In this document: positions 1 to 64,000 of the stretch, one piece after another
Layout of the letters: each line of letters opens with the position of its first letter
Numbering within the stretch: the stretch's first letter is position 1
Source: Pisolithus tinctorius
Taxonomy: Eukaryota; Basidiomycota; Agaricomycetes; Boletales; Pisolithaceae
DNA length: 64,000 bases
Direction of reading: 5' to 3'
Assembly: GCA_024663395.1 (NCBI GenBank)
Contig: JANFAH010000020.1
Location: 930,001 to 994,000, forward strand
Program-made: the position numbers and the translations under genes
The notes under the pieces: model-generated
What the model was told of the DNA's origin: nothing
Database searches by the model: none
The model's input: the letters and a program-made list of their open reading frames with translations, nothing else

Positions 1-3000
1 GGTCAGAGAGGACCGGAAGGGGCAACTGGAGACCGGTCTAATGGTCAGGGAGGGTTAGAAAAGCCGGGTGGGGACCAGTTGGGAGCCAGTAAGGGCTAAA
101 AGGGCTAGAAAGGCTATGGGAGACCAGTCTCGACCTGGATGGGGCTGTAAGGCCGGAAATCCAACAGGAGACCGGTCTGGAGTTGGGCTGGGCCCGAGCA
201 ACCAGCTGAAGGCCGGTCTGAAGGAGTCGGAGGGGTTTGGGGAGGCCAGAGGTGACCTGAGGTGCCATCTAGCTGGTGGGCTGACAACTGGAGGCCAAAA
301 CAGTGTAGGCCGACAGGCTAACACTGAGACCGGGGTAACCAGGGGTAGCAAGATGCAAACCCGAGGCCGGAAGTGGCAAGGCCAGGTGCCGAGCAACCTT
401 GGAGACAGGCCGGATAGGCTTCTGGAGGTCAGCGAGGGACTAGGGGCTGTCTACAACAGCTAGAGTTTGGTCTGGACAAGGACCAGAGGACCTGGCATAT
501 CTAGGCATGAACTGGGGACCAGCAGGTCATAAGACCGGTTCAATGAAGGCCTAGAGATGTCAATAGGAGGTGAGTCCGGGTGTTGAGTCCGGTTTAGGGG
601 TGTCCGGAGTTGGTTGGAGGTGGGTTTTCCAGTGGCAAGAAGCCCAAGGGCCAAAAGTCATTGGAGGACCGGTTCAGGGGGTCTGGAGACCGGGTGAGGC
701 CTAGGGGTTGTCCAGCCGAAAGGCTGAGAACAGGAGGCCGAGGCCAGTGAGACCGGTGAACACACAATCACTGAGGCCGAGGACTACTGAGATAGTGAGA
801 CCGGAGTACCAACACAAATGTCAGGGGCTGGGAGCAACCCAGGGCAGGTGGTTCAGGAGTGCTTCAGTATGCAAGGACCGGGCCAAGGAACTGGGAACCG
901 GTGTGCAGGGACTGAGCAGGGTTGTGCTGAGGGCACCGGAGAGGTAGCAGACAGGGGTTTGGAAGAGAGTAGGTCACTAGCGAGGTCCCTTATCCCCCTC
1001 TTAGGGTAGACTTCCCAAGTCTACAGGGGTACAAGGTGTGGGCTAGGACCACCGAGAGGAGTACTGGACAGGTAGTAGGAGTACTACCACCGGAGTTGCA
1101 AGTCCGAGTACTGAGAATGCTGAGACCGGCTTAACAGGTGTCAAGACCAGTTTCGGGAAGCTTTTTCAAGGCTGGAAAAGCTTTAAAACCGGAGATACAA
1201 GGCCGGCAGAGCAGGCCGGACCGGTATGGGGACAGTAAGGAGTGTCGGAGTCAAAGGTAAGGGTATGAAGGCCGGAACCAGAGCCCGAGAGGAAACCAGA
1301 AGGCCGGTGAAGACCGGAGTCGGGAGAGTGGGTAGGACTGGAGTTCCGGAGTCGATGGTGGGGTGACAGTGGTGATGGTTAGGGGGAAGGTGAGGGGTCA
1401 GCTGGTACCCGAAGGGGCCTCGCGAACATACAAGTTCCGGGGCGAGTGGGTGAGCTGGGAAACAGACTGGCAGAGTCGGGGGTTTGTCAGATGGGCCAAA
1501 GCCCGGGGTGTCTTGCAAGCAAATTCATGCTCCAAGGCGGGGTTGACGTCAGGGGGGTTAGCAAACTTTAGTATTAGGCGGGGATAGGTGACTGCACTAC
1601 ACTCGGCCACCAACGGGTGCCTATTGAGTGGGCTAGTCGGTTCCCTACAACCAAGATACTTCAGTTCCTAACGAGTTGACAAGGCCAGTTAAAACAGGGG
1701 TCGGAGACCGAGAGAGAACCAAGGCCGGGTCCACCAAGGACCGGAAAGAGGTGCTAGGTCAAGACCATAGCACTGGGGTAGAGGACAGGGGTAGTTCCAG
1801 GAGGAGGGGAGAGGCCTGAAGGCCAAACGAGTGACAAGGGAGTAGCATAGAGCTACCAAAAGGGTATCAGAGGCCGAGGGAGGCCGGAGATGGGAGACCA
1901 GCCAAAGAAACAAGTCCGGAGTGAGCAAGACTGGTCAGGGGCCACGAGGAGGCCTGGAGATGAACACCAGAAAAGAGAAAGAAAGCCGGAGTCAGCAAGA
2001 CCGGTCAGGGGCTCTAAGGAAGTCCGGAGATAACAGGCCGGACAAGGGCTGACAAGGCCTAGTGCGGGAGGGAAGACCGAAACTCAGGAGACCAGTCATA
2101 AAGGAGTCCGGAGGTGACAGGCCAACAAGGCCTAGTGAAGGAGGGAAGACCGGAACTCAGGAGACCGGTCATAAAGGAGTCTGGAGGTGGAAAAAGCAGA
2201 CACAAATAGGGGGACCGGAGTTAGCAAGTCTGGTCCGTGCCAAAAAGCCAGGTTGAGGCCGAGGGACTGGCAGGACGAGCCAGGGCCACAAGGGGACCGG
2301 AGTTGGTGAGTCTGGACCAGGGCTGTAAAGCCTGGTGAAGCTATGGGTCTGGCAGGACAAGCCAGGGGGGACTGCTAAGGGGAACAGAGTAATGCACTAA
2401 TTGATTTGTCTCTACTGAGACCACCAGTTTGGCTTCTGGTGTACTGGAGTACCAACTTGTTGACCCAGTTAGGATCCTGGGATAGACTCTAATTGTTTTG
2501 TCTCAACCGAGACTACCGGTTTTGTCTTCCGGAGTACAAAGTCACCAACTTGTTAACCCGGTTAGGATCCCGGGATGGACAGAGGACAGGGAAAGGACTG
2601 GAAGTGAGGTCAGGGACCGGGATAGGGGCCGGAGGACCGGCAGACCGGTCCTAGACCGAAAATCGGGGGTCAGGAGCAAGTCCAAAGGGCTAGCATGCCC
2701 TGGGGGTGCCTCTAAGTGAAAAGTGAGGCCGGAAAAGAGGTCAGGACCGGGCTAAGGGCCAGAGGGCTGGCAGACCGGTCCTAGACCGAAACGGAGGTGT
2801 CATGCACTAGCTAAGACCACCAGAGCCGAGGCCTGGTGCAAGTCCAAAGGACAAGCACCACCCCGAGGCCAAGGTGACTAGTGCAGGACCAGGACAATGG
2901 ACAGGAGACCCGGGAGGGGTCTGTAAGGAACAGAAAAGGTCTGAGGAGAGCCAGGACCGGTCCAAACCTAGTAACAGGTCTAGACAAGTCCGGGTGAGGT

Positions 3001-4790
3001 GGCTGAATCAAACCGGGGCCGAGAGGGCCAGTAACAAAGGGCAGGAGGCCGAGGGAAGTGGCAAACTGGCTTCAGACAAGTCCGAGTGAGTGTGGACAAG
3101 TGAAAACAAGGCCAGACAGGCCGGTAACAGACAGTTTGGAGACCGGAAAGGGGGTCCAGGGCTCCAAGGCCGGTGTAGCAAAGGCCGAGGGTGGAGACTG
3201 GACCCAAAAACCGCTGAAGCTGAGTGCCGATAGGGAACCAGGGAAGGTGTTGAGGGCCGGGACTGGCTAAGTCCAGGCCTGTGGGCTGCACCGGAGGTGC
3301 ACAGATGTCCGAAGACCAATATCAGGGAGTCAGGAGGTCAAATGAGTGATGAGATCCCAGTGTTCAGTACAGTAGAACTGGACGAAGACAGCTGGGCTGG
3401 AGTGCTGGGATGACTGAGGTAAGGACTGTGGTGAAGGCCAGGGTGACCAGCCAGGGGTCAGAGGCAGCTCGGGGGAGCTAACAGAAGTGAGTCCGGTTGA
3501 TGAGGCCGGCTCAGGGGCAAGTCCGGAGGGTAACTCCGACTTGGAAGTGGGCTCAGGCAAGAACCCAGGTTGGTGGTGAGTCCGGATGGTGAGTCCGACT
3601 CAGGGGTTGACATGGCCGGTCCGGAGTCAGGAAGAAACGAGTGGCAGGCAGGGATCAGGAGTAAGGGAATGGATGCATTAAGTTTTGACTACTAAGGACA
3701 TAGTGTCAGGGGTAATGCAACCCGGGGGTGTGCAAAGTGCCAAGGGGTGCCAGGTTACCTCTCTGCTTTAGCAGAGATCTCCGGGTTGGGCTCCGGAGTC
3801 AGAGGAGAGGTATCCTGATGAGTCCTGATGGGCAAGGCCATGGGTAGGGGCTCTAGAGCAGGACCTAGACATGATGCAATGGCTTGCACAAGTGTGAGTC
3901 AGAATATACTGTGAAGTACGGGTTTACCCTCGGGTGACCAGGCTTCAAGACCGGGTGACAGGGGCTGAGTCCGAGCGGCCAGAATCAAGGCCGAGAGACA
4001 GGGGCCAAGTCTGGTTGGACCGGAGTTGAGGCCGGAGGTTAGGGGCTAAGTCCGGGGGACCAGACTTAAGACCGGGAGCGCGGGAACAAGGCCGGTAGCG
4101 TGGGAAACCGACCGGTCTTGGAGTGCGCACAGGGGGAAGCCAGTCTGGGGTTGGATCTACCTCCCTTGGTCTCAGCTTATGTGCTCTACCCTTATGCAAG
4201 CTGGGGAGAGGTCCGGGACAGGGGTCGGGGATAGCTTAAGGCTCGGCCTTAGCTATAGAGTAGTCTCGAGGGGTAATATGGAGTTGAGGGTAATACTAAG
4301 TTGATATTCTGACTGAGGGTGCTACGAAGTATGTACAGGGGTTAAATACACGAGGCCGGTCCGGGATAACAAACATAGAGCCGGACTTGTTAACAAGCTA
4401 TTAGCAAGAAGATTAGCAAGAGTGTGGATAGCCATAGTGGCTGTGCCGAGGCTAATAGCCCAAGTCCGGGTGACCGGCATACCGGGGTCAGACACAGGAT
4501 TTGTACAGTAAGCAAAAGTCAGATGAACGGGCTAGACTAAACACAGTACAAACAAAGGGAAACAGACCGGAGTTATGTCCGGGTGACCCGGACATAGACC
4601 TGGGAGGACCGGGGTGGAGCAGCGCAAGGCTGGGAGGCTGAAACGGACCGGAGATAGGGGTAAAACACCGGACTTGAGTTATGCAGGCCGGAGTTGAGTT
4701 ATCTAGGGCCGGGATTGGGTTTTCCAGGCTGGACCAGGACCGGACTTGACCGGAGATAGGGGCTAGGGGTCCGGACTGGACTGGGAACGA
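1..4790. repeat. Purine-skewed, CCGG-rich degenerate repeat region
   Basis: The plus strand is strongly enriched in G and A for almost 4.8 kb and is peppered with variants of GACCGG, AAGTCCGG and AGGCCGG. Local tandem duplications are visible, for example about 69 bp at 2049-2187 and about 92 bp at 2398-2576. The open frames here are short, use near-random codons, and encode Pro/Ser/Leu-rich (minus) or Gly/Arg/Glu-rich (plus) peptides, as expected from the base skew. I see no splice pattern or domain. It is most likely a decayed minisatellite or old transposon debris. No gene is called in this stretch. Confidence 0.75.
2398..2576. repeat. Local tandem duplication, about 92 bp period
   Basis: Two adjacent copies (2398-2483 and 2490-2576) start with TAATTG and end with GTTAGGATCC(T/C)GGGAT. 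They differ by scattered substitutions, many of them C/T. Unlike its surroundings this unit is not purine-skewed. Confidence 0.75.
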
Positions 4791-4799
4791 GTCCGAGAG

Positions 4800-6203
4800 T
4801 CATGGACATGACAGTTCCCCAACATCAACACTGGCGAAACTGACTGTCTTTGGTGACCGAGGCGATTTGGGTGTATCCTGATCGGGCGACTGTGGCCAAG
4901 GCGATTTGGGTGTATCCCGAGCGGACATCTGGCTGGACTGGGGTGACTGCGCCCTACATAGCTCCTTTCTATTCTCTAAAGAGGTCTGACGGCTCATGGG
5001 GCTCATTTCTTGCTCCGCTACCACTATGACACGCCAGACCTGCTGATACACCATCTCGGCCTGCGAGGATAACAAGGGTAAAATCTCCACCGGGTGGGGA
5101 ACAAGGGGGGGAACGGATCGAGACCTTGCGTGTTGCGACCTGACAGGAGGCATGGGGATTCGGTTTGATTCAGTCACTGGGAGGAATTTATGAGAGTATT
5201 TATGAGACGGGCAGGTTATTGTTACCCGCATCATTGTTTCCGATCAATCAATCATGACGGCATTCTCATTGTGTGGAGTTAGTTGCCTGGTTGCGAACGC
5301 CATGCTTCTCTGTATTTTTCTTATTGGTCCGTCCCTAATATAATGATTTGTACCTTGATCTAACAACAGACATCCGATTGGCACCATGCACCAGGAATGA
5401 ACAATTTCTTCGACACTACTGATTCTGTTCGCCCCTGCTGCTGGCACATTATCTTAGATAGAACATAACATAGGAGGGTGGAGAAACAGACCTGGGTGGA
5501 ATCGCAGGAGTCGTCATTATGTGGGGGAGCAACTTCGGAAAGCTGTCAAGGAAGCACTAAGCAGAGACACAGTCAAGACAAAGGATGCCCTACCCTTCTC
5601 GTGCACCTCTGCATGATTCCAAAAGCTAAACCAATGGCATCCGCAGTTACACATTCAATATCATCGCAGAATTTCTCATCCATCGGCCCCTGGAAATCTG
5701 CTAAGTGGCGCCGCACTATACTAATGATGTGGGCTTTGAGATTAACCAAAGACAACTGGGTATCTTGGAACGACATTCGATTGAGGCGAAATAGATTGAA
5801 CAAAGTAGATACTCACTGCCTGAGCTAGCAGAAGACTGGATATTGGTATCTTGGAACGATGTTGAGTTGAGGCGAAGTGGATTGAGTGTAGTAACAATAC
5901 TTACCAGTGTCAAGGGAAGGCAAGAGTGCACTGCCAGAGGTAGCACTGAAATACTGTGTTGCTTGTGTAGAAGTACCATCGCTCCCACTAACTGCTGCAT
6001 ATGTTCGTCAAAAATCAGGCATTCAAATTTCATTGCGCACCAGAGTTACCAGAAGCGCCCCAGACCATCGCGCCGCATCGGACCAGCCAGGAGGAGCGCG
6101 AGCATGCAGATGGGGTGGAGGCTGATAACGACAAACCAGGGCAATGCATGTAGGGATGGAGATGGTTGTGGGAACGCTTCACGCGACGAGTAGGTTCCGC
6201 CAT
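4800..6203 (-). CDS. Hypothetical protein, seven exons
   Basis: Seven exons on the minus strand join in one frame: 6203-6050, 5994-5905, 5849-5817, 5763-5607, 5542-5492, 5418-5354 and 5176-4800, giving about 308 aa. All introns are GT-AG and about 50-60 nt, apart from the last, which is longer. The ATG at 6203 opens a basic N-terminus (MAEPTRRVKR). A helical middle segment (5763-5607) follows. The C-terminus has two near-identical TPKSP repeats and ends in a stop at 4800. Exon 3 and its two flanking introns arose by tandem duplication (see findings). I recognise no family and no membrane segment. The clean phase closure makes a real gene likely. The function is unknown. Confidence 0.6.
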
Positions 6204-6453
6204 GTGTGTGGTGAAAATTGGCTATGACAGGAGATGTTATATGGTAAGATTGTTATTGTCGGCACAGGGCATTGCAGAAAACGCACAAGACAATTGTCGT
6301 CGCCAGCATCACGCCTTGACCAAGATAACGAAGTCAAACCTAAATGAATATGAAATGAGAATCAAACATTCATAATGAAAACTATGCACACCGATTATTG
6401 CCGTCATCGCCAAATGTTTGCATAGGTGATGTTTACATATGGTCTAGATAGTG

Positions 6454-6850
6454 TTACTTTGCTACTTCCTCTATTGGGAGTTCAATACCAAGGGCTGCAC
6501 CCCACACGAGTAATACAACGTACATACAGAACAAGCAAACTAACACACTGCAAAAACCTAGCATCGGGGACGGAATGAAGGAAGCCAAGTCTACCAGGTA
6601 GGCGAAAAAGAGCAGGGCGCAAAATGCCATGAAGCTGGAGGACAACGCGGACCAAATGCCAACTTTCGCACGAGGGACACCTGGTCTGGCACCTCGTACA
6701 GGGATGTTTCTTGTGCATACGCCTAATCCGGTCATGAATGCAGGTTGTAGAACCACGGAATTTTACTCACGACGAGCAGGGCGACAGCCTGAACTTACGA
6801 AGCGGCTTTCTGTTTGAGCAGGAAGCATGCTGAATCGTTGACAGTCAGTT
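6454..6850 (-). CDS. C-terminal exons of a small membrane protein
   Basis: The minus-strand frame ending at 6454 encodes about 100 residues with two strongly hydrophobic segments of about 20-25 residues, separated by a short Pro-containing loop (SFIPSPM), and a short acidic tail. Donor-like sites (GTGAGT near 6771, GTAAGT near 6820, GTGAGT near 6888) and an acceptor near 6870 point to further small exons upstream, but I could not assemble a confident start. It is probably a two- or multi-pass membrane protein of unknown family. It lies upstream of the 4800-6203 gene on the same strand. Confidence 0.4.
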
Positions 6851-6925
6851 CAGTGTTCGCTACAGGGGTTTGGGGTTATCAACTCACACTGGTTGCAGGA
6901 GTAGGGACTGAATCTACCACAAGTC

Positions 6926-7457
6926 CCCCCCCCCCCCCCCTTGCGCTATATACGGAAGGGACCTAACTCCTGGCTTGATACTAGCCTTATTTGTAATAGC
7001 GTAGACCAACTTGACGACCGTGGGCTTTTGTTTTCGCTCGAGGGAAGAGCTGTATTAACGGGAAGCGTCGTAGGAATGAGGTGAGCGCACCCGTTGTCAG
7101 GCGCCGTGAAGGGCGATATATATGCAATGCGTTGACAGGTGGGGGGACCGCCGCAAGGGCACGGGAAAAAACGAATGGGTGCTATTTTAGACAATACGGA
7201 TTGGAGTCGCGTTTGGATTAAGGTTGAACTCACTCATGCGCATCTTGACAACATTGGGTTTCTAGCTTCACGACCTTGACAATTGGTCGTCAAGCCGTTT
7301 GGAAACATGGGTTCGGATTGAAAAACAATAAAAAATCGTCGCCATGATGGCTGCTAATTGGGTAGGAAGGCCTAGATATGCGTAAATGATTAAATTAAGA
7401 CCAACCTGGGCGTGGTGACAGGTATGCGACGTCATGGGTTACAGGGACCTGCACAGA
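6926..7457. other. Intergenic, includes a poly-C tract
   Basis: A run of about 14 cytosines near 6926-6940 is followed by ordinary sequence. Nothing further is recognised up to the foldback element, although undetected 5' exons of the membrane-protein gene could lie here. Confidence 0.4.
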
Positions 7458-8400
7458 CATAATGGTCCTGGGGTATATAGTCAGATTGATAACCAAGTAA
7501 ACAGCGTACACTGCTTATCTTTATTGAATGCGCGTACACAATTTTATTATATCTTCGTCTACACTCGTATTATAGATTATTCGGCTCATGTCGAATGTTT
7601 TCGTGTTGACGGTTTCACCGTCTTCGCAAATACTAAATACTACTATCAATACTGATATAATTCTAGTTATTCTAATGCTACGGTGTCTAACGCTAGAGTG
7701 GTGGGCTGCGAGCGAAGACGGTTAATAGAATGCCAAGTATTGAGAAGCGACGACTTACCTGTCGGTGGTGGAAAGAGGGAAAAGGTGTTCGTGAGAAAAG
7801 TTGTCGTTGATATACTGAACGCAACTCACGATCACGTGGTAGCCACAGCAAAGATCGCCACCACTAAACACGAGCACGTGATCGTGAGTTGCGTTCAGTA
7901 TATCAACGACAACTTTTCTCACGAACACCTTTTCCCTCTTTCCACCACCGACAGGTAAGTCATCGCTTCTCAATACTTGGCATTCTATTAACCGTCTTCG
8001 CTCGCAGCCCACCACTCTAGCGTTAGACACCGTAGCATTAGAATTAGATTTACATCAATATTGAACTAGAATTAGATCAATATTCATAGTAGTCTGCAAT
8101 GACGGTGCGATGCGACCGTCAACGCGAAACTTAAACTTCAAATGATTGCTATCGACGGTAGTTCATACTGCGGCTGTCATCGATTTAAACATTCGACATG
8201 AGCCGAACAATCCTATAATACGAGTGTAGATGTAGATGAAGATATAATAAAGTTGGGTATACATGAGGTGATGGCTTAGAAGCAACGATATGAAGTGCAT
8301 TCCATGAAGATAAGCACAGTGTACACTGCTTACTCCGTTATCGATCTGACTACATACCCCTAGACCATTCTTCCATCCTGTTGTCCACATCAAAAGACAC
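7458..8400. mobile_element. Palindromic foldback element, copy 1
   Basis: The core is an almost perfect inverted repeat: left arm 7670-7838, right arm 7875-8043 (169 bp each, one mismatch seen), around a 36-bp spacer. The palindrome continues outward more loosely. The left end (AATGGTCCTGGGGTATATAG) matches the inverted right end near 8345-8372. Each arm carries an intron-like segment, GTAAGT at 7955 to CTCGCAG at 8007 on the plus strand and its mirror on the minus strand. A second copy lies at about 15.03-15.84 kb. No transposase is visible, so it is a non-autonomous foldback or MITE-like element. Confidence 0.8.
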
Positions 8401-8571
8401 CGTCTTTTGTCCTATTGTCCAGGACAATAGCAGTTCTGCTTGCCGAGCTTAGCGCCCCCCCCTCAAATAGCGGAAATCGTCGCCTTATATTGCTTCGTTA
8501 GTACTTCCCCCCTCACTCCATTTACTGCTCACTAGTTACTTCCAGCTCTTTCGACAACACCCCTGCTATCA

Positions 8572-11500
8572 ATGGAACCAAAGGTCAAAATCACCCCCGC
8601 TCTCCTCAATGACAAGGCTTTCGCCTTTCTTGAGAGGTTTGCGCGCGATGATGTCACTGACACCTCCCTTCTATTCAATGTCGAAATCGAGCTTGCCGTC
8701 GCGGGTATCGCCTTCAAATTGGAGGAATGGATAGACCTGATCGATATCATCATATTGAATCCAAAGGGCGTAGGGATAAACGCCATCAAGGCTGCGCGGG
8801 AGCTCGCACAAGCTAAGGTAGTCACAGTAGTTCCCCTGTTGGAAGATGCTGCCGCATGGCAGTTGGTTTTGCGTTGGGCAGCTGATGATAGCCTCTCCTT
8901 CGCCAATTTCTTGATGGAGATGGAGAAATTCGGCGACAGGTACCAGTTCGACGAGTGGAAGTCCATCTTCGACCAAGTATTCGAAGCGTCTCGGGAGGGT
9001 ACCGCTGTTGAGGTCATTAGGGCAGCCATGGCTGAGCATGGCGTCGTTGAGCCTTCTAGTAAGTAGATCTTTAAATCCTCACGATTTACTGACATCCGCC
9101 AGGTGCATGCGATGCCCCCCCTGCTCAGGCTTCTTCCTCCCGTAAGTAAATTTCTCAAAGAAATTGCCCATCCAATTCATACTGTATCTTGCAGGCGACG
9201 TCTCCCATGTGGTCCTCTCCCCCCAAGCTTCTTCATCGCAGACTCGTAAGCTAATGTTCACCTTCGGTTTTGGATCCCTCGCTAACCACTCAATCAGGCA
9301 AAAGCTCGCGCAGATCCCACCGCTCTCTACGCCCAGCGAAGCGTCCAAGAATGAGCAAGTCCGCTTCCCGATATCTGGATATTTCTGCGCGGGAGAACGA
9401 AGAGGACAAAGAGGACGAAGAGGAAGATGAACTAGATGACGAAGCTAACCGTTGTCCAAGGGTGACCGAGATACCTCCGTCGGGGCGTGCAAATTTAACT
9501 CAACAGCTTGAAAGCCTTTTTCGTCGCTACGGTGGTGAGGGGAGTGCAGAAGGGTCGAGGGCGAAGGCGCATCAGCAGGGCCCAGTTCGCAGTGTCGAAG
9601 GTCGTATGGAGGCGGGTACGAATCGGACTCAGCCAAGAGTATTCAAGGTTGTGCTGCCCTCTGGTACGTCCTGTCTCCTCTTCACTCCTTTGCTTGGGAA
9701 CTCACCTGGTCTCCATTAGCTCGTTCTGCAGGATTCGTCCTCCAGCACTTCAAGCTGGAAGGCCTAAAATGCAAGACTTTCCATTCAGTCCCTCGCCACA
9801 TTTATGTGGAAGCTCCCAGCGCGCAAGACGTCCGACTCAGGCTTCCCCCTTCGCACGCCAATCTTGTCCCACAGATCGTGCCGGTACCAATGGAAGAAAT
9901 GGAACCCTTTGCGCAGCCCAGCGACATACCTGTTCACTCTTGGGTTCGCTTGTTAACAAGTGGTCTCAAGAACGAAATTGCCTATGTAAAGCGCGTCGAA
10001 GGCGACTCGGTGTACCTTCTCATCGTTCCTTGGAATTTGCCCTACATCTCCGGTGGTGAGAACTCTGCGGCCCACCGGGAGCTTTTTGACGTGGACCTGG
10101 CCCGCCAACATGGCCTGGAGGTAATCCTTACCCCGAGTCCGGAGGGGCGTACTATCGCCCACTGCCTCCAGTCTCAGTACCACTGCGGCCTTCTTCACAG
10201 GCGTTTTCAGAGGCGTAACGTCGAGCCAGTGAGCTTGCCTACTCCTGAGCAAATTGCATGGTTTGTCGTGTCGGACGTGGATCCCACTTTGGTTGCACGT
10301 ACCTTGACTCGTTTCTCCGCTCAAAAGTGGCAGGTAGGAGATTGTGGCAAGATTCAGGCCGGGGAGTTTGTCAACGAGGTAGCATACATCGCGATGGACG
10401 TCCAAGGTGAATCAGTGATTGTTTGTTTGGATAATCCTACTCCGGAATTGCCTACATCTCTGGAGATTTCAATTCACGACTTCAAACGCAAGTTTCGCAG
10501 TGGCGATTCAGTAGACGTCATTGCCGGCCCTCATCGTGGCTTTGAGGGCATGGTACTCAGTGTCGACGTGATCGAGGACATGGCTCTTTTGTGTGGCAAC
10601 AGCGGACAACAGGCAAGTCAGGGTATTCAGAGTAAAATCCTTTGCTAACGCTTGCTCATAGATGGACGTCCCTACGATCTTCCTAGCATCACACAGAGTG
10701 CTGCTGAGCTATCCCAACCGAGACCCCCACGATCAACTGCGACGCCATCCCCCAGTTGAAGAGCACTTCATAGAGCCCGGGGACGTGGTATGTATCATCA
10801 GCGGACCCTACAGGGGCCTCGCAGGCCGAGTGCAATACTTCTCCCGCAGCCTCAGACAAATATGGGTCACGCGGCACATCGAAAAGGCATTCGACGACGA
10901 AGATGCCAAGGGGGACAAAGGCAAGTCCAAGGCTCAAGTACCAGAGGTTCCCGGTAAGGACAGCGACAGCGATGGGGCTGACGATGAGGAGGTGATCATT
11001 GTCAGCTTGGACGACGTCCAAGTGACAGCTCGACCAACGCTGCAGTTCTCGAAGGAGAAGGGGTGGGACGTTTCTAAAGGCGACCTAATACAAGTCATAC
11101 GGGGTCCTGCTGTAGACGTCGAAGGAGTTGTTCGCAGCGTCGACCTGATCACCGCAACCCTTACACTGGAGTCTGAAGACGGTCCATGGGTATGTGGTTC
11201 TACTTTGCCTGTCATCCCATCTCTAAAGGCGTCATAGCACAACATCCCTATTAATTTCTGCGCTAAATTAAGGGACTACTCCCTTCGTGATGCAGAACGA
11301 CATATTGGATGTGAAGTATGGATCATCTCGGGTCCGAATAAGGGATACAGTGGGACGCTGCGATCAGTAGGCCGAACTTCGTGTACGGTTGCAATCCATT
11401 CCGGCGCCATGACGTTCAAAAATACTGCAGTTGCCTCCAGGCAAGTCACTTCATTGCTAGGGGTCATGCACTGATATTTCCTTTTTAGATTTGGCATCTT

Positions 11501-12192
11501 GCTTGATGGGACACCACTAGGTCCCTCGCGCTTGGCGGCATTCAACCATATGCGACAGAGGTGTTTCATAACTCAATCTCAATGTCGCAGCACCACTCCG
11601 CCTCCGCTGCCAAGCGAAAATCCCTCAGCGGATCCAGGTCCAAGCAACCCCTGGGTCACCACTCCCGATGATGTCAATCCGCAATGTCGCAGTGAGCAGG
11701 AGCAACAAACCATTGACTACGGTACGTCAATTCTCTCCCCCCTCTCGCTACACATTCTCTTGACTTTGTTGTTTAGGATGCGTGTCTTGGCTCTTTGACA
11801 ACGACTTTTGTAACTTCAGCAAGTGGCATGTCTGCTTGAGAGTCGGGCTTGCCTACAATCGCGGGACCCTGGGCAAGCGGGTGGTTCGCACCACCATTCC
11901 GGATCATTTCTTTTCGGAGAAGCATGGCATGGCACCTCCTGGGCATGTGTGGGTTACCGTGACCTCAAGCACGGTAAGCACCATCATCGAACACCACACT
12001 ATTCCGGCACGCGACTTGTCCCCCGCCAACCCGACAAGTACTGGTCAGTTCTGCCTAATACTGAAGGGCGCGCTCCAAGGCGAAATTCACCGCATCAATA
12101 AATGTCAAACTAAGAAATCCCCGAAAGGGGTGGTATTAGAGGATGGGACTCAGCTTCCGTTACGTGATGTTTGCCTGGTCGTTGCTGCATGA
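8572..12192 (+). CDS. Spt5-like transcription elongation factor paralogue (NGN-like plus KOW domains)
   Basis: Nine exons close in one frame: 8572-9058, 9103-9141, 9195-9245, 9298-9663, about 9720-10612, 10662-11189, 11238-11440, 11489-11721 and 11777-12192. The length is about 1067-1071 aa, close to Spt5 size. An unrecognised N-terminal domain (about 160 aa) is followed by an acidic run near residues 225-245. An NGN-like segment follows, with the hallmark RHIYVEA. KOW motifs lie near residue 570 (DVIAGPHRGFEG), 645 (CIISGPYRGLAG), 745 (a degenerate KOW), 810 (WIISGPNKGYSG) and 1018. Spt5 pairs with Spt4 and clamps RNA polymerase II. No Ser/Thr-rich C-terminal repeat follows the last KOW, so this looks like a divergent paralogue. 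Two introns (from 10613 and 11441) use GC donors. The fifth exon may start at 9720 or 9732; both keep the frame. Confidence 0.85.
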
Positions 12193-12653
12193 CTGATTGA
12201 TGCCACAAGGTAGGTCTTTCAGCCTAATCATAATCAATTTACTGACATTTTGTCAGTGCTTCTCGTATAGTCGCATCATATAGTTATCGATTTGACTATG
12301 TATATATTTTGACATAATTTACCTTTGACACAAGCATCTTTACAAGTTTATCACATCCTGTATGTACTATGCCTGGGAGAGAGGAGCTCCAGCGTTAGTA
12401 CATGGATTAGTATCTCGGACCATCCTAGTATAGAGTGGAGCGGAAGGGGCACTAGGGGGCTAACATGTGTCATGTTAGCGGGAGGGGTGGCAGGGGAGCG
12501 AAGTGAGGTGTACGTTTCCTGGGGGGATGCGGTCAGCGTGGTTAACTTCGCGTTGATTGCAGAGGGCGCCGCTGGTATTCAAGGTAATTCTCTACTCGAT
12601 CTCAATACGCTCCAACATGTCCATTGTAGACAGCATACGTTCAAGTAAAATCA
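12193..12653. other. Convergent intergenic region
   Basis: This is the space between the 3' ends of the Spt5-like gene (plus) and the F-box gene (minus). It contains AT-rich stretches such as TATATATTTTGACAT near 12300, consistent with 3' untranslated sequence. No gene is supported. Confidence 0.5.
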
Positions 12654-14364
12654 TCAATACTGGTATGGAATAATTGTGATCTCCACATTTTGTTGAGTGA
12701 AGGGGCAGAAAATAGCCTTGTATCTATCGAGAGGGAGGGGTCTACCTGATGCGATACGCAGCACGCGAACATTAGGAAATGCTCTAAGCCAAGGGCCGCA
12801 GTGACCCTGAAAAACAGTTAGAGGCAACAAAGTAAGTGCAGAGAAGAACTTACAATTGCGTCGAAGACATCTGGAGTACTAAGGATTGGGTGGATTCCCC
12901 TAAAAGTGAGGTCTCTCACAGGGATTACGCGCTTGTCAGTTATTGGGAATGTGACGAATGCTGCAAGCTCGTCGGCGGAAGTGATCATGGGCATTGAGAT
13001 TTCAAGATGGGAAAGACGCGGGAGGTATTCCGCACACGACAAAATGTCGGAAAAGACATTTTGATTTCTTTCAGGATGGTAGGGATGAAATGTAATGTAT
13101 AGGCATTGGAAGTCACTGGGAAGGGTAATTACCTTCAGAAGGGGGAGGATCCTGGTAGCGGGTCCTGCGAGCTTTCGAAGGGAGTGAAGGACAGAACGAG
13201 GAGTGATATCTTCCACAGACATGGTAGGAAAGCCGCAATGGGAGATAGTTAGCTTGGAGATAGCCCGATGCGCGATTAGACAGGTAGCGAGGGCATCATA
13301 CGGGCAAGTCTGGTCCACCTCCAATTCAACGAGGGAAGGTAGGTTTACCTTGCCAAGGAGTACCGCCCACTGTAAAGGACTTAGGCCTGTATTATTAAGC
13401 CATAAAACTGCCAGTGGAGCACTTCGCAGCACAGAGAGGGTAAATCGGATAGAGTGTGGAAAAAAGAACATAGGCGACGAGATATTGAGAGATGTCAAGG
13501 TGCTTGGAAACAATTGGGTCATGCGAGGAATACGGATCAAGCCACCAGAAGCACTGTGGCTACTTGCATGAAGTTCAGTGCACCCAGAGCCTAGTATACT
13601 TTCTAGCAGAGAACCAAATATGGGGGACATGCCCGTCGGATCAATATATAAGTGCAAGTGCACTTGACAGACTGCTTGCGTATCCTTGAGGGTAGTCGAA
13701 GAACGCACACATTGCACCTAGCTTCCGTCTGCTTAATGTTTCATTAAGGAAGAGTGCAAACACGCACCTAATTGTCGCCTGCTTAATGTTTGTGAAGACC
13801 TGAACCACAAAGTCTTCACTGGTTTAAATGCAACGCGCCTCCACACAGGGAGGGCATTACAAACTACCTCATTCACATCCAGCCAACCAGCAATCGGCGG
13901 CCTGAAGCCTACCAAGACAAGATAACAATGACCGGCAACGCGTTGTAGTTGTTGGGATACTTGGGACAACCTTCGAAGTGAATCTGTGTCCAACAGGTCC
14001 ACAATTTCCAGTAGCAGTTCATCTGGAACTCGCGACAGATGGCAATCTCGGGGCACCTCCTAGATGCTATGAGGAAAGGTCAAATCTTGACATTGCTGGC
14101 CACTTACATATTTTGCGGGGAGCCCCACGGCATCGTCTTCTGCTGTGCACTTGGGAACCCGCCCAAATGACTGCATGAGAGGTTTCGCACCAGGATCTGC
14201 CTTGCGACCGCATATGGGTGGCTGGCGGGAAGTACCCCTCACCTTTTTGTAAGGTGGTCCCGGGGTATCTTCTACTTTGCGTTTGGGAACCCGCCCACAC
14301 AAATTCTTCTGTTAGCATACCATTTAGTAATAAGAGTGAGAAAATATCTAGTACACACCAGCAT
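12654..14364 (-). CDS. F-box protein with leucine-rich C-terminal region
   Basis: The minus-strand model is 14364-14359 (tentative start exon), 14308-14243, 14170-14108, 14059-13768, 13671-12854 and 12806-12654, about 465 aa with consistent phases. The F-box follows the short N-terminal exons: LSRVPDELLLEIVDLL, then SLRRLSQVSQQL. The large fifth exon has leucine-rich, irregularly repeated segments (LPSLVELEVD, LPRLSHLEIS). F-box proteins of this type tether substrates to SCF ubiquitin ligases through Skp1; the substrate is unknown. The N-terminal exons 14308-14243 and 14170-14108 are tandem duplicates, both opening with GRVPK, and only the first keeps the basic KRKVED motif. The first-exon choice is uncertain. 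The intron at 13672-13767 was inferred from phase. Confidence 0.75.
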
Positions 14365-14441
14365 GGCTTCACACCTGGTGATGTTGCACCAGCTAACCCA
14401 TTAAATACGCAGAGGACACCAGAGGCTTTATCAGACAACAC

Positions 14442-15033
14442 AATAGACTACCTAACTTGACACTGCATTTGGTCGCCTACTGCAACAAAAGCATTGCCAG
14501 AATTCAGGAACTCTCAATATCAACCTTGCCATCGCAGTCGCCCTCATTTGATTGTAATAGTGCTTGTCACCCACTTACATCACTACATCCAAATTGCAGT
14601 AACAGCTGATGGGCCTTTTGTTTGACACGTAATATTCCAGAAAACCGCAATATCGCATTGGAGGACAACTAAAAATTAATCGTGGTGGCTAATGAACGAC
14701 CTAAAGATGCTTAGTTGATTGATTAAACATGTACACGGGGTTAGTACGCGACCTGCCAGTAGTAACGGGTATGCAGTGTCGGAAATGCACCTGAATACAT
14801 GACTAATTTGAGGGATCTTCCACAGGGGGGGAGGGGATTCTTTGATGGAAAATTGATGCGTTTTTTGTGTTTGACGTGCGTTAGTTATTAAATGCGGTCG
14901 CAAAAATGGGTGACTTACTTTGCGAAAACAAAAGAAAAGAAAAGAACCGACATAATCGCCGCCGTCACAGCAAGATACGCATCAGCAACGATGGTAACGG
15001 ACCTGGATGTATATGGTTAACTGGAGCAGCTGT
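14442..15033. other. Intergenic, nothing recognised
   Basis: No credible frame, splice chain or repeat was found between the F-box gene and the second foldback element. Confidence 0.5.
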
Positions 15034-15842
15034 AGATTGTTCGACTCACATCGGATGCTTAAATCGATGACAGCCGCAGTATGAACTACTGTCGATAGCA
15101 ATCATTTGAAGTTTAAGTTTCGTGTTGACGGTCGCATCGCACCGTCATTGCAGACTACTATGAATATTGATCTAATTCTAGTTCTAGTTGCAAAGGCTAC
15201 TATCAATATTGATGTAAATCTAATTCTAATGCTACGGTGTCTAACGCTAGAGTGGTGGGCTGCGAGCGAAGACGGTTAATAGAATGCCAAGTATTGAGAA
15301 GCGACGACTTACCTGTCGGTGGTGGAAAGAGGGAAAAGGTGTTCGTGAGAAAAGTTGTCGTTGATATACTGAACGCAACTCACGATCACGTGGTAGCCGC
15401 AGCAAAGATCACCACTACTAAACACGAGCACGTGATCGTGAGTTGCGTTCAGTATATCAACGACAACTTTTCTCACGAACACCTTTTCCCTCTTTCCACC
15501 ACCAACAGGTAAGTCGTCACTTCTCAATACTTGGCATTCTATTAACCCTTTTCGCTCGCAGCCCATTAGCGTTAGACACCGTAGCATTAGAATAATTAGA
15601 ATTATATCAGTATTGATAGTAGTATGTAGTATTTGCGAAGACGGTGCGATGCGACCGTCAACGAGTTAAACATTCGACATGAGCCGAATAATCTATAATA
15701 CGAGTGTAGACGAAGATATAATAAAATTGCGTACGCGCATTCAATAAAGATAAGCACAGTGTACGCTGTTTACTTGGTTATCAATCTGACTACATACCCC
15801 TAGACCATTCTTCCATCCTGTTGTCCACATCAAAAGACACCG
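15034..15842. mobile_element. Palindromic foldback element, copy 2
   Basis: This is a second copy of the element at 7458-8400. Core arms are 15224-15392 and 15429-15592; the right arm has lost about 5 bp relative to the left. The left flank (15040-15220) is the reverse complement of the right flank of copy 1. The outermost right end (CTACATACCCCTAGACCATT, up to CAAAAGACACCG near 15842) matches the right end of copy 1 in the same orientation. The left end looks truncated near 15034. Similarity to copy 1 stops just past CAAAAGACACCG, which marks one boundary. Confidence 0.8.
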
Positions 15843-15935
15843 CTAAAGTTCGTACATGTCAACTCTACGTCTCTTACTGACGAATTCGATCATTAAATCA
15901 TTCTCCACAGTGGCTTTCCTATGATCTGCCTTTGG

Positions 15936-17311
15936 TCAGTCGGTATTAAGTTGATTGGATAGGCGGTAACTAACCGCAACATCGTAGGCGAGCTTCACCG
16001 CGAAGGCAATGGTGAGTAGTTGCGTTAAGAATTGTATTGTGGCACGTATAGCCCCGAACAGGGCCTGCAACGAGCTTTCTTTCTTCCCTGGCCGCGATTG
16101 CAAATCCCTCTTCGGCTTTTTCCAGACTGTTATCGTATTGTCTGCGTCGTTATTGGAAGACGCCGCAACGATCCCTGTATGATCCTCTCCATCGTATGTC
16201 TGGTACATGTGGGTGTAAGATGGTTTCTACATTTATGGGGATGCTCACCGTAATTGTCTGTGTCCGTGCTGTCCTTGAGTGCCGTAGCACCTGTCGCTTG
16301 GTTCCAGTATTCATTTCGAAGATATATACTAACCCATTATCAGATCCCCCAACGATCGTCGTGCCGTCCTCTGCAAAGGCTACTTGTTTGGGGTACGTTT
16401 TTAGCGGTTTGGTATCATACGTCCTTATGCAGCTTCCGTCATTCAGTCGATGTAGGCTAAATCCACTTATAGCGTTGTCTATGATGAATAAACTTCCCGT
16501 CTTGTCGACACATGCAGAGCCCCTAAGTACAGGTCAGATCGATTGGTTTGCTGAGACTGAAGATCTCTTACTCACATTGTCATTCCTGTAGACCTCGTTT
16601 CGACGACCATCCCATTGTCGCTTCGTAGAACATGGCTTGCAAAGGGCAATCTCATTAGATCTGTATTCGCGAGTCTCGGGCCTATCGTCTTACATGTCTC
16701 CATCATACATCCCGAAAACTATGATGTCGCAGCCTCGGAGGTACACAGCACGCGGAATGGACGTCGTTAACTCGATGCTGAAGATGTTTGACAGTCGATT
16801 CCTAGAATCTATTGTCCAGGTCTGAACTCGTTTGTCCCGCGTCGTTACGACGATACGAGTTCCTGTGCCGTTACCTGCATCCGAAGCAATGGCCATGATT
16901 TCATGCCCCCCACTAATCCTCCTGGCAACTACTTCCTCGAATTCGACCACAGTATGTGGGCGCTGCCTCCAGATCAGCAAGTAGCCCAGTCCTGTCCCGC
17001 AGCACAAGGTTTCCTGTATACTGTCGTCTTGTGCGAGCCAAGTAATAGTTGTAATGGGATCTTTGGGACTTCGCATCTGCGGAGGTTGGGGTAGCTGAAC
17101 CTCTTTGCATAAGTCCCATACCCTCAGTCCATCGAAACCTGTTGGCTAATATGCATTGGATTCGAAATAACACTACTGAATTCCTACCTCCACTTGCCAA
17201 CAGTGTTCCAGAGTTCGACACCGCTAGACAGAGGATCGCATCCTGGTGCCCCCACAAGCGGCACCCGAGTGCGTACTTCGTCGGCAACTTGAGAATAGAG
17301 CTGAATATCAT
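15936..17311 (-). CDS. WD40-repeat protein with C-terminal membrane-like segment
   Basis: Five exons on the minus strand (17311-17188, 17138-16694, 16650-16576, 16522-16249, 16199-15936) give about 393 aa with exact phase closure. WD40 signatures include WGHQDAILCLAVS, then LASGG joined across the first intron to DGLRVWD, then GYLLIW, RVQTWTID, and finally NTITVWKK. WD40 propellers are scaffolds; nothing here indicates a partner. After the last repeat comes a basic linker and a hydrophobic segment near residues 360-385 (TIQFLTQLLTIAFAVKLAY), which suggests membrane anchoring at the C-terminus. The start is the first ATG of the open frame. The third intron junction (16651-16693) uses a less typical CTAATGAG acceptor. 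Confidence 0.8.
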
Positions 17312-17471
17312 CGGGTAAATTGTTCATTGGTAAGGCAAAGTCGTCGTCGATGTAAATACGTCGTATCTGTTATTGTCTAACAGCTGATTCGCATAATGTT
17401 GTAAAGGCATAACCTGAGCATTGCTAATGCGACAATTTTATTATTATTGCGCCCTCACGACGGTGCCTACC

Positions 17472-18210
17472 ATGGCTAATGGAGGTGCGTTTCCTCCTGA
17501 CTATGACCATTACGACGTTGCCTATTATTTCAGGTGAGGTTTAATTGTAGGAAGAATGCCCGATCTGATTTTAATAAGGTGAACAAAAAGCTCAACTTGA
17601 AATAATGAAGTGGCACAACTAAATTACTACCATAACTACAATAGTAGATGCCTGTAACGACAATGGAGGTGCATTTGCCTGGCTGTGCTGGAGACTGATC
17701 AGATCTTTTCTTTTGAGCGATTACCTCCTCCAGACCCATTCTGTTCACCTGGGGCGATTATTGGTGATAGGCCCATACCTGTGCATGCGTGTATGTGAGC
17801 ATGCCTGTGATATCGACTTATTTCCCGTATGGCGATGTGCCCGCATTTGACTGCCCCGTTTTTGTCCGCTTTTGTTTGCCTAGTGCTGAACTCATTTTTT
17901 CCCTCTAACCTCATTCCAGATGTGCACTACATGTTGCTGTACTCTGTCGTCGTGTCTGCTGATCCCCGACCATGGACGCTTTTGTTCCATGTGACTTTCT
18001 ATTGTCTTTCCTTTTTTTTTTGTTAGGGACTCATGGCACTGATCGCCTCCGATTTAACCCTCTAGGTCTCCAGTCGCACCGCAATTACTAACTCTAACCC
18101 ATTTTCAATGCCAGGTGCATTTGGTATCCGTACGTGTATGCATTGGATTCCACAATGATAACTAACTGCAGCTACTAGGAGGAGAAAGCACACAAACCGT
18201 TGATAGCGAC
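17472..18210 (+). CDS. Possible 5' exons of the downstream coiled-coil gene
   Basis: The ATG at 17472 opens a short frame (MANGGAFPPDYDHYD) that ends at a CAG/GTGAGG donor near 17533. Closer to the main gene, candidate acceptors near 18027, 18116 and 18180 leave small exons that join in frame to residues just upstream of the ATG at 18211. The splice chain between 17533 and 18027 was not resolved. This is a tentative extension only. Confidence 0.3.
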
Positions 18211-20993
18211 ATGTCGCTTTTTGACGACGATAATGACAACGACTTCTGTTTGCAGATGGAAACCAGCAGCAATGCATCCGTCGAAGAACAGCTTACCATC
18301 GGGCACAGTGAGGATGATGGCAATGGCATGTCCATTGCCAACTCGTGTACAGACGCTAGTTACAATGCGTCCTCCACAGACCAGCTTGCTGCAAGATGTA
18401 CCACGCCAAAACCAGCAGAGCGCAACACCACTGCTGGCGTCGCCCCTAAACATGAGCCCCCGCATGCCTCAGCTTCCACCACACATACCGTGACCACTAC
18501 ATCAGCACATCACAAGCGATGCAACAAGGGTGACGAACCATGGCCTATTGCGAAGTGTCGTAACAGAGAACTAGATTACTCCTACTCACTTCGTCAGCAA
18601 CTCCGGGGAATGGGAGCAGAATTGAACCACCTGAAGGCCAAGTTACGTCTGAAAGGGTCGGTGAGTACCAACTCTAACCTACTACTTGTCACTGGGGCTG
18701 ATGGACTATCATGAACATGCCAGCGCAAACTTGCCACCCTTGAGAAGACTACACAAAACAGCCTTCTCACCGCAAAGAATGAGTTTGATTTGCAGAAGAA
18801 AGTTCTATCTGATATGCGTACTTTGCTTGCTACTCAAGAACAAGAGCTCTGCAGACTCCGGCATGAAATTCAGGTCAGCCATCACATATCACTGTCTTGG
18901 ACTGTATTCATGTGAACCAAGGAGCATCACCAAGAGCGCAGTGTTTTGCGAAACCTCCAAGAAGAGGTTCAGGTGAGAAGTGCATAGCTTTACTTAGTAT
19001 CACACTCATGTGTTCGAAAGGAAAACCACAGACAGCGGGAAACTCTTCTTAAATCTCATGACCGGGCACTTACCGTGCTCAGAGATGAAATTCAGGTATG
19101 CCATCCTCAGTGCTCTGTCAGGCCATTGCTCAATGAATGAAGGAACAACACCGTCAGCGTGATACCTTACTGGCAGCTCAAAAGGAGGAGTTTTTGAGGT
19201 TCCAAAATGAACTGCAGGTGAGTCGTCGTGGATCACTATACACTCCTGACAGTTTACATCACACTGAAGGAACGTGATCGACTACGGGAAATCGAGATAG
19301 TGCAACATACTGCTGCTATGGAAGAGCACTTGCGATCAGAACTGAAGAAGGTTGGCGATGATGTGGTGACGCGCTGCCAAGCAGAGAAAGAGAGGGAATT
19401 AGCAGCAATGGTTCAACACAATATGCGACATAGACATGTAAGTGAACAAACTATGTAGTTTGTCGGGCAATGCTGACTGCCCTCAGACAATTCAAACAGC
19501 ATCTCAAGCTGAACCAGCGCGCTTTCCAGCTGAATCCGAGTCTCCTACCTGCCAGGACAACCAGCCGCAAACACCACGACAAGCGTCCACTGCACCACTG
19601 CCCCAGCATGCACGAACTCCATATTTGGACGCTATCAAGAAGATCAAACGAACCCGAGCAGCTTCACGAAGAACCCGCCTCATCAGCATGTCTCACGAGG
19701 TAAGTAAGGAAATATACGACTTGATATGAATATCTCACGATCAATAGCCTATTGACAATGAAGAGTTCCGATCTACTGCTTCAGAACCTGAGGTATCACA
19801 AGCAAACAACAGTGATTCTGTATCAATGGCGGAGGCGATTGCCAAGGGGGTTGAAGCTGCGCTTTGGAAAGTACTTGGTGATGGTGCTATCGCTATGCCA
19901 CGAACAGGGCGGTCACGGCGGTCACCTCGAAAACAAAAGGAGGTGGATAAAGAAGTGGAGATAGAGAAGGCTACAGAGCCACGAGGACATCGTGATCTTA
20001 TACTGGTAAGTGACATTGCTAATTCTGTTCATGTGCTAAACCAGCTGTGATAGAGTGAAGTCCGTCACTTCTTCAAGGAAAAACTCAAAATAAGTCAGGA
20101 CCATGAATTTATTTTGAACGAAACGGCCCCCCCCGATGATGTCCATGCATACGAACACGAAGACGGTCCACCACCCGACATGGACTCACCAACTTTCGAT
20201 CTCACGCAGGGCTATTCCTCGCCGTGGAATTCTTTCATCATCGACCACCTTCTTGACGAATTTCAGAGACGAGGCAATGAAGAACACTGGCCTGTAATGA
20301 AGTCCAATGATTACGTGTTGGAAATCCTACGTGAACGCTACAGACGTCTACGCACGACATGGCGGAAAGCTCAGCCACGTATTACAACAAAGGGCACAGT
20401 AGAAACTTCTGCTGAGATTGAAGAACGCTTGGTAGTGGAACGAACCCGGGTACTCAAAGAGGGCAGACAGACCACACGACGACGAAATGTAGGGCATTAA
20501 TTTTGCTGTTTCATACCGGTAACTCAACCTGTTTTAGAAATATCAGCGTCGATGTGCCGTTCTCGAACATATGGTTGCTCTCAAGAAAGACTCCACGAAT
20601 GGCGAAGGTGATCTCCGTGCTTGGCAATGGCTCCTGCAGCTGATCCACACACTGGGCGAGCATGGGATGAGTTCCGAGGACAGCGACATTGACAACAACG
20701 TCATGACTATCCTCCGAGTTAAGAATATGGCATGGCGACGCAGTATCGAACAGGAACTTGATATTATTGACCTCCAGAGACTTGTCGACAATGATGTTTT
20801 TGCACCCCAAGGATCAAAGCCTATCCAGAGGTTTCGTGCACCTGGAAACCCCCAAAGTCTGTGCACTCCAGTCCTGGGCTTACCACAGTCTATCTATGAT
20901 TCCATTTGGCTTGCTGGGCTTACTCACCATGAATGGGACTGCCTGAAAGTATCAGAGGAACCATTTCCGTGGATGGAGATAGCCATTGCCTGA
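18211..20993 (+). CDS. Coiled-coil hypothetical protein with duplicated mini-exons
   Basis: Ten exons join in phase 0 throughout: 18211-18660, 18724-18873, 18922-18972, 19021-19095, 19143-19217, 19270-19437, 19487-19699, 19748-20005, 20054-20488 and 20538-20993, about 640 aa. An acidic, Ser/Thr-rich N-terminus leads to heptad-like coiled coils encoded by exons 2-6. Exons 3-5 have 17, 25 and 25 codons, begin E(H/N/Q)HRQR-like and end EIQ, EVQ or ELQ. A basic patch follows (GRSRRSPRKQK). The C-terminal 300 residues are helical with a conserved-looking end (MAWRRSIEQELDIIDLQR). I know of no assigned domain. It may be nuclear, given the basic patches. The frame may extend upstream of 18211. Closely similar proteins probably exist in other Agaricomycetes, but I cannot check. 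Confidence 0.75.
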
Positions 20994-21860
20994 TACTAGA
21001 TACCCAATGTAGTGTGTGTACGTACGTATAGATACTAAGAACATCTATGTGAAAATGGATGATCACACTAGGCGATCGTTGTGCGACCACAGGGCGATCA
21101 TTGGGCGACGAACAGGTGACTGTCGGGCGATTAGTACGGGCCGTGGCAAAACTTCAAGTGTAGGCACGTGTAGGAACACTAATTCTAGACTTGAAGTAAA
21201 ATTTGTTACTGGAATTTTGGCAGTACTTCGTGTATTGTCAGTTATGCAAATTAGGACAAAACTTAAAGTTTCACCCTGCACTGCACGTGTTGACATAACT
21301 TCCTATCTTGGACAACATCTGCTATTCAACCATACTTATTGTTTACACAATGATTAGATGTTCGCTCTGACTTCAAACCTGAGCAAACGTGTAGAAAAGG
21401 ATCTAAACTTCAAGTATGGATTTTTTCAGTATGCCATCACAAACTCTAAGTGTGAGATTGATGTATTGTATTACATATAACAGGGTACTATATAGTGGAA
21501 AACTCACTGTGTATATTGGTCGCACGCAAACCATGTATGTATTCTCCTTTGTCTTTGTGCTTTTGCCAGTATTGCAGGACGCGTAATTAGGGATTCGTTT
21601 CATTGCCGTCACTAGTACCTGATGATGGCCACGGGATATGATGACTGCCCTAGTCCCTTTTGCGAGTAAAGGAACAGCGTCGATGGTCCTGACACAACCA
21701 GGATATCATCAGGACACTATTCCTGAACCACAATTCGTGATTTCATACATGGGTACACGTCAAGGGGAAAGGCAACTTTGTAACAACAGGACGGAGACAC
21801 TCGATGTACAATTTTATAGCACATGCATATTTTACTGAGGTGAAAATCAAAAAAGGATGA
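20994..21860. other. Intergenic, nothing recognised
   Basis: Short GGGCGAT-type motifs repeat loosely near 21070-21135. No credible gene was found. Confidence 0.5.
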
Positions 21861-23564
21861 TCAGTCCCGGAGCTTAGCGACGTTCTGGATGTGGGCGTTG
21901 GTCTCATATTGGTAAAGAGCTTCCGCGAGTGCCCGGTATATGGTCGAAACCGTCCGGAGCCGCGATTGGAACTGTAGGCAACAAAGTCAGCCCTGTCCCT
22001 TGACCAACGAAGATAGAGCGAACCATTTTGGCACCAGCACTGCTAGTTGCGAGTTCGAGGCTCCTCTCGATCTCGTTGAGATCCGCATGAATCTCATCAT
22101 GACCTTGAGGCAAGCGTCATTATGTATACGGTCAGAAGCACTCACCAATTGCCAAATTTTTCCGAAAACAACCAGCTTCTCCTTGATCAACTCCATGTCG
22201 GATTTCAAGGGATCAAGGATAGTTTGAATTTTGAGCATTCCTTCCATGGCTTGTCTCTGTTCTTCAAGTTCTTCCTGCACCCTCGTCAACTCTGCCGTTT
22301 TCGCTACAGGGTGATTTCGTGAAGGAGTAGACAATTGTGAGTAAACGGCACACACCGTTCCGATCCCGAATCGTCTGTACTATCTCCATGCTCTTTCCGA
22401 CTGCATTATGCATTGCCACCTAGCATGGCATCCAGTGTAAGTGACAAAGGTGCACACCGGAAGAAGAGTAATTCATACAGCAGCACCAATCCACAGAAGT
22501 GGGCACAATATACCAATTGCAATGCCCCCTGCTGAAACATATCCAAGACCAACGACGGCCGCGGCGTTAAGGAAAGCCTTGGAAAAGTTTACTATTGTTA
22601 CGATGATTGCTGGTGTCGACAGAACAAACCTGCTTAGTCAGTCTACGGAAACCAGTCTGTTCAGTATCGGAGTCCATCATGTGCATAGATAGACAAACCC
22701 AGAGATCTCTTGTTTAATTGTCTCCAGGTTCATCCTTAGATTCTCAACTCGAGATTCTAATTGACGACCGGACTGTAGAAATGGTACTATATCGCCCTGG
22801 AAACGATCTACATCATTTCGCAGATCGTAGAAACTCTGCGAAAGGTTTGAGGAATTCTTCACATCGTCCTGTAGTTGCTACACGGTAGGAACGAAACATG
22901 AGCACGTGCCTAATATGCATATCAGTGGACTCCCTTACCTTGCGGTACGCCTGAATTTCTTCCTTCTTTTCAGGAAGTGTGAGGGTGGTGGCAGCCATCA
23001 GATTTAAGAAGTCACCAGCGAAATCTAGGAACAACAAATGAGACACCAGAGACGATGATAGACCAAGTACTCCATTCACCGTTCGCAGTTGCGCGGGCAT
23101 GCCCGGCAACACGACGTGATTCCCACAGGAGGTGGATGTATTTCTACGGACCATAGTGAGACAGGGACGAAGTGGACGGAGCAGTATGGAAAGTTTACCT
23201 TGTGATGGATCTTCCACTGATCAGAAAATTTCTTCACTTCTTGTTTTTGCGCTTCTGTGCCGTACCTTTGGGCCTCGTGGAGACCGTCAGCGACGTTGTT
23301 GAAGCATACTTCGATGGAGTAAGCGGAGTCTCCCAGATCTCTGACTGCTCTTTGAAGTTCTGACTTGGCTTGAGGGGACTTGATCGTATCGTTAACGACG
23401 TTCAATACTTCCTCGGATGCTGGCTGGTAAGGGGGAACAGGATCATGGACCTCAAATGCGAGCTCTTGAAACTTGGAAGCGCCATTCGCCTTTGGGCTTT
23501 CAGCACTGATTGAGACAACGTCACCACAAAAAGGTAGACCAAGGTCGTTGATATCGGTGGACAT
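21861..23564 (-). CDS. Helical pore-forming-like protein 1 (HBL/NHE/ClyA-like, inferred)
   Basis: This multi-exon minus-strand gene runs from an ATG at 23564 (MSTDINDLG) to a stop at 21861-21863. The first exon (to about 23200) is helical. Further helical exons lie near 22940-23030 and 22690-22877. A markedly hydrophobic, Gly/Ala/Ile-rich exon at about 22478-22630 could form a membrane hairpin. Long charged coiled-coil exons follow near 22100-22310, and a final exon covers 21977-21861. Long helices flanking one central hydrophobic hairpin are the architecture of HBL/NHE/ClyA alpha-helical pore-formers. The assignment rests on architecture, not on a sequence match. Introns are about 50-70 nt. 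Two related genes lie on the plus strand at 25.0-26.7 and 27.4-28.5 kb. Confidence 0.5.
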
Positions 23565-23699
23565 ATTAGCGTGGGGTAGAATCGACGAGGGACCGATCCG
23601 TGTTTCCTGGCTCAAGAGTTCCGGTAACTTATAGGTATGTAACGCACGGGATAGGAATTCCAACGTACACGAGGTTGATCCCAACCAAATGTGAACTTA

Positions 23700-25019
23700 C
23701 GATTGGCAGGAAGAGCCTTGAACTGCACCACTTCCAGATCACGTACCACGACGTAGAGTGCCAACAGAGATAACTAAAATTATTGCAAAAACTGACATGC
23801 TGTGATGGTCAAGTCTTGTGGGTGAGGACACGGAGAGCAACGGATTCCGCATATAATTTCAAAGAGCATAGATGCGCACCTGTTAACCCGAGGGGGTATG
23901 GAACTTCCTTTTCCGTAGAAAAGTTTGAATGACTTTAGCTCTAATGAAGGCTCCACACGCAGTCAGGTCTATCTGATCTTGTATAATCTATAGGCGCCTG
24001 CAGGTTTAAACGTTGCGGATACAGACAGGCATCCAGCGAACCTCTCGCTGGCGTCAGGATGCCCTGGGCATGTGTACGATTAATCTTGTGGATTTCCGGA
24101 AAGATGGCAAGGGAGATGCGCCCTGATAAGCGGCCCAGCCCACAGTTCCACACGGTGTCACTTGATGGGTCCAAGGCACGTTTGTCGATTCGAACAGCGG
24201 GTATTTTCGGCAGAAGCAAACCGGAGTTGCTGAACGCCGGACACCTCCAATTCTGCCCAGTCAAAATCAGCTGGTACTGCGTCCCGGGTTGGACGTACCT
24301 TGTTGGGTTAGAACCGTCCACTGCCTCATGTGACGACTATATGTGCCGTTACAGAATTATCCATACACGCATGTTCCATGCATCTGAACTGCACTATCAC
24401 ACGCAGGACTCGATAGGGTAGAGGGGACAGATTCCGAATCTAAGGCGACGAGCAGATCAGTTTTCGATAGGTTGATGAGAAACAAACTTGGATAAACCTA
24501 GAACGTCGTTGCCACATACGATCTGACTCTGCAAGCCACAGCATGCGTAGCCGAAACAAGAGGATAACACAGTAATTGGGAAGTGGGAACAGACGAACAT
24601 GCACATAGGCCGATCAGAATATCCTAGACACGTGGATGTTGAAATGATGGCTTGCCCAGACAGATAAAACATGCTGTTCCCTCCTGAACAGCAGCGCAGT
24701 CCACCCGCTGTTGCCTGATGGGTTCAAAGTGGGTTTGTAGAGCAGCACAATGTACTAAACCGACACGGAACAAATCACTGCCGGGCCCATACTATAGCTC
24801 CCATCGGCATACGCCGGGTCGAGTTGCAGCGTGTTGCAGGGCTGCATTCCCGGTGGCATTAAATATTAAATACTGCTATTCTTAGTGGAGGTTGGCTTCC
24901 ATTATGTATACAGCGATTGGATCATTCGGGGTGCTTGTGTTTTCGGTGCACTACCCACCATCGATTTATCGAAACTCCTAGTGTCTCCAGTGGCTGCTTG
25001 TCCAAGCGTTTGATTCAGC
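23700..25019. other. Intergenic or unresolved
   Basis: A minus-strand open frame of 126 residues (24321-23941) has a fairly balanced composition but no recognisable domain and no clear exon partners. No other gene is supported. The 5' end of the next pore-former-like gene could extend back to about 24900. Confidence 0.35.
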
Positions 25020-26680
25020 ATGAGGCAGGAGCCCCCTCCGGAATACAGAGATGTCGCTGGGCTGAAGGAGGAGATTGCCAATTTGGTTGGCAAGGTGGAT
25101 GCCATTGACAAGCAATTCCTACAGATCAGACAAGCTCTCTCAGAGACCATCCTTGATCCGAATGATCAATTCAAGAAATTTCGTGAAGTGGGTCGCCCTT
25201 CCTTGCCGCATTCCATCTGTCGTTGACGACTACCGCATATCCTCCAGAGCTATATACAGCTTGTTTGGAAGTCGAGAGAGATAGCGGCGAAAGCAAGTGC
25301 TGCTATTAAAGGTGACATGACATGTTATTGGTACCCAAAGATTTCCAAACCGTTGACGGATGATGGTCAGACTTCTGCGGCGATTTGTTGACTCATTTGT
25401 TGGCTGCGGACATCACTAATGATGAGAAGGTTAAAGAACTCGAGGCTGTGATCAAGGTATGCAGCGGCGTTACGTTCTGCTTTCTTGTTATATACGAATT
25501 ATCCCCAGTATTGGCAGGGGAGCGGCGAGATTGACTCCCAGATGGGACAAGACTTTGATAATCTCTGCGATGCACTAGGAGACTTCTCGACCGCCATACG
25601 CAAGCGACTGGAAGACGCGCAAGCTGCGGAAAGAGCTCTGAAACCTGAAATTGACGAGCTGAACAAAGAAATCGCTCGATGCGAATCGGGATCCAGCCGG
25701 TAAATCGTTAGGTTCACCACTGAACTCTGCTCAACTGAATTCCTGTTGGTTTCCAGGGCTCCAACCAACCTTCCCTTGGCGAGTAATCTTCCCCTTTAGC
25801 AGTGGATCACTGTATCTCACACACCCCCATAGCCAAGCTCAGTATTACCCTTTGCTACCTTGGCTGCCGACGCGTATCAGAGAATGAGGCAATCTTGTCA
25901 GCAGAATGGAATTCCCTCCACAATGTGAGCTTCGTTTGAGGTTTGAGACGATGTGATCATCATCTGACATTAGTATTCCCTTCCCGCAGATACATGGGTG
26001 TGCGTACTGGGGCTGGTTTGACATTCACACTAACTTCCGAAGCTATTCGTGTCTCTATCTTGGCAAGTAAGAGCATTTTGCGTGGGTCACCGTGTGGCGC
26101 CATTGAAGCGATTGTATGCGAAGTGTTTTTATACTTGTTCATTGTTCACTTACACTTACTCGTGCAGTCCACATCGCTCAAGGAAGGTACCGCTAATTTG
26201 TTACACCTCTTAGAGGTCCCTGGCGGAGGTAGGCCTGAGCTTGGATAGTTAGGAAGGCTTACACATACTATGCCAGTCGGACGCGCCAAAGATGCGCTGA
26301 TGTTGCAACTCTCTGCTCGACTCGATGCTCTGCGTACGACTCAGTGTGCAATCGATAAGAGTGCAGCGATACTGAAGGACGTCAACAACCTGAAAAGTAA
26401 CACGAGCACCCTTTCCAGTGAACTTACGTGTCTAAACGATGTTTACAATTTGGTATCTTTACTTCTGGTACTATCTAACATACGCTGACCTTCGCATAAA
26501 AGCTCACCAAAGAATCCCTCGAGTTGGTAGACCTGATGAACGCAGACCCACCAGGCATGGATTACGTCAGTCGACTCATTTTTCTCTTCGTTTGATAGTG
26601 TTGACTCGCTTTAACAACAGAATCTCAAGGTTTCTGCCTTACGCATCACATATTCTCCTCTTGGTATTGCGTTAGACAGT
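25020..26680 (+). CDS. Helical pore-forming-like protein 2, possibly degenerate
   Basis: Helical, charged exon-sized segments appear in order on the plus strand: 25020-25190 (starts MRQEPPPEYRD), 25240-25310, 25370-25455, 25505-25700, 26160-26240, 26270-26450 and 26505-26570, separated by GT-AG-like introns. The 25370-25455 segment corresponds to the stretch in gene 1 around 22990 (a hydrophobic start, then charged EK and EI positions). The region expected to hold the hydrophobic hairpin (25750-26150) does not read through cleanly, so this copy may be damaged or my splicing may be wrong. The start is the first in-frame ATG of the helical segment; an earlier start is possible. Homology to its neighbours is moderately supported; a pore-forming role is inference. 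Confidence 0.4.
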
Positions 26681-26689
26681 TATGCAAGA

Positions 26690-27410
26690 GCTTAAAGGAC
26701 GCAATGCAATGAGCGGTAAGGGCGACACTCGTCCTTAAGCAATGTTTGATACGTGGTTTGCGGTATCTCAACTACGAAGTATGGAGGAAATTCACTTCGT
26801 ATTCTTACGTATGTCGTCGATAATGCTGTGTAACTGAGAAGAACAAGTAGCCCATCCAATGGAATGGAACGCCTTGCGCAGCCCTGCATCGTGTTCAATA
26901 CAAACAAAACGAAAATGCATGCAATTCTAGGTGGGTTGAGGCTGGTGCCAATCACCAGATGCGCATCAGGACTATCCGGGCGAATTCGTAAGGTTCAGAT
27001 ACCAGGTAGTAACCACTTGACGCCGTCTTCAAGTGGCCTCTTCACATTACGTTCAATCTTCCCGATGAGTGGCTGCAAACTTTCGATTTCCTAGCCGAAG
27101 GAAATGAGGGTTGTCCGAATGTGTCCTTGTCTGGTGCGCTACGTTGCAATCAGATGATGTTATTCAAATCCAAGTTAGACGCGCACTGTTCCCATCGGGA
27201 TGCGAAGTGTGACTGAAAGTGTTGTCCTATCCCTTGTAGCCGAAGGGAATCCGAACATGCGAAGGCCTTGTTCATGTACCCTAGCACAATGGCCTGAGAT
27301 CCATCTCCTGTGTAGAGTATGACATTTAGCGAGTTACGGTTGCGCGGCAATTACGAACCACCTACCACCCTTCTATCGTCCTCTGCCACTTAGGTGTTTG
27401 AATTGAAACT
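26690..27410. other. Intergenic, nothing recognised
   Basis: Only short, unrelated open frames occur between pore-former-like genes 2 and 3. Confidence 0.45.
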
Positions 27411-28509
27411 ATGAGGTTCAACCTAGGTTTCAGCAAGCTGAAGCAGGACGTTGGACAGAAACTGAAAGCCTCCGACATCGGAGACACGCAGAAATTAACG
27501 CCAGACTTGGCTAAATTACGAAGGCTCGCGCCAGGGCTGGACGACCTGAAGAACATGATGTCCCCAGATGCAGATAAATTACAAAAGCTTTTGCTCGCAC
27601 TGAAGGACGTCCAAAACCGTATTCCTGGCATAGAAGATATCAGTAGCCTTACTAGATGAGGTGGCAACATCCAGAAACTGGTCCCATTTTGGGGAGGCGG
27701 CGATGAAACAGAGTCAAATAGTGAAGATCGGGCGATCGCTGCGCTGTCAGAATCAGAAGAAAAAGAAAATTATAAAAAGGCACAGAAGGTCCTCGACGCC
27801 CCCCAGTCAAAAGCGACGCTTCAGAACGAGATCAAAAATCTTGGGGACGCAGCCGTAACGATCGGGCTTTCATTCGAGAGGGTTGCTAATGCTCTCGTCG
27901 ATGCCCGAAACATTGCGGAGACGCCAGAACAAGCTGATGATCTTTCCAGCTTCGGGGAAACTTGGTCTAAGCACCAACAGGTGTACCCGCATCTAAGAGC
28001 TTTGGAAACTATTTCCTGACACTCCGACAGGAATGGGTCACATTGCTGCAGATGTCACAGGAGGTTGCAAGTCGAGCCCGGCTCACTATAGCCGGTTAGT
28101 GTTTGTTGCTTTCGCCTCTGACTGCCGTGTCTTGACCATCCCAAGATTTTGTGGAAAGCTTCCTCAAGGTCCTGGAGGATGCTACCGTTAGCCTTGACGC
28201 AAAGAAAGAAAAGATAAAGGCTTACCAAGCCGTAGGTTTAATGCAGTACAAAGCGAGTAGCAACCAACTAACTTGTCTGCACAGAAATTGAAAGTGGGAA
28301 TGGACGAGTCCAGGGATCTAGCCCAAGGTTTCGTAGACCTGCAGACCTGCATTAGCAGTTTTTATAAAGACGTCACGGATTGGATGAAACAGAGAAACAA
28401 ACTCAAGGGGGACCACGGTGAGTTCAGTGATATTCGAATATTCAAAAATTGCTTTGCGGTACGAAGAGTGTACGTAGGGCTAATAGACATTTTCGAACTT
28501 CTCGGGTGA
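27411..28509 (+). CDS. Helical pore-forming-like protein 3, apparently C-terminally truncated
   Basis: The ATG at 27411 opens a helical, Leu/Lys/Asp-rich exon (stop in frame at 27657 unless spliced). Plus-strand segments 27710-27980, 28031-28095, 28144-28235 and 28285-28420 continue in a compatible style with short GT-AG introns. The 27790-27980 segment matches the first exon of gene 1 (21861-23564) position for position in several places: a Ser-Lys-x-x-Leu-Gln start, a Leu-Gly-Asp-(Ser/Ala)-Ala step, and a final Trp-(Lys/Ser)-x-His. No hydrophobic hairpin exon follows 28420 before the opposite-strand gene, so the pore-forming half is absent or lost. Confidence 0.45.
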
Positions 28510-28559
28510 ACTTGATGAACTTACATAATCACAACCCACTGGTCGTTCACGAAGCGTCC

Positions 28560-31020
28560 GCGAGCTCGTTTCACAGATAAACTAATATATGTCTAGAAAC
28601 ATCTTGACATAGAGACGAGCATTAAGCAGAGGACTTGCTCGAAATATAGTGTCAACATTCTGGAAAATCTTGACCATGGCAAGCACAACATATGCAATTC
28701 TGTCACGCCGCATCTGGACTCCATATTTGTATACCCCCTCGGCGCACGCGACACACTTTCCAAGATCCATGTTTGCTAATCCACTGACGATGAGGGAGTT
28801 TGAAAGTTTGTACTCGGAATGATACCTTGGGTGCCGGTGTCAGTGGCATCCCTCGAAATAGTTGCTCCTGACCACTTGGCTTGTTCTGCAGCCCGAGTGT
28901 CGAGCAACAACTGATATTTCGACGTACCCACTCCTGCATCAAACATGATCCTAGAACTGTAAATTCAGCAATCCATACCGACGCCATGTGCCAAATGATG
29001 TCACCTACCACCGCAAGTGAGCTTGATCGTCACCTAGGTCTGTTAATGAAGGCATTGCCAAGTAAATTTCCTCTAATCCCTGCTAGTGGCGGTAACATTT
29101 CCACGTTTTCGAGTGTGTGGCACCACTTACACTAATGCTTCCTTCCCTTCGAATGCAATCCACCACCTGAGCTTTGTCAAATGCGTCCATGGAAACAAAT
29201 GATTGGGCTTACCTTTGGTAATAGTTGGTCCACTTCCGCACAGATTCCACACCAACAGAGCCACAGGATCTATTAATGAATGGATGATCAGTGACGAAAG
29301 GTAACAAGTTGATGGTGACCTTGCCTTTCCTGTGATGTCCTCCTCCAGCGCTCGTTGTTGATCCTCATCTTCTGTAGCATTAAGTTTCGCTTGGAGCGCC
29401 TCTATCTCTTGTACCATGGAGGGAGTATTCAGTTGTCTACATAAGGCGTTCAAGAGGTGGAGTACTGAGCGGTGTAGTTATAGTACCAACCTGTCATATG
29501 CCATGTGACTCACTTGGCCTGTCCGTCTGGAGCCAGAAAGGATCAAGGGTATAAAAAGATATATTTTGAGGCAAAAAGACTACTCACTGCAACACGCCTT
29601 GAAGGTATATATTGTAGAAGGTGGTACAAATATGTTCGAGTAGCTTGTTGTGATTAGGATTAGCCCCAATTCTTTCTCGCAAGTAGCAACACTTACACCA
29701 GCACTCAGAGTGTATGCTATGGACTTCAACTCATGCTGTACTTTTTGCATTTCATCAGCATACCGACCCGGCGCATCATCCCTGGCACCAAGGGTCTGGC
29801 ACCGCCTGTACAACCGCGGTAACATAGCATCAAGGCGCGGGTTCTGACCAGCATTGAATTGCTGGTTGCCCATAAATAGATTGTGTGTCATCATCCAATC
29901 GATGCATGACAATTTTCGTGGGTGCGTCAGTAAACCATCCTCTAAAGCTGCAGTGTGAGTTTTTGGATGAATATGCTCAACTGTGACTGGCCAACCTTCT
30001 ATACTGCCTACAGAGATCTCGCTGAGTGAATCAGTTCCCATCATCCAGGGGAACCTTTCGAAGAAGCTTATCTCCCCGACCTACACCCGGTGGCGGGTGT
30101 GAGCAGGACAGGCTGTGAAAATATGAGTACTCACGTAATTTCTCAGATGCTGGAGACCAAATATATCCAAGAAAAATCTGATTGTTCCGTTTTTTGTCTG
30201 TTTATTTTGTTGCCATCATTAGCATGGGCTTGTGTTTAATAGTTGTCCAACGCACCTCACACTTGTGATGGGCATTGTGCCCTGTTGGTTGGTTCTGCAG
30301 ATAAGGTGATCAGTACAGGCAAACACCGTGAATGAGAAGAAAAACTACCATATTTATGAGGGTATAAAAGTGCTCCCTACAATTCGAGACATAGCATCAA
30401 TCACAGCACTCAGAGTCGTGCCATGGGCTTACCGAATACTTCGGAATTGTTCCCTCCTCCATGTACAGGGCGGTTCTCTTCGCCAGACTTGCGGGCTTGC
30501 GACAGTATACAGTGGTGTCAAAATCCGTGGCTCTGTGGAGTGGTTCCTACTTTCTGAGGCAAGGTCTGAAACTCAAAGTCAAAAGGTGAGCAGTGTACGA
30601 TGATTGGGAAGAACTCACCATCCCCAGAATCCCTTCGCTCTCCATTATCGTCAACTCTGTAGAAATCGGAGCATTGGATGACTGTTACCACCAAATAGTT
30701 GCCTGCAGCACGGGTGGATAAGGCTTTTAGTAGTAGCACAAAATGTTCATTCGCAGGAAGCTGGAGGCTCTTCGGTTGACATAGCGCCAGATGTTTTTCT
30801 TCGTCATGATATGCCAGGGCGAGATCAATCCAATTCTCCATGCAATTACTTAGCCTTAGATAACTGGATACGCGAGAGACCCTGGGGCAATAAGCTGAGT
30901 TCGTGGAGTCAATGCCCGCGATCCACATATCCTCAAATATATTGCCAGTTTGATTGAAATTGCCATTAGAATAGTCACCGTAATCACCCAGCTGGTTATA
31001 TCAGGCTCCACGTGAACATG
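28560..31020 (-). CDS. Hypothetical multi-exon protein
   Basis: On the minus strand, exon-like frames run from about 30990 (preceded by a CCAG acceptor) through 30600, then 30044-29690, 29460-29320 and possibly 29010-28700. The first part contains NGNFNQTGN and MWIAGIDSTNSAYCPRVSR; the second contains NLFMGNQQFNAGQNPRLDAM; the third is helical. No domain is recognised and the start lies further upstream, unresolved. The 28770-28970 part has a diverged duplicate at 44610-44820 that keeps the same minus-strand reading frame, so that part may be a separate gene fragment. Confidence that something here is coding is moderate; the single-gene model is weak. Confidence 0.4.
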
Positions 31021-31176
31021 GGTATGAATGGCTTAACTGACCGCAATCCGTTGACCACAACACTCGTCAAGCCGGCCCCGCCATCCATCCAGACTCAATC
31101 GATATGGATGGAAAACCGTTTTCATGAGCCCTGGCATATGAGGGCCACCGTAATCATTCTGTATTAATGCAAATGG

Positions 31177-33006
31177 TTATGCTCGCATGTACATGGGGGA
31201 GAAAGTGCCTACGGATGTAGTCGTCCATCCGCACGGGCCATCACAGCAACCGGGACATTGCTCGACGTCAACCATAACCTTGAAATTGTTCCATCTGCCC
31301 CAGACCACCCTCGCAGCCCAAATCGATCGGGGAAGGTGGGCATGCTTAATGAAGTGGTCGTTGCGGCGTTCATAGGCGTCGTGTTCATGTTTGGGCATAC
31401 TCTGAGCATGTTCTGCACGTACATTCCACATTCGATCATATGCCCTCTTGCCGAAGCGTGTCCAGTCTTCCTCTTGAGCTGCAGGGTGCTCGTCAGAGAT
31501 AACATGCACCCATCCTTGGCCGTGGTAGTATCCGAGACCAACAGCGAAGGAAGATCCAACATCGTCGTTGGCATAGACGATGACAATGAGATCATCTATG
31601 TGGGATGATAGTGTGACAGTGTCCCCTATAAACTTGCGTGGGTAGGTGCCGCAGCGGGCGAATCCAGAGTACGAAGCAGTCTTGTCATCAAGTGTAAATT
31701 CACACCGCATCTCATTGGCATCCTGGTGATGAGCAAGATAGAGTGTCTTGAACTCTGGATATGCCATGGGAATAGTGTCAATAATTGGAATCCTGTCGAA
31801 GCTGGACCCAGAGGATACCAAATTGATGGTGACCAGATTACCCCGAAAGTCACTGCATGCTAATATGGCCTTGAAATAAGATGGGGTGTCACGAGAGGGG
31901 ATGACGGGCAAGCACACTTTGATGCCCGCATTGTTGACAGTGAATGTGCAAAGTTGCTGGCTGAGCGATCGGGCACACCACCTCAACCATGCCAGTCTGC
32001 ACCAGTGTAGCGGGTTGGTCGCAATCTTCGCGAAGTTGCGCTGGATGTACCAGGGATTCCCAAGTTCGTTCCGTTCAATGTGCTCCATTAGTCTGTCGAC
32101 AAATTCGTTGGTCTCCACCTTCCTGATGTTGCCACGATCACGAAAGTCGCTTGGATCTTCTGCCAGGACACTGCCCGCTCGCAGCTTCCATGGATTCCAT
32201 GCGAATATGCTCTGATCGTTGGATACGCGGATAATTTCTAGTTGTAGCCTCTCAAATGCCTTCTCCCCCTCTCCATACAACATCGGCATGCTCACTCCAA
32301 ACAACCCCATCAACGAGTATGCCCGGTCTTCCACGCGCGTTGTCTTTCGGTCAGCCGCCCACGACATGATTTGTGCGACACTGAAGCGCTGCCCAGCCAG
32401 GCCGTCCTTCAGAAGTTCCCGGGGAATGTGCGTAATTCTCTCCAACATCAGTGCAAGTTGCCGTTTGCAACCAATAGACACCCAGTCCTTGTTGAAGAAT
32501 TCCACCCGCCTGGGTGCGATGAGTTCCTGTAGTGTCCAACCCCCCACAAACCACTCCGGCCAGCCGTTGGACTTGTGGAACTTGTTGCCATCTCGCTTGA
32601 CAGGGAAGACCGACTCGTCAACATCGTTGAGGTACGCATAGCATACCTGTGCATTTTGGTACCACCGATACATCGAATTGATGGCTTCCGATAGCTCTGA
32701 ACTACTCCGCTTGTCGATGCAGCAGGTATCTATCCACAACCACTTGTAGCCGTCGTTCATAGCTTGCTCACAGCTCTTGATGATCTTCTGGTAGCCGTCG
32801 CGCCGCCTGACTTCGTCTCTCTTCCGCTCCTCCATCTTCATGAGCCCAATCATCTCTTTGTAGCCGACTTCGGCGCCCCAGCGATGTGATAATATCGCAT
32901 AACGAGTACCTTTGTCATCAAGCTCCTTCAGAACTTCACGTTCAGGATCGGTTTGTTGGATGTCTGTCTCCCGGTCGAGAACAGCTCTCACATCTAGTAA
33001 CTTCAT
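31177..33006 (-). CDS. HET (heterokaryon incompatibility) domain protein
   Basis: A single intronless frame of 609 aa starts at the ATG at 33006 (MKLLDVRAVLD). The HET domain fills about residues 35-165, with its three classic blocks: YAILSHRWG near residue 37, WLWIDTCCIDKRSSSELSEA near residue 88, and WTLQELIAP near residue 158. The remaining 400 residues continue the arrangement usual in basidiomycete HET proteins (EDRAYSLMGLFGVSMPMLYG, a motif shared by that group) and end in a less conserved region. In ascomycetes HET domains trigger cell death after non-self fusion; the role in basidiomycetes is less certain. The neighbouring cluster of pore-former-like genes makes a defence or allorecognition context attractive but unproven. 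Confidence 0.93.
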   Translation of the reverse strand: MKLLDVRAVLDRETDIQQTDPEREVLKELDDKGTRYAILSHRWGAEVGYKEMIGLMKMEERKRDEVRRRDGYQKIIKSCEQAMNDGYKWLWIDTCCIDKRSSSELSEAINSMYRWYQNAQVCYAYLNDVDESVFPVKRDGNKFHKSNGWPEWFVGGWTLQELIAPRRVEFFNKDWVSIGCKRQLALMLERITHIPRELLKDGLAGQRFSVAQIMSWAADRKTTRVEDRAYSLMGLFGVSMPMLYGEGEKAFERLQLEIIRVSNDQSIFAWNPWKLRAGSVLAEDPSDFRDRGNIRKVETNEFVDRLMEHIERNELGNPWYIQRNFAKIATNPLHWCRLAWLRWCARSLSQQLCTFTVNNAGIKVCLPVIPSRDTPSYFKAILACSDFRGNLVTINLVSSGSSFDRIPIIDTIPMAYPEFKTLYLAHHQDANEMRCEFTLDDKTASYSGFARCGTYPRKFIGDTVTLSSHIDDLIVIVYANDDVGSSFAVGLGYYHGQGWVHVISDEHPAAQEEDWTRFGKRAYDRMWNVRAEHAQSMPKHEHDAYERRNDHFIKHAHLPRSIWAARVVWGRWNNFKVMVDVEQCPGCCDGPCGWTTTSVGTFSPMYMRA

Positions 33007-35654
33007 CTTTCTAAGAGGTCAATACAATGTTCAACATGTCAACAAGTTATCGCACATACCCTCCAGGTTTCCCAGCGTAGGACCAAAGGCAAGGGACGAC
33101 CGATGCTGGTTGCTGGTCACAGATCTCAAGAGAGGGATGCTAGTGTTGGACGTGAGCGTCAGTTGCAAAATTTTATGTATATTCGGCTGCCATGCGGAAC
33201 AGGCCTTTCAGACTTGGCATGCGTTCGACGCGGACACCGGTCCCTTGTTCGTCATCCTGTCTATAGGGCGCCTATCAAAAACACGAGGCAGTTAAACGGG
33301 GTCTCCGTGTAGTACATTTCAGTCGGTTCTCTCTGTGGTGACAGTTACGGTGGCATCTCCGTTGACCCAATTGTGTACCATCAACATGGGCACATATGAA
33401 TCTACGCAGGGAATCGTTGTTGGCGCAAGGAAGTCTTTGACTTCGCCTTCGTAGTCAGTCACCAGTATACTGGGGTACACTACAAAGCGCCGACCTCTGG
33501 TCTGAGGGTGTACAGCTCTACGGCTGCAGGATTAGCCCCCTTCCCCCCAACCGTGTGCCGAGATCTCATCTCAGTACGCTGTGCAATACTCCTAGTAGCG
33601 GGGAGTCTGCCATTGGCCTTTCATGAGAATATCGGGACCCCAGCTAGGCGGGCGGGCGACAGGCAACGGCGTTTTCAGCGCTCATTCAGAATGTAGGTAA
33701 GAATACGAGAAGGGAATTCACCCAACTGACATTTCATGTTCATAGAGCGCGCAACCATAGCTGTTGCTTCGATTATAGCCATATTATGCGCAACGTACCA
33801 TCGAGTTACGTCTACAGAACTACCCGAAGGAATACCAGTCCACAGCAACCTCCATTTGGAAGTGACTTGTCGTAAGACTCTTTTCGCACTCGGTAAGACA
33901 CTTTTGTCCAATGAGAGGGCTCGCTCAAGTGCGAAAGGGTTGTTAACAACCGAGTCACATAACAGTTTCCCAGATATATCATTTCCAATGTACGTGTGCA
34001 GCTGGGGTCGTCTGCTTCTTGAACCTGCATCCCAGCGACATGGTTTTTGATGTCCTTGCATGCATGCCGTTTCTTATTCAGTTGTCTTTCTGTTTCACTC
34101 AAGGAGTGCCGACTGGACATGCGCTGGAACATATCCGCAGAAGAGAGCGCTAAACACGAACCTGACGTGTTGGCTTGCTTGTGTCATAGCATTGAAACGC
34201 GCTGAGCAGAGCGCAGACAAACTAGAAAGTTATGTGACACGTTCTCGACAATGTGATCTCAGCGGACGACCATCTGTTTCTGGAGGGCATCAGGAATCTG
34301 CAGGAGAGGGTGGTCAGCATCTCCAGCAGGGGTTCGGTGCGTTTAGGCAGGTTGTTCCCGGGGATTTCGCCGAGACTTTTGCTGGGGCGATTTGCGTGGA
34401 GCAAAGTGGTCGATGCAACTTGCCCATTTGCACCAGGAGTTGCCCAGAGTCGATCAGATGGAGGAATTACCAGCCCTACTTATGAAAATCTGACCTAACG
34501 CCTAATATCAAACTGAGTATGCACGGGCCATCATTATCCTGGAATCATACTGATTTTCGGAACATGCTTATGTGGACAGCAAGTTCGATTGACAGCTTTC
34601 AGCAATTACTGGATCACCCTGACATTTAAACTAGGAGATGCCGCATTCTTGTAATGATATGATAGGCATCGGAAACGCTGGTGAGGTGTCCGCGAAGGAA
34701 GGTTTTCATGTTTAACTATGCAAGCACGTCAGTGGAATGTATCGCAGGTATGAAAATAACCTCAAGGTAGCACCGCGTGCGTTCGACTTATTCCAAGGAC
34801 AGTGACACTATACGTCGTGGGTTCCCGGCGTTTCGCCGAGCCTATGTTTAACGAGGCGATCCAATTGACGGGAGGTACACCGTACCGCAGATTGCCAGGG
34901 ATTCTATATCATACCCTAACCTCCTCGCTGAGAGAACGACTGCAAGTCCTTTCCATAAACTAGCCACGGTTCGACCCTCGGCAAGCCGTCGCTTGTGCAA
35001 CACGCGGGTACCAGCGTAAGATTGTGTAGGCTCTACGCGTTACTGCTCGTCGGTCTAGGAGAGATGTGAAGTACTGTATTGGAGTGGGGAGATGAGAGAA
35101 AGAGAGGTATATATCGTGCTGTGATGATGTGGGGACTTGGGCGAAAACCGGAGGTTTTCCGGCCCGAGGCTAGGACCCGAAGAAAGTCCTCGAGCTGAGC
35201 TGTGTGGGTGGGCTGGGCACCGAACAGATCAGCTTTGAGAGGACGGCTGTCGAGCTCAAAGCGTTGGGCAAAACTGGTTGGAACAAACTGTTTTGCGCGG
35301 ACTGTGAGAGGGAGTGGAGGGTGGGTGCAAGAAAGGAACTGCTGAGCGCACTGACCGACTCAGTTCAGGCGCGAGGTGGTGGCAAGAGCGAGAGAGCGAA
35401 TGCCACCTCGCTTCTCACGCCTAGACTATATTCACTGCGGAAACGAAATTTTAGTGGGGGGGATAATCAGACTCTTTAAATGTAGATAATCCGACCTTAG
35501 ATTTTTTTTGGAAGATATAACCATTAGTCTGAGCAAAATCTGACTAGACGATTTCTGAGTAACATGTCCAAATAATCCCATGTACGCGAGATCCGAATAT
35601 AGACAATACACCAATAACCTGACCTCTCGCACGACGCATTTCCCGACCCCGACT
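33007..35654. other. Gene-poor region with repeat fragments
   Basis: No complete gene was found. It contains a dispersed duplicate (33800-34030, listed separately), a perfect small hairpin near 35142-35160 (GAAAACC..GGTTTTC) and purine-rich sequence near 35080-35110. Open frames such as 34253-34498 have no recognisable domain. Confidence 0.5.
33800..34030 (-). repeat. Dispersed duplicate, copy at 33.8 kb
   Basis: Read on the minus strand, this segment matches 43985-44160 on the plus strand at many positions. Both encode a peptide with GK(L/Q)LCD, then FALERA(L/F)SL, in the same frame. The copies have diverged by substitutions and by small indels near 33880-33900. It probably derives from a duplicated gene or transposon fragment; no family is recognised. 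Confidence 0.6.
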
Positions 35655-36756
35655 ATGCTCGACTCCATCGACCATAATCCAACGATACTGCTATCTGAAA
35701 AGTGGCCCTTTCTACCTTTCCAACCCTCAGAAAGACAGATGGACTTAGCTTTTTTTTCCCTTGGTCTCCACATTCCCCGGTTCACCATGTTCACCATGAA
35801 CAAGCATTTTGTACGTCTGTCTGCCTGTACTTATCCATCTGGCGTACTTATTCATTCGGTCAAGGTCAATATCCATGCTAATGACACAGTTTCTACTTCA
35901 CAGGCCGATGAAATTGAGCTCGTCGATGTGATATCCAAATCAACTACTGTCCAAAATTGGCCCCATGTTATTAGACTTCAGGTTCCACCTAGCATCCAGA
36001 ACATCATGGTATCTTTTGAGCCAAAGTTTCAAGGTCCCATAGTACGTCATTTGCCTCCGTGTTCTAGGATTGTGTTCACTCACCTCACGTTCCAGACCAT
36101 AGAATTTTCGTTGACTACCATATTACCAGAAGATCTGTTCATCGCCAACTCCTCGCCTGCAGATGCCAACCAATCTGCCACCACGGTGAGTTACTACGTG
36201 TTTAATTTTCTTGCTAATGCATTGCATAGGGCCCTGCAAGGACGTTGCCTGCAGCTCCAATCTCCACCCTCTTTGATGTTGCGGGCAATGCTTCTCCCGG
36301 TGACAACCGTATCAAGTTAACGAGTGCCGAGCCCCTCACGCCTCGCGCCCCTGCCATCGATAACAGTGAGACCGAGCCTGAAAGTCAGGAAGGGACCCCT
36401 AGGCTCCTCGAGGTAAGTTCTAATGGACCGTTCCTCGCTTTACTGATGTCGTCTTTTAGGAAGTCGCTTCAGAATTACCTGTCTCCACTGTATCTGCTCG
36501 TGGTCCTCACTGTCCCCTCAAGCATAGCTTCACACCTGATAGCTTTGCTGAATCTGAGGATATTGGTAGCATCAGCACACAGTTCCTCCGTGTATGTATT
36601 CTTTTTTTTTCATTTTGCGTCATTATGTACTCATGTTATTACCTTACCTAGGACAGGTGGGCTCAGATAAGGGAGAACCTCATAGCCGGGCAGGAACGTT
36701 ACAAGCCGATCTTCGCTGATACTAGCACCCCCCCCACCAAATGCTCTCGCAAGTAG
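35655..36756 (+). CDS. Hypothetical protein, six phase-0 exons
   Basis: Six exons (35655-35810, 35904-36041, 36096-36185, 36230-36412, 36460-36591, 36652-36756) give 267 aa. Every intron is GT-AG and in phase 0. The ATG at 35655 starts MLDSIDHNPTILLSEKWPFL. The N-terminal half looks globular. From exon 4 on, the protein is Pro/Ser/Thr/Glu-rich, and it ends in a basic, Arg-containing segment (DRWAQIRENLIAGQERYKP). No domain is recognised. It lies only about 215 bp upstream of the transposase relic on the same strand, so it could be an accessory gene of that element or an unrelated host gene. Confidence 0.65.
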
Positions 36757-36856
36757 TACCTTCATCTTTGTATGTAGAAATTTGCCTTCGCGAGTTGTAT
36801 AACCAGCATGCACGTGATCTTTTTTTTTGTCCACGTGAGATCCCGTTCCCGCCCAT

Positions 36857-36936
36857 CCGCACCCGCACCTGCACCTGCACCCGCACCCACACCCACACCT
36901 GCACCCGCACCCGCACCCACACCTGCACCCACTACA
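36857..36936 (+). repeat. Hexanucleotide microsatellite (CACCCR-type)
   Basis: About thirteen imperfect copies of a six-base unit alternating CACCCG, CACCCA and CACCTG run through this stretch. Confidence 0.9.
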
Positions 36937-36970
36937 GTACATCGCCCACATTGATCAAGCTATTGCCTCG

Positions 36971-39900
36971 ATGGGGTTCTGGCAGTGCCATTGCAAGTCC
37001 AAAGGATGCCGTGGGGCTCTAGTCCCTGCCCACGTTGCCTTTGCCCATGAACGTGCTGATCTCCATAAAGCTACCGAGGCATCAAAGACCCAGCTGCATG
37101 TGGCAGGCCTCCATATTGTTCCTTCAACCTATAAAGACCACGGGTCTGTCTCACGAACGTTTCCGCACCCTATATGCTCCCCCCCTCCACTTCTCTCTGC
37201 TAATGTTGTTTTCTCTGACCCCCCATGTTCCTCGACTAGTCCTGTCGAGCAGGAGATGCTTGACCACAGTACTTTAACTGGCGAGGACCTCGATATTCTG
37301 ACATTTGGCAGCGATCTACCCAACCTGGGTCCCAATTTTCACAGTCCAGAGGCGCTCCTTTCGGCGGTCGACTATTTTCAGGAGTACAACATGCGGATGT
37401 CTACTACCTCTCGACCTCTAACATCTTTTGCCGCTTATCATCTCCCATCTGACCCAGAACAACGTGCTCTCGAGTGTCAGCTGTGACAGATCAGAGATCA
37501 GGTCCTTGATGAGCAAAACTCCGTATATGATGATGGTCAGCTAGAAGTACCCCATGATGTCGGCTTCACCTGGTCCTATCCCGATGAAGATGATGAGTCT
37601 CAAACTGACCCGACTGACGAAGCTCTTCCCCACCTCATGTGCAACGAAGACGATCCAGATCCATTCTTTATTGACGAGGAGGTGTGAGCAGACAGGGCCG
37701 ACCTCGCAGAATTGCCAGACCATGTCATGGTCATTCATGCGACCGTATCATGGCTCCACCTCCAATTCCATCTCCCGTGCATTGCTTGCAATGCACTGCT
37801 TGCTATATTCTCGCTACTTCTTCTGTTCTTTAACTTGAACTCAAGTCTTCCATTCACAACTCTCCACTCCGGCAATCGCATCCTCGGTGTCGATAAACCA
37901 GTTCACACGCTACCTGTCTGTCCAACATGTCGCGATGTCTATCCGCCTGCCACATCGCTGCTATGTCATGATACATGCACTTCCTGTAATGTTGATTTGT
38001 TTCTTCCAGGGCAAACCCTGTGGGGTAATGCACGTGCTTTGAAGACTCCTATCATCAAGTACCCCTACCTCCCACTATCCGAGCAGATTTCATCGATCCT
38101 CATGATTCCTGGTGTCGAGGATGTGCTTGATGGATGGCGAGGCAAGTCATGCTTGCCTGGCATCTATACGGACATCTTCGATGGCAGTATCTGCCGCACG
38201 AAGCTCAAAGGGCCTGATGGCAAGTTATTTTTTTCAAACGACTGGAATGAACGACATGGCCCCAATAATGAGCTATGCCTTGGAGTTAACCTTGGTGTTG
38301 ACTGGTATGTACTCATCTCATAGGCTCATAACTAATTGACACTGAACACCTGCCGGCCCTACAGGTTTTCGTACATTCGAAGTAACATCGCGCCATCTCA
38401 CTCATTGTGCCCTACCTCCTTCTCGATTTGCAACCTCCCTCCTGAATACAGATACCGGACCGCGAATCTCATGTGTACGAGCATCATGCCAGGACCTAAA
38501 GAGCAAACACCAGACCAAGTACAACGTTTCCTTCGACCTATCGTCTCTGACTTACTGCAGCTCTGGAAATATGGCATCAAGATACCCACGGAATCCCAAC
38601 CAGAAGGTGAGACTATCTCTTTTCGTACATAGATCTACTCAACCATAATAGGTCGCCTCATTCATGTCACATTGGTTGCGGTCGTGTGTGACAAGCCTGC
38701 AGCGCATAAGATAGGTGGTTTTGCGTCGCACTCACACAATTATTACTGCACATGTTGCTGGATACGCTCGATGGACAAGGGAAATGTGAATGCTTTCCAG
38801 AAAGGAGGTGCGTCATTACATGCTGACTGTTAAACTTTTTCTTAATACCAAGACCAGCTCATCCCCCATGGACAAACGTAGAGCAATGCCGTTTAGGCGA
38901 GGAATATCGCAACCTCCCGTCTCCCAATGTGCAGAAGATTTTCGTCAAAGATTTCGCAACATGCTATTCGCAACTCTCTCGTCTCCCATACTTCGATTTG
39001 GTTGAACAAGTTGTCGTAGATCCCATGCATAACTTGTTCTTAGGTGAGTCATCCATCATGCCTGTTCCCTGCCATGCTGAATGTCTCTTCCATTAATCTC
39101 AGGTCTCATGAAGACGCACTTCTACCACATATGGGTTCAAGGCAAGATACTACGACCAAATCATGAATTAGGCATGTTGCATAGCATGCTCGCAGATGTA
39201 CGTCCCTCCCTCCCTCTCATCATTTCATATACCAACCAATCGAAACGTCGTAGTTTATCATCCCAGGGTCGTGCGGCAAGCTGCCGACAGACATTGGGAC
39301 CCCCACCAGTGGGTCTTTGACGGCTGACCAGTGGTTGCTTCTTGCAACTGTCTATGGTCCCATCATTGTATGTGTTCAGCCGACTCGCAGCGCTCACAAC
39401 TAACCTTACCTGCCTTGACTTAGATACCACAGATATGGAGCACATTCTTGCCAAGCAATGCCTCGGACGAGGCTTCTTCCCACCGCATCGCTGTGATTGA
39501 GAGGGCTGAGACGGAGAAACAACAGGAGGCGACTCGCAAAGCAAATAATAAGGTATCTCTAGCAGAAGCCAAGAAACGCAGAAAGGAGGCCTACGAGACC
39601 GAAAAAGCCCGGATTGCCCAGGAGAAGATCACCATCGCTGAGGCGAAACAACGCAAAAAACTCCAACAGGCAGCAGCGAAGCAAGCAGAGAAGGCATGGC
39701 AGGCTGGAGCAGCAAAAGTGAGTATTTTATCTCTAAATATCTGTTGTTTCAGACTCGCGCTTTGCTAGGCGTCGAAAAAGCGAAAGGCGAGCTCTCAAGA
39801 CGTCCAAGACCTACCTGAAGGTCAATTGCGTGGGCCGCCTCCCCCACCAGGTGATCACATCGAACAGCTACCCAATGATCTGCAGATGCCTGAAGACGAG

Positions 39901-41307
39901 CGACTACGTCTCCACCCCAAGGAACCAGCAAACTTCCTTAAGTTGTCCATGGCCATTTGTATCCTCATCAAGCGTACCATCACCAACCATGACATCGACA
40001 CCACTGATGACTTACTACGGGAGTACGGTAGAGAATTGATTAAGGTCCGTCACCACTACACAGCACCGACTCCAAGCCTCACAGACCTCTGCAGCTTTAT
40101 GGGTCCGCTGTCATGAAACCAAATCACCATTATGCGACACACGTTGGTGACTGCGCCTGCAACTTTGGTCCTCTTCACGACTTCTGGATGTTCCTTTTTG
40201 AACGCCTTAACAAGATCTTGAAGTCCTTCAAAGCCAACAACCACGCAAACGGCGAACTTGAATCCACGTTTTTTAAAGAGTTTCACAGAACTTGTGAGAC
40301 TTCCAGAGTCGTAAGTCCAATTGCTTAAGCACTCGCTATCCTACTGAGTATATAACCAGATATACACGATGCGTACCAACCCAGCAAAGTCACTGCAATC
40401 GGAGGCTGCCCGAATCATGCAGAAGGTCACGCATGAAGAGCGTGGCACCATTGCTGGGCTTGTGGCCCTCTCTCAGGAACTCGACGAAATCAGCATGGAT
40501 GGTACAGTTATGTTCACTCATATATACGATTAATTGACCGCTATGACTGTGTGTTGCACAATAGGGATGGCTTACGCCCTAAGTCCTCGCCGTCATGAGA
40601 ATAACTTCTCATCCGAAACCTATCGTTTACTTGCTCGCACTCTGAACGCTCGCTTTCCACATTTGCCTGTGCACTGTCAACATGAATGACCGACCTCACA
40701 CAACAGCGTTCCCCTCAACCACAAAGGACTATTCTATGACTACGTTATAATCGAAGGCAAGCGAATTCATGCTTCGAAAGCAATCGGGACACGCTCGTCG
40801 TCGCTCGTTCATGTCATGATACCAGGTCAACTACCCATCCACATATATGGCGAAATTCTTGAGATTTTTCAGGTCAATCAACACCTGCTCGATGGTAAAC
40901 ATAGCCTGTGGTTGGCCCAGATGCGATGGTTCAAGCCATATGAGGGGAACCGAGTGACGATCTGGGATGAATTGTAAGTTCATTTCTATGACCCATCATA
41001 ACCCTCACTGACTGTCTTAAGTTCTACTCTAGGTGTTCGCTTATGGGAACTTGGAGAGTATCAAGAGCAAGAATCGCCACTCCCATCGCTCGTTGACTTA
41101 GACTGGATCAAGAATTTGGTGGCCATGACAATCGTAACACTTGGAGAGAACCAGCGAAAGGTCTGGGCGATGGTAGACCTCGCAAAGGTGCGCCGCGTCA
41201 CAAATTTACTGACGCCAGACTTGCCATTGAACAAATACATAGTGACAGGGCTTCTAACACATTACACATATGCACTTCATGGATTAGACACGTCAGTGGT
41301 AAAGTAG
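36971..41307 (+). pseudogene. Tnp2-type (CACTA-like) transposase relic
   Basis: The ATG at 36971 opens a frame with a Cys/His cluster (CHCKSKGCRG then H..H), typical of the N-terminus of Agaricomycete Tnp2-like transposases. Downstream exons carry the family's core: FSYIRSNIAPSHSLCP near 38370, YRTANLMCTSIMPGPKEQ near 38455, and VVVDPMHNLFLGLMKTHF around 39013-39130 (across an intron). A coiled-coil Lys/Glu-rich stretch (39500-39720) and NHHYATHVGD near 40120 follow. The frame is broken by TGA at 37484-37486 and 37685-37687, both where CGA (Arg) would fit, and by a further stop near 40687. Such elements are cut-and-paste DNA transposons; this copy should be inactive. Terminal inverted repeats were not identified. 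Confidence 0.75.
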
Positions 41308-41385
41308 TGGTATTCACACATCAATGGAGCCTCTCGGATACGTTTAGACCGTTAGCCTGGCAAGTGAACAATGCGGTGAAGGTTT

Positions 41386-43464
41386 TCAGATGTCGACTGT
41401 ATCGTCTTCTGATTCTGATGACATGCACATCCCCGCTTCGAGCCATTCCTTCAGCTCTTTGAGGTAGGTGGCATCTGCATCGAAAATTTCCCCCTGTCTA
41501 AGCGTCGAATAGAATCCCTTCAGCCAGTCAACACCTTCAACTACCTCCATGTCCGGATTCTTAGCGTGCCATGTTTCGTCTACCATCGACTTGAAGATCG
41601 TAGCTTTGGGCTGTGGCGGATTATGATTTAAATGTTTTGGGGAAACATCGAAGACGCGTTTGTGGAACTTCTTGGTTGTCTTGCGACGTTTGCGCTGCAG
41701 TTCGTCGTCTGCGTTTCTCATGCTGCCACTAGAGGGTTTGTTGACATCTTGCTGTTGTTTCAAGGCACAGAAACTTAGCCAGCGAAGGAACGCGACGTAC
41801 TATTGAACCAGACCCTCAGTGAGTGATGGTCTTTAGCATGCAAGTTGGCAACTTACATCGATAGATTGCCAAGCGTGACCTACGACTTTGTTTGCGGATT
41901 TCCCAACCTCCGCAAGCTTTCTTCTTTCCAAAGTATCCTTGCTGACATCGCTGTCATTACAGGTGAGAACATCGGACCCGAGGTCTGTCTCGATAAGGGC
42001 CGCTGCACCCTTATGGCCGGAATCTTGTTTGTATTGCAACGCCACCTTGCGTCGAACTGCAGCGACCTAAGAGCTCGTGAAGGGCATTAGCTAACCAGGT
42101 GAGTTTCGCAGCTTACTGTGGAATGTCGGGTGCACTGCCGACCATATTCCAGCCTTTGTTTGGCCTTGCGCACACCCTGCTCAGTTTGGAGCTCGCTAGC
42201 TCTCTTATGGATACTCCGGAAATAGGTTTTGGCGCACTCCGTTATTATCGGGAGGTTGAACGACTTGTCTGGGATATTTTTGACTTGGGTCAGCTCCCTC
42301 TGGCTCTGTTACCCTGCTGGTGAGTACCCACAAACATCGTTGAACGACGGTACTGCCACCTTTTCGTTGTTATAGACACGCTCAGCGACCTCTTCAATGA
42401 ATTTAGTGTTTAGCTTGTCGTCCACCTGCCCAAGCCAATTGGGGTGCCAAATCTCGACCCCTTCGGCGGTAAGTTCCAAGGGTTCTCCACTATCAAGAGG
42501 TTTGACAGCAGCTAGCACTGCCACATGAACTTTCTTGCTACGGCTACAGTCGATTCCACATAGTTGGCAGAACAGTGGCTGGATAATAGACTTGTAATGG
42601 GAAATAAGAATGTCTGGTGAGCGCATCCAACAAGTAGCATGGCATACTGACATACCTTTACAGCCGTATGATCATTGGAACTCGTCCTTGACGAGGCTTG
42701 CTTCAGGGCCACTTCACCTTTCTCTCGAAGTTCTGCAAAGCTCTGTTCAAGAGCGTCAAGGTGAGAAGTCACCGTTTTGTTGTCTTCCTTCAGTCTGGCA
42801 AGTTCTTCTTCGAGATTCATCTTCCCTTCAGTAAGGTTTCTGATATCAACCATTATCTGCGTGACCGTCGCTTGCAAGCTGTGCATAGGCTCGCATTCAT
42901 AGCCGCACATTGGCTCACAATCGTAACCGTGCAGGTCTGGCACAAAGGACCCGCTTCTAGAATGATTTGGCACGTACATATGGGAATGGCCTTGCACAAG
43001 AACCTCACTGTGTCCATGGCTATTCGACTGGCTATGAACAGACCTACTGGAATAGACTGGCGTAGTACGTTCGTGTCCGTTTCCGTCCCCCTGGTAGGGC
43101 TTATAGCCGATTGGTTGGTTGGGCTGACTCCCTCCTAGATAGGGATAGGGCGGGGCTTCGTGTGGATCAACAGGACTGGTCATCTCCACATCACGGAACT
43201 GATGCTGGAAGGAAAATGAGGGTGTGAATAGCTACAGAGGTAAGGCAAGGTGCGTGGCTATTCAGACAGGAAATCTGTACTGACTGGTGGTCAGTCATTC
43301 TGTTGAGCAGGAGTACTAGTTGTGAATGGATCCAGCGCACACCCGCTTGTATTCGCTGATGGTCTGTCGCTTTGACTAGGAGGCGTGAACGGATCGTCTG
43401 GATGGCCAGGGAGGACGTTAGAGTGCCCCGACACACGCCCACTCGGACGCGCCTGAGAGTACAT
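41386..43464 (-). CDS. Coiled-coil hypothetical protein
   Basis: Minus-strand exons include about 43210-42660 (with an ATG at 43183), 42590-42310, 42060-41860 and 41763-41386, with GT-AG introns between them. An upstream exon with an ATG at 43464 (MYSQARPSGR) and a Pro/Ser-rich N-terminus is plausible but was not joined with certainty. The N-terminal third has His/Ser/Gly-rich low complexity with two CEPM repeats. It is followed by a coiled coil (LEEELARLKEDNKTVTSHLD), a compact region with FCQLCGIDCSRSK, a basic stretch (RKRRKTTKKFHKR) and an acidic end (SSESEDDT). No known domain. The mix of coiled coil and basic region would suit a nuclear protein. Confidence 0.55.
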
Positions 43465-43469
43465 CTGTC

Positions 43470-44600
43470 TACGGCACGGAAGACGTGTTCGTACGCGCTG
43501 GATTCAAACGAGGGGGCTGGGGGAGCAGCGAGCGAGGGTGGCACCCAGGGGGGCGACCATTTTCGAAGCGCACCGTGTAGTAGGCACTCTGGATATAATC
43601 TGATCTTATTATTCTGAATAGCGCAAGTGAAGACGGCGAGGATCGATGTGATTTATACGACGCGACTCATGTACATATCCTATAATCGCAGTGTAATCTG
43701 CTTAGAATATAGTTGATGCATGTTGGAATTGTCATGACGATAAGTTTGTGAATCTGACCAGATTACACTTCGAAACGAGAACACCTCACGATGATTCTCA
43801 GACATATTATTAGCATTTACTACTCTTAGGATATAGTATGACTACAGCCTATTGCCCGACTATCACTGCACCCAATTAAAATCCCATTTCCGCAGTGATT
43901 CTCGGTATGCTACGTAAACTCTGCTACCGAGAATGACCAGTAGTGACTGAAACTCATGCATTCTTTCGAAGCACTATTGTCTCAGCTGCCTGTTCCCCAT
44001 CTGGGAAACAGCTATGCGACGTGGCTGTTAACAGCTCTTTCGCACTTGAGCGAGCCTTCTCATTGGCCAACAAGTGTCTTAGCGAGTCTTACGACAAGTC
44101 ACTTCCAAACGGAGGCAGGTATAACCTGCTCACTCCCTCGGGTAGTTTTGCAGATGCCGCAACTGCAATCGGATCACTTTCCATCAGTAAATCACTTTTG
44201 CTGGCCAGAGCTGTCCAGAGCTGTCCAGCACTGGACAGATTCCCTAGGACTGCCAGCACACAAAGTGGTTTACTGATGTCTGAACCTCTGATGTTTCACC
44301 ATACTCATGTTCACCACCAGGGATTCGGCCCACACTTTTTGCGAGGAGTATGCGCGATCGATGACTGAACAGTGTATGGCCAATGAGTACTCTTTTTCCA
44401 ATACAGGACGTCGGGTTAGAATGGGAGACAGCAATACTTGAAATTGTCCCTTGGACTCATCTCGAATTGTTTAATGTACAGAAGGTTACTTCTTGTACAA
44501 ACTATTACTAGAACAAGATTAGACCAGGAGACTTGTTACTTTGTAGAACCAGCTAGTATGTGTTGACTACAACATTCTCAACAACTTCACGATTACCGCT
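43470..44600. other. Gene-poor region
   Basis: Apart from the dispersed duplicate at 43985-44160 (partner of 33800-34030), no supported feature was found. Confidence 0.45.
43985..44160 (+). repeat. Dispersed duplicate, copy at 44.0 kb
   Basis: This is the plus-strand partner of 33800-34030. The shared peptide signature is GK(Q/L)LCD followed by FALERA(F/L)SL. Its frame is open for about 140 residues from 43943, longer than in the other copy. Confidence 0.6.
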
Positions 44601-44609
44601 TGCCAAAAT

Positions 44610-44850
44610 CCATGCTGGTTAAACCACTGATGTGGAGGATGTTTGGGAGCTTGTACTCGGACCTTGTGTGAGTTGGTGTTGGTGGTGTCCCCCAGAACAG
44701 TTGTGCCGGACCACTTCGCTTGCTCTACAGCTCGAGCGTCAAGCAGCAATTGATGTTTCGATGTGCCTGCTCCTGCATCGAACAAGATCCTAGAACAATG
44801 CACACCCAGCGATTTATATTGATGCGATCCACCAAGAGCCCATGCACCTG
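44610..44850 (-). repeat. Diverged duplicate of the 28.77-28.97 kb segment
   Basis: Minus-strand translation shares SRI(L/M)FDAG, then GTSK(H/Y)QLLLD and EQAKWSG with 28770-28970, in the same orientation. Both copies keep this frame although the DNA has diverged, which hints at past selection on a protein. A stop (TGA) just upstream of the signature in the 28.9 kb copy shows that one is not a full gene. Confidence 0.55.
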
Positions 44851-44979
44851 GTTAGGCTGTATGAGGTGGTCAGCGGAGGCTGACAATCGGCCATTGGTGA
44901 TGGGCCAGCGGAGGTTGAGCCCATGTATGGCTTGTGCATGTGGGTTACATGAGAGCCATGAACCTATTGTCACCTTGTA

Positions 44980-45421
44980 GTATGGGAGAGCCCAACTGAT
45001 GAGTGTCACCATGTAGTACAGCTGAGCCTGAGAGGAAATGTTGTCATGAGGAATGGTGCAGCTGTGGTTTGAATTGTCATTGTCAGTTACAAGCAGGCTG
45101 GGGAGTAAGTGTCATCATGGACTATGGGGGGGGGGCCAATAAATGAGTGTCACCATAGCATACAGCTGAGCCCATAAGTAGGAGTCACTATAGAGAATGG
45201 CTGCGCAGAGGTTAGAATTGTCATCATGGGGTACAAGCCAGCTGTGGGACTAGGGTGTAGCCACTGCAATATGAGTAGTCCCAGGTAAGCCCAGAGTTGG
45301 GTGTCCCCAGAAGGTATGGATGGGCTCAGCCCCTGAGTTCACCCCTGGCAGCACTGTCATGCAAGCCGGCCCAACACCAATGCCATGCTAGCCGTCCTGG
45401 CAACACTGCCACGTGGGCTGG
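44980..45421. repeat. Degenerate repeats next to inverted element A
   Basis: 44980-45260 has loosely repeated units around GAGTGTCACCAT and TACAGCTGAGCC. 45350-45421 resembles, in reverse complement, the minisatellite unit found at 53190-54406 (CCAACACCAATGCCATGCTA against TAGCATGGCATTGGTGTTGG). Confidence 0.6.
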
Positions 45422-47236
45422 TGTGAGTCAAAGTGAGGTTTAGTGGTGGAAACCAACCAAAACCAACACAAAAGACAATGAAAGCGAGTGGTGGTGTGCC
45501 TATGCGGTACCTAGATGGTGGAACCTGTTCCTTGGGAGGTTTTTTTTGCGAACTACAACACTCAAAGATGAGTGCTGAGGGTTGGGGGTGCTCCTGACGA
45601 AGAAGGAGCAGGAATGCGAGAGGAAGCGATGGGGTAGACTGCTGTCAGCCTACAGAAGGGTGGATGATGACTTAATTCGATGTCCTGAGCTTCACTGAGC
45701 TCAGGGAGGACTTGGGGCGAAGTAGATCAATGATAGATGAGAATAAGTGAAGTAGACGATAGTTAGACCCTTAATAAAGTCTCAACTATCGAAGCTGCTG
45801 AATGATTTACTGAATGATAATAAAATGCGAGCAAGAGGGGCTCTCTGATGTCTTTTTTTTTTTTTTGCTACCTAAGTACAGTGATTTATATACAGTACAG
45901 GGGCGTTGCCTATGGAAAACAAGGTGCAAACACTTGGTAAGTGATTGGTAACTGATGAGTAAGGAATGTAAGCGGTGGGTAATCGTCTTAGAAAGCATTG
46001 GTGAGCATTGGTAAGGATAAGTAAGCCAAAAAGCAAAGAATCAGTAAGCAAGGGCAAAAGATTGGTAAGTATTGGCAATAGGTGAGTCAAAGACAGTCAG
46101 AATGTCAAGGTATGAGTCAAGTAATGTCAGAAACTGGGAAAGCACACTGGAATCGCATTAGGGGGAGGCTGTGCATGTCACATCTCGAAGAGATCGTTTC
46201 TGGGCCAAAGTGGGATGACAGAGAGGCAGCGCTGATCTGATGCTGATATAGTACATCCAAAAGTGGACAGGGTGAGTCAGATGTCAACAGGGGTCAAGCT
46301 TTGGGGGTCTGTGGGGTGACAGGAGCATAAGGGATTGCAACTTTCCCCCCCTTACTGTCCTCTCAGTGAAGCAAATAAAAACTTCATGAATGAGGCTCTG
46401 TTGGAAGAGAGGATGAAGGGGGAGCGTCTTCTGCTGTATCTTGCAATAAGGAGGCAAGATGTGCATCATACTCGTCATGGATGCAATCAGGGAGAGTGGA
46501 GAACAGTAGATTATACTGTAGCTGTCGCAATTTTGGAAGAATGATGGACGAGACTGGTATGAAGACGTTGCAGGGAGCAGGGAGGAAGGATCCATATGCT
46601 TCTTGGACTGGAGAGACTGAAACAACCACATAAGACCTTTCCAAGCGAATGACAGACCTGAGGCGACCAAAGAATGTCCTCCTAGAGGTCATACTGACAA
46701 AAAGAACACGCTGTCCAAGCTGGATGGGCTGAGAGGGGGCAGACGAGGGTGGGATGTACCAGGATGCTTCAGGACGGAAGCTAGTAGGAACTCCTGGTAG
46801 ATATACGTAGCCATGGTCCCTAGCAAAGGGGACAAGTGAAATGATTGATGTGGAGGTGGCCATATCAGAAGAATTAGCGAAATGAGCGTCTTTTGGAGGG
46901 AGTGCTGTAGAAACGTGTGGAGTGCGCAAATCCTTTCCAATCTTGGAAGGTAGGATCGCGTGGCTGAGCACTACAAGCGAGTGTGGGAATGGTTTTGGTG
47001 TCTGCAGAATTGGCGGAGATACGTCGAAAACCAGAATGCTGTACACGGGCGCTTAAGAACTTTGTTGGCGCTTAACTTGCTTCCTCCTTTTTTCTTTGGC
47101 ATTGACAACCCATTCTTGTGCGAGGGATGACTGCCGACATTTCTGGCTGTCCTTCTTTGCATGAGGGCTATGGTCTTCATCTCCATTCATCAGCTACATC
47201 CATGTCCACCTCACCAAACACCTTTGGTGTGTGACA
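45422..47236 (-). mobile_element. 1.81 kb TG...CA repeat, copy A (minus orientation)
   Basis: Read on the minus strand the element begins TGTCACACACCAAAGGTG (at 47236) and ends TTTGACTCACA (at 45422). It is nearly identical to copy B (54407-56217) in the opposite orientation. The TG...CA ends, the size and the absence of a polymerase suggest a solo long terminal repeat or an LTR-like non-autonomous element. It contains a 220-residue open frame. A TATATAAAT box near 45885 and a poly-T tract (45852-45866, poly-A on the element strand) lie in its 3' half. Confidence 0.8.
46384..47046 (-). CDS. Open frame in repeat copy A, unknown product
   Basis: A 220-residue frame starts with a hydrophobic segment and is Ser/Pro-rich. 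It differs from its counterpart in copy B at seven residues, with no frameshift or stop. No domain is recognised. It may be translated or may simply be intact because both copies are young. Confidence 0.35.
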   Translation of the reverse strand: MYSILVFDVSPPILQTPKPFPHSLVVLSHAILPSKIGKDLRTPHVSTALPPKDAHFANSSDMATSTSIISLVPFARDHGYVYLPGVPTSFRPEASWYIPPSSAPSQPIQLGQRVLFVSMTSRRTFFGRLRSVIRLERSYVVVSVSPVQEAYGSFLPAPCNVFIPVSSIILPKLRQLQYNLLFSTLPDCIHDEYDAHLASLLQDTAEDAPPSSSLPTEPHS

Positions 47237-48386
47237 CCGCATGGTTGTTCAACATCTACCCCCGGCATTCGAGATTCCTCTGCATCTTATTGCTATCGAT
47301 ATGCACATGGTTGACCCAGCAATAATCGTAGCGATGCAGACGTGGCCCCCTTTCAACCAGATGATGACGGCACAAGAGGCCGATGTGAAGGATCATCCAT
47401 GGTATCGCCTTCGTCACCAGCCTAAGTCTCACCCATATTACAAGGTGATGGAGGAGCTTACCGGGCCTTTGTCGAGGGCCGAGCACCAGGCACAGCTGGT
47501 GGATAAGGGGAAGGGGAAAGAGTTGGGTACAGATGAGGCTCAAGGGACTCGGCTTCCAGGTGAGCACTGATTCTGACGATGGCAATTGGGTAGACCACTG
47601 ACATGGGATCCGAACATGCACCCACAGACATTACGGCTAAGACCACTGGAGTTGCGATGCAGAAGCCAGGAAATGAAGAGGATCAGAACCGGGAGAAGGC
47701 ATGGGGCCGTAGCCAGTCAAGACATGGCCGGCCAGTGGCCAAGCCTGTCGATGCCAGTGATCAGACCAGTAGAGGCCGGAGCCGGTCAAGGAGACCAACG
47801 AAGAAGGCGAAACCAGTCGACGAGGATGTGCAGGACCGGTGAGACATCAACAACCCTCCCAAGTCTTGGGAGGTAGTGCCGGAAGCTGAGCGGTGTGTGA
47901 GATGCCAGGACAGGAGTTGGCCCTGTATGGTGCTAGCTGGCAGGGCATGCTGGCAATGCCACTGTACGAAATACTCATGCAGCTTGTTCAAGGGGAGGGG
48001 AGACAAGTCCGAGATGCAGCGAAAAGCCTCCTGATCAAGGCCTCGCCGGCAACGATCCCCAGAAGACACTGCTGGCCTTCCCACCACTTCAACGCTTGCT
48101 GCGCCAGCTCCATCGACTGGTCGACGAGCCAAACGTCAAAGGGCACCAAGCCGAAATCAATCTGCCAGTCCATCCAAAATAACAAGCCATCATTCGTCTC
48201 CTGGCCCACAGACTGGCCGCCCCAGTAAGTTGTTCACAGTCCTATATTTTTGGCTAATCGGTTGAACTAATATTTCTATTGAGTAGTGGAAATTATTACT
48301 CCGTCATGGCTATCCCGGTCACAGTCTCGTGCAAGAAGCGCTGCAACAGACCCACCCATCACTCCAGCGCTGACTACTACAACCAG
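47237..48386 (+). pseudogene. 5' part of a cysteine-rich gene split by an LTR retrotransposon
   Basis: Plus-strand exons encode WPPFNQMMTAQEADVKDHPW near 47340 and a basic Ser/Arg-rich section near 47690-47840. Near 47893-47985 there is a cysteine cluster CVRCQDRSWPC, then CWQCHCTKYSC, resembling paired zinc-binding knuckles. A last exon after the intron at about 48230-48288 reaches the retrotransposon boundary in frame. Two in-frame TGA codons (47840-47842 and 48032-48034) stand where CGA (Arg) would fit. The frame resumes at 52225. The left end is cut by repeat copy A. Proteins of this style are frequent near basidiomycete transposons, so it may itself be transposon-derived. Confidence 0.6.
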
Positions 48387-48745
48387 TGTAGGGAATGCAA
48401 TTTCCCTACCAGGGGAATTGCCTTATTTTGCTTGTTTTACTTCATTTTCATTCTAGATACTTTTTTCTTTGAGTTGCACTTAGATTTCGCATTTTTGGTT
48501 GCTTAGTCAGCAGTAGTGCTACTTGTGTATGGTTTTTTCCTAAAAAAAAAAATAGACAAATTCCCAGAGACGAGAGACGAGTTCAAGCAGGTCGTTTCCC
48601 TGCACCCAGACAGCCTCAGAAGCCTTCAGACAACAACCAGGATCCTTGCCTAGGCTATAGAAGCCCCTTTGGCTTACTCACTCCCCTCAGATATCCCTGC
48701 TTTACTCAGCTACTTCTACTCTCCCATAAATCTCATTTTCCTACA
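48387..48745 (+). repeat. 5' long terminal repeat
   Basis: The 359-bp LTR begins TGTAGGGAATG and ends TTTTCCTACA. The 3' two-thirds are almost identical to the 3' LTR, apart from a one-base difference in the poly-A tract and a few substitutions. Confidence 0.85.
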
Positions 48746-48747
48746 AC

Positions 48748-48764
48748 TGGAGCCCACCGCGAGG
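48748..48764 (+). other. Putative primer binding site
   Basis: TGGAGCCCACCGCGAGG starts two bases after the LTR end. A TGG start pairs with a tRNA CCA terminus, as in most LTR retrotransposons. The priming tRNA was not identified. Confidence 0.5.
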
Positions 48765-48970
48765 GGCTTCTGTCTTAGCCTGGCACCCATCCAAACCATC
48801 CCAGATTTTATTTTGCAGTCTCCAGCTTCATTTTCGCAATTTTCAGGCTCAGTTCAGCAGATTTTTGCCTTTTGGCCTCGTTTTGCAGTCACTTCACTCG
48901 CAACTTCGTGTTTTCCCACTCGCGCACACTCACATATCAAGCACTCGCACTCGTGTTACCCACTATCTTC

Positions 48971-50359
48971 ATGCTCGGCCTCAAAATTCCGTGCCGAGGC
49001 TCGCCTGAAGCACCGAGCTTCTCTGGGCGCCCCGAGGACCTTCAAAGTTATTTTGATGACATAATCGACTTCTGTGATGGATTCAGCCTCTCGGACGGGC
49101 TCGCGCGCATCAAATTTGCGCTCAAATATGCGCCTTTCGAATCGGCGGACCTCTGGTCCCACTTCGTCAGTAGTAGTCAAGGAGATTGGGCTCGTTTTAC
49201 CTCGGAAATCACTCAGCAGTACCCAGAATTGGACGAAACGAGTCGAAGTCATGCCACCGAGCTTGCCAGCCTAAAGGTTGGATTTGCGAGTTCAGATGTC
49301 ATCTCAATGTCATCCCTAGGGCAATATTATCGCAATTTCCGTCGAATTTCGTTATCTCTCGAGAACCTACTGGGTCCGTTGCCCCACCTGGCCAGTATGT
49401 TCAAGTATGGGTTCCCTCCAGAGTTCAGGCGAGAGGTGCTTGAACACCATGACGCATCAGAATATTCTGTGCTCAGTCTAATGTCTACAGCTAAGGAGGT
49501 CCTGAGGTCGAGCGGCGGCCTCTGGAAGAGCTGCAAGGTCGACAGTTCGCGTGCGCAGCCACCACAAGCCTTGGACAGCCGTACACCCCGCCGTTCGTAT
49601 TCGTTCTGCTTCTTCTGCGGACTTTCGGGCCATATTCGGGCTGGTTGCCATTCATACAAGTCGTATTTAGCTTCGGGAAAGTGTCTACTCATAAACGGCC
49701 GTGTTGTTCTACCTACAGGACTGGAAATCCCGCGCGAAGTTGCCGGACAGACTCTGCGAGACCGTCTCGACAACTGGTCTTTGCTGACAAGCCAGCTCGA
49801 GGCTTGTACAGGCCCATCGCCCGCTCGCTCGCTTTCACCCACAGCCGCGCCCTCTCGAAGCATGTTCGACACACCATCGCGTGTACCCGCTCGAATGAGC
49901 ATTGTGTCTACTCAGTCCCTACCTACTCTCCAGCTCGAGCCAGCAGTACCCAACCTGCCAGCCATTCCATCTCGTCGCTCGTCGGCTGAGCGCTCTCGTA
50001 GCTCACCGCACGCGCAGCCACAGTCAAGGTGGCCGTGTGGCCGAGGCCGATCGCCCTCGCGTCCTCGTTCATGCTCGCGCTCGCAGACTCGAACGGGTTC
50101 GTACACACGTTCGAAAGATGATTTCATACCAGTCCAGTCATATACCCGCAGCTCGATGCGTTATCACCCTCGAAGGCGCTCATATTCATATTCGACCAAT
50201 AGCTCACTCCCTTCCTCGTCGTCGTTGTCGTCGTCATCGTCGTCCTCGCGCTCACACTCTCGCTCACACTCGAGGAAAGCGCATTCACACGCCCGCTTCA
50301 AGCCGAAGCGGTCGCGCAGCCACAGTCGCGCGCCCCGGCGCTCTCGAAGAGCGCGTTGA
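48971..50359 (+). CDS. Gag-like protein with CCHC zinc knuckle
   Basis: The ATG at 48971 gives about 462 aa. Residues 20-200 have the helical look of Ty3/Gypsy capsid proteins (FSGRPEDLQSYFDD near residue 18). A retroviral-type zinc knuckle, CFFCGLSGHIRAGC (C-x2-C-x4-H-x4-C), is near residue 213. The C-terminal 140 residues are Arg/Ser-rich with long Ser runs and Arg-Ser dipeptides, which could bind RNA. No stop codons or frameshifts interrupt it. It would coat the element's RNA in particles. No pol follows. Confidence 0.8.
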   Translation: MLGLKIPCRGSPEAPSFSGRPEDLQSYFDDIIDFCDGFSLSDGLARIKFALKYAPFESADLWSHFVSSSQGDWARFTSEITQQYPELDETSRSHATELASLKVGFASSDVISMSSLGQYYRNFRRISLSLENLLGPLPHLASMFKYGFPPEFRREVLEHHDASEYSVLSLMSTAKEVLRSSGGLWKSCKVDSSRAQPPQALDSRTPRRSYSFCFFCGLSGHIRAGCHSYKSYLASGKCLLINGRVVLPTGLEIPREVAGQTLRDRLDNWSLLTSQLEACTGPSPARSLSPTAAPSRSMFDTPSRVPARMSIVSTQSLPTLQLEPAVPNLPAIPSRRSSAERSRSSPHAQPQSRWPCGRGRSPSRPRSCSRSQTRTGSYTRSKDDFIPVQSYTRSSMRYHPRRRSYSYSTNSSLPSSSSLSSSSSSSRSHSRSHSRKAHSHARFKPKRSRSHSRAPRRSRRAR

Positions 50360-50659
50360 TACCGCGTGTCACACAAGTTCTGTTATGTTTTTCTTTTCTT
50401 TTCTTTTTTGCTTATAGATCTTGCAGTATCTAGTACAGATCTACCTACGTTGTTATGCGAAGTTTCCGGTACATTATACACATTTAGTTTTTCTTTTCTT
50501 TTGTTCTGTGTTTTACTGTTTTACCCTCCCCGGACTCGAGTTCCCCGCAAAACGCCAAGTAGCATCGCACCTAGCACCTTCCCGCGCTCTACACGACGCC
50601 TTCCATCTGCAGATACAGTTCCGGCAAGGCACGCTGTCGACGAGGCCACCATCGACACT

Positions 50660-51960
50660 GCTCGTCGCTCGTCAAGACAAATGCTGCCTCCCTCGTACCG
50701 AGCGCGTATCTCGCTCGTTATCGCGCCGTGCCTCTCGCTTTTTGGCAGGCTCGTACTACTCGACGTCAGCTCTCTGTCGGTACCAAGCTCGTTTGCATGC
50801 GCCCAGCCGTTCAGGAGATATTTGCATTTTTGTGGATAGGTCCATTCTCAGGGTCCTGTGGTCGTATCTCGCTTGTTTCCGCGTCGCGTCTCTCGCTTTT
50901 TTGGAGGATTGTTGTCCACGACGAATGCTCCATGTTGATGTCAGGATTGTTCTGATAGGTCCAGTAACTCCGGAGATATTTGCATTTTTGTGCGAAGGTC
51001 ATCCTCGAGGTCTTGCCACAGTAGCTCGCACGGTTCTGCGCCGTTCCTCTCGCTTTTCGGGTCGTTCATCCCTCTCGCCGATCCCTCCCTGGGGACACCT
51101 ACTTTGTAAAATTCCGCGCAACCGTTGTCGAGATATCGGCGTTTTCGTATCCAGAGGGTTTCGAGAGGGTTTCGCGTACAACTCGGGATCGGCTGATCCA
51201 ATCGGCGTATTTCCTCGTTCTCCCTGTTCGTCTACGGGTCCTCTACCGTCTACTGGAGTTTCGTGTTGATCGCCCCAGCCGTTGTTGTGCGAGTTGACCC
51301 CTTCTCCCCACCCTCGAAGTCCTCTCGTCGTATCTCGCGCACTCGGGCACCGTTCCTCTCGCTTTTCTGGCAGTCCATTCCCCTCGCGTAGCCCTTTATG
51401 GGGATGCCTCTTTTGTCAAATTCCGCGCAGACATCGTTGAGATATGCTCATTTTCGTGGTTAGAGGCACTTTCGGACGTCTTTGCGAATATCTTAGGCCC
51501 GCGTAGACGGATTCCCTCCATCTCTTTTTCAGCATGTTCGCTACATTCCCCTCCATCGTTACTGGCAGTTTTGCCGCATCCCGAGCATCCATCGTTGGTC
51601 TGCAGTGTTCCCTCTTCCGTCAACAACGCTGTATGCATGATAGCTCGCCCATTTCACTGCCGGACCTCTCGCTTTTCGGGGACTTTGTACTACCCGTCGA
51701 GGGCTTTCTGACGGTATATCGTACATCACACTCGCTACTGCCATTGTGGAGATGTGCGCCATTTTGTTGTTGCCGGTGCCTTAGGACAACTCTGCGAGTA
51801 TCTCGCCCGTTTCTCGAATGGATCTCTCGCTTTTCGGGATCCTGATGCTACTGTTCAACAGCTTCAGAGTGGTACCTTTTCTGTCGTCGTCGCTGCAGCA
51901 CTCATGGCTACATTTGGTTTTTGGTGGATGAGGGTACCCTTGGGCAGTTTTGTGGATATC
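50660..51960 (+). repeat. Degenerate tandem repeat, about 157 bp period, inside the LTR element
   Basis: The motif CTCTCGCTTTT(T/C)(T/G)GG recurs at about 50729, 50887, 51049, 51352, 51665 and 51822, and GAGATATTTGCATTTTTGTG or variants recur at 50815, 50972, 51129, 51440 and 51740. Spacings are 157-162 bp or about twice that. The units are diverged and non-coding. Confidence 0.75.
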
Positions 51961-51982
51961 TCAGGATCGGGCGCACAGGTTC

Positions 51983-52224
51983 AGTCAGCAGTAGTGCTAC
52001 TTGTGTATGGTTTTTTCCTAAAAAAAAAAAATAGACGAATTACCAGAGACGAGAGACAAGTTCAAGCAGGTCGTTTCCCTGCACCCAGACAGCCTCAGAA
52101 GCCTTCAGACAACAACCAGGATCCTTGCCTAGGCTATAGAAGCCCCTTTGGCTTACTCACTCCCCTCAGATATCCCTGCTTTACTCAGCTACTTCTACTC
52201 TCCCATAAATCTCATTTTCCTACA
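51983..52224 (+). repeat. 3' long terminal repeat, 5' part missing
   Basis: It matches 48505-48745 of the 5' LTR and ends at the same CCTACA. The first about 118 bp of the LTR are absent; instead the tandem repeat region abuts directly, so the 3' LTR has been deleted or rearranged internally. Confidence 0.8.
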
Positions 52225-52700
52225 CCGGTGCCAATGATCCGTGCCATTGTGATGAATATTGGGAAGAGGTTACCATCCTAAAGCGGGAGAATGCTGACAT
52301 GAGGCAGGAGATAGAAGTAACCCGTACTGAGCTTGCTGCTCTCCATCGGGTGGTAGATGCCATCCGTAATCACCTATTCCCGGCCCTAGACGTGCTTAAC
52401 CATCCTCTGGTCCCATTTCACACTACCTCCAACCCTACACCGGTACCTCACATGCCGGTCATGGTCGAACTTGGCACTGCCACCAGTGTTGTAGAGGTTC
52501 AATCATCCCAAAGCGGCTCAAGACAGGAGTCCACTGAACCCCCCCCAGCTTCATTCGAGGGAGGTGCTGGCTTGGAAGTACCTCCTTCGAATGTTGAACC
52601 TGTGCATGGACCTGCTGGAGGTCCGGCAATCTCTATTACTCTGCCACCACCAGCAGTTGGATCAGCGCCCGAACAGGAAGGTAGGATGGAGGTCAACTAA
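52225..52700 (+). pseudogene. 3' part of the gene split by the LTR retrotransposon
   Basis: Directly after the 3' LTR the frame continues with ANDPCHCDEYWEE and a coiled coil (NADMRQEIEVTRTELAALH), then a Pro/Ser-rich tail ending in a stop at 52698-52700. Its phase fits the exon that ends at 48386, so removing the element would give one open frame across the junction. Confidence 0.6.
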
Positions 52701-53189
52701 CATTAATGTACATGTCATTTCACAATCCATTCATGTTTTTTTGTCTTTGTACTTGTACTTTGTTAGCTGGAGCAATATATTCTATATTGTCAAAATGTGA
52801 TCTCCAGGAAGAAGTAGCTACTGCTGCTGGTAGTTGTTACTGTATGCTTCAGATACTGGAAAACCAATCTGGTATGGTGATGTCTGTACCAAGGCCATGG
52901 TGTGACAAGTGCTAAGGGCCAATGGAGTCATGGTTCACCTAGATGATTGAATGATGACTGGCTGGCATAACTCAATTGCTTTTGCTGTATAGCATGATGG
53001 TGGCTTTCATGGTATTGTTCTGGCTTCCTGGAGGCCGTAAGGCATTGAATTCACAGTTTAAATGTACTGGGTAGTTGGCTAGTCTTCTGGTCATTACCAG
53101 AGCCACCATTGTGGTAATACATGCATCTCTGGCATGGTACTGGTACCAGTACATACATACACTGTGGACCTGCTCCTGGGAGGTCAGGC
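52701..53189. other. Intergenic, nothing recognised
   Basis: Ordinary sequence between the split gene and the minisatellite, with a T-rich stretch near 52735. Confidence 0.5.
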
Positions 53190-54406
53190 AGGTCAGGCAT
53201 GGTATGGTATGATTTCTGGGTGGGCCTCCATGCCATTGGTGCCGGGACAGCTTGACTGATGGCCTCATGGCATTGGTGGATGTGCCGGAACTCCTTACAA
53301 TGCTGCTGTGACAGCCTGCATGATGGCCTCATGGAATTGGGGATGTGCCGGAACATATGGCATAGGTGCTGGCACGGCTTCCATGGTGTTGGTGTTGTGC
53401 CGGAACACATTATGATGGTGCCGGGATGGCTTGCATGATGGAGTCATGGAATTGGGGATATGCCGGAATACATGGAACCGGTGCCGGGCCAGCTTCCATG
53501 GCATTGGTGCTGTGCCAGAACACATTACAATGGCATGGGTTCTGGGATGGCTTCCACAGCATTGGTGTTGTGCCGGAACACATTACATTACAATGGTGCC
53601 GGAATGGCCTGCATGATGGCCCCATGGCATTGGGGATGTGCCGGCACTAATTGCAAAGGTTCCGGGATGGCTTGCATGATGGACCTATCACATTGGGGAT
53701 ATGCCAGAATACATAGAGCTGGTGCCGGGACGCCCTCCATGGCATTGGGGATGTGCCGGAACTCATTACAAAGGTGCCGGGATGGTTTGCATGATGGACC
53801 TGTGGCATTGGGGATATGCCGGAATACATGGAACTGGTGCCGGTACACATTACAATGGCGCCAGAATGGCCTGCACAATAGGCCTCATGGTATTTGGGAT
53901 GGCTGGAACATACGGCATTGGTTCCGGCACGGCTTCCATGGCATTGGTGTTGTGCTGGAACACATTCCAATGGTGCCGGGATGGCCTGCATGATGGCCCC
54001 ATGGCATTGGGGATGTGCTGGAACACATGGACCTGGTGCCGGTGCCAGCTTACAATACATCGGTGCCGGGACAGCTTCCATGATGGCCCCAAGGCAGTGG
54101 CGATGTGCCGGAGCACGTGGCATTATGCTGGTTCACATTAAATCAGTGCCGGCATGGACGGCTTCCATGGCATTAGTCCTGGGTTTGTGTTGGCCTGGAT
54201 CACATTGCTTTGGTGCTGGGACATGTTGGATGGCATTGGTATTGGGTCTGCCCACGTGGAATCGATCCCAGGACAGCCAGCATGGCATTGGTGTTGTGCC
54301 AGCCTGCATGGCATTGGTATTGGGCCTATTCGTATTGCATTGGCGTTGGCCCGGCTCGCATGGCATTCGTCCCAGGATGGCCTGCATGGCATTTGTGGTG
54401 GGCCGG
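53190..54406 (+). repeat. Minisatellite array (GTGCCGG / CATGGCATTGG units)
   Basis: Around twenty imperfect copies of a 50-64 bp unit, often alternating 64 and 50 bp (a dimer of about 115 bp). Typical blocks are GGGGATGTGCCGGAACACAT and GCCGGGATGGCTTGCATGAT. Units become more diverged after about 54120. Long open frames on both strands come from the repeat composition and are not called as genes. Confidence 0.85.
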
Positions 54407-56217
54407 TGTCACACACCAAAGGTGTTTGGTGAGGTGGACATGGATGTAGCTGATGAATGGAGATGAAGACCATAGCCCTCATGCAAAGAAGGACAGCCAG
54501 AAATGTCGGCAGTCATCCCTCGCACAAGAACGGGTTGTCAATGCCAAAGAAAAAGGAGGAAGCGAGTTAAGTGCCAACAAAGTTCTTAAGCACCCGTGTA
54601 CGGCATTCTGGTTTTTGATGTATCTCCACCAATTCTGCAGACACCGAAACCATTCCCACACTCGCTTGTAGTGCTCAGCCACGCGATCCTACCTTCCAAA
54701 ATTGGAAAGGATTTGCGCACTCCACACGTTTCTACAGCACTCCCTCCAAAAGACGCTCATTTCACTAATTCTTCTGATATGGCTGCCTCCACATCAGTCA
54801 TTTCGCTTGTCCCCTTTGCTAGGGACCATGGCTACATATATCTACCAGGAGTTCCTACTAGCTTCCGTCCTGAAGCATCCTGGTACATCCCACCCTTGTC
54901 TGCCCCCTCTCAGCCCATCCAGCTTGGACAGCATGTTCTTTTTGTCAGTATGACCTCTAGGAGGACATTCTTTGGTCGCCTCAGGTCTGTCATTCGCTTG
55001 GAAAGGTCTTATGTGGTTGTTTCAGTCTCTCCAGTCCAAGAAGCATATGGATCCTTCCTCCCTGCTCCCTGCAACGTCTTCATACCAGTCTCGTCCATCA
55101 TTCTTCCAAAATTGCGACAGCTACAGTATAATCTACTGTTCTCCACTCTCCCTGATTGCATCCATGACGAGTATGATGCACATCTTGCCTCCTTATTGCA
55201 AGATACAGCAGAAGACGCTCCCCCTTCATCCTCTCTTCCAACAGAGCCTCATTCATGAAGTTTTTATTTGCTTCACTGAGAGGACAGTAAGGGGGGGAAA
55301 GTTGCAATCCCTTATGCTCCTGTCACCCCACAGACCCCCAAAGCTTGACCCCTGTTGACATCTGACTCACCCTGTCCGCTTTTGGATGTACTATATCGGC
55401 ATCAGATCAGTGCTGCCTCTCTGTCATCCCACTTTGGCCCAGAAACGATCTCTTCGAGATGTGACATGCACAGCCTCCCCCTAATGCGATTCCAGTGCGC
55501 TTTCCCAGTTTCTGACATTACTTGACTCATACCTTGACATTCTGACTGTCTTTGACTCACCTATTGCCAATACTTACCAATCTTTTGCCCTTGCTTACTG
55601 ATTCTTTGCTTTTTGGCTTACTTATCCTTACCAATGCTCACCAATGCTTTCTAAGACGATTACCCACCGCTTACATTCCTTACTCATCAGTTACCAATCA
55701 CTTACCAAGTGTTTGCACCTTGTTTTCCATAGGCAACGCCCCTGTACTGTATATAAATCACTGTACTTAGGTAGCAAAAAAAAAAAGACATCAGAGAGCC
55801 CCTCTTGCTCGCATTTTATTATCATTCAGTAAATCACTCAGCAGCTTTGATAGTTGAGACTTTATTAAGGGTCTAACTATCGTCTACTTCGCTTATTCTC
55901 ATCTATCATTGATCTACTTCACCCCAAGTCCTCCCTGAGCTCAGTGAAGCTCAGGACATCGAATTAAGTCATCATCCACCCTTCTGTAGGCTGACAGCAG
56001 TCTACCCCATCGCTTCCTCTCGCATTCCTGCTCCTTCTTCGTCAGGAGCACCCCCAACCCTCAGCACTCATCTTTGGGTGTTGTAGTTCACAAAAAAACC
56101 CTCCCAAGGAACAGGTTCCACCATCTAGGTACCGCATAGGCACACCACCACTCGCTTTCATTGTCTTTTGTGTTGGTTTTGGTTGGTTTCCACCACTAAA
56201 CCTCACTTTGACTCACA
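54407..56217 (+). mobile_element. 1.81 kb TG...CA repeat, copy B (plus orientation)
   Basis: It begins TGTCACACACCAAAGGTG and ends TTTGACTCACA, nearly identical to the reverse complement of copy A (45422-47236). It shares the TATATAAAT box (55748) and the A-rich tract (55775-55786). It is flanked on the left by the minisatellite and on the right by a truncated minus-strand gene. It is probably a solo LTR or LTR-like element. Confidence 0.8.
54596..55258 (+). CDS. Open frame in repeat copy B, unknown product
   Basis: A 220-residue frame, colinear with the one in copy A and with seven residue differences. No domain is recognised. Confidence 0.35.
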   Translation: MYGILVFDVSPPILQTPKPFPHSLVVLSHAILPSKIGKDLRTPHVSTALPPKDAHFTNSSDMAASTSVISLVPFARDHGYIYLPGVPTSFRPEASWYIPPLSAPSQPIQLGQHVLFVSMTSRRTFFGRLRSVIRLERSYVVVSVSPVQEAYGSFLPAPCNVFIPVSSIILPKLRQLQYNLLFSTLPDCIHDEYDAHLASLLQDTAEDAPPSSSLPTEPHS

Positions 56218-56467
56218 GCGGACCATTCCCTACATAGATGTCAGGAACGGATATCATGGCTGCAATTTCACTTACCAGCTGGGCCCACACAAGCTGAGCC
56301 GCTTTGCGCCAGTGCGTACCGTCCCGGCTGCGAAGCCCTTTTAGTTCCTGCATTGTAACCCTGGCAGCCTCCTCGACCATCTGCTTGGCATTTTCAGCGG
56401 TGATGACTGGCTGGATGTTGTCAGTTGATTGTGCCAGGATGAAGGTGCTGGTGTTGGCGGTAGACAT
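56218..56467 (-). pseudogene. Gene fragment truncated by repeat copy B
   Basis: From an ATG at 56467 (MSTANTSTFILAQSTD) a minus-strand frame encodes about 80 helical residues (ENAKQMVEEAARVTMQELKG) and stops as soon as it enters the repeat at 56217. In the proposed inversion model its missing part could be the 5' portion of the split gene at 47237, which would then lie on the same strand. Confidence 0.5.
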
Positions 56468-56987
56468 AGTGCTGTTTAACCCTGGGTGTGCAGGTGGTGG
56501 GTGCTTGAGCAGTGTGGTGAATTCGCCAGCTAGCATACACCATTCAACAGGCTTACATAAGCACAATACAAATGCTCACTCCAGTGATGCTGTGATTTAC
56601 AATATTCAATGTACTGGTTTAACCATTGAACATATTTTGCTGGGAGTATTGTATGGCAGTTGACAGTCATTCCACTAAGTGCCCATTTACATTATGTATG
56701 CACTTGCACATCCTGCATGATGACTCGTGAAAAAATATTGTGTAATACAATCACCTTGTTTATAAGGTCACTCCAGCCCCAAAATGAGATGCTTTTTTCG
56801 ACATCCGTGCATCTGCCTGACAATTGACTCCACACGGCAAAACCCACCAGTCATGACTGGGTTCCGGTGTGGTAAACAAGGTGCCTGCTGGCGGTGCCGG
56901 CCATGTTCTAGTCTTATCACTGGTACCGAAATCATTCTCAAACATCAGTGTAATCCCCATGGCACCTACAATGTTTTGAACTTTCAT

Positions 56988-58174
56988 ATGGCTCCCAGAA
57001 ATGTTAGATTCAGTTCCGGCAGTCCAGATAAACTCCGTAAGTCAGCCGGTCCAAGGACCATTACTTCTAATGACTGTGCAGTAATTCTGTCACGCCATGA
57101 TATGCAGTGGCTCGCATCTCTCAATGAGGATGAGGAAATGCTTACTGAAGATGACCTGCCGGACACGCCATCATCCCCGTTACGTGAGCCACCTTTCGAG
57201 CTGTCCCCAGCTCAAACAACACGCACAACCAGACCGGAACCCTCCTTCCAGTCCCCTGGTTCGCCCAGATCACCTTTGATAGAGCCAGCATGGGAATCAT
57301 TTGCACCGTCTCCCTCCTCTAGCAGCCCATTGGTTGAGCCTCCTTGGGATTCCATATCAACACGCCTCTCTGACAGCACCCCATTACTTGAGCCGGCATG
57401 GGACAAATCACCACCACCTGTTTCCCTAGGTACTCCATTGCATGAGCCGCCTTGGGGGTCGCCCCCACCATTTCAGTCCCCACCGGTCAGTCCTTTACAA
57501 GAACCGGCATTTCAGTCGCCTGCTGCCACAAGATCATCAGCTCACATCTACCCAACTCAAGCAGCTGGCCAATCACCACGACCGCTCATCCTATTGCATG
57601 AGCCCCAATTTCGGTCCTTGACTGCCTCTGTGTCACCAGCCCATCGCAATCCTATCCCGGTTCCCAGCCCAACAACATTCACATCGCCCGGCAGCAATTT
57701 CCCCAGTCCTCATCAACCTATGGACCTTTCAGATGCTCCTGCATCATTCAGCTCCACATCGATACCGCTGGCTAGATCCCCATCGCCAGTTCCAATCCTG
57801 TTGTCGCATTCAGAGCTTTTCACAGTCTCCCAGGAGTTCGCCATACAGCCAGGAGTTGATACTCCACAAACCGAGCGTAAGTCCAGAAGTTCCTACACAA
57901 CCATAGCTAAACATGTCTACCAGTTCAAATGTCAAGGCGGATCTCCGGTATTGTGGCTAGGAGTGGGGCACGTCAGCCAGACATCAATGCCGCACACGAT
58001 GCCAATCTGATCACCGCATATAGGTATTATGCGAATACCCTGGTGGATGCAACCAGGGAGTGGTGATCACATGTTGAGCGGCATGCCATGCTTACCAGAT
58101 TCCGGCAACAGTTAGCAAATCTTGTGGAGGAAGAGCTGGCAGTTGTAGGCTACCGTCTTAAACCAGACCAGCTT
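56988..58174 (+). CDS. Pro/Ser-rich protein with repeated PLxEPxW motifs
   Basis: The ATG at 56988 (MAPRNVRFSSGSPDKL) is preferred over upstream starts because the N-terminus is basic and ordered. Between residues about 60 and 210 at least six motifs recur about every 20 residues: PLREPPF, PLIEPAW, PLVEPPW, PLLEPAW, PLHEPPW, PLQEPAF, and a weaker LLHEPQF. The frame runs to 58007; a probable intron joins a helical C-terminal part at about 57975-58174 (NLITAYRYYANTLVDATREW). A TGA at 58064-58066 interrupts that part, again where CGA could have been, so the gene may be inactive. No known domain. It neighbours the KDZ genes and may belong to that element. Confidence 0.5.
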
Positions 58175-58667
58175 TAATTTGTATATTTAACTCATTTCAA
58201 TGAACATTATGTTGAATGGAATTGGAGAAGTGCACAAATTGGCCATGATTGGATTGTGACAGTGGGTTACAGTACATGGTAGCTATGGGGCCGGTAATTC
58301 ACCAGCAATTCTTGCACTGTGCACTATATATGTTTGTCGCCAGTCTACGGGAAACCATTAGGTACTGGCCTCAATTCTACCTTCGCCTCCTCATTGTTGG
58401 AGTAGGATAATTATCATCTGGCTGCCATGGGGGCCTATGATTCCGCTCTGGGCAACGAGCCACACCATCCACTTCTGCTTGATCCAACAGTCTATCGTCC
58501 CTGTCCATCGCATGGCCTCTAGGCCTGGGATTCGAATTCCTACCCACCAGATCAACTCCTGACATAGATAAGCATGTGTAATTGTGTTATGGATGTATAC
58601 CTACCATCATTAGGTGATATGACTGTCTTATCATTCTGGGCTGCTGTAGAATGCTGTAATGAGAGGA
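58175..58667. other. Intergenic, nothing recognised
   Basis: Between the 3' ends of the plus-strand repeat-motif gene and the minus-strand KDZ-neighbour gene. No credible gene. Confidence 0.5.
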
Positions 58668-60592
58668 TTAACCAAGTGTGCATGGAAACCGACCATTGGA
58701 TCTGATTCTTGGCTTGGGCTTGGGCTTCCTTGCAGTTGAATCGACACCATCATTGGCATGATTGTCTGATACAATTCTATCAGCAATATTCATTGTTGCC
58801 AGATACCACTTACCAGCTGGATTGGGGTATGCAGTAGCCGTATTGCACTGGTCTGATGTGGACTGGTTCCACCGTCTGTTGTCCTCCTGTGCATTGGATG
58901 TTCCAGTGGGATGATCTACAGCACACAATTCCAAGGTCATGTTAGGGTTACCAGTAAAAAATCTGACCAGCTCCGACATACCATCTATCCGTTGCCATTT
59001 GGTGGAAGGTTTTGTGGGAGGAGCTGGTTCCTCCTCTGAGTGATGTCCGTAGTCAGAGCCATCATCAGAATTTACTTAATGTGCCATCAGTTATGTATAT
59101 CCAAATTGACCATGACCTCACCTTCCGTCCAGGGTCTCTTCCCTTTGGCTTTGTCTGACCAGCGTTGGTGTTTGGAGACCGGCTCCTCCAGAGAACCATC
59201 CTGAGATCTCCACCTTCAGAACCGGAAGACATCTTCTGGGTGCTCCTGCTGTCACTCCTTCCAGAACTCCAAGGTTTCGATTAGTTCATGATGTGTCAGC
59301 CTGGTGGGCTCTTTGAATGGTATATTGGGAGGAAGATACTTGGAAGACACGTAGGATGCCCGGTTGTCAGCTATTGCGGCCCAAGGTACACTGGCATTCA
59401 TCTTCCCACAAGCCAAGCCTGTGTTTAGATGTTAGTAACTCATCGCCCATGGAAATTGGCACGTACGATAATGGCCGGTTACGAATACCCTCATGATGTC
59501 CTTCAATTCCGGTGTCCGTAAGTCCAAGAGATTCAGAAGAACGGGAATGCCATCATCATTGGTGGACAGGGAGAATTGAGACCGCTTTTTTCCTTTCCGT
59601 GCTTTTACTGTGGTTTGACTGGCCTCATCCTCTCCGCTGCCATCCTCCGTACCATTGGCCCCGAAGGCCTTCTTTGCGTAGGCTGACCACTTTCCATGAA
59701 GGTCTTCCCAATCCGAATAGAGCTCTCCATCGCCCAGCTCGTCATTGAAGTCATTCCTACACCGGTCAGATATGGTGAAGCCTGTCAGGAAAGCACTCAC
59801 ACTCCAACCATCACTTCGCCATCCTTATCCTTCCATGCCGACATGATCACCACTCTCATCCCACACTGCTTCCACATGTCGTACGCAAACTGTTTTGCAT
59901 ACTTTCGGCCCTTACTTGTTGCGGCCCTGCATTTAAGTTAGTATTGCCCATGGGAGACCTTGGATGCTTACTCTGCCTGGGCTTCGGGTGGCAGCTTTCT
60001 CTCGTTCCACTCTTTCGCCAAACGTGCTGCCTGGTCCAATTCAGCCTTGGTCAATGACTGGACTACCTTCTGAACAGCCGGTTGATAGTGTTTGATCATA
60101 GCCGATGTCCCAGGCTGTATTCCAGCCTTCACAAGTACTTGCTGGATATCCTTCTTACGCTGCAGCTTGATCACCTTTAGGGCCATCCATTTGGAGCCAT
60201 ACTTGACCAAGGCCTTCCATGCCCGGGACCAACTGTTGTTATACATCCAGTTCTTGATGGCCTGTAAAATATACTTAACACGACTGCAAGCACATCAATA
60301 CTGTTAAGCTTACTGTCCGTTTTCTATTCCATTCATTTTTTTTGAGGCTCTTGTTGGCATCCAGCCACTTGATTTTGTTCTGCATGCCCTCCATCAGTGA
60401 GGCCCTTTTGTTTGTGTCAGCTTCCTTCCAATCCTTTAGACTGTCTTGGAGGATTTGAAGTTCATCTGGTCTCAGCTTTCCCGGTGCAGATTTTGCTGTC
60501 TCCATGCTATCCGAGCTAGATTCCTCATTGGAGGAAAAGTCCTCCTCATCTGAGGTATTAACACCATTAGTACTGTGATCACTGCTGGCCAT
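58668..60592 (-). CDS. Hypothetical protein divergent from the KDZ transposase
   Basis: Minus-strand exons include 60592-60314, 60261-59972, about 59930-59800, 59760-59470, about 59410-59140 and 59060-58668. The ATG at 60592 starts MASSDHSTNGVNTSDEEDF. An acidic Ser-rich N-terminus precedes helical, Lys/Trp-containing parts (KYGSKWMALKVIKLQRKKD), then FAYDMWKQCGMRVVIM, an acidic region (NGTEDGSGEDE), a leucine-rich strip (IPVLLNLLDLRTPELKDIMR) and a basic tail (KPKPKPRIR). No known domain. It is transcribed away from the transposase across a 383-bp gap, the layout expected for a two-gene transposon, so a role in transposition is inferred. Confidence 0.6.
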
Positions 60593-60975
60593 TCTGAATG
60601 TTGGAGAAGGTGTTGGGGTTGGTTAGTTGCAGGTAATGTTACCCTTTGTTGAAAGAAAATTTGGAGTCCGTTCCTCATAGTTACCGTCACCCATTCTTGA
60701 ATAAAGTTCCAGGGGCCGAGTAATGTTCTGGTCATGATACATACCCATTGTTAGTATAGTCTTGTTCCAGTCGATTGGTACCATAGCCAAACATGGTAAG
60801 CTGATTGGTCTATCATCCAGTCTGCTACTATATATAGATAAAGTATAGTTTGATCCCGATTGGATCTTCTGACATTGATTCCGAGATCCAACTCAAATCA
60901 TAGTCATGCCAGGCATCACAATGAGGCATGTATGGCTGAGGCCTGCAGACATCCTGCAAGGACTTGATACTAGAC
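60593..60975. promoter_or_regulatory. Divergent promoter region of the KDZ gene pair
   Basis: The 383 bp between two divergent start codons must hold both promoters. A TATATATAGATAAAGTATAG stretch at about 60830-60850 is a TATA-like candidate for the transposase. No other motif is clear. Confidence 0.4.
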
Positions 60976-63900
60976 ATGGGCAAGTCACGAATCGCCCAAG
61001 CTGCAGCAGCCACCCCAGTAACCCATGTCACTTGGAAAAAAGTGAAAACAACCAGGGGATCCAAAGAAAAGATGGTCAAGTTTACTCCGGGAAAGAAGGC
61101 AAGATATGCAACCGGCCAAAGCAACGAATCACCTACTAGGGCAGGATCTTCGAGCATCCAGGAACCCAATTTAGTCCAGGGTAATGATGCTGACCTATAT
61201 TGCTACATGGATGATGCATCACCACCGAGGACATCAAGAATTCCAAAAAGCCAGGTGTGCATTATCAAACATCCCGGTGCTGGCAATGTGTGCCTTACGG
61301 TATTACAGAACAGTTATCTGGAAGAGTGGCTGCCCTATAAGAGTAGATACCTGTCTGTGCTCCTGGACATGGAGGCCCCACCCGATGTCATGGCTTGTTT
61401 TGTGTGTAAAGCAGAAGGGGCACCATATAGATGCATGGACTGTGTGCATTGCCCATTGTCTTGTAAAACATGTTGCATCGAGCAACACAAGCTCAGACCG
61501 TTCCATCAGGTACAAAAATGGAATGGAAGATTCTTTGAAGACTTCACTCTACAGCTGGTGAGTTCCAGTTTCAACCCATCATCTGTGATGACTGATATCG
61601 TAGGTTGGTTTGGTGCTACACTTGGGCCATGCCGGAGCACCATGCCCGGCAGGAGAAGGTTCTTGGGAGGATGCTGCCAGCCATGTAGATGATGAGTGGG
61701 AGGACATCAAGGAGAGTCAACAACCAGCACATCTCAACCCCACCGGATGATAGAAACTATCTGACAGTTGTGGACACTGGTGGTGTGCACTTTTGCAATG
61801 TGCAGTATTGCAACTGCCCTGGGTCTGAGGATTCACATCTTCAGCTTACCATGGCTGGCCTATTCCTGGCTACGACTAAGGCACCAAGGACGGCTTTCAC
61901 TTTCCAGGTGCTGGACGACTTCATCAGGGACAATGTTGAATGTGGAACCTCTGCCATGAACTATTACAGCAAACTTCAGAGAGTCACCTCAAGTGTGTTT
62001 CCTCACCTAGTGCTGGTGAGTGCAATCACCCCTGGCCTACCATATGCCACATTGCTCATGCCGGTCGAAGAATAGGTATAGGGAATTGCTCAGGGTGTCG
62101 AGAATGTGGAGGCTCCTAAAGCTGTTGAAATGGCAGGGATTCCATCAACAGTTGCCTGATCCCCAGGCTGGTGAACTTGTCCTCTTCTGCCCTGCCTGTC
62201 CCCAGCCAGGGATAAATGTACCGGATCAGGATATTGCTCTCTCTGAGTCCGTATTCTATTCATTGTTTCAAAGGCATTGTTAGCCTGACTTGTGTAGCTG
62301 GCGGTTTGCTAGGACCTTTGTGATGGACGGCAACTTCAAGGCCGAGCATATGCTGCCCAAGAATGCTGCCGAAGAGGTCTGGCTCATGGATGGAAATGGC
62401 TTCATGGTCACATCAGCTCCATACAAGGAATATTTGACTGGGACTGTAAATAGAATAGAAGTTGGTGCGCCATGATATCTCCAAACGCACCGGACTGATT
62501 GCATCATGCAGAAATCTGACTGCAATAACCACCGGGCTGTTAATCAAGCAAATGCACAAAGGAATAAGTTGGAATCGACCGGAATTGGTGGATGTGCCTG
62601 TGCGAGGCATGGCTGTTTTGTACCTCATGCAATGGTCGACTTTCAGAAGGGAGAGCAGTACGCACCAATTCATAGTCCCTGGTCATGACTAACAATATAG
62701 CAGGCAGGTCAATATGGATTATGCTCTGGTCCATGCCATGCACCATGGATTGGACCCCCGGCAACCGGTCATAACCTTTTATGACATCAATTGTCAGTAT
62801 AGCAAGAACTTGGCCCGCTGGCTTGAGGAAAATAGATATCTCTCTCTGCCTTCCGGATTACAGATTCAGCCCAGCATTGGACTATGGCATGTCCATGGCC
62901 ATCAGACAGAGTGCTTCGCCATATATGCTCCAAACTTTATTCTGGGTGCCAGCCGGGTGGACAGTGAAATCATGGAGACCCTCTGGTCTTCTCTCAACAT
63001 AATCTCACCATCAGCCCGGGGAATGGCGACAGCACATCATCAGGAGTTGCTGGACTTCCAAATGAATGATAGTAACTTCCTCAAAATGATATGGATGCGT
63101 ATGTCATCACAGTACCTGGTTGACCACCACTTAATTACTTGCACATAGCATCAGCATTGAAACGGAAGTTCAAGGTTGCCAAGCAGTCATTAGCAACAAT
63201 CCAAGATAAATTCAACGAGTTGGATAGCAAGGTACCAGATGGCTTGCGTCGGTTATGGGTGGAACAAGAACTTGTGGCGCAGTCATGCTGGCAGAATACT
63301 CCGCAGGCCATGGACATATATGAAGTCCGGCTGGAGAAGGGTAAGGGGGCCAACTGTATCATCTGTCCCATAACTTATGTACATCATGGTAGCACCCACC
63401 ATGAAAGCCATTGAGATTGACCTAATCCATAAGGACCATTCATTCAGCAGCTCACGCGGTTCAGCTACTTGGATTGCATGGGCATTAAAGGTTGAGCAGG
63501 CTCAAATAGTGCTTGCTATGGATACACGACATATGGACACCAGGGCAACAGAGGCAGACCGGTTGTTGATTTCGTGCCGGCAAGACCGGTTGCAATCACA
63601 GATTGATGCACTAGTACATGGAGCAGCCCAGTTCATCGGAAATGACTGGCAAGTTAACCCCAGGCAAAGGCCCAGAAGTATAGCCCCACTCGACGGGGAC
63701 AGTAATGACGAAACTGATGATCCATTCCTCCCTGATTGTCCTGGTCACCAGGAGGTCAGCGATGTTCCACTGCCATCATATATCGGAGCACAGTATTTCC
63801 ATGACATGGGCCTCAGCAGTCTTGTGGAACAGGAAATACATCTGAGACAGGGCCAGGCAAATGATGCATTGCATGAATTGCATCTGGCCCTCGTGGACAA

Positions 63901-64000
63901 GGCCATGATATTTTGTACAGATGTCCAGAAAGGAGGGAACTACAAAATGACAACCCAGGCATGGGGCCGGATATCCAATGCAGAGGCAATGGTTCAGCGG
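60976..64000 (+). CDS. KDZ-family transposase (3' end beyond window)
   Basis: The ATG at 60976 starts MGKSRIAQ. The first exon (to 61557) ends with the CxC2-type cysteine cluster seen at the N-terminus of KDZ transposases: CFVCKAEGAPYRCMDCVHCP near 61398, then CKTCCIEQHKLRPFH. Later exons carry the RNase H-like core with acidic residues in VMDGNFKAEH near 62322, TFYDINCQYSKNLARW near 62775, and HVHGHQTECFA followed by SEIMETLW near 62890-62985. The C-terminal part (63160 on) is helical. Several introns of about 50 nt interrupt it. KDZ elements are DNA transposons abundant in mushrooms. I saw no certain frameshift in the core, so this copy could be intact, but a few junctions (62060-62330, 62470-62700) are uncertain. 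Confidence 0.88.

Follow-up and report, generated by a model that had tools for sequence, protein, structure and literature searches.

Two nearly identical 1.81-kb repeats face each other within a 64,000-nucleotide stretch of the Pisolithus tinctorius genome (C20:930001-994000, on contig JANFAH010000020.1; hereafter 'the window'). The short sequences beside them led an earlier note to propose that the interval between the repeats had been flipped by recombination. We asked what the repeats are, whether the interval is indeed inverted and by which route the present arrangement arose, using a single assembly of 92.5 Mb in 221 contigs.

Self-comparison of the window resolved the inverted repeat into arms of 450, 1237 and 151 nucleotides with 98–99% complementarity. 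The two copies, which we call A (45422-47236, minus strand) and B (54407-56217, plus strand), differ by 29 substitutions over 1810 aligned bases and are as close to identical as the earlier note had stated. On the element strand both copies read TGTCACAC...GACTCACA and have the ends TG...CA. A search of the assembly with A returned at least 40 near-full matches with identity of at least 94% (A and B included) and at least five partial ones – counts that are lower bounds, 40 of 2059 candidates having been scored. When the LTR end was used as a 37-base pattern allowing up to three mismatches, it occurred 416 times genome-wide and its reversed control never, with part of these matches possibly coming from related families.

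In three cases (on contigs C28, C11 and C18) two copies run in the same direction, ~7.7–8.2 kb apart. For the element on C18 (L028), the interior gave Pfam-type profile matches to reverse transcriptase (RVT_1, 368-545), RNase H (611-740), an integrase zinc-binding domain (H2C2, 872-927) and then an integrase core domain (rve, 947-1035), the last at 30.4 bits, below its 32.6 cut-off. Reverse transcriptase, RNase H, H2C2 and rve is the Ty3/gypsy domain order, and the family of A has these domains in order as basidiomycete Ty3/gypsy elements do. A homologue search with the L028 pol frame gave 953 matches; among the 120 listed, the only name stating an organism was Trametes cubensis, at 60% identity. 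Since A and B lack an interior, they are, on sequence grounds, solo LTRs of this Ty3/gypsy retrotransposon. Set beside basidiomycete Ty3/gypsy elements, the family has a long LTR (1.81 kb) and CpG-centred 4-bp targets, traits given here for this family only. Scans of the window with Rfam models at the gathering threshold and for tRNAs gave no matches, and a plasmid search using A found none.

All four flanks of A and B belong to one dispersed repeat, designated H. Outside A, homology to other fetched copies identifies an end part of H that includes part of a minisatellite (44836-45417); homology in those copies ends at 44832-44837, beyond which their flanks differ (one copy, L038, is cut by the end of its fetched stretch). 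Between A and B, H comprises part of a gene-like region (47241-48386, from homology to other H copies) and most of the minisatellite array (52225-54402, from tandem rows and H homology). These are separated by a smaller nested LTR element (48387-52224, plus strand), which is bounded by TGTAGG...CCTACA, flanked by CCAG and CCGG, and holds a gag-like frame (48872-50359) without a Pfam match. The flanks of this nested element are joined directly in 19 of the 20 fetched H copies, and the letters of the twentieth (L036) show them joined there as well. Outside B, H continues from 56222 to 58715, as far as the fetched stretches extend.

A KDZ transposase domain (PF18758, E 8.3e-25) lies further along the window at 62714-63145 on the plus strand, and a profile search placed a CxC2 domain near it (61689-62072). 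In the fetched copy L045, the only one showing such contiguity, H runs straight into sequence matching window positions 62695-63998. From this one copy we judge that H probably belongs to the KDZ class of DNA transposons. The earlier note had named neither the repeats as Ty3/gypsy solo LTRs nor their surroundings as a copy of a KDZ-type repeat.

The 4-bp sequences bordering A and B are GCGG/CCAG and CCGG/GCGG, respectively, on the element strand. As the earlier note observed, neither copy's own two flanks match and the pairs agree only crosswise. One target duplication has its halves at the inner flank of A (CCGC, 47237-47240) and the outer flank of B (GCGG, the reverse complement, 56218-56221), which agree exactly; uninterrupted copies of H carry a single CCGC, CCAC or CTGC at this place. 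The second has its halves at the inner flank of B (CCGG, 54403-54406) and the outer flank of A (CTGG, which is CCAG on the element strand, 45418-45421). CCAG differs from CCGG by one CpG transition, which is also present in uninterrupted copies. Exact duplications flanking each copy separately, one of the findings that the note had named as speaking against its proposal, are absent. Taken alone, the crosswise 4-bp match would be weak evidence, because the targets are N-CpG-N or decayed forms of it and only two bases vary freely.

We consider the paralogues of H to be what decides for an inversion. Because the solo LTRs are nested in a many-copy transposon, the ancestral order can be read from those of its copies in this genome that are uninterrupted. 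We searched the genome, excluding the window, with the flanks of both junctions. The inner flank of A (from 47238) lay beside the outer flank of B (from 56218), on opposite strands and within 30 bases, at 35 of 39 places, and the four misses were rows starting further in (query 25 to 548). Likewise, the inner flank of B (from 54405) lay beside the outer flank of A (from 45421), on opposite strands and within 30 bases, at 23 of 29 places. For this second junction, only rows reaching near the junction were counted and short secondary rows of the array were excluded, as was one longer non-contiguous row (C26:175565-176379) whose inclusion gives 23 of 30. Among the rows used, none at either junction had the window's order within 3 kb. 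The flanks thus adjoin in LTR-free copies of H, and the block 47237-54406 is inverted relative to them, as the earlier note had proposed on other grounds. It can be seen directly that the target duplications lie crosswise, that uninterrupted copies have the other order and that the block is inverted in the assembly.

Individual copies give the same picture. At a score cut of 150 bits, the first junction was contiguous in 18 of the 20 fetched H copies and the second in 14; the letters of L040 show its second junction to be contiguous too. In L047 and L048 a related LTR sits at the first junction, while misses at the second reflect other insertions, a variant array or the end of a fetched stretch. 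Where no insertion is present, the junction sequences are GGTCCGCA and GGGCCGGCCC or versions of these with decayed CpG, and each 4-bp target is present once.

Restoring this order also accounts for the other features from which the inversion was first suspected. Minisatellite sequence does lie outside A in reverse complement (tandem rows at 45344-45411) and inside B in forward orientation (several rows within 53261-54367), with 45352-45418 matching 54250-54316 in reverse complement at 82%. Reversal of the interval makes one continuous array, both parts of which are contiguous in uninterrupted copies. The earlier note had envisaged a single insertion within that array; this holds for the array itself but not for the locus, as the gene-like site has a second insertion. 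The expectation that reversal would bring the gene pieces onto one strand is borne out by open frames that span the first restored junction in L031, which is uninterrupted (2135-2557, 140 codons), and, at shorter length, in L033 (2322-2570, 82 codons).

It is very probable that homologous recombination, with a crossover between the two inverted LTRs, inverted the 7.17 kb from 47237 to 54406. The sequence of events would begin with insertion of two Ty3/gypsy elements of the same family into one copy of H, in opposite orientation and ~3.3 kb apart in host sequence, each of them duplicating 4 bp of target (CCGC in one case, CCGG in the other). Both elements would at some stage have been reduced to solo LTRs, as we infer. 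A crossover between the two inverted LTRs would then invert the block and exchange its flanks, leaving the duplications crosswise. We likewise infer a single crossover of integrated LTRs, in preference to more intricate repair that would have ended in the same arrangement. Comparison of A and B within an alignment of 24 copies revealed no clear mosaic breakpoint that locates the crossover. A and B are free of substitutions at LTR positions 1-123 and 527-970, no clean switch was seen, and, of the columns listed, position 78 is the only one to unite A and B to the exclusion of the other copies. The nearest to B in this alignment is a third LTR (L009), ~21 kb downstream, with 20 differences.

Inversion mediated by LTRs is an already known process. 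As in inversions by ectopic homologous recombination between inverted repeats or LTRs, high-identity inverted repeats lie at both breakpoints here, the breakpoints fall inside them, and flanks and target duplications have been exchanged; this case differs in that the repeats are solo LTRs within one copy of another transposon. The flip/flop region of Saccharomyces chromosome XIV (PMC9731477) is likewise a block reoriented by recombination between inverted repeats, for which the authors propose gene conversion with occasional crossover. There the repeats are 4 kb long with sporulation genes, 24 kb lie between them and both orientations occur in populations, whereas here the repeats are LTRs and the orientation is that of one assembly (PMC9731477).

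We examined whether other inverted LTR pairs had behaved in the same way. The sample of 40 copies most like A contained five opposite-orientation neighbour pairs no more than 15 kb apart: that of the window and those on C19 (667 bp between), C203 (446 bp), C33 (1867 bp) and C24 (14.6 kb). Allowing one CpG transition in each case, targets agree crosswise on C19 (CTGC/GCGG with GCGG/CCGC) and on C203 (GTGG/CCGG with CCGG/GCGG). The C19 interval is inverted relative to all four fetched paralogues. That of C203 is inverted relative to L089 and L090 on both sides, with L091 adjacent on one side only. The C203 locus is present in a second contig, C36 (L088), which is collinear with it and 99.8% identical across the interval; this collinearity ruled out C36 and C203 as opposite orientations of one interval.

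The C24 pair is not inverted according to the three of three fetched paralogues of the one copy tested (375087), and its target letters are uninformative, both being CCGG. For C33, a single uninterrupted relative, which lies in the window, shows the left side to be uninverted; the right flank of the second LTR of this pair is unmatched in that relative, and the LTR's own target letters are mismatched. In this small sample, flipping is thus seen at three of the five closely spaced inverted pairs, counting that of the window. Given the two further flipped pairs, on C19 and C203, flipping between inverted LTRs has recurred in this genome, and the proportion suggests that it is frequent. Word searches of open-access literature for LTR-mediated or recurrent inversions, which do not prove absence, listed no title or abstract opening that described this locus or a proof from paralogues within a KDZ transposon.

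The same loci bear on the chief alternative, namely that the interval was joined backwards through the 1.81-kb inverted repeats during assembly and that the true order is uninverted. The 98% identity of A and B would favour such a misjoin, which we could judge from this one assembly only, but we think an artefact very unlikely. Contigs of up to 6.75 Mb suggest long reads, 29 sites distinguish A from B, the separate contigs C203 and C36 share one arrangement at a second locus, and the C19 and C203 loci total only ~4.3 and ~4.1 kb.

Aberrant transposition or integration could also have inverted the block in place of recombination between integrated LTRs, as in the alternative transposition of Ac/Ds, which also yields inversions bounded by element ends. 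We regard this route as highly improbable: after reversal, each site shows a complete LTR bordered on both sides by its 4-bp duplication, as two ordinary integrations leave, and neither site holds interior element sequence. The chance that A and B are simply two independent insertions without inversion is negligible; under a preference for N-CpG-N the centre is constant and fortuitous crosswise agreement of the two outer bases would not be rare, but the copies' own flanks do not match, uninterrupted paralogues place the flanks crosswise and their order refutes the absence of an inversion. We retain a crossover between the inverted LTRs as by far the most probable origin of the arrangement.

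The target sites of the family share a further property. From the 40 copies we derived 36 sites by merging the three full-length pairs and dropping one C4 5' LTR that was unpaired in the list; C42 and C153 share flanks and are possibly one site of the 36. The 4-bp flanks are identical at 16 sites, differ by a CpG transition only at 10 and are mismatched at 10. Six of the mismatched sites fall into the three crosswise pairs and one, on C34 (CTGT/CCAT), is explicable by decay on both sides. Three are unexplained, with no partner found: the second copy of L027, C24:260477 and the C11 full-length element.

The middle two bases of all 72 flanks are CG (51), TG (16) or CA (5); CG makes up 4.4% of the dinucleotides in the window. 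A CpG-type target is likewise seen at the related LTR in L048 (CTGG/CCGG) and the nested element of the window (CCAG/CCGG). This pattern suggests that the elements integrate at CpG and that CpG was later lost through deamination. ZAM of Drosophila is a site-specific LTR element with a CG-containing palindrome as target (PMC2527525), and the family of A is likewise CG-based; ZAM targets CGCGCg, whereas the fixed part in the family of A is the central CpG only. Open-access word searches, which prove no absence, recognised no case of CpG-centred integration of fungal LTR elements.

We tentatively raise a broader possibility, one that we rate as less probable than its opposite: LTR elements of this fungus may integrate almost only at CpG, perhaps methylated, within existing transposons, and close inverted pairs may then flip back and forth, leaving about half of them inverted. 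Inversions mediated by LTRs have often been inferred from breakpoints alone, whereas here the ancestral order, the insertion sites and the exchange are legible base by base. The locus gains interest from how clearly the flip can be demonstrated, from its recurrence elsewhere in the genome and from the centring of the targets on CpG. Comparison with paralogues could measure LTR flipping genome-wide, and the CpG-centred sites suggest a preference of the integrase or of chromatin.

Target choice in the Ty3/gypsy family of the solo LTRs A and B is strongly CpG-centred. In a sample of 36 sites, the middle dinucleotide was CG, TG, or CA in all 72 of the 4-bp target flanks, with CG as the central pair in 51; the window itself contributes flanks at 45418, 47237, 54403, and 56218. 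Within the same sample, the two halves of a target duplication can differ by visible CpG decay.

A third solo LTR lies on the same contig ~21 kb to the right of B (C20:1007095-1008904). This LTR is the closest copy to B among the 24 aligned, and 19 of its 20 differences from B fall in the first 571 bases. Its target duplication is intact except for one CpG transition. We also observed an LTR of a related family (~78% identity to A) inserted in another copy of H, the dispersed host repeat around A and B, at about 4259-6120 of the C21 stretch L048. Its insertion point is ~20 bp from target 1 in that H copy, and its target is again CCGG-like (flanks CTGG and CCGG).

Each LTR copy contains a 220-codon open frame (54596-55258 in B; 46384-47046 in A), and a Pfam search of the B frame returned no match. 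A smaller nested LTR element (48387-52224; flanks CCAG and CCGG), in which roughly the initial 118 bases of LTR 1 are absent from LTR 2, carries repeats at ~158 bp spacing and a gag-like frame of 495 codons that likewise had no Pfam match. Window positions 12068-13935, an uninterrupted relative (99% identical) of the interval between the close inverted LTR pair on C33, belong to another repeat family (25 match rows).

Mismatched target flanks were found at a full-length element (C11:1116769-1128577; ACGG and GCGT) and a solo LTR (C24:260477; CCGC and GCGT). No partner for either was found, and both are possibly products of exchange with distant copies.
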